Positions 1-64,000 of a stretch of 64,000 nt of DNA are shown here, one piece after another. Numbering within the stretch: the stretch's first letter is position 1; each line of letters opens with the position of its first letter. The DNA comes from Blastomussa wellsi (lineage: Eukaryota; Cnidaria; Anthozoa; Scleractinia; Plerogyridae). Below the pieces are notes generated by a model. That model saw only the letters and a program-made list of their open reading frames with translations. It had not been told where the DNA came from and searched no databases. Position numbers and translations under genes: made by a program. The stretch covers positions 16,464,071 through 16,528,070 of the forward strand of contig OX393565.1 in assembly GCA_947652115.1 (NCBI GenBank). Reading direction: 5' to 3'.

Positions 1-150
1 GTTTTTAGCAAAATGAGCGAAAATTCGGTAGTACTATTAGATAAAAAATATGACCGTTTTTGGGGGTAAGAATCGCGGGAGAGCTTTCCAGAGGTCATCA
101 CTCGGATTCGTTTACAAAGGAGAAGCAGCGAAGGAGTCGATGGTGTACCT
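1..150. repeat. Inverted-repeat arm (outer part, left copy)
   Basis: This stretch is the reverse complement, at roughly 80% or better by eye, of about 28966-29135. Shared landmarks are the block around GAGAGCTTTCCAGAGGTCAT and the block TTCGGTAGTACTA. The match resumes at 3816-4300 after a long interruption filled by DIRS-like sequence. The copy probably continues left of the window. No coding capacity is evident. Confidence 0.75.
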
Positions 151-285
151 ACTAAACTACAGGCATGGTATAGACAATTTCTTAGTTTCTAAAGTATATG
201 CACAAAACTTTTTTACTTGTTTTCAGTGTTGATGTTTGATGTATCACATCACAAAGAGCGCGTTTCTTTAAAAAATCCAATCCAC

Positions 286-416
286 ACTGTCATAAAACAC
301 AACGGGCATTTGAGAACACGAGGGAAATGTAGAAAAGGTCAGAAAACACGAACCGCAGGCGAGTGTTTTCTACATTTCTCGAGTGTTCTCAAATGTCCGG
401 AGTGTTTTATGACAGT
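286..416. repeat. Foldback (hairpin) repeat
   Basis: The two ends pair as an imperfect stem of about 45 bp: the left arm contains ACTGTCATAAAACAC and TTTGAGAACACGAG, and the right arm carries their complements, ending GTGTTTTATGACAGT. The loop is GA-rich. The layout is that of a non-autonomous foldback or MITE. The right arm overlaps a sequence repeated at 5409-5505. Confidence 0.7.
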
Positions 417-475
417 ATAATACATGGCTTAGGCTTCTTTATTTGCTTTATGATATAGATTTTTTTGGTATACTT
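371..475. repeat. Direct repeat, copy 1 (partner 5409-5505)
   Basis: About 100 bp starting CTACATTTCTCGAGTGTTCTC recurs at 5409-5505 in the same orientation with only a few substitutions. It includes one arm of the foldback at 286-416, so the second site is probably a partial copy of the same family. The repeat explains why short minus-strand reading frames at both sites share the same C-terminal residues. Confidence 0.7.
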
Positions 476-778
476 CAGGTAAACCTGGAGCCTTCTACTG
501 AGAATTCCTTTTAATAGTCTCAAAATCAGTAGAATCTGGGCTACACTGGATCCATTATTTAAAACAACAAAAGAAGATAGGGAAGTTTGTGTTAATTGCA
601 CAATAAACGGTACTTTTTAATACAGCTCTGTTAAGAAATCAAAGTCATCTACAACAAGTGAGTGAATTTGATAAGCTTGCCTTTCAGCACAAAACTTTGT
701 CCATTTTTTGATGTACACATCATACTACTTTTTGGTGTCCCTCTCCAGAAGGCCAAGAATAGTTGGACAGTTGATTCC

Positions 779-1241
779 TCATGTTTGATAAAACTCCCAG
801 ATAAGAGACATGCTACTATCATTAGTTTGCTCTTTAGCAGGTCTTGCATTCCTTTGTGAGGATGTGCCTTGTGTGGGGGTAGAATAACAGGGGTTTCTTA
901 GAAGTTTTAACAATTGTGGCCACCAGACTTGTGTTGGCCACAGGGCAACTACAAAGGAACCCAGTGCCCCGTAATTCTCCAATTTTCGCAGGCATCCCAG
1001 ATCTTGAAATTTGGTGAAATACATCTTCCCTAAGATGCCACTCGGTTTTTTTCATTAAGCTGTTGAGACTGCTTAATATCGGCTTCCACATTGAGAACAC
1101 TTCGTGAGTTAACCAGATCGTATTCTGCAAACACCAGGTCCAAATATGTTGAGGAATTTGATAGCAGGAGAGGTACTTGGTACCACCCATGGCATTAATA
1201 CAGCAAACAGGTGTAAAAAATATCACTGTTAACTTTGACAT
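779..1241 (-). pseudogene. DIRS-like retrotransposon, RNase H-side remnant
   Basis: Two overlapping minus-strand frames carry pieces of the region downstream of the reverse transcriptase in DIRS-type (tyrosine-recombinase) retrotransposons. One reads TEWHLREDVFHQISR, which resembles the segment after RNase H. The other, shifted by a frame, reads ALWPTQVWWPQLLKLL, a motif I associate with cnidarian DIRS polyproteins. The switch between frames shows at least one frameshift. No tyrosine recombinase was recognised on its downstream side (below 779). Family assignment rests on these short motifs and on the RT remnant upstream at 1668-2430. Confidence 0.55.
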
Positions 1242-1427
1242 TCTTTCCCTTTATATTTGAGTTAAAAGACTTAAGTGCAAAGTGAACTGCTAATATCTCA
1301 AGTTCATCTGTGTCTCAATTGTTCTTGACTGCGTCTAAGCAAGGGCCTTGAGTAGTCTCTCCAAGGCACACTGCCCTCCAACCTACTTTGGAAGCGTCAG
1401 TAGTGATTTCTAAGTAGGGTTTGTTTG

Positions 1428-1509
1428 TGGCAGAGGTGGGATACGAACCCACGCCTTCAAAGAGACTAGTGCCTTAAACCAGCGCCTTAGCCTGCTTGGC
1501 CACGCTACC
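1428..1509 (-). tRNA. tRNA-Leu (AAG)-like sequence, probably pseudogene or SINE head
   Basis: The 82-nt minus-strand sequence starts GGTAGCGTGGCC and has a D arm, an anticodon arm with loop TTAAGGC (anticodon AAG), the extra arm expected of a class II leucine tRNA, a T arm GTGGG-TTCGTAT-CCCAC and a matching acceptor end. Two departures from a healthy tRNA are visible: the acceptor stem has a C-T mismatch at its sixth pair, and the T loop reads TTCGTAT instead of TTCGAAT, replacing the A58 position of the internal B box. It sits inside a decayed DIRS element between the RT and RNase H remnants, so it is more likely a retroposed tRNA or a tRNA-derived SINE than a working gene. Confidence 0.6.
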
Positions 1510-1667
1510 AGCAGCCAGATATCAATCATAAATGCATGTGGTAGTTTTCTTACCCACCAACTAAGATCTCTCCTTGATTCTAGAGAGAGTTTTATCAGCG
1601 CTTCATAGTTGCCTTTGTTCTTATGCAATGCTTCATTCTAATCAGCATTCTATGTCGATGTTTTTTT

Positions 1668-2430
1668 CTATAAAAATAGGGGTCCATACTGAACTGCTGG
1701 TAGACTGGGCACAAGTAGCCCTATGATTTGGGCAACTTTCCTAGTGGAAGAATAGCTCCCATTTAAAGAGTGTTTGACAGGTTGCAACAACTGTCTGCTA
1801 TTGCTGGTGTGAGGTACACCCTCACGAGTATGGAGTCCAAAAATAACAAAACCTAAATTCTCAAAAAGGCGCTTGGTGGCCACTATGTTTTGACTGCACT
1901 TTGACATTGAGCTAGCTTGAAGGTAAGAGCCATCAATGTAGCCAGCATTCAAATTCCCTTGGCTATCTGGGTGCTGAGACCAAGCCATCGAGCAGGCAAG
2001 TGCATTAAAAATACACTATGTCTAGGATTTAACTCAAGTATTGTTCAATTACTACTTTATTTTCGACTGGGTTATTTTCCATAGCATTGTGTGTTTAGTG
2101 AACTTTTATCAATGAGGGCACCTTGTGATGCTTGTCACAAGGAGCTTGCAGCTCATTATTTGTCAATCCTTGACATATCTGCTGAAATAATTGGCTCTCC
2201 TCAAGAATCACAAATATTTCCTGTGCTCAGATGCTACTGGCACTGTGTGATAAGCATCTTCCAAGTCGATTGATTTCATGTAACAATATTTCCTCATGGA
2301 TTGTACAGCACAGGATAAGCTCTCCATTTTGAAATGCTTATATTCGATAGACTCGTTTAATCTTTTTTAAAAGATTTAGAATCATTCTGTAGGAGTCAAT
2401 CCTCTTTTCTGAAAAATATATTAGAGATAT
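1668..2430 (-). pseudogene. DIRS-like reverse transcriptase remnant
   Basis: Read on the minus strand, about 2210-2277 encodes KSIDLEDAYHTVPVASEHRK, an RT motif A segment (the D-x-x-D/E-A-Y form of DIRS/Gypsy-type RTs). Just upstream is RMILNL, matching the R-x-I-x-N-L conserved stretch before it. The frame at 1668-1988 carries the RT C-terminal part, with LFENLGFVIFG and VAQIIGLLVPSLPAVQYGPL, which resemble DIRS sequences of cnidarians. The catalytic YxDD-type motif is damaged: only DGSYLQ remains where DDS is expected. Several stops and frameshifts interrupt the gene, so it cannot make an enzyme. Confidence 0.6.
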
Positions 2431-2623
2431 TACTCTTGATTTTTTGGAGGACATAGCTTCCTCAATAACCCCTTTTGTAATAGAGTTGTTCTCTCATTAT
2501 CAACAATTTTAGCCTCCTTTGGATTGAATCTAATATAATGCTAACATTTATGGGGTCTTGATAAATTCCAGGTGACCTTATTCATTGCACCACCCCTGAA
2601 TCTGGGTGTTGTGTGCTTATTAT

Positions 2624-3693
2624 TCAAGACTGATACCTCTGGACTTTCTTCTTCCCATCCCCCTTGTATAGGGAGAGATAATTGTAGTTTCGGGTCCCAG
2701 AATAGTTCCTTTGCCTCTGGAATTTGTCATGGCATTCTGATTGACTGCCTCTTTTATAACTCTCTTCCTTATCTCTTTGGAGTTTGGAAGTAATTCTGTT
2801 GGTGTCAGTTATATTGTTGACTGCTTTTGGCAAGTCATCCCTAATAACTGGTGCACTTAAGTTCCATGTTAGTGTTGGCTAACAACAGAACTCCATCCAC
2901 AAGTGTTTTTACAATTTTGTCTTTTTGAGCCTTGCAGGAGCAGTGATAAAGTTATTTACCGTTAACTGATACTACTGCAGTGGCTCCCTTCACAAGACAC
3001 TTTTGTACTTTCTGAAACTTTATGTCAGCTAAACGTGCCTTCTCTGAGAGGTTATTTCATTTGGCAAGTTAACTCTTGTTTTGGTTAAATTCCTGTTAAT
3101 CTTTCACAATTTTCTTGTGACGGGGAGCAGTTAGCTTGCCTTGCCTCTGTTTTCTCCTTCAGTAGTTTTGAGAAGATAGCGGCTAAATTTGTATTGATTT
3201 CAGCTCCTTTTTGTTCTGATACATGACCTGCTGGCCTATGATGGCTTCATTCTCGGTACTTTGACCTGCTTCATCCCTTTCCCGTCTCATTTCCTGCAGA
3301 TCGAGACCCAAATCTCTCAACTGAGCTATCTCGACTGTTTGCTGCTTGTTGCTCAGCGTCCAACTCATCGGAGTCGGTAGAACCTAGTTTCGTCCCTGGA
3401 CAACACTTGCTGGTGTACGTTGTGATTCATTACTGTTACGCTCTTTTGGCGCGCTTTTCTCGGGTTATTTTTCATGCCCGTCGTCGTTGGTCTTGCCTGT
3501 GGTTGTTTTTCGCTGTGTCTCCCTTCTTTGAGGGCTTGACAGCGTCCCTGTTCTGGGAATGAGGGTATCTTTGGTCCCCATAGACTCTGGCTTTTGAGTC
3601 AAGCGAGCGGAACTTCCCGCCGCATGTGGTCGTGCCGAAGCCGTGTTGTCGTTTTCTTCGCTTTAATAGCTCGACATTCCAGTCCTTTAACAA
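2624..3693 (-). pseudogene. Possible DIRS gag-like remnant
   Basis: Upstream of the RT remnant, three short basic or glutamine-rich minus-strand frames (about 2624-2833, 3183-3368, 3472-3693) occupy the place where DIRS elements carry their gag gene. They are hydrophilic, rich in K, R, Q and E, and lack a recognisable domain. The call rests on position and composition only. Confidence 0.25.
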
Positions 3694-3815
3694 GTCGCTC
3701 GGCTCTGTTTCATTAGTTAGTCATTGGTGTTACTACCTAACACCATATCCAGCTCATCCGAATCCATTATAAGGTGAGCGAATTAAGGTATTTCGTGAAG
3801 TAAGTTTACGGACAA

Positions 3816-4300
3816 ACAGTCGGTAGGCACTTGAAGGGATAGACGAGAGGGCCCTTCAATTCTGAGACTGGAACCGACTGTCACGATGGCCGAGGTCCAA
3901 CCTAGGTCGTCTTCGTGCAATTGTCGGCAAAAACAAAATGGCGGCTTTATTTGTGTGTTCGAAGACACTGAGAAGACGACCGCCCGAGCGATCTCAGTTA
4001 AATCAATTTATTTTCTGTTTGATTTGCACTGCTTAATATCTCTTTTAATTATATGGAGGACCATCCTGATCCGTAAGACATGCAAGTTAGGTAAAATACT
4101 AAGTAATGTTTTTTTTGTTGTTGTTTCCTTGAGAAAAAAGGGCCCTCTGATTTATCCCCCGTGTGGCATAGATCAGAGGGCCCTTTAATTTTATTATTTT
4201 TTATGAGATATTCAGCCTATTTTTGCGGGGGGATTGGAGATACTGGAGAATTTCAGAATTTGAGTCTCCAGTGTCTGTACTAACTGTCATTTCTTCCCTT
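3816..4300. repeat. Inverted-repeat arm (inner part, left copy)
   Basis: This is the reverse complement of about 27935-28257 plus 28600-28750. The right copy is interrupted by a MITE at 28258-28599. Shared features include a GTAGGCACTTGAAGGGATAG block, an ATGGC-containing block, and a small palindrome at 4138-4183 in which AAGGGCCCTCTGAT faces ATCAGAGGGCCCTT. The two copies lie about 24 kb apart in opposite orientation. They could be two members of a repeat family or remains of one element's ends; the contents between them are unrelated younger insertions. Confidence 0.75.
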
Positions 4301-5408
4301 GTATAAAAGTCTTAAGCTTAACTGCAGTAAAATGTCTTTGAAAAAGGAAAATCCAGTTATTTTGAAAGGTTACTGTAGAGCAGCACAAAAGTGTAAGTGC
4401 AACGTAAAAAGGATTTGTAAAAATAGGTCTTTGCATTATTTGTTACTATAGGACCCTCTAGACTTTGACATTTGTTTCATCCGATGGTAATCTGAAGTTG
4501 AAAGTTGTACAACATACCTATAGGAGGCCTTATGCGTGGTTCAATTCTACCTGTAACCACCCCCAGGGGTGGGGAATTGTTTTAAACGGCCTTGGCTTGG
4601 GGTTCACTTATTGGTTGACACAATTGTGCCGTACCACGCTAGGAGACTGCCTATTTCCAGGTAAAATGTGTAAAAATTGTAGCCGACTGGTTAGAGAAGA
4701 ATAATCTTTTAATATTTAAAGATACTTTTTAAGGTTTTTTGTTTTCCCTTTATTTTTCTGTTTTCTGGCTGCAAGCTCCCTTCTTTCCTATTCTTTCGAG
4801 GAAGTGGCGAGAGGTACGGGTTAGATTTTTCCTTCAGTTTTCTTTATAAAATGTAGCCTCCATGATTTCGTATACTATAAATCTACACTGATTTAACAAA
4901 AGGTGGACTCTGTGAACCGTGCTTCATGCTCAAGGCCAACATTAGTCGGCCTTCAAGACAGCCCTGACCGGAAATGGTGTGACACAAAGGTTAATTTAAG
5001 AGCGGACGAGACATTTGTGTTTACTCAAAGTTGATTATCTTGATTGACAATTGTAATTGAAGAAAAGCGTGGTTTTGGTGATTGCTCAATGTAATAATAA
5101 TAATAGATCAGGAGAAGAAAAAGGACATTAAAGGCCTGGATGTGACAGATTTATGGTGTACAGTATTTTTACGAACGCAGCCAAAAGTGAGTGAGGAGTG
5201 TACCGCATAGTTTCGGTACAAGCCCCACGTGCAAAAATCCAGGGTGGGCTCCGTCACTGGTGCCTGTGCAGGGTAGCTGGGACAATAGCCTGCAAACGTG
5301 AAGAAAATTCGGAAATCCGTCTGTGTTTGCAGGCTACTGGGGCAATGACCTAACAGCCCTAGAGAGCCCAGGGTCAGGCATTGAATTGGTGGCTTGCTAG
5401 GGGGTGGC
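4301..5408. other. No gene recognised
   Basis: This is AT-rich non-coding sequence. The longest frame, 4465-4704 plus, encodes 79 residues with no recognisable motif. I see no RNA gene or tandem repeat. Confidence 0.6.
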
Positions 5409-5505
5409 TACATTTCTCGAGTGTTCTCAAATGCCCGGAGTGTTTTATGACAGTATAATACATGACTTAGGCTTCTTCATTTGCTTTATGATGTAGATTT
5501 TATAC
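5409..5505. repeat. Direct repeat, copy 2 (partner 371-475)
   Basis: Near-identical to 371-475. It lies just left of a minus-strand frame (5445-5714) that reads as a coiled-coil-like stretch followed by a short hydrophobic run. That frame is of unknown nature, takes its C-terminus from this repeat, and is not called as a gene. Confidence 0.7.
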
Positions 5506-5688
5506 GCCGCGAGTAAAAGCAACAAAACACGCATGATCGATGAACTGAAGCAATTTAATTTTGCTTCTTCTACTTTCCTCTCGAACTTAGAAGCTTCTTC
5601 GACAATCTCTGCAGCTTGACTCAGAATTTTGTCCAGAATTTTTTCATAGAAAATGTTCAACGCCATCCCTTGTGAATTTTCACGGCGT

Positions 5689-5815
5689 GAAACAAATACC
5701 ACCTCGTCGTGCAACTTTTTTCATCTTCGCCCAAGTGAAACAAGCTCGCTTTTTGCTCGCTTCTTTCACTTGGGCGAAGATGAAAAAAGTTGCACTCCGA
5801 GGTTGTATTTGTTTC
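5689..5815. repeat. Terminal palindrome (left end)
   Basis: Two 52-nt arms (5689-5740 and 5764-5815) are complementary at 49 of 52 positions and flank a 23-nt loop holding the direct repeat GCTCGCTT. The arms start GAAACAAATAC and include CTTCGCCCAAGTGAAA. The same structure, in reverse and longer, ends the right arm at 19225-19385. On the left, the outermost AGTAGTATCTCC extension of the right copy is missing. Confidence 0.9.
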
Positions 5816-6219
5816 ATGCCGGAGATACTACTTGCAGAAGAACATCTCCTGTCACGTTCAACCAATTAGACAGAAGTAGCGGAGTGCAAAAAATGCGCGG
5901 AGCAAACAACTGCGAGTGGTTGCTACGAAATCGGCAAAAGAACTGCGGCAAAAGCCGGCGCGGAAAAGGGTGTGAACCCAAGATGTGTTCAAAGCGCACG
6001 ATCAGAGCCCTCTTCCAAAATTGCCTCAACAACTTGCTGTGTTATCCGTCTGACATCGCTCTGCCAAACGGGTGTTGAAAGTTCCTTGTAACTACAGAAA
6101 ATCGTGTGGAAAAGCAGAATCATTTCAAAAAGTTCTGCCAATATTCAATTTGAGCCACGTTGGGGGCAACCCGATGTTGATTTGTCAGCATTTGGGGTTT
6201 ATAGGAGCGGAAAAAAATT

Positions 6220-8841
6220 ATGGCGACCAAATTTCAGCTACCAAATTTTGCACAAGCAGCAGCCATACAAGCAGCCAGACAACATTTTTTTTTCGCAAAT
6301 TTTTTCTCCCAAACAATTTCGAGAGCGGAAAAAAACGCCTGGGACAGCAACATCTTGCCGGACATCTCGAAAGTCGACTATATAGCAGGAAACCTCGGCA
6401 AGACACACCTGCAACCTCTGCGAGGACTGCCCACGTTTTTCGACGACATCTACGTGTTCGGCTATCTCCGCCGCGAAGACACCGTTTTCCAAAAAGGCCG
6501 CTTTTCTTGCACAACAGGCGAGGAAGGTTCTGCAAAACTCGTGGTCGCAAAAATCGGCCTCGCTGTGCTGCAGAGCCTGGGCACAGGACCGGACGGCAGC
6601 AAAAGAAAACACATGCCGACAAGCATCGTCCACACCCTCGCAAAAACAAAAGGAACCAGCGGAAGCACGATACGTGCAACAATAGCAGCGATAGAAGCCG
6701 ACACGTTGCAACAAGCACAGTCCCACTGGCACAGGCTGTATCCAGAAGACGAGATAGCGGGCTACTTCGTAACCAAGGTAGACGTTTCCGAAATATCTTT
6801 GGAAGATTTGCACGAAGCGCTGCCAGCTTTCGAACGGCAGCTGCACGCATTCAGTTTTGGAATCTACTCCATCGACTACACGCAAGATTTTTCCGGAGTG
6901 TTGGACCGCGAAGCCCTTGTTTCGCACCTAGAATTCGAAGGTTTTCGCCAGAAGGGCGACTTTTGTTCTGCAGTGGGTTCGGATGCACCAACGATTCTGC
7001 AGAACACCGACAGTGTGGGGAAGCACGTGTGCATTTGGATCTCGAAAAGAGAAGACTGCACGGTCCGGACAAAAGTATACAACAAGATCGTTTCCAACTT
7101 CGAAGCGGGCGAGATTCGAGAACCAGTGGGCGACCATCTTGCCGACTATGCAGACTGCCCAAACGAGCACTTGCGCCGAACTTTCCAACACCCAGATGTC
7201 CAAGATCGCGGATGCACCAGAATCGAAGTTTCGATATACGGGTGCCGCAGAAACGAGCTCTCGGAAGAAACAGCCGACCAGGTGCTGCAGGAAACTTTGG
7301 CAAAGGTTTCGCCGGAAGGAGAAGGTCTTTTCGTGGTCCAGCCACCAAACAAACAATGGGAAAACCTGGCTTCTTGCTTGGACCGCTGCCTCGTTTTGTC
7401 GAACCGCCCGCAAGGCCGCATATTTGTCGGCTGGTTCGCGCACACACAAACAGGAAGAATATCGGGGGTGCACGTGCAACCAACCAAAGCGAACGTTGAG
7501 GACGACGCGAAATGGGAAAATTCGGTGGTGTGGGCGGCAGCTGACTTTAATTTCCGCGCATGCCCGATTTTTCGGGTAGATATCCTTTCCACACAGGAAG
7601 AAGGTGTGGAAATAGGGCCTCTGCGTTGCTACACAAAAGACGAGGAAACGAAAACAATATTGGCGGTAAGCAAAAGGCCATGCCAGCTGCACCCAGGCGC
7701 CCCAGACACGTCTATACTTCTTCCATCGACAAAAACCGTTTCTTGGGAATGGCGGCAAACCAAATGTAGCGCTATTGGGCGAAATGTCTCCAAATTCCAG
7801 CTGCAAGAAGTGCCAGAAATCGCAGAAGAGCGGCAAATTTCGACACTTTCCACCAGATCTCGCGAAAAAGCGTTGCAAGAAATACAGGACGCGGCAAGCG
7901 CAGAAGAATGGCGAAAACGTTCTTGGGACAAACAAAGGGCCGAGCAAGATGCGAAGCGAAAAAAAGACGATCGCCGCAAAGCAGAGCTGGAGTGGGTGAA
8001 AAAAATTGTGCAATCGAAAAAGGTCTACGAACGAAAAAGCCAAGAGGTGCGGGGGATGGTGGAACAATGTTTGCGAGAATCTGCAACCTAGGTTGCGGCG
8101 CTTGCACGCGCGAAGTGGAAAGTTGTCGGCTGCAGGCAAAGAAAGGACTCCCAAAGCAAGTTTCGGGTTGTATTGGCAAACGAAGGAAAAATCGCCAATG
8201 TGTTTGCAACAAAAGCTCTGCAAAAAATTGTTTCGGAATGCCTGGACATTTTCGAAACGTCCAAAACGGACTGGTTTGGCAGAACGACTTTCTGGCTTCC
8301 TTCTTTCAGCAACGTCGAAAAGCTTGGAGGTTTGGAAATACAGATAGGGAGGCCGCAACGTTTCTGCAACAACGAAGGGACAAATATTGTATGGAACCCA
8401 ATACGTGTTGTTTCCGCCCCAGACCCGCAAAGAGCTGCAATTTTGCAAGCGATGGCAAAGGAGAGCGCAAAATACGATATTCTTCTAGAAGAGTTCGAAA
8501 AAGAAAAAGAAACGGAGTTCGAAAAAGTAGAGGCGCCGAAAAACAAGGACACAAAAAAATCGATAGACTTGCAGCCCGGCGAATACAAGTGCAAGAAGTT
8601 TGCTTACAAAACTTTTCTAAACTCTCCGCGAACCATATTGTTTGTGTTTCCGGTTGGAGAGGACGGGCAGCCAACAACAGACGACGAAACCCCAATACAA
8701 GGTTATTTTCTGGAAAAAGAGGTGGAGAATCTTGGAGGCTTCGACTTCCTCGAAAAAAGAACAACGCCATTGCTTTGCAGAATCGGGCAAGAGAGAACCA
8801 CACCACAAAAAAAGAACGACAGTCTTGCTGCTTTGGCGTAG
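6220..8841 (+). pseudogene. Gene A (left arm): candidate Rep_trans/HUH replication protein, broken by one stop
   Basis: One frame of 874 codons is interrupted by a single TAG at 8089-8091; the mirror copy has AAG there, so the stop looks secondary. About residues 213-340 resemble Rep_trans-type replication initiators of rolling-circle plasmids and phages in order and spacing: a YSIDYTQDFSG strand (D219), a GKHVCIWISKRED segment, VRTKVYNKI with a candidate catalytic Tyr287, and CTRIEVSIYG (E336). No Walker A motif, and hence no SF3 helicase, is visible. Residues about 540-615 are highly charged and probably helical. The part after the stop (codons 625-873) has no recognised domain. The true start is uncertain: the two arms differ over the first about 40 codons, and the right copy has an upstream in-frame Met. 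The domain call is inference from motif order. Confidence 0.5.
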
Positions 8842-8850
8842 AAACCATGT

Positions 8851-9276
8851 CTATTCAACAATTTGGCCGCCAGGAAGGCAGAAAACAAAATCCCCGTAGA
8901 AAGCAGCAACGAAAAGTTCTCCAAGATGCCAGGATTTCCATTTTTTCGCGTGTTCGGGGGCTATTTTGCCCACAATTGTGGCAACATTTTGGTTCTCCTT
9001 TGTTTCTGCATATTTGTAGAGAGAATCCCAATCTTCCCAATATTCCGTGTCTTCTTGTTTCTCGTACTTTGTTCTACATTCTTCGAACTGGTCGCGTCGA
9101 AAGTGTGGTAGAACACCTCTGCCGTAGACCAATTCCATTTGGAATATCTGTTGCATGTTTCTAATTGCGAGCACTCTAGTCCATTTCACAAATTCCTTTG
9201 GCCGCAGGCTGCTGTGGCTGGTTGGCCAACTGCTCCTTTTCGGGTGGCGCGGCTCTCTGCTGTTTCCACTCTTCAT
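8851..9276 (-). CDS. Gene C (left arm): unknown small protein
   Basis: This minus-strand frame of up to 141 codons converges on gene A, with 9 nt between the stops, and its 5' part overlaps the 3' end of gene D by about 100 nt. The conserved core shared with the right arm (15844-16182) runs from KWTRVLAIRNMQQIF to LPGGQIVE. It is rich in charged and aromatic residues in the middle and ends with a short hydrophobic stretch (GELFVAAFYGDFVFC). Residues before KWTRV overlap D and may not be translated; MQQIFQMEL is an alternative start. I do not recognise the family. Preservation of the reading frame in both arms argues that it is real. Confidence 0.5.
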   Translation of the reverse strand: MKSGNSREPRHPKRSSWPTSHSSLRPKEFVKWTRVLAIRNMQQIFQMELVYGRGVLPHFRRDQFEECRTKYEKQEDTEYWEDWDSLYKYAETKENQNVATIVGKIAPEHAKKWKSWHLGELFVAAFYGDFVFCLPGGQIVE

Positions 9277-9696
9277 ATTTCGGTCGCATTGTTACATACA
9301 GAAAAAGGAGGGCAGAACCAATCCCACCAACAATCCCAACAACCTGCACAACACCCCAAACAGCAGACGTTGCAGCATTGGCGGCGCGCACCACCCTGTC
9401 TGTTTGCTCTCGAACAGCATTGCCGTTCTTTTCTATGCTCTCCAGGATTCCTTTGCTATTTTGTTCCACTTCCGCTTCCAGCCCTTGCAAACCTTCCCCA
9501 ATCTCCTCCACATCTTCGAAGTGGCTTTCTTGGGTCTCCAACAACAAATCCATATTTTTCTGCAGGTCCTGCACGCCGACCAGGATCTGCGGCAGAAGAA
9601 CATCCTGCCACTTTTCGGTTTCTGCGGGCTTTGCAGCCGCGGTTTCTGCTGTTGCAGGCATTGCAGCCGCTGTTTCTGTTGTTGAAGGCCTTGCAG
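9176..9696 (-). CDS. Gene D (left arm, 5' end lost in gap): coiled-coil membrane protein
   Basis: This is the mirror copy of the gene at 9898-15857. What remains encodes part of the Ala/Thr/Glu/Pro-rich linker, a coiled-coil region (LLETQESHFEDVEEIGEG), a hydrophobic transmembrane segment (VWGVVQVVGIVGGIGSALLF) and a short basic/proline tail. The N-terminal helix-turn-helix seen in the right copy falls into the adjacent run of N. The frame is open throughout, so this copy may be intact if the missing sequence exists. Confidence 0.55.
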
Positions 9697-9896
9697 NNNN
9701 NNNNNNNNNNNNNNNNNNNNNNNNNNNNNNNNNNNNNNNNNNNNNNNNNNNNNNNNNNNNNNNNNNNNNNNNNNNNNNNNNNNNNNNNNNNNNNNNNNNN
9801 NNNNNNNNNNNNNNNNNNNNNNNNNNNNNNNNNNNNNNNNNNNNNNNNNNNNNNNNNNNNNNNNNNNNNNNNNNNNNNNNNNNNNNNNNNNNNNNN
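9697..9896. other. Assembly gap of 200 N at the palindrome centre
   Basis: Exactly 200 N separate the two arms at the point where they would meet, a round number typical of a placeholder of unknown true size. Long perfect or near-perfect palindromes are hard to read through and to assemble, which could explain the position. About 190 nt of left gene D and any central palindrome or shared promoter are missing. Confidence 0.95.
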
Positions 9897-10165
9897 AATG
9901 CCGCCTGCAAAACTGCGTTCCCCCGAAGAAATTCGAGAAATTGTCGCTGCAAGAGGCAAACTAGCACCCAGGGAGATACAAAAGAAATTCGGTATTGGCA
10001 CAACAAGGCTCTACAGAATATGGAGAGAAGCAGGCGTTCTCGTTGGAAAAACCTCCAAACCAACCGAAACAGCAGCTGCAAGGCCTGCAACAACAGAAAC
10101 AGCGGCTGCAATGCCTGCAACAGCAGAAACCGCGGCTGGAAAGCCCGCAGAAACCGAAAAGTGGC

Positions 10166-10178
10166 AGGATGTTCTTCT
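10166..10178. repeat. Target-site duplication of LINE 1 (left copy)
   Basis: AGGATGTTCTTCT occurs here and at 15427-15439, directly flanking the LINE. In the uninterrupted left arm the same sequence occurs once (minus strand, near 9590-9605), which confirms a 13-bp duplication made on insertion. Confidence 0.95.
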
Positions 10179-10455
10179 TCTTTTTTTTTATTTCATTTTT
10201 TTTTTTTATTTATTTTTTTATTATTTTTTTATTTTTTTTATTTTTATAACATCTTAAATAGGCCTGCAATCTGTACAAGGACAGGTACATTGTACATTAT
10301 GTAATCTACCTTTACTATACAGGTCTATATTTTCCAGTAGTTTTTTTACAATACGAAACTACTTACAATGTGATATTACTAACGAAACGATACTTACGAT
10401 ACTATGGATAGTTACTTACAAAGGATATTATTTACACACAGCTAGCCTCGAATAG

Positions 10456-13400
10456 TTAATTGTTTAAAAAGTTAGACCATTTTTTATTAAAAGAAGGTAG
10501 TTTATTTGTCGTGATCGCAATGTATTTTTCTAACTCAATTTTTTCGTTAACGAGGGTTATAAAATCTGTGAACTGGGGTCTTTTATTATCTTGTACTGCG
10601 TTAATGTAAAGAAAATATTTTCCAATTATGGTCAAGTGGTTTAGGGTTAAACCGGACGATGTGTGTTTTAAAACACCATAGATAATTTCATTTTGCTCCA
10701 AAGCAATGTTTCCTCTACATGAAGCGTTGTACCACCTTGTAAATTTACTCCAAAAGGATTTAGCAATTGGACATTCCACAAATAAATGGAGTGGTGTCTG
10801 ATCAATGCCATGGCAATAAGGACAATCGGGTTGTTCTTTCTTTTTCATCTTATACAGAATTTTATTTGTATACAGGATATTATGTACTATTTTATATTGG
10901 AACACGGATAATTTTACCTCATTTGTGACACAAAAAGGAAGTGAATAGATTTTTTGTCTTTCTTGAAAGGTAAAGCCGCTTTCAGTAAGTCTTCTGTCGG
11001 CAGTTGGAGGAGGGAAGTGCTGGTGATTGAGTAAAGTATTGTAAATTGTTTTGCATGTGAGCTTTTCGATTGCAAGTGGTACATATTCAGTTGACGGTAA
11101 AAGACATTCCTGCTTTAGCATAGTTTTCCATTCCTGTGGTATTGCAGATAGAAGGCTGTAATACTGTAAAAAATTACTCTTGACATTGTATTTCTGCATG
11201 AAGGTTTTAAAAGGCATCAAGGTGTTACTTTCGTAGTCGAAAAGGCACGAGAGACTTTCAATGCCGACTTTTTTCCAACCAGGGAGAAAAACCGATAGCT
11301 TATTTACTCGAATAAACTGATTATTCCATATTCTTTGGTTAAGCACGTCTCCTTTTGTTTTCGGATTAGTGCTATTAATTTTCTGCCAGTGGGAAATTAT
11401 ATCACGGTAGAATTTTGGTAAGTTTTCATTCAGGGGTAGATATTGAATGTCATAGTTACACCGGAAAAGAAGGTTGCCGCCAACGCTGGAAAGTAAGGAT
11501 AGTGGGATAAATTTCCATGGTCTTTTATCGTTAGCGCACAAGCGCTTTACCCAGACTATTTTTAACGCTTTATCAAATAGCGTAAAATCTAGCATATTAA
11601 GTCCCCCCTCGTTCTTATTTTTAATTATAGTCGTTTTTTTGAGTTTTGGATTCTTGTACTTCCATATGTAATCAAAAATTATGTTGTTTACTTCATCGGT
11701 AAACCCTTTTGGAGTGTCTAACACGCTGCAGATAAAAGTTAGTTTGGATATTGCCAAGGTTTTGACAATATTTACTCTTCCGTATATAGATATGTCTCGA
11801 GATGACCAAATGTTGAGTGTCTTTTTAAGTTTAGGCAACTTTTCAAAGAAGTTTTTTTTTTGTGGCAAGTTCTTCATCATATGAAAAATATACACCTAAA
11901 GCGTAGACAGACTCATCGCTTAATTTTAAATTTAGAATGGAATCGTTTCTCTGACGTAATGATCCCAGCCAAAGTATCTCTGATTTAGATTGATTTATTC
12001 GGAGACCAGAACAGTTTTCAAATTGTTGCAGCAGATCAAAAAGCCTATGTACGGATCGAATATCTTTAACAAAAACCGTTGTGTCATCGGCGTACTGGGT
12101 TATTTTTATAGAGTTATTTGGGTCAATTTCAATGCCTTCTATTTCTCTTGAGCGTTTAATTGCGTTACTTAAAATTTCTACTCCAATAACAAACAAGATC
12201 CCAGATAATGGGCAGCCCTGCCTGACACCTCTACTTAGATTAAAATGTTTGGTGGCAAAGCCATTGTTCAGAACACAACTTGATATGTTATTATACAAGA
12301 CTGTGATCCATTGTCGTAATTGAGGTCCAAAGTTAAAAACTTCAAGGCATTTTTGAAGGTAGCTCCATTCAATAGAATCGAAAGCTTTTTCAAAATCAAG
12401 AAAGACCGCTACACCTGGAATGTTCTTCTTTTTAGTGAAGGACATCATATCTGTTATGATTCTGATGCTCTCACCTATATATCTTCCCTTTACGTATCCT
12501 GTTTGATCCGGGCTGATAATCATGGGCAGCACTTTTTCCAAGCGTAAAGCTAACGCCTTTGTGACAATTTTGTAGTCGTTGTTCAATAGGGAGATTGGTC
12601 TCCAATTTTTGAGGTATTTTTTGTCTTTGTCTTTCTTTGGTATCAACGATATTATACCGCGTTTTTGTGAGATTGACATGTCTCCATTCTCAAAGGCATA
12701 ATTAAAGCTATCGACCATGATTTGACCGATGGCATTCCAGAAGAACCGATAAAATTCAATAGTAAAGCCATCGGAACCAGGTGTTTTATTATTCTTAAAT
12801 TGTTTTAGCGAGTTGGTACATTCCGCAAGCGTGAGCAGCCCTTCGCAGGTGTCCGCTTCTTCTTGTTTGAGAGTATTCAGGCCATCAAAAAAGTGCTCGA
12901 AATTGGCAGATTTTGGACATACATTTTTAGCTTGATAAATTTCTTTGAAAAAACGTTCCTCCTCTTCTAAAATTAATTTAGGCTCATGGACTACGTTGCC
13001 GTCTTCTTTTGTTAATGAGGTTATGTGTTTCTTCTTGTGATTCATTTTTTCCAAGTTGTAGAAATATTTATTGTTCTTTTCACCAAACTCGTACCATTGT
13101 GCTTTACTACGTGTCATTGTTCCTCGTGTTTTTCTAGAGACAATCCTTGATAATTCTTTTTTGACACGATCCATTTCAACTTTCGTTGCTTCGCTAAAGT
13201 TTGATCTAATCTGTTCTTGTAATTGGTTGAATCTCATAAGCAAATCTTTTTCTTCGTTTCGTTTTTGTTTAGCTTTATTTTTAGCGAAAATTATTGTCGA
13301 CGCTCTAATTTCCATTTTGATCATTTCCCAAAATAAGCCTTTATCACTGAGGCTGGAATATTTGGAGAGGAACTCTGGTATTTGTTTTGTTATCATCTCC

Positions 13401-14194
13401 GTATAATACTTACCCGTCAACAATGAATTATTAAATTTCCAGAATCCGGGGCCGCGCTCTGTTTCATTACTTTCTAAGGACATTGATAGGGTTATAGCGG
13501 AGTGATCAGAAAAAATGTTAGGCACAATTTTAGCGGTTTGAATTACGGACTCCATGCTTTTTGATATAAAAAGGTAGTCTAATCTACAATGGATTTTCAT
13601 GGATGGATTATTCCACGTGAAAGCTTGTTTATTTGGGTGTTTGCAGCTCCAGGTGTCAATAAGATCGTGAGTTCTCATTAGAGTTTTCATTTCTTGAATA
13701 ACTGTTTTCTTTTGTTCGAAAGAGCGCCCTCCGCGTTTATCAATTTCATTCAAAACACAATTTAAGTCTCCCGCTAGGACCACTCTTTCGCCGGCATATT
13801 TGTTTAAAACGGAGTTCGATAACCCTCTAAGGAATTGCACTTGTTGAGTTTGATCATTCGGTGCGTAAATATTTAGCAAAACAAGTTTCTCGCCGTCTAA
13901 CACTGCTTCGGAAAGGATATATCTACCATTCCTGTCGCATATAATTTGTTCGATGTTTACATCAATTTTTGGCTTGAATAAAATCATTACCCCCCGACTG
14001 TGATTAGTGCCATGACTTCCAATCATTTTACCACCCCATTCTGCTTCCCACGATTTTAAGTTTTGCGCAGAAGAATATGTTTCTTGTAAAAATATTACAT
14101 CCGATTTTTGCTGATGCAGCCATCGAAATATTTGACGTCGCTTAATCGTCTTGTTTAACCCTCGAACATTCAGAGATAAAACATTGAAAACCAT
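10456..14194 (-). pseudogene. LINE ORF2: AP endonuclease plus reverse transcriptase, one frameshift
   Basis: The first frame (14194 to 11843, 783 codons) starts with the APE-type endonuclease (NVLSLNVRGLNK, FLQETY, GDLNC, LDYLFIS, DHSAI) and continues into RT with TPGSDGFTIEFYR, motif A FLDFEKAFDSIEW, motif B RGVRQGCPLSG and motif C YADDTTVF. It shifts frame at a long T run at 11849-11859 (an A run in the sense strand) and continues to 10456 (479-residue frame overlapping the first) with the RT thumb and the C-terminal zinc-knuckle-like region (CPYCHGIDQTPLHLFVEC). Total length, about 1250 residues, is normal for L1/Tx1-type ORF2. A homopolymer slip or a sequencing error at that run is the only lesion I see. 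Confidence 0.85.
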
Positions 14195-14444
14195 ACGTAC
14201 GTGTCAGATAACATAAAACGCAGTTTCCAGTCAACAGATTTCATTGTGGGCATGTGAGTCGGTAGGCATGTGAATTTAGGACTAGCAAGAGACAATTTAA
14301 AGCAATCGAGAAACAAACCAATACAAACTAATACCACATACAGCACTAAACAAAAATACCTGCAGCAATTGCGGCGAATTCTCCTGTCTGAGATTCACGT
14401 AAGCCTTCCTACTGCTCTACAGAGGCACTAAATAATTAACAAAA

Positions 14445-15353
14445 TTAACTATTGTCCATGATTCGACCATAGAGTGTGAATTTTTTGGTTTCGGGTCCTC
14501 GGTAAACAACTTTGTCAATGATTAGCTTTTCGACGTTGAAGAAAGCCGTTTTGTGATCCCTCTTTGCCTTTTTCAGCACCGGGTAAAGCTCTTTTCTTAT
14601 ATCATCCACTTCTTTCGGGAAGTCATCAGCCACACCGAAACCTTTCCCTCTTGGCAGTTGCTTGATGTGCGATTTGATTTGTTGCTTATCTTTGAAGAAG
14701 GATACCTTGGCAATTATCGGTCTTGGGTGCTGATTTATTCTTTCCTCGCGTACTCGGGTTGGAATTCTGTAAACCCTCTCGAATTCAATTTCATCAAGGT
14801 GCTTCTTTGGAATTTTCATTTCTCTGTGAAGAAACGCTCTCAGAACTGCTTCTGTGTCTTCTGAGGATTCTTGTTCATTATCGCTAATACCGAAGAATTT
14901 GATGTTGTTTCTTCTGTTAAAGCATTCTTGTTTGACAACCCTGCGTTCTAGCTCATCTAGTTTGACTATCTTATCAGTTGCTGCTTTCAATTCCGCCGCG
15001 GTCACGCCGGCCTGTTGCTTCAAAGCTTCAACTTCTGCTTGTGTTGATTCGAGACTCTCCTTAAGCTCTTCCTTTTCATTCTTAAGCGTTGCTACTTCGA
15101 TCTTCAAGTTTTGTATTTCAGGTAAAACAGATAGCAATTTATCGAGCTTGCCTTGTATCTCTTCTAGCTTCGTGTTGCACATCACACAGCCATGTTCGTG
15201 TTGCTCGCCATCACCGATGGCTTCCTCCTCATCAGTATGAGATGATCGTGCTCGTATTCTTTTTCTTCTTCGGGCCTCTCTTTTGCTTGTAGAGTTCTCG
15301 TTTGATTCATCGACCTCTTCATGGGTTATTACGTTGTCCGCCTCTGTAGGCAT
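14445..15353 (-). CDS. LINE ORF1 protein (302 aa)
   Basis: The start is taken at the Met of MPTEADN, because upstream codons in the same frame belong to the inserted-into gene and the LINE 5' UTR. The protein has a basic N-terminus (SKREARRRKRIRARS), a CxxC pair (CVMCN), a long coiled coil (about residues 85-160) and an RRM/CTD-like C-terminal half typical of L1-type ORF1 (NNIKFFGI through FERVYRIPT, then RPIIAKVSFFKDK). It binds element RNA and chaperones target-primed reverse transcription. The frame is open throughout. Confidence 0.8.
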   Translation of the reverse strand: MPTEADNVITHEEVDESNENSTSKREARRRKRIRARSSHTDEEEAIGDGEQHEHGCVMCNTKLEEIQGKLDKLLSVLPEIQNLKIEVATLKNEKEELKESLESTQAEVEALKQQAGVTAAELKAATDKIVKLDELERRVVKQECFNRRNNIKFFGISDNEQESSEDTEAVLRAFLHREMKIPKKHLDEIEFERVYRIPTRVREERINQHPRPIIAKVSFFKDKQQIKSHIKQLPRGKGFGVADDFPKEVDDIRKELYPVLKKAKRDHKTAFFNVEKLIIDKVVYRGPETKKFTLYGRIMDNS

Positions 15354-15426
15354 TTTGGCTTTTATAGAGACGAAGGCGGAGCTTTGTTGAACACGTCCGC
15401 CATCTTTCGCGTCCCTCGTGATCTCT

Positions 15427-15439
15427 AGGATGTTCTTCT
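15427..15439. repeat. Target-site duplication of LINE 1 (right copy)
   Basis: Same AGGATGTTCTTCT as at 10166-10178, at the LINE 5' end. Confidence 0.95.
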
Positions 15440-15843
15440 GCCGCAGATCCTGGTCGGCGTGCAGGACCTGCAGAAAAATATGGATTTGTTGTTGGAGACC
15501 CAAGAAAGCCACTTCGAAGATGTGGAGGAGATTGGGGAAGGTTTGCAAGGGCTGGAAGCGGAAGTGGAACAAAATAGCAAAGGAATCCTGGAGAGCATAG
15601 AAAAGAACGGCAATGCTGTTCGAGAGCAAACAGACAGGGTGGTGCGCGCCGCCAATGCTGCAACGTCTGCTGTTTGGGGTGTTGTGCAGGTTGTTGGGAT
15701 TGTTGGTGGGATTGGTTCTGCCCTCCTTTTTCTGTATGTAACAATGCGACCGAAATACGAAGAGTGGAAACAGCAGAGAGCCGCGCCACCCGAAAAGGAG
15801 CAGTTGGCCAACCAGCCACAGCAGCCTGCGGCCAAAGGAATTT

Positions 15844-16182
15844 GTGAAATGGACTAGAGTGCTCGCAATTAGAAACATGCAACAGATATTCCAAATGGAA
15901 TTGGTCTACGGCAGAGGTGTTCTACCACACTTTCGACGCGACCAGTTCGAAGAATGTAGAACAAAGTACGAGAAACAAGAAGACACGGAATATTGGGAAG
16001 ATTGGGATTCTCTCTACAAATATGCAGAAACAAAGGAGAACCAAAATGTTGCCACAATTGTGGGCAAAATAGCCCCCGAACACGCGAAAAAATGGAAATC
16101 CTGGCATCTTGGAGAACTTTTCGTTGCTGCTTTCTACGGGGATTTTGTTTTCTGCCTTCCTGGCGGCCAAATTGTTGAATAG
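15844..16182 (+). CDS. Gene C (right arm): unknown small protein
   Basis: Mirror copy of 8851-9276, with the conserved core KWTRVLAIRNMQQIF to LPGGQIVE. The frame opens at a GTG here; the first ATG in frame is that of MQQIFQMEL, so translation may start there. It overlaps the last codons of gene D (stop at 15857) and ends 9 nt before the end of the converging gene A copy. No domain is recognised. Confidence 0.5.
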   Translation: MKWTRVLAIRNMQQIFQMELVYGRGVLPHFRRDQFEECRTKYEKQEDTEYWEDWDSLYKYAETKENQNVATIVGKIAPEHAKKWKSWHLGELFVAAFYGDFVFCLPGGQIVE

Positions 16183-16191
16183 ACATGGTTT

Positions 16192-18953
16192 CTACGCCAA
16201 AGCAGCAAGACTGTCGTTCTTTTTTTGTGGTGTGGTTCTCTCTTGCCCGATTCTGCAAAGCAATGGCGTTGTTCTTTTTTCGAGGAAGTCGAAGCCTCCA
16301 AGATTCTCCACCTCTTTTTCCAGAAAATAACCTTGTATTGGGGTTTCGTCGTCTGTTGTTGGCTGCCCGTCCTCTCCAACCGGAAACACAAACAATATTG
16401 TTCGCGGAGAGTTTCGAAAAGTTGTGTAAGCAAACTTCTTGCACTTGTATTCGCCGGGCTGCAAGTCTATCGATTTTTTTGTGTCCTTGTTTTTCGGCGC
16501 CTCTACTTTTTCGAACTCCGTTTCTTTTTCTTTTTCGAACTCTTCTCGAAGAATATCGTATTTTGCGCTCTCCTTTGCCATCGCTTGCAAAATTTCAGCT
16601 CTTTGCGGGTCTGGGGCGGAAACAACACGTATTGGGTTCCATACAATATTTGTCCCTTCTTTGTTGCAGAAACTTTGCGGCTTCCCTATCTGTATTTCCA
16701 AACCTCCAAGCTTTTCGACGTTGCTGAAAGAAGGAAGCCAGAAAGTCGTTCTGCCAAACCAGTCCGTTTTGGACGTTTCGAAAATGTCCAGGCATTCCGA
16801 AACAATTTTTTGCAGAGCTTTTGTTGCAAACACATTGGCGATTTTCCCTTCGTTTGCCAATACAACCCAAAATTTGCTTTGGGGGTCCTTTCTTTGCCTG
16901 CAGCCGACAACTTTCCACTTCGCGCGTGCAAGCGCCGCAACCTTGGTTGCAGATTCTCGCAAACATTGTTCTACCATCCCCCGCAACTCTTGTCTTTTTC
17001 GTTCGTAGACCTTTTTCGATTGCACAATTTTTTTCACCCTCTCCAGCTCTGCTTTGCGGCGATCGTCTTTTTATCGCTTCGCATCTTGCTCGGCCGTTTG
17101 TTTGTCTTAAGAACGTCTTCGCCATTCTTCTACGCTTGCCGCGTCCTGTATTTCTTGCAACGCTTTTTCGCGAGATCTGGTGGAAAGTGTCGAAATTTGC
17201 CGCTCTTCTGCGATTTCTGGCACTTTTTGCAGCTGGAATTTGGAGACATTTCGCCCAATAGCGCTACATTTGGTTTGCCGCCATTCCCAAGAAACGGTTT
17301 TTGTCGATGGAAGAAGTATAGACGGGTCTGGGGCGCCTGGGTGCAGCTGGCGTGGCCTTTTGCATGCCGCCAATATTGTTTTCGTTTCCTCGTCTTTTGT
17401 GTAGCAACGCAGAGGCCCTATTTCCACACCTTCTTCCTGTGCGGAAAGGATATCTACCCGAAAAATCGGGCATGCGCGGAAATTAAAGTCGGCTGCCGCC
17501 CACACCACCAATTTTCCCATTTCGCGTCGTCCTCCACGTTCGCTTTGGCTAGTTGCACGTGTACCCCCGATATTCTTCCTGTTTGTGTGTGCGCGAACCA
17601 GCCGACAAATATGCGGCCTTGCGGGCGGTCCGCCAAAACGAGGCAGCGGTCCAGGCAAGAAGCCAGGTTTTCCCATTGTTTGTTTGGTGGCTGGACCACG
17701 AAAAGATCTTCTCCTTCCGGCGAAACCTTTGCCAAAGTTTCCTGCAGCACCTGGTCGGCTGTTTCTTCCGAGAGCTCGTTTCTACCGCACCCGTATATCG
17801 AAACTCCGATTCTGGTACATCCGCGATCTTGGACATCTGGGTGTTGGAAAGTTCGGCGCAAGTGCTCGTTTGGGCAGTCTGCATAGTCGGCAAGATGGCC
17901 GCCCACTGGTTCTCGAATCTCGCCCGCTTCGATGTTGGAGATGATCTTGTTGTATACTTTTGTCCGGACCGTGCAGTCTTCTCTTTTCGAGATCCAAATG
18001 CACACGTGCTTCCCCACACTGTCGGTGTTCTGCAGAATCGTTGGTGCATCCGAACCCACTGCAGAACAAAAGTCGCCCTTCTGGCGAAAACCTTCGAATT
18101 CTAGGTGCGAAACAAGGGCTTCGCGGTCCAACACTCCGGAAAAATCTTGCGTGTAGTCGATGGAGTAGATTCCAAAACTGAATGCGTGCAGCTGCCGTTC
18201 GAAAGCTGGCAGCGCTTCGTGCAAATCTTCCAAAGATGTTTCGGAAACGTCTACCTTGGCCACGAAGTAGCCCGCTATGTCGTCTTCTGGATACAGCCTG
18301 TGCCAGTGGGACTGTGCCTGTTGCAACGTGTCGGCTTCTATCGCTGCTATTGTTGCACGTATCGTGCTTCCGCTGGTTCCTTTTGTTTTTGCGAGGGTGT
18401 GGACGATGCTTGTCGGCATGTGTTTTCTTTTGCTGCCGTCCGGTCCTGTGCCCTGTCTCTGCAGCACAGCGAGGCCGATTTTTGCGACCACGAGTTTTGC
18501 AGAACCTTCCTCGCCTGTTGTACAAGAAAAGCGGCCTTTTTGGGAAACGGTGTCTTCGCGGCGGAGATAGCCGCACACGTAGATGTCGTCGACAAACGCG
18601 GGAAGTCCTCGCAGAGGTTGCAGGTGTGTCTTGCCGAGGTTTCCTTCTAGATAGTCGACTTTCGAGATGTCCGGCAAGAGGTTGCTGTCCCAGGCGTTCT
18701 CGAGAAGAAGATGGGAGGCCACGTTTTTTTCGCAACGGAGACCCATGCTTTCGAATGTTTTTTTGCACTGCCATTTGTAGCTGTAGGATTTTTTGTTGTC
18801 GAAATATGCAAATATTTTTTTTGTCTGGCTTCTGCTTGTGCAAACTTGGTAGCTGAAATTTGGTCGCCATAATTTTTTTCCGCTCCTATAAACCCCAAAT
18901 GCTGACAAATCAACATTGACAGAACTTTGTGAAATGATTCTGCTTTTCCACAC
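16192..18953 (-). pseudogene. Gene A (right arm): candidate Rep_trans/HUH protein, frameshifted
   Basis: Mirror copy of 6220-8841. The first frame (18953 to 17454) includes an N-terminus absent from the left copy (FAYFDNKKSYSYKW) and the complete putative HUH region (IDYTQDFSG, KVYNKI, CTRI). A one-base loss near 17510, relative to the left arm, shifts the frame. The gene continues in the 17676-17107 frame, meets nonsense codons around 17040-17110, and resumes as an open 281-codon frame (17037 to 16192). That last frame reads through the place where the left copy has TAG, so the two arms carry different, complementary damage. Confidence 0.5.
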
Positions 18954-19224
18954 GATTTTCTGTATTTACAAGGAACCTTCAACACCCGTTTGGCAGAGCG
19001 AGGTCAGACGGATAACACAGCAAGTTGTTGAGGCAATGTCGGAAGAGGGCTCTGATCGTGCGCTTTGAACACATCTTGGGTTCACACCCTTTTCCGCGCC
19101 GGCTTTTGCCGCAGTTCTTTTGCCGATTTCGTAGCAACCACTCGCAGTTGTTTGCTCCGCGCATTTTTTGGACTCCGCCACTTCTGTCTAATTGGTTGAA
19201 CGTGACAGGAGATGTTCTTCTACA

Positions 19225-19385
19225 AGTAGTATCTCCGGCATGAAACAAATACAACCTCGGAGTGCAACTTTTTTCATCTTCGCCCAAGTGAAAGAAGCGA
19301 GCAAAAAGCGAGCTTGTTTCACTTGGGCGAAGATGAAAAAAGTTGCATGACGAGGTGGTATTTGTTTCATGCCGGAGATACTACT
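19225..19385. repeat. Terminal palindrome (right end)
   Basis: Two arms of 69 nt (19225-19293 and 19317-19385) pair almost perfectly around a 23-nt loop. The ends read AGTAGTATCTCCGGCATG and its complement. This is the outer end of the right arm and the longer counterpart of 5689-5815. Size and shape recall hairpin telomeres of parvovirus-like or other hairpin-ended linear genomes, though foldback transposons can look similar. Confidence 0.9.
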
Positions 19386-20821
19386 CTTTTTCTATGTTTT
19401 ATACTCTGATAAAACATGGGCTTTTGACCAATCAGAGCGCGCGCAGAGTCCTATCTATATTATAATTAACAGTTTGTATAAAAAAACCTTTTATAGCAGT
19501 AGATATATCTAGCAACCTTTGTGGCATTTCAGGTGTAAAAGTATGGGATCACCTAATAAAAGGGTTCCCAAACCTCCACTGAAACAGTGGGTATTATATC
19601 AGGAGGTGGATGTGTGTACGGGAATTGTTGTAAGCAGAAAAATGAAAATAATAAGAAAATAAAATCAAGGCAAAAATTGTTAGATGTTAAAGGATACACT
19701 AACGTTGAGGGACCAACAAACTGCAATGCAGCCACGTCAACCACAAGGTAGTGCAAACAGTAATTATAACAATAATAATATAAAGGAGAGGTTAGCATGG
19801 AGTGGTTAGTATAGAAAGGGGAAGGTAAACATTGGGACAACAGAGCTGCTTTTATTGAGGTACATCGCAAAAAATGTTGGTGTAGTCTTACATGACAGGA
19901 GAAAATAAGTGCGCGAAAATTCATTCATGACAAGCGACTGCACACCAGCAACTCGATAAAGTTTGATCACGTTTCCTGAAATATCGATCAAAATCCTCTT
20001 TCTAAGGTCTGTATCCAACAACCGGTGAAATAGTTCAATAGAATTATGAACAAACTCAGGGAAAAAAGTAGACAACCGTCCAAAGTTATTAAAACACGAA
20101 GGACTGAATTTCACATCGATTCAGAGAATGAACCGTTGAAAACAATTTTCACATTTTGAATGGTGCATTCGCTGAAGCGCGCGCATTTGCACACACGTCA
20201 GCAGCATACACCCATGGGCAAATAGTAGATGCTGAATTGACCAATCAGAGCGCGCGCTTTGCTTTAGTTATGTTATAAATATATATATAGTCTTAAAGAG
20301 TTCAAATTTGTGAGAAGACGTGTAACAAGTTGCTCCTTAAAATGATGACATCGCAATAACAAGTGGATAAGTTGCCAGAGGCAAGGGCCTTTGCAGTCGC
20401 TTTCAGAAACGTGTAGGTCTTGAAAAAACATCGTCTTTTGCTATTTTTACAGAAATCAGTATAACTTTTATCTCGATTTTGTATGAAAAATGGCGTACTT
20501 GTCATCAACAAGAAAATGAAAAAAATGACAAATGCCTTGGGGTGTGTCCAGTAAAGGGGGGGATGGTAACATGTAGAAATGGACCACACACTGCATACAT
20601 GCAATTAATTTGATTGACACGAGGCAGGTCATTTTCATTGTGAGATGTTGTGTATCCTGAAAACAGCAGTAGTTATCTCTACAATAATTAAAAAGTGGTC
20701 ATTGCCAACACTGCTTAAAACAATAGAATCAGTTCTCGACTTGTGGTTTGATCAGATGAACAAACATTCTGGATATAATTCTTTTCACTGATATATGTGA
20801 GTTAATCACTGGCTGACGAAG
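19386..20821. other. No gene recognised
   Basis: Non-coding DNA. Two copies of ACCAATCAGAGCGCGCGC occur near 19418 and 20239 in the same orientation, each followed by an AT-rich TATA-like stretch, so this may be a repeat or an old element. Minus-strand frames at 19553-20604 show no domain. Confidence 0.5.
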
Positions 20822-20964
20822 CTATTTCTTCTTTTTACGGCATTCAAAACACATCCACCTTTTTTTTGTGTTGATTGCTGACTCAGGAATATTAGCACAA
20901 GCTGGATGGTACCATTCATTGCATTTGCCATCCCACTGAACACACTTAGTGTTGTCGTTTGGAA
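20822..20964 (-). pseudogene. PHD zinc-finger fragment
   Basis: The minus strand encodes the second half of a PHD-type finger: CVQWDGKCNEWYHPAC, a spacer and RWMCFEC, then a lysine run and a stop. Spacing of the His-x2-Cys and the final Cys-x2-Cys fits a PHD finger. The upstream half is missing (a stop precedes it), so this is a fragment or a terminal exon whose first part is not identified. PHD fingers of this sort are often carried by transposons in cnidarians. Confidence 0.45.
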
Positions 20965-21062
20965 GTCAACACATGCATGCACATGAGAGCCTGGGGGAGA
21001 GCCAAGATGGACGGCAGCGTTTTTGAGTAGTCCGTCCTGTGTAGCTCTCCGCTTCGTAATAA

Positions 21063-21956
21063 ATGGCTGAAAAGGTAAGCGAATGCGACGAAAGTCCGCC
21101 CATCACTGGAGGGAAGAGAGTTGAAAGGCCTAGTAGCAGCAGCTCGCCCGAAATTCCTCCAAATAAGACTGCAAAGACTACAGAGCACATGGTCGAGCAT
21201 GCCGATCTGTCGAGTATCTGGATCGCACTGAACAACATACAACGGAACACTGACGAGCTTCTTAAAGAGAACAGAGCTTTGCGCAAGCAACACGAAGAAC
21301 TGCAGAAGTCGCTAGAGTTCCATATCGATAAGCTGGAAAAATTAGAGGCGGAGAATAACAAGCTGAAACAAGATGTGAGCTCACTCAAGAAAGAAGTTCG
21401 CAAAGCAGAGGTTGAAGTTGCCGACTTAAACGACGATCTAGATGGTCTTAAAAGCGATCTGGACACCGCTATATGCCAAATAGGCGATTTAGAACAATAC
21501 ACTAGAAAACATAATCTCGAAATTCACGGCATTCCTGAGTCTTCAGAAGAAAATCTGTCTGACAAGATCATCAAGCTTGGAAAGGTTCTCAACGTACATA
21601 TTGTCAACAATGACATCGACATCTGTCATAGAATGGCTACGAGAAGATTTAACGGCGGTCCAAGACCAGTCATCGTACGATTCAGATCATACAGAGCCAA
21701 AAGTGAACTCTATAAATCCAAAAAGCACCTGAAGTCAGTAAGTTTAAACAACTATTTTCATAATGCAGGAGCTGTTTACATTAATGAGAACTTAACTAAC
21801 TATAGGCGTGAACTGTTCGCTAAAGTAAGAAAAGTTAAAAAGATCAACAACTGGCATAGCGCCTGGACCATTGACGGCAAAATTTTCGTCAAGAAGTCCC
21901 AAAGCGATCAAGTACATAGAGTATATGAAGTCGAGGATTTGGACAATATTCGTTAG
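21063..21956 (+). CDS. LINE ORF1 protein (297 aa)
   Basis: The N-terminus is serine/proline-rich, then a long coiled coil (about residues 55-145, LLKENRALRKQHEELQKSLE), then an RRM/CTD-like region starting LEQYTRKHNLEIHGIPE and including VIVRFRSYRAKSELY. This is the usual ORF1 layout of L1/Tx1-type elements, an RNA-binding chaperone of the retrotransposition particle. The frame is intact. Confidence 0.8.
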   Translation: MAEKVSECDESPPITGGKRVERPSSSSSPEIPPNKTAKTTEHMVEHADLSSIWIALNNIQRNTDELLKENRALRKQHEELQKSLEFHIDKLEKLEAENNKLKQDVSSLKKEVRKAEVEVADLNDDLDGLKSDLDTAICQIGDLEQYTRKHNLEIHGIPESSEENLSDKIIKLGKVLNVHIVNNDIDICHRMATRRFNGGPRPVIVRFRSYRAKSELYKSKKHLKSVSLNNYFHNAGAVYINENLTNYRRELFAKVRKVKKINNWHSAWTIDGKIFVKKSQSDQVHRVYEVEDLDNIR

Positions 21957-22377
21957 CATAATCAAATATTTTTTTTCCTACCCTCTCCCACATGTAATAT
22001 AACATTATTCAAACGTTCCCTTTCAAAACCCTCGCTTCCCTTTCGCTTCATCAATTAATTATTTAAATTTTGGCGGAGAGTTTTGTAGGAGGGTTTTGTC
22101 TCTTTTCAACATGCCTTTAAAAAATGGCACTTATTCCCTTCTATACAATAAGCTGCTTCGCAGTTTAATTAGTGTTTCTATTATGTTAAGTGTTAGTTGC
22201 CATAGTACACTTGTTGTACTCATCGTGATTTGTACCCGCCTTACTCAACGTATTGTATATTGTTGTCAGCGCACCATCTGCACAAAACATTTCCATCGCA
22301 AGGCTAAACGCTATCGAACGTTGCAAGCTGTGGTTCATGAATTGCGTTAGAAAGAAATTCATAAATCTAGTGTGTAT

Positions 22378-25300
22378 ATGACCTTAAATGCTGTTTCTCT
22401 TAATGCAAGAGGCCTCAACAAATCTATCAAAAGAAGAAAACTTTTCCGGTGGCTTCATATTAGAAAATTTGATGTAATTTTTCTGCAAGAGACGTACAGC
22501 GATACTATCTTGGAAAATTTTTGGCGAGCAGAATGGGGAGGCGACATTTTCTTTGCGCACGGCTCAAAACACAGCAGAGGTGTTATGATTCTTTTCAGTC
22601 CCTCGCTCAGTAAAGAGGTGACGAATGTTACTGCGGATAAAAACGGCAGATTTATTATTGTAAACACCACCGTCAACGAAGACGAATTGTGCCTCGTTAA
22701 TATTTATGCCCCAAACGACCAAAACCAGCAAATTTCTTTTTTTCAGAAGATAACCGATTCTATTCGTGGCCAGCAAACTGACAAAATTCTTATTGGTGGA
22801 GATTTTAACTGCCCACTGTCCGCTTCCGATAAATTTGGAGGTAAAGACATTCAATTCAAAAAAAGTGTAATACATTCGATCGACGAACGTCGTTGCAACT
22901 ATGACCTAGTCGATCCCTGGCGAGAACAACATCCACATGATACACAGTTTACGTGGAGAAATAGCTCCGGGAAAATCAAATGTAGACTGGATTTCTGGTT
23001 CATCTCGAAGCATTTATTATGCCGCGTTTCGAAAACCGACATTTCCGCCTATCATGATTCAGATCACTCCCCTGTCACCATCTCGATCAAGCCTGAAGAC
23101 AAACAAGAAGAAAGAGGCCCAGGCTACTGGAAATTTAATAATTCACTCTTAGAAAATGAAGATTTCGTCACAAAAATGAGCTTCATCATCAAACACGCCG
23201 CCCAAAAACACAAGGATGTTGCTGATAAAAGGTTATTTTGGGAAATGCTGAAAATGGAGATCCGGATATTTGCAATTCGTTTTGCGAAAAAGAAAGCCAA
23301 CGCTGAAAGAAGTACAGAATTGAACCTCCTCCAAAAGCTAGAGAAAATCAACTCACGTATCGACGAAACCCCAGAAAATAGCTCCCTTGTAAACAAGGCT
23401 AGAAAACTCAAGATCGAATTGGATGAAATTGCCGTGCAAAAAACTAAAGGGTCTATTATCCGGAGTAGGGCTAGATGGTATGAATTAGGAGAAAAATGCA
23501 ACAAATACTTTTTTAACTTAGAAAAAAGAAGTTATGTAAAGAAACATATAACAAAGCTGAAGACACCTGACGGTAGCACTGTAGTGGATCCAAAAACTAT
23601 ATTAACCGCCATGAAAAGTTTTTACAATCAGCTTTACACCTCTCAAAACCAGCTTTCAGCTGAACGCTTTTCTACCTTTTTCGATTGTGAATCCTTACCA
23701 AAACTCGACAGCACAAAGCAAGACCTTTGCGAAGGCCTGATAACCGCAGAGGAATGCCTTGCCGCGTTGAAAACGTTTCAACCTAACAAGACTCCTGGCA
23801 CAGATGGGTTAACAGCAGAATTTTACCTTCTTTTCTGGTCCTTTGATAGACTGCCTCAATCACAGTGCCTCACTAGGAGAACTTTCTATCTCTCAGAGAC
23901 AAGGAATCATCTCCCTGATCCCAAAAAAGAATAAAGATCCTCTTCTGTTAAAAAATTGGCGCCCTATTTCTCTTCTAAACACAGACTACAAATTAGCAAC
24001 CAAATGTATTGCGAAACGTACTTGATAGACGGTGATCAAACTGGGTACATCAAAGGTAGATTTATTGGTGAAAATATTCGCCTAATTTCGGACATAATTG
24101 AGCAATATGAAAACAAGGACGGAATGATACTTTTCCTTGACTTAGAAAAGGCCTTTGATTCTTTAGAATGGGACTTTCTCTTTAAAGTGCTTAACACTAT
24201 GAATTTCGGTCCAAGTTTCCTCAACTGGATCAAAACGTTTTACACCAACATTTCTAGCTGTGTTGTAAATAATGGCTACTCGTCAGAATTTTTTTCCCTC
24301 CAAAGGGGTGTTAGACAGGGTTGTCCTCTTTCAGGCTTACTCTTTGTTCTAGCTGTGGAGCCACTCGCCCACCAAATAAGAATCGATGAATCAATCAAAG
24401 GACTTGAAAACGGAAATAAGATCACTAAACTCAGTATGTACGCTGACGACACCACCGCTTTCATTCGCGACGATTCATCCGCGGTGTCCCTACTAACTCT
24501 TCTCGATCAGTTCGGTGACCTTTCCGGCTTGAAAATCAATAAGTCTAAAACCGAGGGTCTTTGGCTTGGTCCTTTGAAAAGTCGATTAGGCAAAGAAGAA
24601 CCTTTTGGCATTTCATGGCCGAAGCAATACGTCATTGCGCTTGGAATCGCTTTTCCTTATCATGTTCAGGTTGGGAATAAAATCAATTTCGACGAGAGGC
24701 TCGCCAAACTCAAAAAAGTTCTAAATACTTGGTCAAGTAGACATTTAACGATCTTAGGCAGAATTGCCATCGTCAAAAGCTTAGCTCTCGCCAAACTTGT
24801 TTATAGTTGTTCCGTATTAAATGTTCCCAAAGAATTTGTAAAAGAAGTCAACAGCAATATCTTCTCTTTTATTTGGAAATTTAAGCCAGATAAAATCAAA
24901 AGAAAAACCCTGACCGGCCCAATAAGCCACGGCGGTCTTAATATGCTCAATTTTGCTGACGTTGTTAAATCGCTCAAGACTTCGTGGGTTAATCGTTACT
25001 GTCTAGCAAATGACCGCCATTGGTGTGCCCTCCTCGATTCGATTTTAAGTAAGGTCGGTGGAACTCTCTTATTTCAATGTAACTACGATCTTAAATTACT
25101 CGACCTCAAAAATCTCTCTGTCTTTTATAAAGACGTTTTAGCTGTATGGCAAGAGCTCAATTCCAAAGATCCACGTAACGCAAATGAATACAAACAAGAA
25201 ATCATTTGGAACAATCGGTTTATAAAGATAAACGGAAAATCGTTTTATTATAGATCATGGGCTAATAAAGGCATTTTGAAAATAAGCGACCTCCTAAACA

Positions 25301-26064
25301 TCCATGGCCAGTTCCTTTCGTTCGAAAACTTCAAATGCAAATATAGCGTTCGCTCTACTTTTCTCGATTATGCTGGTGTTCTTGCGGCAATCCCTAAAAT
25401 TTGGAAAAGCGAAATCGTAGGTAATCTCACAAATGGCGATAACGAACCAGTTCCATCCCTTGACATCTCCTCTACAAAAAAAGCCCGTGTGATGCTTGCA
25501 GAAAGATCCTTTTCTCCCCCCATCGTTGAAATCAATCTGAGAAAACAAGGGTTGAATGTAAAGGCAGTATACGAGCTTCCTTTTAAAGTCACAGTCGAAA
25601 ACAAACTGAGGAGCTTCCAATTTAAACTAATTCATAACATCATACCCACTAATCACTCTCTTTACAAAATGAATATAAAGGCTACTCCAGAATGTGAACG
25701 CTGCCTCTTTCCGAACGAAACGCTTATTCACATGCTTTGCGAATGCCCCGACGTTAAAATCTTTTGGAAAGACGTAATGATGTGGTGGAATGCTAAGCGC
25801 TCTGACAACATTAGTCCTAGTAATACTGAAATCCTGTACGGTTACAAACCTGAAACGACCACCTTCTACGCGTTAAACCATTATCTTCTTATTGCCAAAT
25901 ATCATGTTTTTCTTGCAAGAAACCAGTCTGAGAATCCAAATTTAAAGGTCTTTCTTGCCTTACTAGACAGCAAGATCAAATGTGAAAGACAAATAGCCAT
26001 TAGAAATTCTAATTACGAAAAATATAGAGCTAAGTGGACCACTCTCAGCAACTACGATGCGTGA
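22378..26064 (+). pseudogene. LINE ORF2: AP endonuclease plus reverse transcriptase, two lesions
   Basis: The endonuclease domain is intact from the first ATG (SLNARGLNK, FLQETY, GDFNC, LDFWFIS, DHSPV). The frame breaks near 23845, continues in a second frame to 24025, and breaks again near 24020, where a short stretch before DQTGYIKGRF is lost compared with copy 1. The RT core is present in the third frame (23956-26064): FLDLEKAFDSLEW, RGVRQGCPLSG, MYADDTTAF, and the C-terminal CERCLFPNETLIHMLCEC knuckle. The copy cannot make full-length ORF2 protein. Confidence 0.8.
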
Positions 26065-26119
26065 AGCACTTTAAGTATGAAAGTTGAGTAAGGGGAATCT
26101 TCTATTATCTCTTGTATGT

Positions 26120-26290
26120 GTGCGTGGGTGCGTGTGTGTGTATGTGTGTGTGTGTTGTGTTAGCATCGTATGCAGGATGACGTAGCACGTGTATTTATTT
26201 CGTAATTAGTTAAAAAGAATACAAGCAATGTAAGTACAATTTCTGTAAGTAGGTCAAGCAATGTAATGTAATGTAATGTAATGTAGTAAT
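26120..26290. repeat. Microsatellites in LINE 3' UTR
   Basis: A TG-rich run lies at about 26120-26160 and several tandem AATGT units at about 26258-26287. Both fall between the ORF2 stop and the A tail of LINE copy 2. Confidence 0.8.
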
Positions 26291-26375
26291 AGTAGTGTAA
26301 CTCAAATTGTCATGTAACGTAGTATTGTTTGTATGTGTCGTTGCTATGAATACTAATAATTAAAAAAAAAAGTAC

Positions 26376-27934
26376 AGTCTTGCTTGAAACTGGAACAACA
26401 ACAAGTGGAACTCTTTTCTCCGTTGTTGCAAAGAGGGTCCTGAAGGGTTAAAATGAGAACTGGGATTGGCCTGTTTTTGCAAATGGGATTTGAGTAACTT
26501 GGACTGGGATTTGGTCACTGGGAATGGGAAAAAATGTGAACAATGGGAATCTGGGAATGGGATATGTTTTACCCATGATCAGGCGAGACATCACTTATTG
26601 TTCAAGCGCCTTGTTTGTAAAAATTTTTAGCATCTTTAGCGAGCACATTTTATTTTCCCCGAATCAGTGGACTCGACTTGTGGTGAATGATATTTGTGTT
26701 CAGTTATGTGTGCAAGTGTGTGTGAGAAGCCAAGTATACAGAGCATCCATATTTTTCTTAAAAATGGCGGAAGCATAGTTCTAATGCCAAAATCCCTGGT
26801 GACAGTGACTCTGAGGAAGAGCTAGAACGCATTGTTGAAACAACATTGAGCATGAGCAGTCCGGCCAGGCTTGGAAGAATAAGCACACTTACAAGTCGAG
26901 AATACGCTCTAGTTTGCATTAATAGTATTCTCTTGGTCGGAAAACAGACTTCCTACAGGCAGGAATGCAAAACATCCTTAACTTAATTGCTATTATTGTA
27001 CATTGCAGTAATTATCTGTCTTCTTATTGGCCGAGAGCCTATAGTTGATCGCAACCTACATATATATTATTCATTAAACACTCTGAAGAGAGAAAAAGTT
27101 GCGAAGGAACTGTTCCACGAATACTTTGAGGAGAAAAACATTCAAGAGCCGGGGGACAAAAAGAATTAGCATAACTGTTAAAATATTTTATGTGGGAGCG
27201 TGAAATCTCGTCATTTCTTGGTGGTAATGTATAATAAAACAATTATTCGATCATTTGTGTTGTGTGGTATCCGGAATAATCAAGATCACGGTGAGTGTTA
27301 TCTTCCAAAGCCGGATATGATAAAAACATTTCCAACGGTTACTTCTGAAGATGTATGTAGAAACATTACGAAATGCCAAGTTAAAATAAAAATTTTTTCT
27401 CCAATAATTTTATTGTGCCGTAAGTTTCCCACTTGCACATTTCAGTACAGTGTAAAAGGATCCTGTAGGGAAGATATTTGTTTACAAACATTGTTTATTG
27501 ACTGCAAGTTTAAACAAATCAGAGCTCTTTGTTTCACCAGGCAAAAGTTTTCTGGTTGGCACATTAATAACAATGGTGACGACACTGATATCTTCCCCAT
27601 TGTGTTCAGAACATAATCTCAAATGCAAGTGAATTTTTGCGTCTTTGTTGTGCCATATTTTGATGTCGTTATTTTGAAGCGATACGAAGTATGTACAACA
27701 CTGGGATTTTTTCTGAATTCTGCGAGTGGGAATCGGATTTGAACACTGGGAAGTGGGATTTGGAAAAAATTGGGCTGGGAAATGGGATTGGTACCCCCCT
27801 TCAGGGCCCTCTGCAAAGGCTATTGGAAAGAGTGCACAATCACTGACTTTGAACTTTCTCATTAGTGATTGTCACTGTTTTTCCCCTACAGGCATGCTGA
27901 ACACCAATGATTTTGCACTCTTTGCAATAGCAAG
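26376..27934. other. No gene recognised
   Basis: Non-coding DNA with repeated GGGAATGGG/TGGGATTTGG phrases near 26450-26570 and again at 27715-27795, suggesting related repeat ends about 1.2 kb apart. Short frames (for example 27200-27616 plus) have no recognisable domain. Confidence 0.5.
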
Positions 27935-29140
27935 GGAAGAAATGACAGTTAGTACAGACACTGGAGACTCAGTGAAATTCTCCAGTATCTCCAATCCCCC
28001 CGCCAAAATAGGCTGAATATCTCATAAAAAATAATAAAATTAAAGGGCCCACTGATCTATGCCACACGGGGGATAAATTAGAGGGCCCTTTTCTCAAGGA
28101 AACAACAACAAAAAAACATTACTTAGTATTTTACCTATCTTGCATGTCTTACGGATCAGGATGGTCCTCCATATAATTAAAAGAGATATTAAGCAGTGCA
28201 AATCAAACAGAAAATAAATTGATTTAACTGAGATCGCTCGGGCAGTCGTCTTCTCAGGCTACGTCCACACTAAGCCGGATAAATTTGAAAACGGCGTTTT
28301 TGCCTCGAAAGCGGATAAAATGTTTTTTGTCCACATTATACCGTTTTCAAATTGTTTCGCCATCGATTTTTAAACGCTGCTTCGCAAAAAATGCTTAATG
28401 CATGCAAGAACATGCCCACATCGTCCGAGCAATGTTATTCGATTGTTTTGATGTCAGCGTTTTCAAAAAGGTCCGTTTTCGCCGTCCACACTAACACGCC
28501 TAGCCAGCGTTTTCAAATTTATCCAACTTGGACAGCGTTTTCAAAAAGTTCCGTTTGCGGTGACCGAAAACGCCATTTTAGTGTGGACGGAAGGCCAATC
28601 CGGAGAAAAAAAGTTGCGCCATTTTGTTTTTGCCGACCATTTTGTTTTTGCACGAAGATGACCTCGGCGATCGTGACACTCGGTTCCAGTCTCAGAATTG
28701 AAGAAGGGCCCTCTCGTCTATCCCTTCAAGTGCCTACCCAAACAGTCATGGAGACTGCATTGTTCGGCGACAAACGTTGCACTGTTTGGCGCATGCGCTT
28801 ATTATCTTATGGGATCACTCAGCATGGTAATGAGGTAGAATTAATATCTGCTTAACTGTTTCAGCTAATAAAGACTGACGACATTTCCATTTCTTGAGTA
28901 GATATTACTTTGTGCCTTCTTTTAGCATGGAAAGCTCTTTACCCTACTTTTGCACCTTGAAAGTAGCTTCACTATCGACTGCTTTTCCTGTAGAAACGAA
29001 TCCAAGGGATGACCTCTGGAAAGCTCTCCCGCGATTCTTACCGCCAAAAGCGGTCATATTTCTTACCTTTCTTTTTAGAAGGCTATAGAGAAGTATTAGT
29101 ACTACCGAAATGTTCGCTTATTTTGCGAAAATCGCGACAA
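27935..29140. repeat. Inverted-repeat arm (right copy)
   Basis: Matches 3816-4300 and 1-150 in reverse complement. It keeps the small palindrome (GGGCCC-containing, about 28053-28093). The copy is split by a MITE at 28258-28599. About 28750-28965 has no partner in the left copy, where DIRS-related DNA sits instead. Confidence 0.75.
28258..28599. mobile_element. MITE inserted in the inverted-repeat arm
   Basis: Starts GCTACGTCCACACTA and ends with a diverged complement (TAGTGTGGACGGAAG). Aligning the flanks with 3816-4300 shows that this segment is absent there, which confirms an insertion. It contains several GCGTTTTCAAA-type phrases in both orientations and no coding frame of note. Confidence 0.65.
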
Positions 29141-30420
29141 AAGACGACCAACCTTGCCAAAACTCCCTATGATCTTATTGAGCTCAGGCAGGAGCCAGTC
29201 AACGCCAGGCGCGCTATCATGTCTGCATGGTTACCATTCCAAGATGGCATCGGGAACTGTAAAAATGGCTATCGGGTCTTTATTATTACTAATAGTACTT
29301 ACCTTTTAAAAAGTGATGCGGAAGAAAAAAAATTGAAAAGGAAGGCCGAGGCTACTCGGTTCGGCAAAGCTAATACGACTCCGAAAGACAGCGTTTGATT
29401 TATGGAGGACAAGGAAAGCAGCATTGGGTTTCGCCAACAATACAGATAGTGTGTTTGCGGAACTGCTCCTGCATCACTCGTGTAGCGAAAACCGGGAGAG
29501 CATTTCAAGGTGAGAATATTCTGAATTTGAGTGACTGAGGATTGCACTTCGTTGGCGAGATACCCTTCTCCATCAGGATCAATAGCTTCGCTTGGTCCAC
29601 TTTCAGTTTATCTTGTATTCCTGCTAGCGTTGTGTGAGCGCGTAGAGTAAGCTTTGAACCTCTCATGGATTAATAAATTCACTCAAAGCTGTAAACGCTC
29701 ACAACATGCGATTTATTTTTGCACTTCGAATGACTTCATTGGCAATGTGTCGAGCAATTCTTTATTGTAGCTATACAAGGACACGAACCCTTGCCCTTCT
29801 TGCTGGCACAAGCACCTTTACAAGTTAACCTAAAACAAGTAAGCAAATATATATCTTTACATGAAAAAATAACCGTGTAATAACACACTTTGATACGACA
29901 TGAACGAATGTTGCCATCTACCTCTTCATCTTCAGAACTCTTGAAACGGCTACTGATCCGATCCGTATGCGTTAACTCTCGCTGGCGAATCACCAATACT
30001 GATCGATTCGTCACTTTCCGTCATGGAATTATGTAACGACAAGAAAAAAACAAAACACGTACTGTGAACATCGCTCCCCGCTCAATGAATCCCCAAGTTT
30101 GGGGAAAGACCGATAAAATAAATTGACCAATCAGTTTACGCCATTTAACAATAGGGCGAATTTAACCTAAATTTTCAAATTCATCATTTTTTAATCTATA
30201 TCAATGTTCTCCATCTTTAGCCATCCTTGTTCCGTTTTGGACTGGTATCACCTCCTTTCTGTTTTTCTTCCCTAGTAAATTATTAGTTTTGGGTTTCCTG
30301 CATTTAAAGGATAATTTGGTTCGTCGCAAAAAGACTCAAAATATCGTGACGTAGTTCCTTTAATAAATGACAAATTCGAATATGTGTTTCCTGCTTTTTT
30401 TTAATAATAGAGTTCGAATT
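29141..30420. other. Mostly unassigned; possible Cys-rich exon
   Basis: The only suggestive item is on the minus strand at about 29743-29835: after a TTTTAG acceptor-like site, the frame reads TCKGACASKKGKGSCPCIA and ends NCSTHCQ-stop. This resembles MSL2-CXC-type cysteine tails. A preceding SSEDEE stretch ends at a GT near 29925. It may be a terminal exon of an unknown or transposon-related gene. Nothing else in the stretch is interpretable. Confidence 0.25.
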
Positions 30421-30805
30421 TTTGCGCAGCCTCTAATACGAATTTCATTTACACGTGCCAATTATCCTGGTAGCGTGTTAACATCGCAAATGATTCGGTA
30501 CGTTTGGCCCTCAAAAAAATGTCTCCGATTTCTCAAAGATGACTTTGTTTTCTTTTTATACCGCTGAAACGCTTGATATTTCACTTCTTACCGACCTTCC
30601 CAGATTTTTCCGACTAATGAAAATTGGGAATCGGCAACATCCCCGATCGCCTGGGATAGTGGGCAACAAATCGGCAAAATCGGGAGAGTTTCTATTTTCC
30701 CGACGCGTCCCACGTTTCTGCGATGGTCGATGATCATTTTCGACATATGAAAACTGAACTATGCACTGTCGGGGACATCGGCAATAGTTTTAGCTTGATA
30801 CCAAT
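30420..30805. repeat. Left flank of Polinton, inverted partner of the right flank
   Basis: Segments here (for example CATCGCAAATGATTCG near 30483 and CCCCGATCGCCTGGGA near 30640) recur in reverse complement at 55715-56000 (CGAATCATTTGCGATG near 55891; CCCCGATCGTCTGGGA near 55833). The Polinton therefore appears to have landed inside an older imperfect inverted repeat. Confidence 0.6.
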
Positions 30806-30811
30806 ACTCTA
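30806..30811. repeat. Polinton target-site duplication (left)
   Basis: ACTCTA directly precedes the left terminal repeat and recurs right after the right one (55703-55708). Polintons make 6-bp duplications on integration. Confidence 0.9.
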
Positions 30812-30999
30812 AGTAGTATATAAAACAACGTTTTCGGCACAATTTAAAAAACCAATTTTTGTGCTAGAATTCTTAGACAAAAATTAAATCAAAAAATAAG
30901 CTTTAAAATAACCACACTTTTCACCAATTCACAACACCAATAAAGCAAAAATATTTCAATTTAACCAACAACGTTTCTGGCACAATATTCAAATTTTTG
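30812..30999. repeat. Polinton terminal inverted repeat (left)
   Basis: About 188 bp matching 55516-55702 in reverse complement at over 90% identity by eye. The block GTGCTAGAATTCTTAGACAA occurs twice: inside the repeat, and again just beyond it at about 30999-31018, giving the left end an internal direct repeat the right end lacks. Confidence 0.9.
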
Positions 31000-31121
31000 T
31001 GCTAGAATTCTTAGACAAAAATTAAATCAAAAAATAATCAAAGAATTTACTAATCCACATAATTATCCAATCTTACAGTTTTATCATTCATAATAATCAT
31101 ATATGTCAATATCACTTTCAC

Positions 31122-34100
31122 CTAATTCTTAAATCCATAGGCTCTCGTTTGAATTCCATCACTTTCTAAATACCTTTTATCATCATAACAACTCAAGGAT
31201 TTCTTATTTAATTCCACACTACTCAATTCATGTCCCGTACTCCTAATACTTCTCATCTTATGATAATCTTCACGCTCATTAAATAACACCTCCTTAAAAT
31301 TCTCCATCTTAATATCCCTCTTTATCACTACCTTCTTGATTCCCTTAGCCTTTACATCACCCTTACCATTTTCTTTCTCATAAGCATACATCTTAGCATA
31401 CATCTCAATCCGCAGAATTCCCTGATAGGCACACCACAACTTTCATCCTTCATCTTCCCAATGACTTTTTCATTTTCAGCAAAATGATTTTTACTACTTG
31501 GATCATAATCTGAATTATCAAACAACTCCTTATCCTTCCATAAATCGTCATAAATATCATGGGTGTTTATATTATAACATAGAGAGTCTGTATCAGTAAA
31601 TAACAACTTAACCCTCTCATGACCATACTTATTTATTACATAATTATAATGAAAATCATACATCAAAGTTTTACTCAAATCGAGAATTGTCATTCCCACA
31701 TATGATGGCTTATTCAACAACAAACTTTCCTTCACCTTCTTAATTATCACCATATTTTTATTTATGACATTGCATCCGTTAAATGTTGGCTTAGCAATAT
31801 ATTTCAAAAGTAACTTCTCATCACTTATTATCTTAGCATCTCATCTCTTGTATAAATTCTCTATCGTCTTACCAAATACTGAATTATTCATCAATTTATA
31901 AAAGTCCTTTTCAAAAGCATTTCTCGCCTTTGTTCTCATATTAGTATTATACATTATATACTCCTTCATAAAGTCACTTTCCTTAAATTTTAAAATCCTA
32001 TGAACTTTCCCCAATTTCATCCCCAACTTTTGATACAATTCTAAATTCTTATAATGTAATACATATTTATCCTTATTACATAAATTAGGAATTAACTTAT
32101 TTATTTTACTACATTTTAATGCAAACTTTTTTATAATCCTTTTCTGGTACTCACCCAACATATTTTCCATTACCGGCATTTTCTCTGGCGCCAATGGAAA
32201 ATCATTATGCAATTCATGTAACTCCTCAGGATATTCCAAATCACATTCAATAATATATCCATAATTTGGATCATCAAAATTATCAGTCCACTGAAATTTC
32301 CCCACCGGCAATTTTTTACACATTGCCCAACCATATAAATTATTAGCATCCAAATCCATCATTTTCCCTATAATCACTCAACTATTTATTATTAGCCCTT
32401 GAATACCTATGACTAATATAACTCATTCCCCCCCTCATTCCCTTCTGAATCATATGACTCTTGTTAATATCTGATATCAAATCCAGCTTCACCCCAGTCA
32501 TTTTCAACATAGCATCCCAAGCCAAACCTGGAGCAGAAAAATAATGAACTGGATCCAATTGATAATTCTTCAGACACACCCTCCTGAAATTTTCAAACAC
32601 ATCAGCCAACAACAACACATCGCATCTCAAATACAGATCATGATATTCTCCCAAATTTTTCATCTCAAATTTATCCCAAACATTCTTCCCATGATTATAA
32701 TCTCCATCACTAATTTCACTTTCATACAATGAACTATAAAATTTCTCCTTCTCTGGAAATTCAACTTCATCAAACCTTTCATACCCATCAAAATAATCAT
32801 ATGGATAAATTCCTTTCTTCTTTATCAGAGCCAACCTCTCATCATCCAAATTTTTAAACTCCTTATCAAAATAAATGAAATCACCACTTTCTAAATTACC
32901 AACTAATCTATCCAATGATGAAGACATAAATTGCATTGAATCAATAAATACTAAATTTTGCCCCAACATAATTGATAAATATTTTTCAGTATTAGTAGGT
33001 AATATATCCAATCTCAAATTTTCTAACCCCCTGTCTTCCTTAAACTTTCCAACCTCTTGAATAATGAAATGACCATCATAACCCCTCAAATTGTGAAACA
33101 CAACAGGAACCTTATCGCTCAACCTACATTTTAAATTACAATCACTATGAGCAGCCCCTCTAAATTTTCCAGTCACATGGTAATGATCTCTAACCTTCTT
33201 CTTATTCTTATCCTTCTCAATAAACTTACCATCACAAATGCAAAATTTCTTAGCATTCTTAAAATTATCCTCATCCTCGTCACTCATAATAATCTTCTTA
33301 TTGAATTCCTCCTTTATAATTTTCTGAATCCTCTGATTTTCTTCAAATATTGCTTCAATAAATTTATATCCAGCATTTTCACCACGGTACATCTTAAATT
33401 CACTAGTAAATTTATCATCAACTGAACAAATAGTCTTAAACCCATAAGAGCAAATTTTATGCTTCTGATATTCCTTAGTATATGATATGTTGGATTTTTC
33501 ATCCAGCGTTTCATCTATCAACTTCGCAACTCCACATCCATAATTTTCCTCAACTTTTTCAGGTAACAATAAACTCTCAAAATCTGCATAAATAACAAAT
33601 GGATTTTCAAATTTCTTTTTATGACTCTTGAAATAAACTTTACTCCCCTCCTTTGGCATTCTAATAGCCTGCTTACCATTTAATACCATGCATTCCCCCA
33701 CATGCCCATCCCTTAACTCCCTAGTTTCAAAATGTTGCAGACAATAATCACAGATGAATTTCTTGTGATCTTTATTTTTATTCAAATGATTTCTAAGCAA
33801 ACCTTCAAAATTCTTGATATACACGTAATGACTATCACCATCGTCATTATCAATTTTCAACAAACGCATCACATCCTCTGATTTTCTTTTTGTCACATAC
33901 AATGGAAAAAAAACTAGCATTCTCCCAACCAAATACACTCACACTAATATTATTCATCTTCTCAATTTTCTTCACATCATTTATCCCAACAGGAAATTCA
34001 ATTCCCTTATAATCCAACCCAATAGGTGTCCCATCCTCACGCAAATACTTCTTGTATTGTTTGATTCTCTGGGGATTTCTTTTCAATTCATCCTCCTTTC

Positions 34101-34815
34101 TATTCAAATGATAAATGTGGCAATACATAAAACACCTCTGATCTTCATTCTTTATATTAATCAATGATTTCTTACCACGCAACCCCTTAGGCAATTCAAA
34201 ATAACTACTCCCACCCAAAGGCACATACTTATAAAATTTAAGCAACCCACTCTTTATCTCATCAAGAACCCATCCACTTCCTTCACTAAAAAAATTTCCA
34301 ATTCCCTCATTTATCTCATTAACAAACCTATTCATCACACTTCTAATATCATTTTCCTCCATAATTGTATAAATTTTGGATTGTATCTCCTTAGTAATAA
34401 ATTTATCATCAACTTGATGCTTAAACAATATAACCAACGATCTACTAACTTTCAAATTCCCCATCTCCTTAAATTCCTCAATATTTTTTTTCCTTAATTC
34501 CCCCTCCCTCATTTTTAACTCAATTGATGGATTACCCTTATCAACAACGCCGGTACTATATGTTTTAATAACACCATCCATAACAACATCCTTCAATTGA
34601 ATTCTTGGCAATGGAACTGGCCTTTCTAATCTTTTTGTTCTTGGCAATGGAACTGGCATTTCTAATCTTTTTGTTCTTGGCAATGGAACTGGTCTTTCTA
34701 ATCTTTTAGTTCTTGGCAATGGAACTGGCTTTTTAATCGCTGAGCTTAACTCTTTAATTATTTTATCCTTTTCTTCATTCTGGTTCTTCAAAAATTGCAA
34801 TTGACTACTCAGCAA
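31122..34815 (-). pseudogene. Protein-primed family-B DNA polymerase (Polinton pPolB)
   Basis: Five minus-strand frames together make a polymerase of about 1230 residues. The N-terminal frame (34815-33850) carries four PVPLPRTKRLE-type repeats. The next (33938-32382) holds exonuclease motifs FVIYADFESL (Exo I), FHNLRGYDGHFI (Exo II) and YLRCDVLLLADVF (Exo III). Then come motif A DLDANNLYGWAM and motif B KLMNNSVFGK (32377-31841), and motif C LLFTDTDSL (31807-31352); the C-terminal piece is 31439-31122. Breaks: frameshifts near 33850-33938, 32385 and 31400-31440, and an in-frame TGA at 31841-31843. Near 31400 a 12-bp unit is duplicated. It would replicate the element from protein-primed ends. 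All catalytic motifs are visible but the gene is dead as assembled. Confidence 0.9.
34601..34735. repeat. 33-bp tandem repeat in polymerase N-terminus
   Basis: About four in-frame units encode PVPLPRTKRLE (with RLEM and RIQL variants). Proline/arginine-rich and probably disordered. The array keeps the reading frame. Confidence 0.9.
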
Positions 34816-35148
34816 TTAAATTGTTCCATCATTTGATTTTGAAATGCCAGAAATTGTTCCTGTGATATATTCATTATATATAATAAATACAGAAAATTTT
34901 TTTTTAGAAATTTACGCATATTCCCAAATTATAAAAAATAAAATTAAAAATAAAGACACAAACCCCTTAATAAATTAAATTTCACAAAAATGAGCTAACT
35001 ATATCTTTTTTATTTTTTTATCAAATTATAAAAAATCACAAAAATGAGCTAACTATATATTTTTTAATCAAATTATAATTTTTTTACAATTTGATTTTTT
35101 AATGAATAAATCACAAGAACAAAAATGAGCTAACTATATATTTTTTGA
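34816..35148. other. AT-rich spacer in Polinton
   Basis: The phrase AAAAATGAGCTAACTATAT recurs here (near 34986, 35041 and 35123), and TAACTATAT-type motifs precede other genes of the element. This may be an early-promoter-like or repeat motif. No gene is seen. Confidence 0.45.
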
Positions 35149-35532
35149 TCAAAAATGTTTCATTGCAATTTTAATTAAATCAATTACATCATTTTTTCCA
35201 TAAGTTTTATTTTTACTAACAAATTTAATGGTCATGCTATTTAAATCTTTCCAATATTCACTACGCTGACACTTTGGTGAGTTCCTCATGTCTCTCCAAA
35301 TTTGTCTTAAAATGTTTTTCATTTCATCACTGCTCCATTCATCCTTCAGGAACAACTTAATAAATTCTAAATTATTCCTCACAATGTTACATTCACTTGC
35401 AACACTATTATAATTATATTTTTTATCATTTGAATCACTATCAGAATATTCCTCAACATCACTTAGAAATTCATCTTCTGAACTCTCATCCAAATCTCTC
35501 ATCGCTCGCTTAATAAATATTTTACCATCCAT
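35149..35532 (-). CDS. Acidic protein of Polinton, unknown function
   Basis: 127 codons, ATG start. The N-terminal half is strongly acidic and serine-rich (ESSEDEFLSDVEEYSDSDSND); the C-terminal half is helical with aromatic residues (DEWSSDEMKNILRQIWRDM). No family is recognised. It lies between the polymerase and the nuclease genes on the same strand and is intact. Confidence 0.6.
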   Translation of the reverse strand: MDGKIFIKRAMRDLDESSEDEFLSDVEEYSDSDSNDKKYNYNSVASECNIVRNNLEFIKLFLKDEWSSDEMKNILRQIWRDMRNSPKCQRSEYWKDLNSMTIKFVSKNKTYGKNDVIDLIKIAMKHF

Positions 35533-35576
35533 CCTATAATATTAGAACAGAAAAAAAATTAAAAAAAAACGCGTAA

Positions 35577-35744
35577 CTATATGTTTTTATTTTTTTCTCC
35601 ATTATCAGAAAAAGTAATGTAGTAAACGATTTTACCATTTGACTCAATAACCACTGATTTATTAAATGGTTTAACCCTTGCTCCATACTTTTTTAACTTT
35701 TCCAACCTCTCGAAACGCTAGCTGGTATTTTCAAATTTCTTCAT
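35577..35744 (-). pseudogene. Small Polinton frame with early stop
   Basis: 56 codons from ATG, interrupted by TAG at codon 9. The remainder is basic and then beta-like (KPFNKSVVIESNGKIVYYIT). It fills the space between two same-strand genes, which is why it is listed. Function unknown. Confidence 0.3.
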
Positions 35745-35846
35745 CACAAACTATATAATATAATTAGAAATTATTTTTTTAATTTACAGGTTTTTTATTT
35801 TTTCTCATTATCATCTTCCCACAACTCTCACACCTTACCCTCACTT

Positions 35847-36218
35847 TTAATTAACTATCTCAATTACAATCCTGTCATAATTGTTACTTACCATCACCTT
35901 ATACCCACAAGAGCTACTCCTATTGTGAAACTCCTCCTGCTTCCCACTTATATTACCACATCCTCTTGGATTTTTAAATTCAATGACAAACCCATTCCAT
36001 CCCTTGCTTGGATTCAAAATCAATAAATCGGCTGTTCCAACCGTATAGCCTCTCTTAATTGCCTCATCCCTTTGCTCCTTAACAGCCAAACAACTGATAA
36101 ACTCCCCAGATAACAGCGCATTTGGGTAATTTTCTCTGATGAACCTCACCACTTTAACATGCAAACTATTTTCATTATGAATAGAAAATGTTGTATCAAT
36201 TTTTATATCACCAAACAT
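35847..36218 (-). CDS. VRR-NUC-like nuclease 1 (PD-(D/E)XK)
   Basis: 123 codons. The pattern is G-T-A-D-L-L-I-L, then GFVIEFKNPRG, then a Q-E-E-F helix: the D...E-x-K signature and following Gln of VRR-NUC/Holliday-junction-resolvase-like nucleases (GTADLLIL, VIEFKN, SGKQEEF). It probably acts in processing of replicating element DNA. It is adjacent to a paralogue at 36265-36648. Intact frame. Confidence 0.65.
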   Translation of the reverse strand: MFGDIKIDTTFSIHNENSLHVKVVRFIRENYPNALLSGEFISCLAVKEQRDEAIKRGYTVGTADLLILNPSKGWNGFVIEFKNPRGCGNISGKQEEFHNRSSSCGYKVMVSNNYDRIVIEIVN

Positions 36219-36264
36219 ATAACTATATATCAGAAAAAAAATTTTTCACCCTCAACGCGTGGCA

Positions 36265-36648
36265 TCAGAAATAATTATTTACCTCCTTAATAATCTCATC
36301 ATAATCCCCTGATATCATCGTCTTATATCCAATCTCCTCTAACTTACCAATAAATTCTTTTTGTTCCTTACTAATCTTTCCCTTACCATTTGGATTTTTT
36401 AATTCAATGGCAAATCCGGCATATTCCCTATTTTTATTTAAAATTATAATATCGGGAGGTCGCGCAGCTTGCGAAGCTGCACTAGCTTCGCACCCCTTAA
36501 TGTATCCTTTCAACTTTGCAAAATTTCTTGTTATGGGATTTCTCATTAAACTTATAATCTTCACAACAATCAAAGCATCTGAGTATTTATCTCTTATATA
36601 TTTAACAATTTTAAAATTTAATTTCAACTCATCACATTTTCTTCTCAT
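36265..36648 (-). CDS. VRR-NUC-like nuclease 2 (paralogue)
   Basis: 127 codons with the same core (PPDIIILN, FAIELKNPNGKG, KEQKEF), so a tandem paralogue of 35847-36218. Between GYIKG and PPDI it carries an Ala/Ser-rich insert (CEASAASQAAR) encoded by a short GC-rich hairpin-like sequence (GCGAAGCTGC...GCTTCGC) unlike its AT-rich surroundings. Catalytic D, E and K are present. Confidence 0.65.
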   Translation of the reverse strand: MRRKCDELKLNFKIVKYIRDKYSDALIVVKIISLMRNPITRNFAKLKGYIKGCEASAASQAARPPDIIILNKNREYAGFAIELKNPNGKGKISKEQKEFIGKLEEIGYKTMISGDYDEIIKEVNNYF

Positions 36649-36673
36649 CTTAACAATTCAAGTATATTATTAC

Positions 36674-37625
36674 TTAAGAAATTAATTTATCTTCATTCAC
36701 CCATGAATTAAATTTATCAGGATAACCTTTCCATTTAACAAACGCCTTGTTACCCTTCCTCTTTATAACCTTTTCAATTCTAAAGACATCCTGTCCCTTG
36801 GTTTTCTGTAATTCCTGAAAATAAAAGAATCCTTCAATGTCTTCACCCATCAAATCCTTGAATTTATAAGTTACTGGATTTGTCTCTTTAACCTCTTTAA
36901 CAACAAACACCTCTTCTGTCCAGTTTGGAACATATCCCTTATCAAATACCTTTCTCTTATATTTACTTATTCTGACTTTATCCCCAACTTTCAATTGCCA
37001 CCTTCTTCTCCCCAATGGTTTATATAATCGCCCATAGAGAGTATTCATCAACACATCACTCTTATTTTCCTCCTTCCTTGCCTCATTTGGTGTCATATCA
37101 ATTGTACTATGAAAATGATTATTATACCCATTCATAATATTATCCAACTCATCCACCCACATAGTGTTACCCCTCCTAGTAAAATTCTCATATATCTTCC
37201 TCTTGAGAGTCCTATTAAATCTTTCAATTATACTCCCCTTTTCTTCATTCTCTGTTGAATATAATTTAATTCCCTTCTTATCTAAAAACTCCCTCATCCA
37301 CTTGTTATAAAACTCCTTTATCAGTCCATAAATATTTAGGCATAATTCCAATCTTCTTAATTAATCCATCAAAAACATCCTTCATTGTCTCACCATATCT
37401 ATTCTTGATTGGAATAGCCCAAGCGTATCTTGAAAAGACATCTATGATAGTTAAAATATACTTGAACCCTTTATTCCATTTACTCAATTTACCCATTTCA
37501 ATAAGATCGGCACTCCATGTATCATCAACCCCCCTCGTTATAACAACCCTTCTCTTTAGAAATTTTTTCACGATTGGTTTATGCAATTCTTTAGCTAACT
37601 GATCCCAATCATTATCAATTAGCAT
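36674..37625 (-). pseudogene. Retroviral-type integrase with C-terminal chromodomain
   Basis: The first frame (37625-37305) has the first catalytic Asp (TWSADLIEM) and the second (YLWTDKG). A frameshift right after it, near 37330, moves to the second frame (37351-36674) with the third catalytic residue (SIIERFNRTLK, E). The C-terminal domain includes WQLKVGDKVRISK, and a chromodomain ends the protein (FRIEKVIKRKGNKAFVKWKG, then SWVNEDKL). The N-terminal zinc-binding HHCC part is not visible upstream of 37625. It would insert the element and make the 6-bp duplication; the chromodomain may target histone marks. Inactive as assembled. Confidence 0.9.
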
Positions 37626-37930
37626 TTTTTGTTTCCCTTCCCCGCGCCTCTGTAATAATCATTGTTATCCTTAACACCCTTATATGCCTGTCCAGCTAAT
37701 AATCTCCCCAAAGCGGCAAAACTTGGAGCTGGAGTAACAAAATTACTAGCTACATAAGCAATTTTATCTTGAATTGATGGACCACGCCTTCCGACAAGAG
37801 CACCACCCTTCCCCTTACCGAAAATCTTCGGCTGCTTCCCATGTTGTACATCCCATATAAATCTATTTAATCTCCAATGATCCTCATATGGCCCACCCTT
37901 ATACCAGTCTGCTCCATGATCTTGTGCCAT
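37619..37930 (-). CDS. Small Polinton protein, unknown
   Basis: 103 codons (MAQDHGADWYKGGPYEDHW). It overlaps the start of the integrase frame by a few bases and follows the PLA2-like gene closely. Gly/Lys-rich towards both ends, with a hydrophobic centre (ASNFVTPAPSFAALGRLLAG). The gene position next to PLA2 is common in Polintons, where such proteins are thought to be virion components; I cannot assign a function. Confidence 0.55.
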   Translation of the reverse strand: MAQDHGADWYKGGPYEDHWRLNRFIWDVQHGKQPKIFGKGKGGALVGRRGPSIQDKIAYVASNFVTPAPSFAALGRLLAGQAYKGVKDNNDYYRGAGKGNKKC

Positions 37931-37934
37931 AATA

Positions 37935-38734
37935 TTAAATACCTCTTGCTGACTTTTTTACTCGAAAGGGGCATATCCTTGCTTCCTCATCTTTTCTTTT
38001 TGTATTTTGTGCCTGTTGCCCTGTAATGCCAGCCCAAGCACGTTTCAGAGTGTCTCCACTTGCAAAATCATCAAATGATTCTTTTGCCCCTTCTTCTTTT
38101 ATCAATTTTGGTATAACTGAAGAAAGAGTTTTATTAGCTGCAGAATAACCAGGAATCGCGTTCAATGCATCCATCGCTGCACCACCCATCCCAACTTTCT
38201 TTTTACCAGCAATTACATTTCTAGTTAGAGAATGCCCCCATTGTCTGTCTTTCCATGGTATCTTATCCAATTCCTTAACCATTTTAGCATCTGCTTTATT
38301 TTTCACCTTAATTGTTCTTTCTTTGGTTTTCTTCCACAAACAGCGTAATCAACATCATGCTGCATACTAACTGCATCAGTCCTCCCAGTTGGTTTTTCAT
38401 AGATTTCCAATATATTTCCCTTATCATCATGTCTCAATTGTTTATGAAGTGGATTACCCGGTCCAGTGTATTTATGACCAGGCAAAACAAATCCCTTCTT
38501 TGGAGCAACTTTCAAAATAGCTTTATGAATGTCAATGGCACCGCCCCGCGATCGAGGGACGAGACCGCCTTTTGAACTCCGTGTTTTCATTGCTTTAACG
38601 AATTTGGTTTTCTTATGATTCCCTTCACTGCAAGTTGATTTCATTATTCTCCTTCCATTACTTGTAGTTTCATACTTAACATTTTTATTTCCAGTTTTCC
38701 TCTTGTGAACAATACAATAAGTTTTTTCAACCAT
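37935..38734 (-). pseudogene. PLA2-like protein (parvovirus VP1u-type domain), frameshifted
   Basis: The first frame (38734-38303) has a basic N-terminus, then a calcium-loop-like YTGPGNPL and a catalytic helix MQHDVDYAVC with the His-Asp pair, the pattern of secreted and viral-capsid phospholipases A2. A frameshift near 38315 moves to the second frame (38339-37935), with KNKADAKMVKELD and a Gly/Ala-rich stretch. In related elements the domain is thought to help particles leave endosomes. The active-site part is intact in the first frame, but the full protein is broken. Confidence 0.75.
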
Positions 38735-38775
38735 AATATATCATTTAGTTACATAATTATCTAACAAATATTTAT
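38735..38775. promoter_or_regulatory. Divergent promoter region
   Basis: 41 bp separate the starts of the minus-strand PLA2-like gene and the plus-strand pX/protease gene. The stretch is AT-rich with ATAATTAT-type sequence, so control elements for both directions must be here or inside the genes. Confidence 0.4.
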
Positions 38776-38953
38776 ATGACAACAGAATATACAGCAACAA
38801 GTTTATTTCTAACAGATGGGCAGTTAAAAAAACTGGAAAGATCAATTAAAAATGCCTGTGAAACAACCATTTCAATTTCAAAAGCAAACCTAAAAAAAAC
38901 GGGTAATTTTCAACTCCCTTTAACTGACCGACAACTCAACCACATTAAGAAAA

Positions 38954-40711
38954 ATGAAGGAAGAGAGGACGGCGCTAAAAAATCTTAGTAAGCGCAAAGA
39001 CATAATTATCAAAGCGGCCGACAAAGGCGGCGCTTTAGTTGTTTGGCGGGCCGACCTCTACCAAAAAGAAGCTTTGCGGCAACTTTCTGACACCTCTTTT
39101 TATGCTAAAGTCGACAAAGATCTCACCTCCACTAACCAACAAATTGTCAAGAGCACTATTAACGACCTTATAGTCAAACAAGAATTGCCGGCTACTGCTA
39201 CCAATCTCATCATTACCACTCCCAGAACCTCGTGTATTTACTTTTTACCTAAAATTCACAAACCTAACAACCCAGGTCGACCTATCGTCTCTGCCTGTAG
39301 TTGCCCTACCGAACTCATTTCCAGCTATTTAGACAAAATTATGGCACCTATTGTCAGATCTTTACCGTCATACGTTAAAGACAGTCAACACGCACTTCAA
39401 ATTTTTCGCGATTTCAATTTCCTGGGCGAAGACAAACTTATTTTCACTATGGATATTACATCTCTTTACACCGTCATCCCAAATGGCGAAGGTCTTCTAG
39501 CCCTCAAACATTTTTTTGATTTACGCACTGTTAAGGAACCAAGCTCGGAAACACTACTCCGCCTGGCTGAGTTAGTGTTAACACTCAACTGTTTTTCATT
39601 CGCGAACAATTATTACAAACAAATCAATGGCGTGGCCATGGGTACCAAAATGGGACTCAGCTACGCCAATCTTTTCGTAGGCTACATTGAACACCAATTT
39701 TTCAATCAATACAACGGCCCAAAACCTGAACTCTATCGTCGCTACATTGACGACTGCATCGGCGCTACCTCTTCTACCAGAGAAGATCTTAATCAATTTA
39801 TAACCGCTGTTAATTCGTTTCATCCTGCCCTTAAATATACCTGGGAAATTTCCGATACTTCCTTAGCATTCCTGGATATCAAAGTTTCTATCGAAGGCAA
39901 CAGTTTATGCACCAGTGTGCACTACAAACCCACAGATTCTCATAGCTATTTGTTGTATTCATCTTCACATCCATCACATGTCAAGAATTCCATTCCTTAT
40001 TCTCAGTTTCTTAGACTTCGCCGTCTTTGTAGTGACGACTCTGATTTTTCCTTAAAATCAGAGGAAATGTGCAATTTCTTCGACAAACGCGATAGAATTC
40101 CATTCACCCTCACATTCCACCCTCACAACCACGCAGTTAAATCCATCATTCTCAAAAACTTTAAATTACTTCAAAATGATCCCGACACTGGTAGAATCTT
40201 TTCGCAACCTCCATTAATTTCATTTAAACGCGACAAAAACATAGGTAACTTTTTAGTCAGAAGTGCATTCCAAACTAGTGATCAACCCGGAACTTTTAAA
40301 TGCGCTCGCGCACGATGCAAAACATGCCCTTTCATTCACAACGTTGACAAAATATCGGGACCCAAGCGATCTATCAAAATCACTGATCATTTCACCTGTA
40401 CCTCAGCCAATGCCATCTACTGTATAACTTGCACTCTTTGCAAAAAGTTATACATCGGCGAAACAGGGAGACGACTTGGCGACCGATTCCGAGAACACCT
40501 TCGTGACGTAGAGAAAGACGACAAAAATGCATCGAAACCGGTCGCGAGACACTTCAATCTCCCAAATCATTCTAAGTAACATACGGCAGTCTGCGGCCTT
40601 TCCCTTCACCAAGGAAACACGGAAAGCCGTAAAACTCTAGAACAAAAATTTATTTTTCAAATCGGCACTCTTAATCCTCACGGTATCAACGAACGCTTTT
40701 CATTCAACTAA
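38954..40711 (+). pseudogene. Penelope-like RT with GIY-YIG endonuclease
   Basis: The RT core has motif A FTMDITSLYTVIP, motif B GVAMGTKMGLSYANLF and motif C YIDDCIG. A cysteine-bearing linker (CARARCKTCPFIH) leads to the GIY-YIG domain: AIYCITCTLCKKLYIGETGR, then LGDRFREHL and a distal Asn/His region (FNLPNHSK). A TAA at 40577-40579 cuts the last 44 codons; the frame continues open to 40711. The N-terminus is missing by 5' truncation. Penelope enzymes prime reverse transcription at nicks made by the GIY-YIG domain. Confidence 0.85.
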
Positions 40712-40800
40712 TTTATTCCGAAGTTTTCACGTTACCAGGCACCAGCCAATAGCGAAGCTCCATCTTTCTGTATATAAAGACACACGACGCACAATTCCTT

Positions 40801-40848
40801 GATTCGCTCCGACGAAGGGCTAACGCTCGAAACGTCAGCACTTGAATC
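40801..40848 (+). ncRNA. Hammerhead-ribozyme-like motif (type I, minimal)
   Basis: Order of parts: stem I strand GATTC-GCT (40801-40808); core CCGACGA (40809-40815), in place of CUGANGA with C for U at position 4; stem II GGGC/GCTC with loop TAAC (40817-40828); GAAAC (40829-40833); GTC (40834-40836); stem I strand AGC-ACTT-GAATC (40837-40848). Stem III is only C-G/A-U without a loop, the minimal form known from Penelope-like elements, which act best as dimers. An extra A precedes stem II. Cleavage would follow GTC. Recognition is by eye. Confidence 0.7.
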
Positions 40849-41680
40849 TCTTTACGGTGGCCAATTGACATTATCAACCCAGTTGATAAAACCAAATTAA
40901 ATTGAAAATAAGCAGAGTGCAAATAACAAAATTACGTGGATCATCCTCTGTGAAAAGAAGAAGTTACACAGCGGAAGAACAAAAGAAACTGACACAGGAA
41001 ATACTAGCTGATATGGAAAGAAAAAGTTTCACAGCGGAAGAACTAAAAAAACTGACACAGGAAATACTAGCTGATATGAAGGCAGGAAAAGGTTTACAAG
41101 TTGACCCATTCACTAATTTTCAAATGGGGACATCAAGAAGAGCACCCAGGAGACGTCGAAGAAACCTTCCCACATCATCAACTAATAAATCTCCAGGTGG
41201 TGGACAACTTATATTAAGACCACCACCAGTAATTGGAATGTGGCCAAATGGAGAAATGCCTTTGAAGTTGAAGCGTGGTAGGAAAAAAAAACTAATGTTT
41301 CCATTAGAAAATAAACCATTAAGCAACTTCAACCTAATGGATTGGTTGGATTACCTTGGAGTGAAAATAAAAGGTATTTTCATGAGAGATGAACACATGC
41401 CAAGCAAGCATTCCCCATGCATCATTAACCTTGATGACAAAGTAGGCATAGGAACCCATTGGGTTTGTTGTGTGCCTAATGGTGTAAATAAGTTATATTA
41501 TTTCGATTCTTTTGGAATGCATTATCCAGAAGAATATAAATCAAGCAATTATAAAATAAAAATCAAATACAACATAAATATAGTGTATTATGTGGTTATT
41601 ACTGTCTTTATTTCCTAGAGAGAACTCAAACTTTCAAGGAATCACCACATCAAGCATTATACTCAATAATGAAAAATTCA

Positions 41681-41929
41681 TTAGAAATTACTTTGAACAA
41701 ATTTATTGAAATTCGAGAAATTTATCCTTGCTATAAAACTAACTTTATTAAAAATTCCATGGCTAATTCCACAGTCAATACATTTAATTAATGACTTATA
41801 AAACCCCTTCTTAGTCTCATCACCCATATCCTTAGGGATCGACCAGTCATTCTTCTTGTAAAATCTCTTAAGCATGTCATTATAATTCAATTTCATGATT
41901 TTATAAATTTCTTTATCGTTTATTTTCAT
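41681..41929 (-). CDS. Small Polinton protein (82 aa), copy 1
   Basis: Basic, helical protein (MKINDKEIYKIMKLNYNDML). It begins next to a long hairpin at 41957-42034 and ends beside the protease 3' end, converging with it. No family recognised. Identical copy at 46238-46486. Confidence 0.5.
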   Translation of the reverse strand: MKINDKEIYKIMKLNYNDMLKRFYKKNDWSIPKDMGDETKKGFYKSLIKCIDCGISHGIFNKVSFIARINFSNFNKFVQSNF

Positions 41930-41956
41930 ATTATATTAATTGTGTAGATAATTTCA

Positions 41957-42034
41957 TTAAACGTAAAAAAGCCCATTATTTATTAATCCGCTGACTTGAC
42001 TTCTAGATTAATAAATAATGGGCTTTTCGTTTAA
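41957..42034. terminator. Long perfect hairpin between two minus-strand genes, copy 1
   Basis: Arms 41967-41987 and 42007-42027 are perfectly complementary over 21 bp (core AAGCCCATTATTTATTAAT) with a 19-nt loop, and pairing continues outward (TTAAACG/CGTTTAA). It lies just past the stop of the Cys-rich gene (42031) and before the start of the 82-aa gene. The position suits a transcript-end or mRNA-stability structure, but a replication role is equally possible. Copy 2 lies at 46514-46591. Confidence 0.55.
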
Positions 42035-42309
42035 TTTTTGAACTTGTCATAAAATTCAAATCTGAAACATTTGTCACAAATTCCAACGTCGTTATCTTTA
42101 CAAACGTGACATAATTCCATTCTTTTTCCACATTTTAAACAAAGAAATCGAGAATCAATACATCTATGACATAGAAAATGACCTTTCATACAAAAATCAC
42201 ATTCAAAATAATATTTAAATTTTAAACAATCCAAACAATAATTCAGCAGAGAATCACATTCATCACAGGATTCATTATATCTTTGATCACATTCTTCACA
42301 TATTTTCAT
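42031..42309 (-). CDS. Cys-rich zinc-binding protein (92 aa), copy 1
   Basis: About 19 cysteines in 92 residues, arranged as CxxC/CxxH pairs: CEECDQRYNESCDECDS, CLDCLKF, CDFCMKGHFLCHRC, CLKCGKRMELCHVC and CDKCF. The spacing is that of several tandem treble-clef or RING/B-box-like knuckles. Likely a zinc-binding regulator or protein-interaction factor; no family named. Identical copy at 46588-46866. Confidence 0.6.
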   Translation of the reverse strand: MKICEECDQRYNESCDECDSLLNYCLDCLKFKYYFECDFCMKGHFLCHRCIDSRFLCLKCGKRMELCHVCKDNDVGICDKCFRFEFYDKFKN

Positions 42310-42378
42310 AATTTTGATATTTTTTAATATTTTTATTCATGCAATATTCACAAATGATCATAACTATATATTTAATTA

Positions 42379-42642
42379 CTAAATTAAATTTTCATTTTTA
42401 ACGAAAGTGTAAATATTAGCAAATGGATTTTTCTCTGTTTTCAGGAAATAAGAAAAATCAGATTCTGATTTTTTTAACCCAGCAATGAAATAACTATATT
42501 TTTGAGGTGCGCAAAATTGATTTTCTTTATAAAGGCTGTTCATCCATTTTTCATTGAAGTAAGCTTTTCTAACTTTAACTCCAAGTTCTTTATGCCATTT
42601 TCTAATAATTTTATTAAATTCCTTTTTTTCTTCCTTATTCAT
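42379..42642 (-). CDS. Small Polinton protein (87 aa), copy 1
   Basis: The start is taken at the Met of MNKEEKKEFNK, whose ATG overlaps the end of the upstream gene (42635-42823); the frame is open further upstream but only over that gene. Basic and aromatic (KAYFNEKWMNSLYKENQF). Unknown. Copy at 46936-47199. Confidence 0.45.
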   Translation of the reverse strand: MNKEEKKEFNKIIRKWHKELGVKVRKAYFNEKWMNSLYKENQFCAPQKYSYFIAGLKKSESDFSYFLKTEKNPFANIYTFVKNENLI

Positions 42643-42823
42643 GAGACAGTGAATTACAAGGAGTCTCTGATGATGTATAATCAATAATGATTTTATTTTT
42701 CTTTACTCTCGCAAATAATTTAATTAATCTTGCTTCATATTTCTTGTAAGGTGGAATATTTAATTTATTTCTTAATTTCATTAATTTTAAATAACACTTT
42801 GACTTATAATTAAAAAATACCAT
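42635..42823 (-). CDS. Small Polinton protein (62 aa), copy 1
   Basis: Basic protein (FNYKSKCYLKLMKLRNKLNI) whose last codons overlap the next gene's start, suggesting coupled or alternative expression, or that the two were once one gene split by a frameshift. Copy 2, at about 47192-47380, has an A/T difference that puts a stop close to its start. Confidence 0.4.
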   Translation of the reverse strand: MVFFNYKSKCYLKLMKLRNKLNIPPYKKYEARLIKLFARVKKNKIIIDYTSSETPCNSLSHE

Positions 42824-42950
42824 TATATAATAACTATATTTTTTTTTCTTTAAGACAAACGCACTTAACTATAAAATTATATTTCATTTTTATAATTTTA
42901 TTAAATATATGTTTCAAAAAATTATTTCACTCTTACCGTTTCATTCAATT

Positions 42951-43241
42951 TCACTCGATATAAGAAATTTGCGTCATAGCATTATTATTTAATATAACAA
43001 TTGTGTTGAATTTTCTGATGTGATTTTCCAATTTTGTTTTATCAACATTCATAATTAAAGCCCTTTTATCAAGAGTTTGCATTAACTCGCAATACAAATT
43101 CATTTTTTCTGTGAGCGTTTCATATCTGGGGTCATTCTCGTCACCATACTTAATGGTTTCATTTAAATAATCCTCAAAGTATGTGCTGGTAATTTTCTCA
43201 ATTTCTTTTTTTATATCTGAACAACAAAAATTATAATACAT
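42951..43241 (-). CDS. Small Polinton protein (96 aa), copy 1
   Basis: Helical, acidic/basic mix (KKEIEKITSTYFEDYLNETI, KYGDENDPRYETL). It starts 22 bp from the plus-strand frame that opens at 43263, so the two are divergent. A decayed relative lies near the right end of the element (55134-55400). Copy 2 at 47508-47798 differs by an N/F substitution near the C-terminus. Confidence 0.5.
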   Translation of the reverse strand: MYYNFCCSDIKKEIEKITSTYFEDYLNETIKYGDENDPRYETLTEKMNLYCELMQTLDKRALIMNVDKTKLENHIRKFNTIVILNNNAMTQISYIE

Positions 43242-43349
43242 GCTTTTTTATATAATAACTATATGTTTTTTATTTTCATTTTAAACGCACCTGACTTAAC
43301 TATGACCCTATATTTTATCCAATATATAGTTATGTGTATTATAACTGAT

Positions 43350-43667
43350 ATGTTTAACAAATTTTACCCAGCAACACCCGAGCTCCCCCCAGAGCCATGT
43401 TGCCCCGATAAACAAGTGACCTATGACAATTATATTTACGTTTGTTCATCCTGTGGCCTCATACAATCCTATGATATGATCAACGACCATTATGAAGGAT
43501 TTTATCAAAATATGTACAAATATCAGCGTAAATCTATTTACAATCGCAAGTACCACTTAGATAACACCCTTCGCGACATACGTAACAAACACCACATAAT
43601 TTTCACCACCGAAGAACTCCAAACCATCAATGCAACATTTTCAGAAATTGAATCAGCATTTAAGAAA
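43350..43667 (+). pseudogene. VLTF3-like zinc-ribbon protein, truncated copy 1
   Basis: Identical to the first 106 codons of 47907-48455 apart from two or three substitutions, then cut at the duplication junction and run out of frame into Penelope sequence (stop at 43730). Confidence 0.8.
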
Positions 43668-43741
43668 TCGACAAAGATCTCACCTCCACTAACCAACAAA
43701 TTGTCAAGAGCACTATTAACGACCTTATAGTCAAACAAGAA

Positions 43742-45268
43742 TTGCCGGCTACTGCTACCAATCTCATCATTACCACTCCCAGAACCTCGTGTATTTACTT
43801 TTTACCTAAAATTCACAAACCTAACAACCCAGGTCGACCTATCGTCTCTGCCTGTAGTTGCCCTACCGAACTCATTTCCAGCTATTTAGACAAAATTATG
43901 GCACCTATTGTCAGATCTTTACCGTCATACGTTAAAGACAGTCAACACGCACTTCAAATTTTTCGCGATTTCAATTTCCTGGGCGAAGACAAACTTATTT
44001 TCACTATGGATATTACATCTCTTTACACCGTCATCCCAAATGGCGAAGGTCTTCTAGCCCTCAAACATTTTTTTGATTTACGCACTGTTAAGGAACCAAG
44101 CTCGGAAACACTACTCCGCCTGGCTGAGTTAGTGTTAACACTCAACTGTTTTTCATTCGCGAACAATTATTACAAACAAATCAATGGCGTGGCCATGGGT
44201 ACCAAAATGGGACTCAGCTACGCCAATCTTTTCGTAGGCTACATTGAACACCAATTTTTCAATCAATACAACGGCCCAAAACCTGAACTCTATCGTCGCT
44301 ACATTGACGACTGCATCGGCGCTACCTCTTCTACCAGAGAAGATCTTAATCAATTTATAACCGCTGTTAATTCGTTTCATCCTGCCCTTAAATATACCTG
44401 GGAAATTTCCGATACTTCCTTAGCATTCCTGGATATCAAAGTTTCTATCGAAGGCAACAGTTTATGCACCAGTGTGCACTACAAACCCACAGATTCTCAT
44501 AGCTATTTGTTGTATTCATCTTCACATCCATCACATGTCAAGAATTCCATTCCTTATTCTCAGTTTCTTAGACTTCGCCGTCTTTGTAGTGACGACTCTG
44601 ATTTTTCCTTGAAATCAGAGGAAATGTGCAATTTCTTCGACAAACGCGATAGAATTCCATTCACCCTCACATTCCACCCTCACAACCACGCAGTTAAATC
44701 CATCATTCTCAAAAACTTTAAATTACTTCAAAATGATCCCGACACTGGTAGAATCTTTTCGCAACCTCCATTAATTTCATTTAAACGCGACAAAAACATA
44801 GGTAACTTTTTAGTCAGAAGTGCATTCCAAACTAGTGATCAACCCGGAACTTTTAAATGCGCTCGCGCACGATGCAAAACATGCCCTTTCATTCACAACG
44901 TTGACAAAATATCGGCACCCAAGCGATCTATCAAAATCACTGATCATTTCACCTGTACCTCAGCCAATGCCATCTACTGTATAACTTGCACTCTTTGCAA
45001 AAAGTTATACATCGGCGAAACAGGGAGACGACTTGGCGACCGATTCCGAGAACACCTTCGTGACGTAGAGAAAGACGACAAAAATGCATCGAAACCGGTC
45101 GCGAGACACTTCAATCTCCCAAATCATTCTAAGTAACATACGGCAGTCTGCGGCCTTTCCCTTCACCAAGGAAACACGGAAAGCCGTAAAACTCTAGAAC
45201 AAAAATTTATTTTTCAAATCGGCACTCTTAATCCTCACGGTATCAACGAACGCTTTTCATTCAACTAA
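43742..45268 (+). pseudogene. Penelope-like RT/GIY-YIG, truncated copy 2
   Basis: Same as 38954-40711 from PATATNLIITT onwards, lacking about the first 80 codons. RT motifs (MDITSLYT, YIDDCIG) and the GIY-YIG domain are intact. It keeps the TAA of copy 1 (here 45134-45136). One change is G to A (SGPK to SAPK). Confidence 0.85.
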
Positions 45269-45357
45269 TTTATTCCGAAGTTTTCACGTTACCAGGCACC
45301 AGCCAATAGCGAAGCTCCATCTTTCTGTATATAAAGACACACGACGCACAATTCCTT

Positions 45358-45405
45358 GATTCGCTCCGACGAAGGGCTAACGCTCGAAACGTCAGCACTT
45401 GAATC
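45358..45405 (+). ncRNA. Hammerhead-ribozyme-like motif, copy 2
   Basis: Exact repeat of 40801-40848 within unit 2. With both copies on one strand, a read-through transcript would carry two motifs 4557 nt apart. Confidence 0.7.
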
Positions 45406-45455
45406 TCTTTACGGTGGCCAATTGACATTATCAACCCAGTTGATAAAACCAAATT

Positions 45456-46175
45456 AAATTGAAAATAAGCAGAGTGCAAATAACAAAATTACGTGGATCA
45501 TCCTCTGTGAAAAGAAGAAGTTACACAGCGGAAGAACAAAAGAAACTGACACAGGAAATACTAGCTGATATGGAAAGAAAAAGTTTCACAGCGGAAGAAC
45601 TAAAAAAACTGACACAGGAAATACTAGCTGATATGAAGGCAGGAAAAGGTTTACAAGTTGACCCATTCACTAATTTTCAAATGGGGACATCAAGAAGAGC
45701 ACCCAGGAGACGTCGAAGAAACCTTCCCACATCATCAACTAATAAATCTCCAGGTGGTGGACAACTTATATTAAGACCACCACCAGTAATTGGAATGTGG
45801 CCAAATGGAGAAATGCCTTTGAAGTTGAAGCGTGGTAGGAAAAAAAAACTAATGTTTCCATTAGAAAATAAACCATTAAGCAACTTCAACCTAATGGATT
45901 GGTTGGATTACCTTGGAGTGAAAATAAAAGGTATTTTCATGAGAGATGAACACATGCCAAGCAAGCATTCCCCATGCATCATTAACCTTGATGACAAAGT
46001 AGGCATAGGAACCCATTGGGTTTGTTGTGTGCCTAATGGTGTAAATAAGTTATATTATTTCGATTCTTTTGGAATGCATTATCCAGAAGAATATAAATCA
46101 AGCAATTATAAAATAAAAATCAAATACAACATAAATATAGTGTATTATGTGGTTATTACTGTCTTTATTTCCTAG
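45456..46175 (+). pseudogene. pX-like C-terminal part plus protease, copy 2
   Basis: Second copy of the downstream half of the split gene, with the same repeats, Arg-rich segment, GTHWVCC and FDSFG motifs, and the same loss of the Cys-containing motif by frameshift before 46175. Confidence 0.75.
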
Positions 46176-46237
46176 AGAGAACTCAAACTTTCAAGGAATC
46201 ACCACATCAAGCATTATACTCAATAATGAAAAATTCA

Positions 46238-46486
46238 TTAGAAATTACTTTGAACAAATTTATTGAAATTCGAGAAATTTATCCTTGCTATAAAACTAAC
46301 TTTATTAAAAATTCCATGGCTAATTCCACAGTCAATACATTTAATTAATGACTTATAAAACCCCTTCTTAGTCTCATCACCCATATCCTTAGGGATCGAC
46401 CAGTCATTCTTCTTGTAAAATCTCTTAAGCATGTCATTATAATTCAATTTCATGATTTTATAAATTTCTTTATCGTTTATTTTCAT
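46238..46486 (-). CDS. Small Polinton protein (82 aa), copy 2
   Basis: Identical to the protein at 41681-41929. Confidence 0.5.
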   Translation of the reverse strand: MKINDKEIYKIMKLNYNDMLKRFYKKNDWSIPKDMGDETKKGFYKSLIKCIDCGISHGIFNKVSFIARINFSNFNKFVQSNF

Positions 46487-46513
46487 ATTATATTAATTGT
46501 GTAGATAATTTCA

Positions 46514-46591
46514 TTAAACGTAAAAAAGCCCATTATTTATTAATCCGCTGACTTGACTTCTAGATTAATAAATAATGGGCTTTTCGTTTAA
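46514..46591. terminator. Long perfect hairpin, copy 2
   Basis: Same 21-bp stem and 19-nt loop as at 41957-42034. Confidence 0.55.
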
Positions 46592-46866
46592 TTTTTGAAC
46601 TTGTCATAAAATTCAAATCTGAAACATTTGTCACAAATTCCAACGTCGTTATCTTTACAAACGTGACATAATTCCATTCTTTTTCCACATTTTAAACAAA
46701 GAAATCGAGAATCAATACATCTATGACATAGAAAATGACCTTTCATACAAAAATCACATTCAAAATAATATTTAAATTTTAAACAATCCAAACAATAATT
46801 CAGCAGAGAATCACATTCATCACAGGATTCATTATATCTTTGATCACATTCTTCACATATTTTCAT
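46588..46866 (-). CDS. Cys-rich zinc-binding protein (92 aa), copy 2
   Basis: Identical to the protein at 42031-42309. Confidence 0.6.
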   Translation of the reverse strand: MKICEECDQRYNESCDECDSLLNYCLDCLKFKYYFECDFCMKGHFLCHRCIDSRFLCLKCGKRMELCHVCKDNDVGICDKCFRFEFYDKFKN

Positions 46867-46935
46867 AATTTTGATATTTTTTAATATTTTTATTCATGCA
46901 ATATTCACAAATGATCATAACTATATATTTAATTA

Positions 46936-47199
46936 CTAAATTAAATTTTCATTTTTAACGAAAGTGTAAATATTAGCAAATGGATTTTTCTCTGTTTTCA
47001 GGAAATAAGAAAAATCAGATTCTGATTTTTTTAACCCAGCAATGAAATAACTATATTTTTGAGGTGCGCAAAATTGATTTTCTTTATAAAGGCTGTTCAT
47101 CCATTTTTCATTGAAGTAAGCTTTTCTAACTTTAACTCCAAGTTCTTTATGCCATTTTCTAATAATTTTATTAAATTCCTTTTTTTCTTCCTTATTCAT
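46936..47199 (-). CDS. Small Polinton protein (87 aa), copy 2
   Basis: Same as 42379-42642. One substitution just upstream of the chosen ATG leaves the protein unchanged. Confidence 0.45.
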   Translation of the reverse strand: MNKEEKKEFNKIIRKWHKELGVKVRKAYFNEKWMNSLYKENQFCAPQKYSYFIAGLKKSESDFSYFLKTEKNPFANIYTFVKNENLI

Positions 47200-47507
47200 A
47201 AGACAGTGAATTACAAGGAGTCTCTGATGATGTATAATCAATAATGATTTTATTTTTCTTTACTCTCGCAAATAATTTAATTAATCTTGCTTCATATTTC
47301 TTGTAAGGTGGAATATTTAATTTATTTCTTAATTTCATTTATTTTAAATAACACTTTGACTTATAATTAAAAAATACCATTATATAATAACTATATTTTT
47401 TTTTCTTTAAGACAAACGCACTTAACTATAAAATTATATTTCATTTTTATAATTTTATTAAATATATGTTTCAAAAAATTATTTCACTCTTACCGTTTCA
47501 TTCAATT

Positions 47508-47798
47508 TCACTCGATATAAGAAATTTGCGTCATAGCAAAATTATTTAATATAACAATTGTGTTGAATTTTCTGATGTGATTTTCCAATTTTGTTTTATC
47601 AACATTCATAATTAAAGCCCTTTTATCAAGAGTTTGCATTAACTCGCAATACAAATTCATTTTTTCTGTGAGCGTTTCATATCTGGGGTCATTCTCGTCA
47701 CCATACTTAATGGTTTCATTTAAATAATCCTCAAAGTATGTGCTGGTAATTTTCTCAATTTCTTTTTTTATATCTGAACAACAAAAATTATAATACAT
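47508..47798 (-). CDS. Small Polinton protein (96 aa), copy 2
   Basis: Same as 42951-43241 with one residue changed (N to F) near VILNN. Confidence 0.5.
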   Translation of the reverse strand: MYYNFCCSDIKKEIEKITSTYFEDYLNETIKYGDENDPRYETLTEKMNLYCELMQTLDKRALIMNVDKTKLENHIRKFNTIVILNNFAMTQISYIE

Positions 47799-47906
47799 GC
47801 TTTTTTATATAATAACTATATGTTTTTTATTTTCATTTTAAACGCACCTGACTTAACTATGACCCTATATTTTATCCAATATATAGTTATGTGTATTATA
47901 ACTGAT

Positions 47907-48455
47907 ATGTTTAACAAATTTTACCCAGCAACACCCGAGCTCCCCCCAGAGCCATGTTGCCCCGATAAACAAGTGATCTATGACAATTATATTTACGTTT
48001 GTTCATCCTGTGGCCTCATACAATCCTATGATATGATCAACGACCATTATGAAGGATTTTATCAAAATATGTACAAATATCAGCGTAAATCTATTTACAA
48101 TCGCAAGTACCACTTAGATAACACCCTTCGCGACATACGTAACAAACACCACATAATTTTCACCACCGAAGAACTCCAAACCATCCATGCAACATTTTCA
48201 GAAATTGAATCAGCATTTAAGAAATTATACCCATCACGTAAACGACTAATCAAATTTTCCTACATATTTTATCAAATCTTTAAAAAACTACAATCTCCAA
48301 AAATAATCTACTTCACAGAAAAATACAACCGCATCAACAAAAGGACAATTAAAAGCTATAACACCATGTTTAACAATATAATGTATCATACTTCACTTCA
48401 TACTTCTTTACAACTGGTGCAATATCAATTACCAAGTCATCCTTTCGATTCATAA
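47907..48455 (+). CDS. VLTF3-like late transcription factor
   Basis: 182 codons from MFNKFYPATPE; the frame is open 29 codons further upstream but that part is low in complexity. The N-terminus has a zinc ribbon (CCPDKQ, then CSSCGLIQSYD). Then comes YKYQRKSIYNRKYHLDNTL, which matches the conserved tyrosine/arginine block of poxvirus/NCLDV VLTF3-type factors, and a helical C-terminal half (RKRLIKFSYIFYQIFKKL). It is likely a DNA-binding factor for late genes of the element. The 3' end overlaps the converging gene at 48370-48840. Intact copy; the other is truncated. Moderate certainty on the family. Confidence 0.6.
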   Translation: MFNKFYPATPELPPEPCCPDKQVIYDNYIYVCSSCGLIQSYDMINDHYEGFYQNMYKYQRKSIYNRKYHLDNTLRDIRNKHHIIFTTEELQTIHATFSEIESAFKKLYPSRKRLIKFSYIFYQIFKKLQSPKIIYFTEKYNRINKRTIKSYNTMFNNIMYHTSLHTSLQLVQYQLPSHPFDS

Positions 48456-48840
48456 CCATAGTTAAATGCCCCCTGTTAAACTCACCAGATCTCAAAGCAG
48501 TCTTAATTTCACCCATTAAATGTTGATATGTTTGATAGGCATACTGACATGTTCTAATCTTCTCATCCAAATTTTTATGCTTCTTATACATTTGAATTAT
48601 AATTGCCACAGAACTTATTCCAACTAATCCCATTCCACCTGTAGCAATACTTGAGGCAATTCCTCCACTAGCAAACAATACACTCGCCACATCAGCCATG
48701 ATTTTCCACTTCCTATATTTTTTATGAGCCATCATATAACAGCAACTGTTTTTATGATATGATTTGTAATACGCTTTCAATTCCTCAGCTTCTTCTCTTG
48801 TCAACTTCTCAGAAACGTGATTAAAGTCAATTATTTTCAT
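48370..48840 (-). CDS. Membrane protein of Polinton (156 aa)
   Basis: Helical N-terminus (LTREEAEELKAYYKSYHKNS), one or two hydrophobic segments around residues 48-85 (VASVLFASGGIASSIATGGM, LVGISSVAIII), then a helical C-terminal half with many charged residues. The helix-TM-TM-helix layout recalls SLATT-like or viral membrane proteins; I cannot choose. Its 3' end overlaps the VLTF3-like gene tail to tail. Intact. Confidence 0.55.
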   Translation of the reverse strand: MKIIDFNHVSEKLTREEAEELKAYYKSYHKNSCCYMMAHKKYRKWKIMADVASVLFASGGIASSIATGGMGLVGISSVAIIIQMYKKHKNLDEKIRTCQYAYQTYQHLMGEIKTALRSGEFNRGHLTMVMNRKDDLVIDIAPVVKKYEVKYDTLYC

Positions 48841-48847
48841 TATATTA

Positions 48848-51035
48848 TTAATTTACATAAAGTTCATGATAGATTTCATTGAGTAGAACTTTATGGTGCT
48901 CCACATTATCCACGTCAAAGAATTTATCTGTTGATATTGCTATTTTTTCAGTTTTATAATGCCAGTTTCCAAAATATATTGATCTAATTGGAGTATTATC
49001 TGAACGGAACGTTTTGCTTATTTCAGCTCCATTTACATTCATTTTCATTTTATATGTGTTAACCAAAGCATTAATTTTTCACCAACATAATCACTAACGA
49101 ATGATGAAATTGCTTGTGTTTTATCTTTTTGAATAACCAATTGCTTTGAGGTGGTTATAAAAAAGTAAAAAACTAAACTTCCTGATGCATTAAGAAAACT
49201 AATGGTAGAATATTTATTTTCATGTTTAAAGACAATAACAAAAGTAAATTTATTTGCATCCATATTAATATTAATCTTGGCATTTTTCACATCCATTCCT
49301 TTCGGTCCAAAATAGTGTCTAATATCTTTATTTTCATCAAAATCTAGACTTGAATCTGAATTTCTCACATTCGTTACTCCCTTTATTTCTATACCATATG
49401 TATCTGGATCCAATTTTAAATTTTGTGGATTTCTGAAGTCAAAAAACGTATCAAATAAGTCAAGATAAATACTATCATTAATCAATTTACGACTCATTTG
49501 ATTTTCTTCTCTCAAAATATCAGAATATTGATTCAGAAGATATAAAGATACAGCGGAGTCTTCATCATCATCAGTTAAAATTCCTCTGATAACCTTATTA
49601 CTCATATTTATCCCCTCATTGAAGTAAATTTGATTATTCTTAAAATAATACAATTCATCGTAAATCTTAGAGTCAACATCATTAGCATATCCAACAACTC
49701 CATAAACAATAATATAACACTCCTCCCATTGATTATGTAATTCAGTTGGAATGTCATGTTTCAAGTCAAAATTTATAACTATCAATAAAGTGCCATGATC
49801 AGAGTATTTATTTAAATGGACGATAAATTTTTTGTAATCTTTGAAATCTTTTGATGATTTTCTACTAACATTAATTGAATCAGAGACAACATTTAATTCA
49901 GTATTAATATTCCACTTTGGATATACTTCAAAACATAATGTATATTCCTTTTTATCAAATGAACTTAAATCAAGACTTAATCTTCCTAAATACCAATAGA
50001 ATTTACCATCACTTCCAGTCTTTACTTCACTCTGAATTTCAAATTCTATTACCTTCAAATTATACCTATGAATTTTTAAATCCTTCTCATCAAATTTCAA
50101 ATTTCTAATAAATCTATCCCCCTTCCAAAATTTCAAATCATCCATCTGATCAGCAAATACATTAATTTTATTGGTTGATGGATTTATTAAATTTAAATCA
50201 ACATATTTTTTACTAACAGCGTCATCATCATCAGAAGGTAAACTGAGATTCACAATTTTATTTCCACCCATATTCAAATTACTTTCCATAGAATTTCTCC
50301 CATCATTAAAAATAGCATTCATTCGCGTAAATACTATTGTTTTGTCCATTCTTGTGATTTGTGGTGAATTCAAAATATTATTTCCATCCATATCCAAATT
50401 ACCAGTCATTTTATTTCTCCCATCAGTGAAAATGACATTAGCATTTCTATAAGCTAATATATCACCTATTGTTATTAATTGTGGTGAATTCAAAATATTA
50501 TTTCCATCCATATTCAAATTACCAGTCATCTTCAAGGAATTATCAGAATCAAGAAGAAGTACTTTATCACTATCTACCTTCTTTCCTAATTCCCCATCAA
50601 TATACCCCCTTGGCACCAATGACTCAAAATCAAAATCAAATCATCAAAATTAACTTCTGAAAAAGGTTCACTATTAATTATATTTTTTCCACGTAGATCA
50701 AAAGAATTTCCATCAGTTCTCAGAAAATGTAAATTTAAATACTCCTTATTCACTCCAGTTTTAACACAATCATCATATGGGTCATCATCACTTGCATCAG
50801 GATTATTCTCCAATCCAAAAATTTTATGTCCAGCTAAATTTAAATCACCCTTACTAACATTTCCATGTGCTATATCACTTTTCAAAGTACCAAATTGATG
50901 TTTTGTTACAGCGTCAGCGTTTTCAGTGCCTTCTGCCATATTTGTTATTTTCTTCCCATCAACATCATAATTTCCATCTGGTGTCAATTTAAATAAATTA
51001 TTACTATCGTGAGTGAAATTATTTATTACTCCCAT
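48848..51035 (-). pseudogene. Tail-fibre-like protein with lectin-type head, frameshifted
   Basis: Three frames (51035-50586, 50619-49045, 49066-48848) form about 720 residues. The shaft has repeats of the phage/adenovirus fibre kind, MTGNLNMDGNNILNSP and variants (DLNLAGHKIFGL, ESNLNMGGNKIVNL), each followed by a DAV-KYVD-type helix. The C-terminal part looks like a jelly-roll/LamG-type beta domain (KFTFVIVFKHENKYSTISFL, then IRSIYFGNWHYK). It would be the receptor-binding spike of the particle. Frameshifts lie near 50590-50620 and 49045-49066. The start is divergent from the ATPase, 27 bp apart. Confidence 0.65.
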
Positions 51036-51062
51036 ATAAATAGTGTACATAATTATTATATT

Positions 51063-51704
51063 ATGAAAATACCAAATTATGAAATTCACGGAAAAGGACA
51101 GAATTTCACATACAGGCAACTCTATCCATATATGCCTAATGATACCTTCCGAATGTTAATCTGTGGTCCATCTGGAAGTGGTAAAACCAATACCCTCATT
51201 CACATGCTACTTAAACCCCTAATATGCTATGATGTAATATTCCTCTACGCTAAAAATCTTGATCAAAATAAATATAAACTCCTTATCAACAAATTAACCC
51301 CCATATCAAAACAAGTAGGTTATAACATAATTCATACATCCAACAACAATATAATTCCCATCGAAGAAATTCCAAAAGAAGGTCAGAAAATTGTAATCTT
51401 CGACGACTTCGTCACAGAGAAAAATCAGAAACCATTAGTCAATTATTTCATTCAGGGACGTCATAAAAATTGTTCAGTTATCTACCTTTCGCAATCCTAT
51501 TACTCCACTCCCAAAGACATTAGACTTAAGTGCTCACAACTCATAATATTTGACCTAAATTCTAAACGTGAGAGTAATGTAATTTCAAGAGAGAATAATA
51601 TACCAGAAGAAATGTACCGTAGAGCAACCAAAGAACCTTATTCATTTCTCTACATTGATAAACCAAGAAAAATAATATCAAAGAATTTCAACGAACAACT
51701 ATAA
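51063..51704 (+). CDS. FtsK/HerA-type genome-packaging ATPase
   Basis: 213 residues from MKIPNYEIHGKG; an earlier in-frame Met reaches back into the opposite gene and is rejected. Walker A is MLICGPSGSGKTNTL and Walker B is IVIFDDF, followed by a sensor-like SVIYLSQSY. Length and motifs fit the A32-like ATPases of Polintons and adintoviruses, which pump the genome into capsids. The frame is intact, one of the few undamaged core genes. Confidence 0.9.
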   Translation: MKIPNYEIHGKGQNFTYRQLYPYMPNDTFRMLICGPSGSGKTNTLIHMLLKPLICYDVIFLYAKNLDQNKYKLLINKLTPISKQVGYNIIHTSNNNIIPIEEIPKEGQKIVIFDDFVTEKNQKPLVNYFIQGRHKNCSVIYLSQSYYSTPKDIRLKCSQLIIFDLNSKRESNVISRENNIPEEMYRRATKEPYSFLYIDKPRKIISKNFNEQL

Positions 51705-51903
51705 TTATTACAGGTATTCACTTTTTCATTTCAATTTCGTTTATTGATTAGCTTTTTTCATTTAATTATTACGGGTATTCACTTTTTCATTTCAATTTCG
51801 TTTATGTATTAACTTTTTTCATTTAATTATTACGGGTATTCACTTTTTTATTTCAATTTTGTTTATGTATTAACTTTTTTCATTTAATTATTACGGGTAT
51901 TCA
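51705..51903. repeat. 61-bp tandem repeat after the ATPase
   Basis: About 3.3 copies of a 61-bp unit containing ATTACGGGTATTCACTTTTT and CATTTCAATTTCGTTTAT; the later copies are closest to each other. It lies between the ATPase stop and the next gene. Could be enhancer-like, or a byproduct of slippage. Confidence 0.85.
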
Positions 51904-51927
51904 CTTTATATAATTAATTAATATATT

Positions 51928-52524
51928 ATGCCAATAAACAGATGGTATGAAATTGCTTAAGAGAAAGAAAGTAACGAAAAACTAATTAAAAAAATTAACG
52001 ATCAAATATACGAAAACAAACTTTCAAGTGAAGTTGGTCAATTAAAATATCAGAAATTTTTCAAACCTGTCACATCACTCATTAAAGAAGGATTGGACAG
52101 TACTGAAAAAGATATTGAAGAATTCCCAACACCACCAACACCACCACCACCAAAATATGATGAATTATTTGGTGAACCACAACCTGATGACAAACCACAA
52201 CCAACACATGAACCTGAACCTGAACCTGAATCTAAACCTAAAAAAGCAAAATCTGAACAACTTAAAGAATGGAAAGAAGAAAAAGATACTATGAAAACAG
52301 AATTAGATAAATTAAAACGTTTATACCCCAGATTGAAGAAAAATGCTGATAATGTAGCCAAAAAAGGAGGAGATTGGAAAAATAAGAAAATACAAACAGG
52401 TCAATACAAGGGAATGACTTATTCAAATTTTTTTGAGCATGTGAAGGAAGAAAAAGAAAGATATGATTGGCTTGGAAAGATGCTTAAAAAAACCATTACC
52501 CAATCCCAAACCACCTTACTTTGA
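51928..52524 (+). pseudogene. Pro/Glu-rich coiled-coil Polinton protein with early stop
   Basis: In frame from MPINRWYEIA with a TAA at codon 11, then open to 52524 (about 198 codons). A Pro/Glu-rich segment (PTPPTPPPPKYDELFGE, repeated EPEPE) is followed by a charged coiled coil and KKGGDWKNKKIQTGQYKGM. Genes like this sit beside capsid genes in other Polintons; possibly a minor virion protein. An internal start downstream of the stop is possible but no ATG is close. Confidence 0.5.
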
Positions 52525-52525
52525 C

Positions 52526-52747
52526 ATGGATCCAGAATTCAGCATCGGTAGTGGAGTGATTGAGGAACGAGACCCTCACTTGGAATTAATTGAAAGATTA
52601 GAATTATTATGTGGTTCAATATCAGCAGGTAATACATCACGTAAAATAAGACAAGAAGCCAAACAAATACTTAATTGCCTACATTCAAGAAATAGAATTA
52701 CAAGTAAAATTACAAATGCAATTATAAAAAATTACCATTTAATATAA
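52526..52747 (+). CDS. Small Polinton protein (73 aa)
   Basis: Starts at MDPEFSIGSG, one base after the previous stop. Helical (LIERLELLCGSISAGNTSRK). Unknown; the same strand and tight spacing suggest co-expression with the capsid genes. Confidence 0.5.
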   Translation: MDPEFSIGSGVIEERDPHLELIERLELLCGSISAGNTSRKIRQEAKQILNCLHSRNRITSKITNAIIKNYHLI

Positions 52748-52759
52748 TCAATTAATATA

Positions 52760-53506
52760 ATGACAGAAACACATCTAATTTTATCATCAAGTGAAGCAAA
52801 AAAACAGCGTCAGCAATTTAATCAAGAAGCGCACGATTTCCGAATCCATTTTGATAGCCCCATCCAGTTAGATCCCAATAGAAATTACCAAATGGCCGTT
52901 GACGAAATATCAGAAATGACCTACTCATGGTACAACATATCAAGTGACTACAACAACAACAAAATAAGATATCGCAAAACGTCATCAGATCCATGGATAG
53001 ATATAGATTTTCCTGATGGTAATTACTCCTATGAAGATATCAACGAACAAATACAGTCCTATGACAGAAACATCAACTTGGAATATGACCACGCACTCCT
53101 CCGTGTTCAACTCAGCATGAAACGAAATTATGAACTTGACCTATCACAAAATGATTTCCACATTCTCATAGGTTTCAATAAACGAATTTACAATGAGCAA
53201 GAACAAACTGGCGAAAATATCCCCAATATTACCAATTCAGTGGACCTCTTATGTATCCACACAGACCTAACCTACAGAAACCACACAGACATAGCCAGTG
53301 ATATCCTATTTTGTTTCTCCGTCATCTCCCGCAACATTGCCCGTTCTTTCCCATTCATGATAGAACCCCGCAGATTGAAGTTGATTCCAGTCAATAAAAA
53401 TCGAATAGATTCCATTCGAGTCTATATAACTGACGGATTTAACAGACCAGTCAAATTTAATGGCACAGAAAATACAATAACGGTAATTATAACTGACGGT
53501 TGGTGA
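52760..53506 (+). CDS. Penton-like minor capsid protein
   Basis: 248 codons (MTETHLILSSSEAKKQRQQF). Beta-rich single-jelly-roll-type sequence with the conserved NRNYQMAVDEISEMTYSW stretch, a GNYSYEDINEQI helix after a DFPDG turn, and a C-terminal DSIRVYITDGFNRPV. The N-terminal half and length match the Polinton minor capsid (penton) protein that closes capsid vertices. Intact, immediately upstream of the major capsid gene. Confidence 0.8.
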   Translation: MTETHLILSSSEAKKQRQQFNQEAHDFRIHFDSPIQLDPNRNYQMAVDEISEMTYSWYNISSDYNNNKIRYRKTSSDPWIDIDFPDGNYSYEDINEQIQSYDRNINLEYDHALLRVQLSMKRNYELDLSQNDFHILIGFNKRIYNEQEQTGENIPNITNSVDLLCIHTDLTYRNHTDIASDILFCFSVISRNIARSFPFMIEPRRLKLIPVNKNRIDSIRVYITDGFNRPVKFNGTENTITVIITDGW

Positions 53507-53526
53507 ATTATCTAACTAACAATTAT

Positions 53527-53748
53527 ATGAACCGACCACATGAATGGATGAAACAATATAACCCCCGAACTGGCCTTTATGAATTCCGTCATAAAGGAAC
53601 TGGAATAACCAACAGATCCCTTGAGGTGATTGGCACATCACGAGCTGGGGTGAGCACAAATACCAGACAGATAAATAAGTCAACTCCTATAAAAGCCTAC
53701 AACACAGGTAATGAAATTCTCAAACGATTATCAACTATGAAAGTGTAA
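53527..53748 (+). CDS. Small protein between capsid genes (73 aa)
   Basis: Start at MNRPHEWMKQYNPRTGLYEF, because the upstream frame overlaps the penton stop. Gly/Thr/Arg-rich, no domain. Conserved position between minor and major capsid genes suggests a virion-associated role. Confidence 0.45.
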   Translation: MNRPHEWMKQYNPRTGLYEFRHKGTGITNRSLEVIGTSRAGVSTNTRQINKSTPIKAYNTGNEILKRLSTMKV

Positions 53749-53770
53749 AATATCTACTCAATTATTATAT

Positions 53771-55085
53771 ATGTTCAGATCAGAAGACAATCTCAAGAAA
53801 ACAGACTTCATAAGATTCAACTTGCTAACCCAACCACAGTCCAACGTCCCCAATAATCAATTTCAGAAAAAAACAGATTACACCTTTGACATCAAAGACA
53901 GATCAACCTGGTTTGACTGGTACAATGCCTACCTGCTAGTAAAATATCGAGTTGAATTAAAAGCTGATGGAGGAGCTATAGTCAACGCCAACCTTACTCA
54001 AGCGAATGATGATGGTAATTGTATCTCAACAATCAACGACTCAACAAGTCTAATCAATCACATGATGATAACATCAGCTGGTAGAAAAGTCTATGATAGC
54101 AACGATCTCCATAAAATTAGTTTCATGAAAAGTCTTCTGGAATACTCGCATGACTACGCCTCAACAGTTGCCACACAAACTGGTTGGTTCCTTGATGACA
54201 GACCAATACATGAAGGAGCCGCCCTTGCTGTAGCCAATTTCCCTAAAACTGGAGTATTTAAGAGAAACAGTGTATTGGTCGGTGACCCAATACCAACCCG
54301 AGAGGCAACTATCCCACTCAATAAATTTTCTTTCTTCCAGGAATTAAGAGATAAAATGCTCCCACCCATGCAAATGGAAATCAAGATGACAATGACCAGT
54401 GATGATGAATTTATTTATAGAGCTGGAGCTGATGCCAATGTTGCATGTTATATTATTCTTGACCTTCAACTATGGTTACCCCGTCTCATCTAAAGGCCTC
54501 AGCATAGCTAATTCATCATTTCTTAAACCCAGTCGCTGGAAATACCTAGGAGAATTTGTTAAGGCATCCTCACCTGACAGAGCCGTCAGTGGAATGTACC
54601 AAATAACCTCAGCAGTCAAAGACGCAAAACATGTCTTTGTCTACTTCCAGAGAAATAAAACAAACATTCAAAAGGAAAATCCATTTATTTTTGACGCATT
54701 CAAACTCAACGCTGCTGATAACAATTGTTCACTTTCAACTTGCCGGATGCAATATGGTAACTCTGACTTTTACCCTGAATTAGAATATGACACTGATAGT
54801 AAAACTCGCATCTTCGGGGATCTCCTAGAATACGCCAGAAGGAAAAATGACCCGAATACTGGAACTCAACTGACAATGGAAAATTTTAAAAAGTTGTTTC
54901 CCCTGATATATTTCGATCTCCGTGAACATAAAGATGAGGTAAGCGCTGACCCAAAACAACTCATTCTCAATTACCGTCTCACACAAGCATCAACAGCAGA
55001 TTACATAATTTATGCCATTGTTCTTTACGAGGAAACCATTGTAATTGATAAGATAGGTAATGAGTTAGTTGTTATGACACAATAG
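53771..55085 (+). pseudogene. Major capsid protein (double jelly roll), one frameshift
   Basis: The first frame (53771-54493, 240 residues) contains NQFQKKTDYTFDIKDRSTWF, DWYNAYLLVKYRVE and IYRAGADANVACYIILDLQLWLPR, the first jelly roll of Polinton capsid proteins. A frameshift near 54490 leads to the second frame, which carries the second barrel (SSFLKPSRWKYLGEFVKA, FVYFQRNKTN, STADYIIYAIVLYEETI). Combined length about 437 residues, normal for the family. It would form the icosahedral shell; the shift sits at the barrel junction. Confidence 0.85.
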
Positions 55086-55133
55086 TCAGCTGCGTTTGAA
55101 ATGAAAAAAAAAATCATATAGTTATTATATATT

Positions 55134-55400
55134 GAGATGAATTTTATTAATATTGATTTTGAAAATAGAAATACAAAAAAGAAATTGAGAAAATTACCAG
55201 CACATACTTTGAAGATTATTTAAATAAAGCCATTAAGTATGGTGATAAAAATGACAACAGATATAAAGAAATGATTAGAAATAGGAAAAAATGGCTTTCT
55301 AATGCAACAACTTCTCAGAAGTTAAATTTGTATTCTCCAGACTTCACAATTGTTAAATTTTTCACTGAAAAGTTTCACAATTGTGAAGTGAAAATGTGAA
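55134..55400 (+). pseudogene. Decayed relative of the 96-aa Polinton protein
   Basis: The frame breaks after a short start, then encodes EKITSTYFEDYLNKAIKYGD followed by NDNRYKEM. This is clearly related to 42951-43241 but on the opposite strand and at the element's end. Confidence 0.6.
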
Positions 55401-55515
55401 GCCTTTGATTGGTTGAAAAACTCGTATGACTGTCTCATGATCCCAAACAATAGCTGATGACTCATTTTCCTGGGGGAACCCCCTATTGTATGACTTCATC
55501 GACTTCATATGTTTG

Positions 55516-55702
55516 CAAAAATTTGAAAATTGTGCCAGAAACGTTGTTGGTTAAATTGAAATATTTTTGCTTTATTTGTGTTGTGAATTGGTGAAAAGCG
55601 TGGTTATTTTAAAGTTTATTTTTTGATTTAATTTTTGTCTAAGAATTCTAGCACAAAAATTGGATTTTAAATTGTGCCAAAAACGTTGTTTTATATACTA
55701 CT
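55516..55702. repeat. Polinton terminal inverted repeat (right)
   Basis: 187 bp, complement of 30812-30999. It ends ...TTTTATATACTACT at 55702 and is followed by the ACTCTA duplication. Confidence 0.9.
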
Positions 55703-55708
55703 ACTCTA
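55703..55708. repeat. Polinton target-site duplication (right)
   Basis: ACTCTA, identical to 30806-30811. Confidence 0.9.
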
Positions 55709-55714
55709 ACTTCG

Positions 55715-56000
55715 TTTTAATTGCTTGGCTCCTATCTCAAATTCCGAATGTCGAGAGAATCTGCAACAGGACGTCTGGCATTTCTCCGATATATCGGTAA
55801 AATCTGGGACAGTACGTCGGGAAGTAGTGGAATCCCCGATCGTCTGGGATTTTCCCGGCATATGAAAACCACGCTTAAGGGTCATGTGTAACGAATCATT
55901 TGCGATGCCAAACACGTTGCCGCAATAATTGAAGCGTGTAAACGAACTTCGTAAAGAAGAAACAGAAAATATCGCTTCGCTGCGCAAAATTTCGAAAAAT
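55715..56000. repeat. Right flank, inverted partner of 30420-30805
   Basis: See left partner. The core shared blocks are CGAATCATTTGCGATG and CCCCGATCGTCTGGGA. Degenerate TCTGGGA/CCGATAT phrases repeat within it. Confidence 0.6.
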
Positions 56001-58726
56001 TTATTGAGCTTTCAGGAAATGTATACTTTCTGGGGTTTGTTTTCAACGGCACGCCACGAAAGTGAGTTAACGTAGATCCTACGTAAGCTAGCAGCATTCT
56101 CGTTCGCGGTCCTTTGCTGTTTTTATTCCTCTTTCAGGAGCGATAACCTCAAAAAACATATTCTATCTAGTACCACGCACTCACGTTCCCCATTTACGGT
56201 ATTTTTAGGATTCCCTGATGGGGCCCTCAACTTTCTGACGGTTGAGCACACGAAGTAGGCTGAAATAAATATTTTGTCGGCACGAGATACAACAGGGCCT
56301 GGGTTCCAGGCCGGGGAATCATGGGTAGTGATACAGGGGTATATAAGGCTGGGTATAACACGCGGTAGTCATCTAGGCCTCAGAACCAACCGCGTTCTAC
56401 CCTTCGTTAATGTTTGTTTGTTTAGTTCTTTTTCAGAGATTATTCCTTGGTTAGATAAGCGTTTTCACTTTCTGTAAAGCCTCGTAGGATGGGCTTCTAA
56501 CCTCTTGGAACTTGAGCCATGGTTCCTACCAAGATTTTTTGCACATTTTTCCCCACAGGGGTTTTTTTCTAGCAGGCTTTTTCTGGCCTCCGTCTGACCG
56601 CATTTGTTTTGTAAGCGGTTGCTCAATTCTGGTAGTTTTAGAATTTTCATCCGTCTCCGCTAATGTATGTATAGGTCATTCTATTTGTTATGCATTTCGT
56701 GTGATTTTTAAAGTTTCTTGCTTTGTATTTTTCGCCTGTCTGGCTTTTGATTTAAACCAGTGTATAACGTAATTGAAGGCCGAGTTGGATAAATATAGAT
56801 TGCTTCATAGAAAGTGCGACGTACGTATTTTTATTCAGGAGTTGCAAGACTTTGGAAAACTCACTCGTTCGCTGCGCTCACTCGTTCGTTTTCCAAAGTT
56901 TTGCGACGACTGAACAATAATCCGTGCAAAGCATTTTCTATGCTGTAATTTGTTTATTATATATTATAACGAATACTCAACCATTGTAAACTTAAAGCGA
57001 TTTTTCTAGTCTATAATTAAAGAGTTATACGCAGCGCGAGGAAAGCAAAGCTGCAAATGCATTCTGATGGCTTTCCAAGCGAGATCTCTTTTAAATAGAA
57101 AAGAAAAATTACGGAGACGACAAGCTATCGTAAACAAGAACTTTATTTAAATAGCGGTATAAAACACACTGTGCTAATACTTTTTAAAAGAAAAGCTTTT
57201 GCTATGGCATCGAGAGACGTCACCATAAGTGAATCAACTACTGCGCGCAAATCAACTGGCGAATTTTTGAACAAAAATTGTGATAACACAAGGAGTCAGT
57301 TCATGAAACAATAATTGCGACTTAAATCCATATTCAAAAGTGAAATATTTACTTTCCCCTGGTGTTCCCAAGAGTGCTTGAATTTTCTTATAACGTCCAC
57401 GGCTGCGTTGTATCAAAGCTACAATGAAAGTCTTTCATTTCTTGGCTTTCCCTTATCGACATTTAGTTTGTCTTCGCTCCGCCTGGAGAATGATTTTAGC
57501 ATTTCCATATCATAACTGTGTTCTTAAGGTTTTGCTTGGCGTGTTTCTGATGGCTTTTCTTTTCCATAAAGTGCTCAAAAGTACAAAAGTTGTAGCCAAA
57601 ACAAAAAACGCTTTTCGAGAGCTTGCAAACTTGCAGCGCGTTGTTTTCACAACCTCGTTGGAAACCATTTGAATTCCCGTGCTCTGATTGGTTAGGTCGT
57701 TCTACTCTTGATACTGATTGGTTACATTTTTCACATGTGAAGAAAGCTATACGCGAAGCTGATTGGACGTATAGGAATATTAAATATTTCGCGTTGGATT
57801 TATATAGCGCCTTGGTTGACTTGCTTTTGATTTTGCCACATTTACTGAAGCTTACTCAGCGTTTTCCAGGAATTAACATAATTGAAATTTTCTTCTTTAG
57901 TTACTGAGTTAATACAAAACCGAGGTAAACATCTCTTGTGAAAACGCGGCCAAGGTGTTGCGAGTAACAAACTGAGTAACAAAGTAAAAAGTTTTGTGAA
58001 AGTTCATTGCTCTGTTGTCGTTTTCCATTTATCATCAAGTGTCGTTCACGCTTTTTTACGTTGACAGTTCAGCCGAAAAGCTCCGCGGTGACTGGAAGGA
58101 AAGAACTCGTGGGGTCCCTTGATCGCAAACGGAAGACAAATTCTAATAGAAGCCAATGTAGAAAACGAAAAAAGATAAATTCAAAGCAAGGGCTTCCCTC
58201 GAGTAGAAAGAAGCGCCTAACTTGCTACCAAGAAAATATCTCAAGCGAGACGTTCCTCGTTATTATCTCTATTTTAATGTAACGAAACGTGTTTATGGAA
58301 GAACAAAATTTTTCTCCGGCCACCATGCAAGCTATGGACACGAGTCCCTTTTATACCGGAACTTCGAAATAATACACAGTAACCAGGTTCTTAACATTTT
58401 AAGCTTTTATTGTAACTTATAGATATTGATTTGAGCTTCCATAACGTTCTATAGTACGTAAACAGGGAGTCCGTATCTATGGTTATTTCTTTCGCCTGTA
58501 AATAATTTTTTAAAGTTTACCGTACTCGGCGTGCTGTCCTTTAATCAAACCTACATTCATGGAGTAACCATTATGAGTTCGTTCCCCCGTATATGGAATA
58601 TAGGGCGGTGGTCAAAGATATGAAATTGTGGAAAGACTTCTAGAACATGTCTCAATTGTAATTGAATTTTTCCTTTGAAGCCAAACTAACTGCGGCATAT
58701 ATCAAACGTGCGTATCTATGGTTAGA
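56001..58726. other. Mostly unassigned non-coding DNA
   Basis: Apart from the MITE at 56799-56949, nothing is recognised. Plus-strand frames of up to 94 codons have no domain. Around 57680-57780 several GATTGGTTA/GATTGGAC (CCAAT-complement) phrases recur, compatible with a promoter or a repeat. Confidence 0.5.
56799..56949. mobile_element. Foldback MITE (151 bp)
   Basis: The ends ATTGCTTCATAGAAAGTGC and its diverged complement (GCATTTTCTATGCTGTAAT) and the inner arms TTTGGAAAAC/GTTTTCCAAA fold the whole unit. The centre repeats CACTCGTTCG twice. Confidence 0.75.
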
Positions 58727-58965
58727 CCCACTTGTCTAAAACGAAGACCGCGTGGTCTAAAACGAAGACCCTGCGGTTTAAAACGAAGACCCACTCTAAA
58801 ACGGAGACCCTTGGTCTAAAACGAAGACCCTGCGGTTTAAAACGAAGACCCACTCTAAAACGGAGACCCTTGGTCTAAAACGAAGACCCTGTGATCTAAA
58901 ACGAAGACCCACTGGTCTAAAAGGAAGACCCACTGGTCTAAAACAAGACGAAATGGTCTGAAACC
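58727..58965. repeat. Minisatellite of GTCTAAAACGAAGACC units
   Basis: About eleven imperfect units of 18-23 bp based on GGTCTAAAACGAAGACCC. Two roughly 65-bp higher-order blocks (units ending CCTGCGGT, then CCACTCTAAAACGGAGACC) are repeated almost exactly. GTATCTATGGTTA occurs just before the array and again near 58470. Confidence 0.9.
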
Positions 58966-61112
58966 TTTTTTCAGGGAAAGAATATATTCTAATCTAAGTT
59001 GCTCTCATTTCTGTAGTTCACCAAACCGTTGACATTGATACCGTCCCGCGTGGCCCCAGCAAGTGATACATTCCCAAGTTGTGTGACTCTTCATCTTTCA
59101 GTAACACAGACGAGCAAGAACGCGTTTGAGAACTGCGAGCAAAACACCGTCAGCCACCCCGAGTGTGATTAATTTGAGTCAAGGGCAGGTCACTAAACGG
59201 TTTGCAAAGATTGGCGGCGTTTAATTTTCCTCTCAGTGTACTGGCGGCTCGAATGAAAGTGGGAAGCGGAGCTATCTTCCGTGGTCAATGCGGACTTTAT
59301 TTCTCCAGAAACTTGATCGTAACTATATTACTATGCCACGCACCGCCATATCCCTGATATTTAAATTGCGCCCGGTTTCCAAACAAAGGACGCTGTTGAG
59401 TATAAAAAGTTTGGCGGCTCTTTGATTTTGGATTTTAGAATTTGATGACATCACGTGAAAACGCTCTATTTGATTTTCGCCGTAGAATATGAGGCTGAAT
59501 ATATTAAATAACGTGACATTAAATACTGCTAAACCAAACTTTGTTATCATTGTTTTATTTTTTGGAATAGCCAAATAATTTCCCCTTTGGTTACCGCGGA
59601 GCCATTTTGTTTCTCTTCGGCTGCTCGGAGGTGAATAGTACTGGATAATCACCACCGAGTTAGCCAATCAGAGTACACGAAAAGCACAATTCACTTGTGT
59701 GTTTACTAATCATAGAAATAATACATCGAATCAACCTCCATCTTTATTTATTTTCTTCCATATTTCGCTGAGGGAATATAAGTTTTGTGTCTTTATTCTC
59801 TGCGATTTATTTGCTGCTTTACTTACTTTCACTCATTCACTTGCTCATTTCGTTCATATTCTGCAATAAAATTGTGTCATTACTTTGTTTTTGCTTGCTG
59901 CTTTAAGCTTTATATTTTCTTAGGTAGATATTAGCGCATGTTTATGTTTTGTCTTTTTTTTTGTCTGTGTTCCCTCCAGATCCTTGCATTGCAATGTATT
60001 TCTTGTAATTTGACTTTGTAGTCTTTTTTAACTACCTAGTTGTTTTAGGAAGCCAATAGCGTGCTTCATATTTAATATTTTTGGTATCACATATGCTTAC
60101 ACTATTATCTTGTTTAGCCTTGCATTTTGCTATTCTGATATTTCATGAAACATAAGCCATTGCAATTGGTTATTTAACTCAATGGATGGTAAATACTCAC
60201 TTAGCTAGGGTGCATTCGATTAGGGTTGAAATTTACCAATAAAACATAAAATCAAAACAAAAGGCACGCTTTTGACATCTGACAAAATGAATGAATGAAT
60301 TTTGTGTTTATCGGGAATTTAAAACGTCTAGTGATGTGATTATTTTGCGCCTGTGAAAAGCCAGCGGAACAGATCGATTTTCCTTCAAAGTATTATTTCC
60401 GCTAAGCATCTTCATATATGTAAGAAGACGTTTTTAATAGCACCATTCACCTCTAATGTTCGTTTTCAGAGTTACCAGTTGTCATCTACTTTTGAGTGTC
60501 CCCAACCGGGGATGGCTTTTGATGTAATATATCAAACGCGAGAAACAGTGTTTCATCACATTTCCAAACACCGAGAAGAGAATTAAAATTACGACGCGCA
60601 GCGGAGTGTTTTTGACGAACTTCGAGTGTTTGACATATCTGTCTCGAGTGTTTGACGTATCTTCTCAAATAATATTCACCATTCATCACCAAAAATCGCT
60701 TGCCTTCAAAAACCGTCTTAAAAAAGTCGCTAGTCATTAGCCTGGTATTTAGCTGTATTAGTGCCTTCCGGATGTATCTATGTTTATAATTTTTAGTCAT
60801 ATTCTTCTTTATGTGATATGATTTACGTTTATTTAAGATGCTTAAAGGAACAGCTGCCTTTTAAAGAAACCTCCTTAGGAGCCACTGTTATGAGAATAAC
60901 TTAGAAAAGCCAAAGGAAAGAAAACTAATTTATTACATCAATGAAAAACGAAAACAAATGACCCAGCCTTGACTAGTGCATTGAAACTCAGGGCCGTGTT
61001 ATTGAAGGGTTTTATCATGAGTTACAAAAGCAATAACGTGAGATTTGTGGACATAAACTTTTAGCGATACCGCGTCCATATGTTTACTCCTCTTGCAAAC
61101 TCTTGCTTGTTA
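58966..61112. other. No gene recognised
   Basis: Non-coding. Minus frames at 59323-59667 and 60486-60800 lack motifs. Two TCGAGTGTTTGAC phrases occur at about 60620-60655, which may belong to a repeat. Confidence 0.5.
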
Positions 61113-61233
61113 GGCTATGGTCAAACGTCGAACATTCACATGAGCCGAACCTAATGCAAATTAGCAAAAACAATAGCTTTTGCTTATTTTCCTTAGGTTC
61201 GGCTCATGTGAAGTTCGACGTTTGACATTAGCC
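61113..61233. mobile_element. Palindromic MITE (121 bp) with TTA duplication
   Basis: Inverted ends of about 40 bp (GGCTATGGTCAAACGTCGAA and complement) flanked by TTA at 61110-61112 and 61234-61236. A three-base TTA/TAA target fits PIF/Harbinger-type mobilisation. Confidence 0.8.
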
Positions 61234-61909
61234 TTACTGAACTAGCCCTTAGGCAACGGCCTTCAAAATGCCGCACGGAATTTCGATTTCCCGCATTCTC
61301 GGAAAATAATCCCTGAGAAAAGAGAAGGCCGAAAGAAAGCAGGAATTTTGGAAGGTTTTCACTGTTCATGAATTGGTAACGTCAACTTTCCTGACATTTG
61401 CTCTTCAGACCTTTATGTTTTATTTGATTGTGTTCTTGTTTCTTAATGAATAAGCCCGCCGGTGACGACTTTCAAAGCAAGGCACTCATTCTCGATTTTC
61501 CACAATCAGGGAATAGAACTTCTTGAATTAAATAAAAGAACGTTTGAAAGCAGGTATTTTGGAAGGTGTCGAGTGCTCAGTCATGCTTGGCTAAAATTAA
61601 GGTTTGCCATAGAAATACATACCTGTTATTTCATAAAAGTTTTAAGTTCGTACCTATGGTTATTTTACTTTTTTCTAAACCTGCAGAATTCTGTTATTTC
61701 ACGGCACGGTTGCTATTGGTTAATTGATTGAAACTGATCTCTGAACCAATCACTGAGACAGGATCTGACTCAATTACCAATTCGCCTAGCAAACAACGAA
61801 AAGAGTTTCTATATTTAGCAAGGATTTAAGGCGTTATAAAATGGAACACTTCACATGTCAAGATATCATTTTTACTGAAAGTGCTGCATTGCGATTTAAA
61901 GATTTTAAA
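61234..61909. other. Upstream region of the matrix-protein-like gene
   Basis: No gene. A CTATATTTAGC sequence near 61808, about 100 bp before the start codon, could serve as a TATA-like element. CCAATCACTG lies near 61745. Confidence 0.35.
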
Positions 61910-62456
61910 ATGGCGTGTAAATTTGCTGCAATGGCAGTTTTGGTTTTTCTGACCATTATCGCAAATGCATATGCCCGCACCAAGGGATGGAAGCGACTAG
62001 AGGAGAAAGTGGAAGCTCTAATGAGTATGGTTGAAAATCTAGAATGCTCGAGTCAAGGTACCACCCACTGTTTTCTGGTTCATTTTGCTTCGTTTGCCAT
62101 TGTTAGTCATTCTATATCAATAGCCAAAGAAAACTATTGTCAGACAGGCGTTTAAATATTTTACTTCATATCAATCTTTTGTGTAGTTTCCTGTGAACGT
62201 GGTCCAGTTTCCTGTAAAGAGATTTATAACAACAGTCAGTAAGTTACAGAAAAATTTTAAATGACAATACTAAACACACACACTGCATGCAGTATTTGAA
62301 TATTTGAAATTATTTTACAGGCCAAACGAAAACAAGGCATACAGGCTCCAGTTAGGAAATGAGAAACGCTTTGTCTACTGCAACATGAATGGAGAAGGCC
62401 TTGGTGAATGTGGCGGTGGAGGATGGACAATGGTCATGAAGATTGATGGCAGTAAG
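61910..62456 (+). CDS. Skeletal organic matrix protein 5-like secreted protein, exons 1-3
   Basis: Exon 1 (61910-62057) encodes a signal peptide (MACKFAAMAVLVFLTIIANA) and a short helix. Exon 2 (62187-62238) encodes SCERGPVSCKEIYNN. Exon 3 (62321-62456) encodes AYRLQLGNEKRFVYCNMNGE and CGGGGWTMVMKIDGSK. Introns begin GT (62058, 62239, 62457) and end AG (62186, 62320), and phases 1 and 2 keep one open frame. Cysteines plus GGGGWTMVMKIDG match the N-terminal half of the fibrinogen-like domain in coral uncharacterised skeletal organic matrix protein 5 and its many anthozoan paralogues. Extracellular; exact role unknown. Later exons (expected about 200 more residues) are not found before the window's end, so the gene is partial here or truncated. 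Confidence 0.7.
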
Positions 62457-62519
62457 GTATGTTGTAGTTAAAATGGTTCTCTAAAACGTAATCTCATTTA
62501 GCAAGTTCCTCAGTATTAG

Positions 62520-63331
62520 GGTGCGTTCGATTGACCTTATTCCCAAATAAGAATGTATTCTTGATTATTCCAAAATAGGTATTCCGCCCCCGTGTCCCAG
62601 AAATGAATCGATTATTCCGTTTGCACCATAATGGCCTACAGCATAACGCCAAGCCATCGGTTTACCACTCGAAGATGTTAACTGTATGATAACAACAATA
62701 ACAACATACACAGTGGCTACAGCAACATTCAGGGGCACCCAACGAACAAACCGTCGCAGAATGCATTTTGTTACCCAAATATATATAAAAAAGATATTGA
62801 AAATATTGCTGGGAAAAATCATCTGTTCCTTTTTCCAAATACATCGTCGCGGAAATGACACTGAAAAACGTTGAAACCCGCAATTCTCAACGAGAGTTGA
62901 GCCGTCATCGAGCAGTCTCTTCAATCCCCCTTCCGAGTTTCAATCAATCATTTCAGAAGTAGTATATTCTCACTGACAACTCTAATGAGAAAACATTTAC
63001 TGAAACATTTTGCCAGCCAGCGCCGGGGAACAAGATAAAGTTAGGGTCACTGACTCGTTGAGTGCCACTGAATATTGAAGGCTGCTGTTATCAACAGCAC
63101 CTTCGTGTTTTTGAGGAATTTCTCGAAGAACCCTTAAATAACGAGGAAGATTTTATCGACGATTTTATGTCCTTGCTTTATCTGCGGGACCCGAAATCAA
63201 ACCGACGAAAAACACTTTGCAACGTGGGACACGCCGAAACATTTGTGACAAGTTGTAGCGTTCCGAGCTTTCGAAGACATTTTTGCCTTTCAGAGGAAAC
63301 CTTTGAACAGCTTTGTTATCATCTTCTTTGA
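62520..63331 (+). mobile_element. PIF/Harbinger transposon fragment
   Basis: Starts GGGTGCGTTCGATTGACC after a TTA (62517-62519), a terminal sequence typical of cnidarian Harbinger elements. The frame at 63062-63331 has an acidic N-terminus (VFEEFLEEPLNNEEDF) and then SFRRHFCLSEETFEQLCYHL, the N-terminal block of Harbinger transposases. The DDE catalytic part and the 3' inverted repeat are absent, so it is truncated. It probably lies in an intron of the matrix-protein-like gene. Confidence 0.6.
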
Positions 63332-63438
63332 ATAAAAGCTCGTTTTCTTCGCCACAAACGAACGTCATATTTGTTTGTTGTTTCACAAAACGTGAAAAAG
63401 AAATGACGTCATTATTCCAAATACTTTGAGAGGGTCTG

Positions 63439-63545
63439 GATGGGGGGGGGGGGGGGTACAAATGTCAGTTGTCCGTTAAATTTTAGGCTATTTGTCAGTT
63501 TTCAGTTGAATTTTGGGCCATTTGTCAGTTGTCAGTTAAATGGCT
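63439..63545. repeat. Poly-G run and short tandem repeat
   Basis: A run of about 15 G near 63442-63456 is followed by three units of about 33 bp, each with ATTTGTCAGTT-CAGTTAAATTTT. Confidence 0.85.
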
Positions 63546-64000
63546 GTTAATAATTAACTGCAGATTTTAATAATTTCTTGAGGACCCAAATAAACTTAAA
63601 CGTCATGTTAGACAGATAGGGGCGTACCCTGATAACCAAAAAAGTGAAGTAAAAGCTTGTTTTTGGCTAATGTTTAATTTTGTGTTTACATTTTTGAAAC
63701 AACAATCGTTTCTTTGGCCTTTATACAAATCACCCCATGGCCAATCTACCATACCTTACGAATCCAAGCGAAAATGGGCGCGTATTGGTTGCCCAGACCT
63801 TGAAACTGCGACTGAACTGTCTCTAGCTCATCGCAAATGATTGGAATACGGCTTCGGTGTCGTTCGAATGAACGTGGTAAAAGCTAGCAATCGTCTTTAT
63901 TACGCCAGAACGAGCGGACTGCTATAGACTCGGTATATTGCTAGAGCGCGTTCCCCCGGAAATTTGGGTCATGTTACAAATAAACTATTAACTGATATGA
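63546..64000. other. No gene recognised
   Basis: No motif of the missing matrix-protein exons and no transposon feature was seen up to the window's end. Confidence 0.5.

Follow-up and report, generated by a model that had tools for sequence, protein, structure and literature searches.

Terminal hairpins are found in both parvoviruses and bidnaviruses, the former also being known for head-to-head replication dimers, and the genomes of these viruses encode an HUH nickase with a helicase, or a PolB, along with a capsid gene. Among the mobile elements of eukaryotes, Helitrons and Replitrons are driven by a replication-type tyrosine nickase of the HUH kind, and foldback-type transposons possess very long inverted repeats that are able to snap back. 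In vertebrate Mavericks, (AGT)2//(ACT)2 is the commonest end motif and the target duplications are 6 bp long (PMC8097293). The Rep_trans proteins are described as restricted to bacteria, with an archaeal relative added in 2026 (PMC13107129).

Here we compare with these systems an element from a window of 64,000 nucleotides, the whole stretch of DNA that was analysed (C8:16464071-16528070 of the Blastomussa wellsi genome, which comprises 367.8 Mb in 124 contigs). On balance, we are inclined to regard this element as a palindromic satellite of Maverick/Polinton-type elements that integrates via Maverick-type ends and whose hairpins are replicated by its own Rep_trans-like nickase.

Anatomy and gene content of the palindrome

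Self-comparison of the window resolves the element into two inverted arms that match in four blocks, namely 7515-9606/15427-17518 (98%), 6334-7522/17510-18698 (97%), 5683-6150/18907-19374 (97%) and 9594-9696/10076-10178 (98%); no match between the outer flanks was listed in this comparison. When one replaced segment (near 6249-6333) is excluded, 75 of the 3789 aligned positions differ between the arms, which are further distinguished by 4 indels; they are therefore two real sequences. The right arm runs from 19385 down to 15427 and then, past a LINE, from 10178 toward 9897. The features are as follows:

5683..5832, no strand: left terminal palindrome, in which, unlike at the right end, the outermost bases have degenerated or been lost
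5683..9696, plus strand: left arm as far as the assembly gap, from self-comparison
6220..8841, plus strand: left copy of gene A, Rep_trans-like; a single reading frame, about 870 codons long, that an in-frame stop interrupts at 8089-8091; around 6249-6333, the N-terminal coding part is replaced
6376..7380, plus strand: predicted TBP-fold catalytic domain of A, with Asp at 6442/6445, Asp at 6874 and 6886, Lys-x-Tyr-x-Lys at 7072-7086 and Arg-x-Glu at 7219-7227
8851..9276, minus strand: ORF E, left copy; no homologue (the search used the right copy), may not be a gene
9176..9696, minus strand: left copy of gene D, truncated where it meets the gap; by eye, it has a coiled coil and a membrane segment
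9697..9896, no strand: exactly 200 N, marking an assembly gap in the centre of the palindrome
9898..10178, plus strand: gene D, right copy, first part, up to the LINE that interrupts it; HTH-like start by eye, no match in Pfam
10179..15426, minus strand: LINE, a later insertion in the right arm and foreign to the element; coiled-coil ORF, endonuclease and reverse transcriptase
15427..19385, minus strand: right arm, outer part, from self-comparison
15440..15857, plus strand: gene D, right copy, second part
15844..16182, plus strand: ORF E, right copy
16216..18870, minus strand: right copy of gene A, its frame disrupted by stops and a frame shift
19225..19385, no strand: right terminal palindrome, AGTAGTA...TACTACT, predicted to form a near-complete hairpin

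The initial annotation of this DNA described two inverted arms, each with the same compact set of converging and overlapping genes, and terminal palindromes able to form hairpins. The arms, 97-98% alike and each bearing a long gene A and a small convergent gene D, are borne out, as are the palindromes at both ends of the element (5683-5821 and 19225-19385). The gene set, however, has to be redrawn, given that the proteins A and C of that annotation are one gene A with a single frame (6220-8841), many homologues being single proteins of about 860 aa. Likewise, D does converge on A, but the overlap is not secure because ORF E, which overlaps D, returned no homologue in a word-based search with the right copy as the query. 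The mirror centre coincides with the 200-N gap, and the segment 10179-15426 is a LINE with Pfam matches to RVT_1 (5e-39) and an endonuclease (1e-19), bounded by a 13-bp duplication (10166-10178/15427-15439). The element in the window is best explained as one old, decayed palindromic copy.

Gene D begins beside the mirror centre and heads outward. By eye, its product starts with an HTH-like stretch and also shows a coiled coil and a membrane segment; nothing in Pfam is above the cut-off. It may act as a regulator or as an anchor in the membrane. We found 24 relatives of D, which apparently are co-located with A: 12 of the 14 D rows on contigs longer than 20 kb, or 10 of 12 distinct contig sizes, pair with an A row when 39 of the 120 listed A rows are compared and contigs of equal size are taken to be the same contig.

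The statement that transposase and capsid signatures are missing is supported as far as the Pfam matches of the element ORFs go, all of which are under the family cut-offs. Among these matches there is no DDE or tyrosine-recombinase transposase domain; those of the arm ORFs include no PolB, packaging ATPase, integrase or capsid domain, and neither A nor D has a Pfam match to an HUH nickase, a superfamily 3 helicase or a capsid protein. A whole-frame Pfam scan with X at the stops is uninformative, having missed a PolB already given by the ORF scan.

Gene A and its predicted Rep_trans-like domain

A search of 5.8 billion proteins, with 7996 candidates scored, yielded at least 170 relatives of A at E 0.001 or better. 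Many of the 120 listed are about 860 aa long, and the few named ones belong to Elysia crispata, Actinostola and a Thiodiazotropha bin; 75 of the listed relatives were aligned with the window sequence, the other 45 rows being dropped. The N-terminal domain of A is predicted to adopt a TBP-like fold (pLDDT 90). Structure searches with this domain gave RepSTK1 and RepDE among the best matches and, in BFVD, an inovirus replication protein as the top match (E 4.7e-4).

The residues that characterize Rep_trans proteins, for which PMC4797284 served as the reference, occur in A in the Rep_trans order, that is, D, D-x3-D, [RK]-x-Y-x-K and R-x-E. They lie on separate strands in the prediction, and this motif order was attained in none of 20000 shuffles. 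The equivalents of the Tyr, Lys, two Asp and Glu are kept with at most one exception among the aligned rows that have a letter at the position. Thus, two defining properties of Rep_trans can be recognised in A: the TBP-like fold of the catalytic domain in the predicted structure, and a Tyr flanked by basic residues and accompanied by three putative acidic metal ligands in the order of residues and strands, Asp53/54 and Asp197/201 being candidates for metal binding. In addition, A contains coiled-coil and strand-rich domains C-terminal to the Rep_trans-like part.

The profile and structure comparisons for which the initial annotation had called gave a divided answer: the predicted TBP-like fold resembles RepSTK1 and RepDE, and profile comparison detects no homology. 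Specifically, comparison with the Rep_trans family model (PF02486) and profile-profile comparison gave no match and no homology, the PDB sequences gave weak matches at E 0.18 or worse, and the best match in PHROGs was no better than E 0.017. Pattern-based scans of IMG/VR and GTDB contigs, which can miss relatives, detected none for A or D, and tblastn found no match to A in phage records, a kind of scan that is likewise prone to omissions; a bacterial or viral source of A and D is therefore unsupported by these scans. An H-W-H triplet had raised the possibility that A is an HUH nickase, which was dropped because both the fold prediction and the pattern of conserved residues point in another direction. 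No link of A to Replitrons or Helitrons was found, the literature search having given three passing mentions.

An integrated multi-copy family

At least 81 matches to A, some of them pieces of one copy, were found in the host genome with 71 of 1081 candidates scored. We fetched 20 loci, seven with two facing A matches and 13 among the best single matches, which together with the window make 21. Twelve of the 21 are palindromic in A, a proportion biased by the choice of loci; these include four of the 13 single-match loci (L040, L041, L042 and L044), the other nine not being palindromic. Four palindromes (L030, L031, L040 and L041) are gapless and contain no N, and the remaining eight of the 12, that is, the window and seven of the 11 others, have a 200-N gap between the arms. 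According to the match tables, sequence near the centre has been lost in the gapless copies, in keeping with the difficulty of assembling a perfect centre. Within L028, a 34-nt perfect palindrome lies between the D start and the facing D piece; this locus represents a deep subfamily that is 35% from the rest but has the same architecture and arms 2.2% apart. L033 is an internally deleted copy that keeps both ends.

Target duplications of 5 bp flank most of the tested copies, A-type and Maverick-type alike. They are exact at six of the eight A-type loci with two readable ends (L028, L033, L040, L044, L041 and L029, the right ends of the last two having been placed by eye, after looking); the two exceptions are the window, with its degenerate left end, and L026, where 4 of 5 bases agree, and the other 13 of the 21 loci lack two readable ends. 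Among Maverick-type elements, the duplication is exact in three of five (C20, C19 and C4), C10 agrees at 4 of 5 bases, and C15:116159 is inexact, lying in a TAA repeat and being also compatible with a 6-base TAATAA inside that repeat; for a sixth pair, C15:9543178, the right end is not clean, and this pair was omitted from the duplication table. Cross-locus comparison of 13 loci gave 0 matches out of 156. The length of 5 bp, seen also in an element on C2, departs from the 6 bp reported for Mavericks of vertebrates. An isolated replicon, as envisaged in the initial annotation, is thus replaced by an integrated family, and the further copies with target duplications for which it proposed a search exist.

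Complete ends of the main type start with AGTAGTA, and the hairpins that they form on folding measure about 80-325 nt. Their motif, (AGT)2...(ACT)2, is that of Maverick/Polinton termini; L044 and L029 have other ends. The right-end hairpin of the window has a predicted energy of -78.8 kcal/mol (DNA parameters), and the L030 end folds poorly (-9.0). In 11 hairpins, five A-type (the only ones entered of 16 folded) and six Maverick-type, 32 of 71 pairs show at least one two-sided change that keeps the pairing. The individual cells comprise 83 compensated, 46 broken, 9 G-T and 571 unchanged ones and 1 gap, and when the partners are shifted by 3, pairing is seen in 230 of 679 cells. The loop motif is alike in 10 of the 11 hairpins, L041 being the exception.

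Ends shared with Maverick-type elements

A search of the host genome with the terminal hairpin gave at least 79 matches (40 of 193 candidates scored), most hairpins matching both ways. Six inverted hairpin pairs, 12-15.6 kb apart, have no listed A match between them, and tblastn found no A in one Maverick-type element of 14.5 kb. Inner pieces were read from five of these six elements. The pieces revealed PolB in two elements (L059, 7e-8; L058, 1.2e-7) and a Pox_A32-type packaging ATPase, above the cut-off in L046 (3.5e-9) and weak in L060 (0.024); no retroviral-type integrase was present in the ORFs scanned from these partly covered elements. The Maverick-type elements also bear a capsid-like ORF, with at least 122 matches listed in the host genome, which may be of the Maverick major-capsid type.

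The first 282 bp of the window arm match both ends of five Maverick-type loci at 80-94%, the match being partial at L049, L051, L052, L056 and L057, where less was fetched or matched; at the sixth locus, both ends match the end of the window arm at 86-87%. A second end type, that of L044 (ACACAC), has at least 89 matches in the genome (40 of 304 candidates scored), and an inverted pair of such ends, C2:16036164/16053837, brackets a capsid-like match and is flanked by the 5-bp duplication GACCT. Hence two unlike termini occur with A (L028/L040 versus L044), each common to a Maverick-type element, which is what the capture of ends by a satellite would give. The interpretation of the element as an integrated dimer of a small hairpin-ended virus or plasmid accordingly stands with respect to the palindrome, the hairpin ends and the dimer-like arms, but has to accommodate ends shared with Maverick/Polinton-type elements that carry viral-type genes; its original alternative, a transposon whose inverted repeats carry genes, is likewise an apt description of the integrated form.

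Conceivably, the element could instead be an autonomous transposon in which A is both the replication nickase and the integrating enzyme, that is, a new tyrosine transposase making 5-bp duplications, the Mavericks having taken its ends or both kinds of element using A. The lack of a retroviral-type integrase in the Maverick-type ORFs scanned, the multiplicity of listed A matches (pieces of one copy included) and the duplications of equal length on both kinds of element agree with this reading. Nevertheless, we consider it unlikely, given that (AGT)2//(ACT)2 is the commonest end motif of Mavericks in vertebrates (PMC8097293), and that the two unlike termini of A are each shared with Maverick-type elements, the genes of which were scanned in part.

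Relationships and decay of the arms

In a tree of A that includes 22 arms of 11 palindromic loci and nine single copies (L042, with a short and divergent left A piece, was omitted), the two arms are sisters in all 11 loci, with support of 0.86-1.0, as expected if each copy begins as a head-to-head dimer. The nearest sequence is the partner arm for 19 of the 22 arms, the exceptions (L029_R, L031_R and L044_R) deviating by 0.002. The arms thus look freshly duplicated in each copy, which fits the head-to-head dimer proposed in the initial annotation.

Differences between the arms of one locus are spread over the three codon positions (276:211:205), and close copies at different loci show similarly even counts, such as 29:34:32, as in decayed copies; the third position is the most affected when deep subfamilies are compared (204:179:351 and 191:164:340). 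Judging from these codon-position patterns, insertions seem to start with like arms and to decay later, and the family seems to have been selected over longer times, purifying selection being visible only between deep subfamilies.

The two arms in the window differ at 1 of 756 positions in D/E and at 62 of 2499 in A, a contrast that may reflect gene conversion near the centre. Such conversion is known from palindromes within a chromosome, and both this and the near identity of D/E could be taken to mean that the palindrome is ancestral and fixed, its arms having been kept alike by conversion after insertion and not by copying during replication. However, the two A copies in the window bear different stops, and the arms within a locus have accumulated substitutions at all codon positions, so that the likeness of A has not been maintained by conversion since insertion; this explanation appears distinctly unlikely to us.

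Proposed cycle

The anatomy observed, that is, a multi-copy family with gene-bearing inverted arms, shared hairpin ends and sister arms, allows us to infer the most likely mechanism for a satellite of Maverick-type elements. Protein A would be a Rep_trans-type tyrosine nickase; by opening the terminal hairpin, it would provide a 3' end for DNA synthesis. Strand displacement would follow this nick, and fold-back at the hairpin end would copy one arm onto the other, to form a head-to-head dimer with identical arms. This dimer could then be integrated by an enzyme that recognises Maverick-type ends, in the simplest case the Maverick integrase acting in trans, and the arms would decay independently once integrated.

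A two-part virus, with the A-type palindrome and the Maverick-type element as segments and with A used by both for replication or to resolve their ends, would be compatible with the common ends and duplication length, with the lack of A in the 14.5 kb element by tblastn and of listed A matches in the six hairpin-bounded intervals, and with A-type ORFs devoid of polymerase and capsid domains. We assign it little probability, however, since the different termini of L044 and L029 suggest end capture by a parasite over a fixed pair, and few of the at least 122 capsid-like matches adjoin listed AGTAGTA ends. An assembly artefact in which two repeat-ended contigs were joined head to head is hardly credible and is refuted for the family, notwithstanding the 200-N gap between the arms in the window, where it is unbridged, and in seven of 11 other palindromic loci, because four other copies (L030, L031, L040 and L041) are palindromic without a gap, target duplications span whole palindromes (L028, L040, L041 and L044), and the arms are sisters in all 11 loci tested.

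Extending the satellite reading, one might speculate that eukaryotes own a third Rep_trans-type lineage, which drives a rolling-hairpin palindromic Maverick parasite that can swap ends between Maverick families, and that A may integrate both elements, amounting to a two-component viral system; we offer this tentatively and regard it as rather unlikely. Neither a eukaryotic Rep_trans protein nor a palindromic Maverick satellite was found in the literature searched, which consisted of listings and the starts of abstracts, with most subscription journals beyond its reach. If A truly belongs to Rep_trans, a second, non-HUH solution to rolling-circle initiation would exist in all three domains of life, and a palindromic satellite with Maverick ends, if real, would be the first such Maverick parasite known to us. 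It would also provide a context for at least 170 unnamed A-like proteins from invertebrate genomes and metagenomes. The many integrated copies of such a satellite would make dimer formation, arm decay and end swapping directly readable.

Comparison with known systems

The long inverted arms of the A-type element are reminiscent of foldback-type transposons; however, its arms bear a replication-type gene, and we know of no foldback-type transposon with arms that carry a replication-type protein gene, the duplication lengths known to us also being different. With Helitrons and Replitrons the element shares a replication-type tyrosine nickase, predicted in the case of A, but it differs from them in the enzyme, which is HUH in those elements, in the arms and in the duplication, there being, to our knowledge, neither long inverted arms nor a 5-bp duplication in either group. 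Parvoviruses and bidnaviruses likewise have terminal hairpins, and parvoviruses head-to-head dimers, whereas their HUH nickase with helicase, PolB and capsid domains were not found in the A-type ORFs.

Rep-Arvir belongs to viruses and plasmids of archaea and would resemble A in having a Rep_trans-like fold recognisable only by structure and a hairpin origin (PMC13107129). Compared with Rep_trans proteins of pT181-type plasmids, filamentous phages and MOBT relaxases, A has extra C-terminal domains, a eukaryotic host and no detected sequence homology, but shares the predicted TBP-like fold, the order of residues and a stem-loop as the likely substrate. Unlike Mavericks, the A-type element is a gene-bearing palindrome in the ORFs of which no Maverick core domain was found, with a duplication of 5 bp as opposed to the 6 bp reported for vertebrates (PMC8097293). 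Nevertheless, A-type and Maverick/Polinton elements have in common the (AGT)2//(ACT)2 ends, inverted termini and short target duplications, and sister elements in the same host, 12-15.6 kb long and with PolB and packaging ATPase genes in the pieces read, share the terminal ~280 bp.

Arm similarity and copies of the element in the host genome

Close to the centre of the element, the two inverted arms are nearly identical, with 1 of 756 bases differing between window positions 8851-9606 and 15427-16182, whereas the left and right copies of the Rep_trans-like gene A differ at 62 of 2499 bases; this disparity may reflect gene conversion close to the centre of the palindrome. Among the A-type loci, that is, the host-genome copies of the element family that carry gene A, two are located 50 kb apart on the same contig (L038, C1:28612179, and L042, C1:28661945) and show equal identity to the gene A of the window (91.417% each); this pair may represent a segmental duplication.

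In locus L036, the terminal hairpin (941-1265) spans 325 nt, twice the usual size, and holds a nested, insert-like loop. One end of the A-type copy in L034 carries two adjacent terminal hairpins (882-1193), as if this end had been duplicated.

Base composition and a tandem repeat in the window

Window positions 31001-55000 are set apart from the remainder by low GC content and a mainly negative GC skew (minimum, -0.54). Within this stretch lie two tandem copies, 99.8% alike, of a 4.56-kb unit (39107-48225).

Maverick-type elements

In L046, a piece of a Maverick-type element, a GIY-YIG nuclease ORF (4608-5453) is flanked on both sides by stretches that are polymerase-like in appearance. Elsewhere in the host genome (C9:11814422-11874963), the capsid-like ORF of these elements occurs six times among the matches listed, at a spacing of approximately 12 kb that resembles a tandem array of Maverick-type elements.
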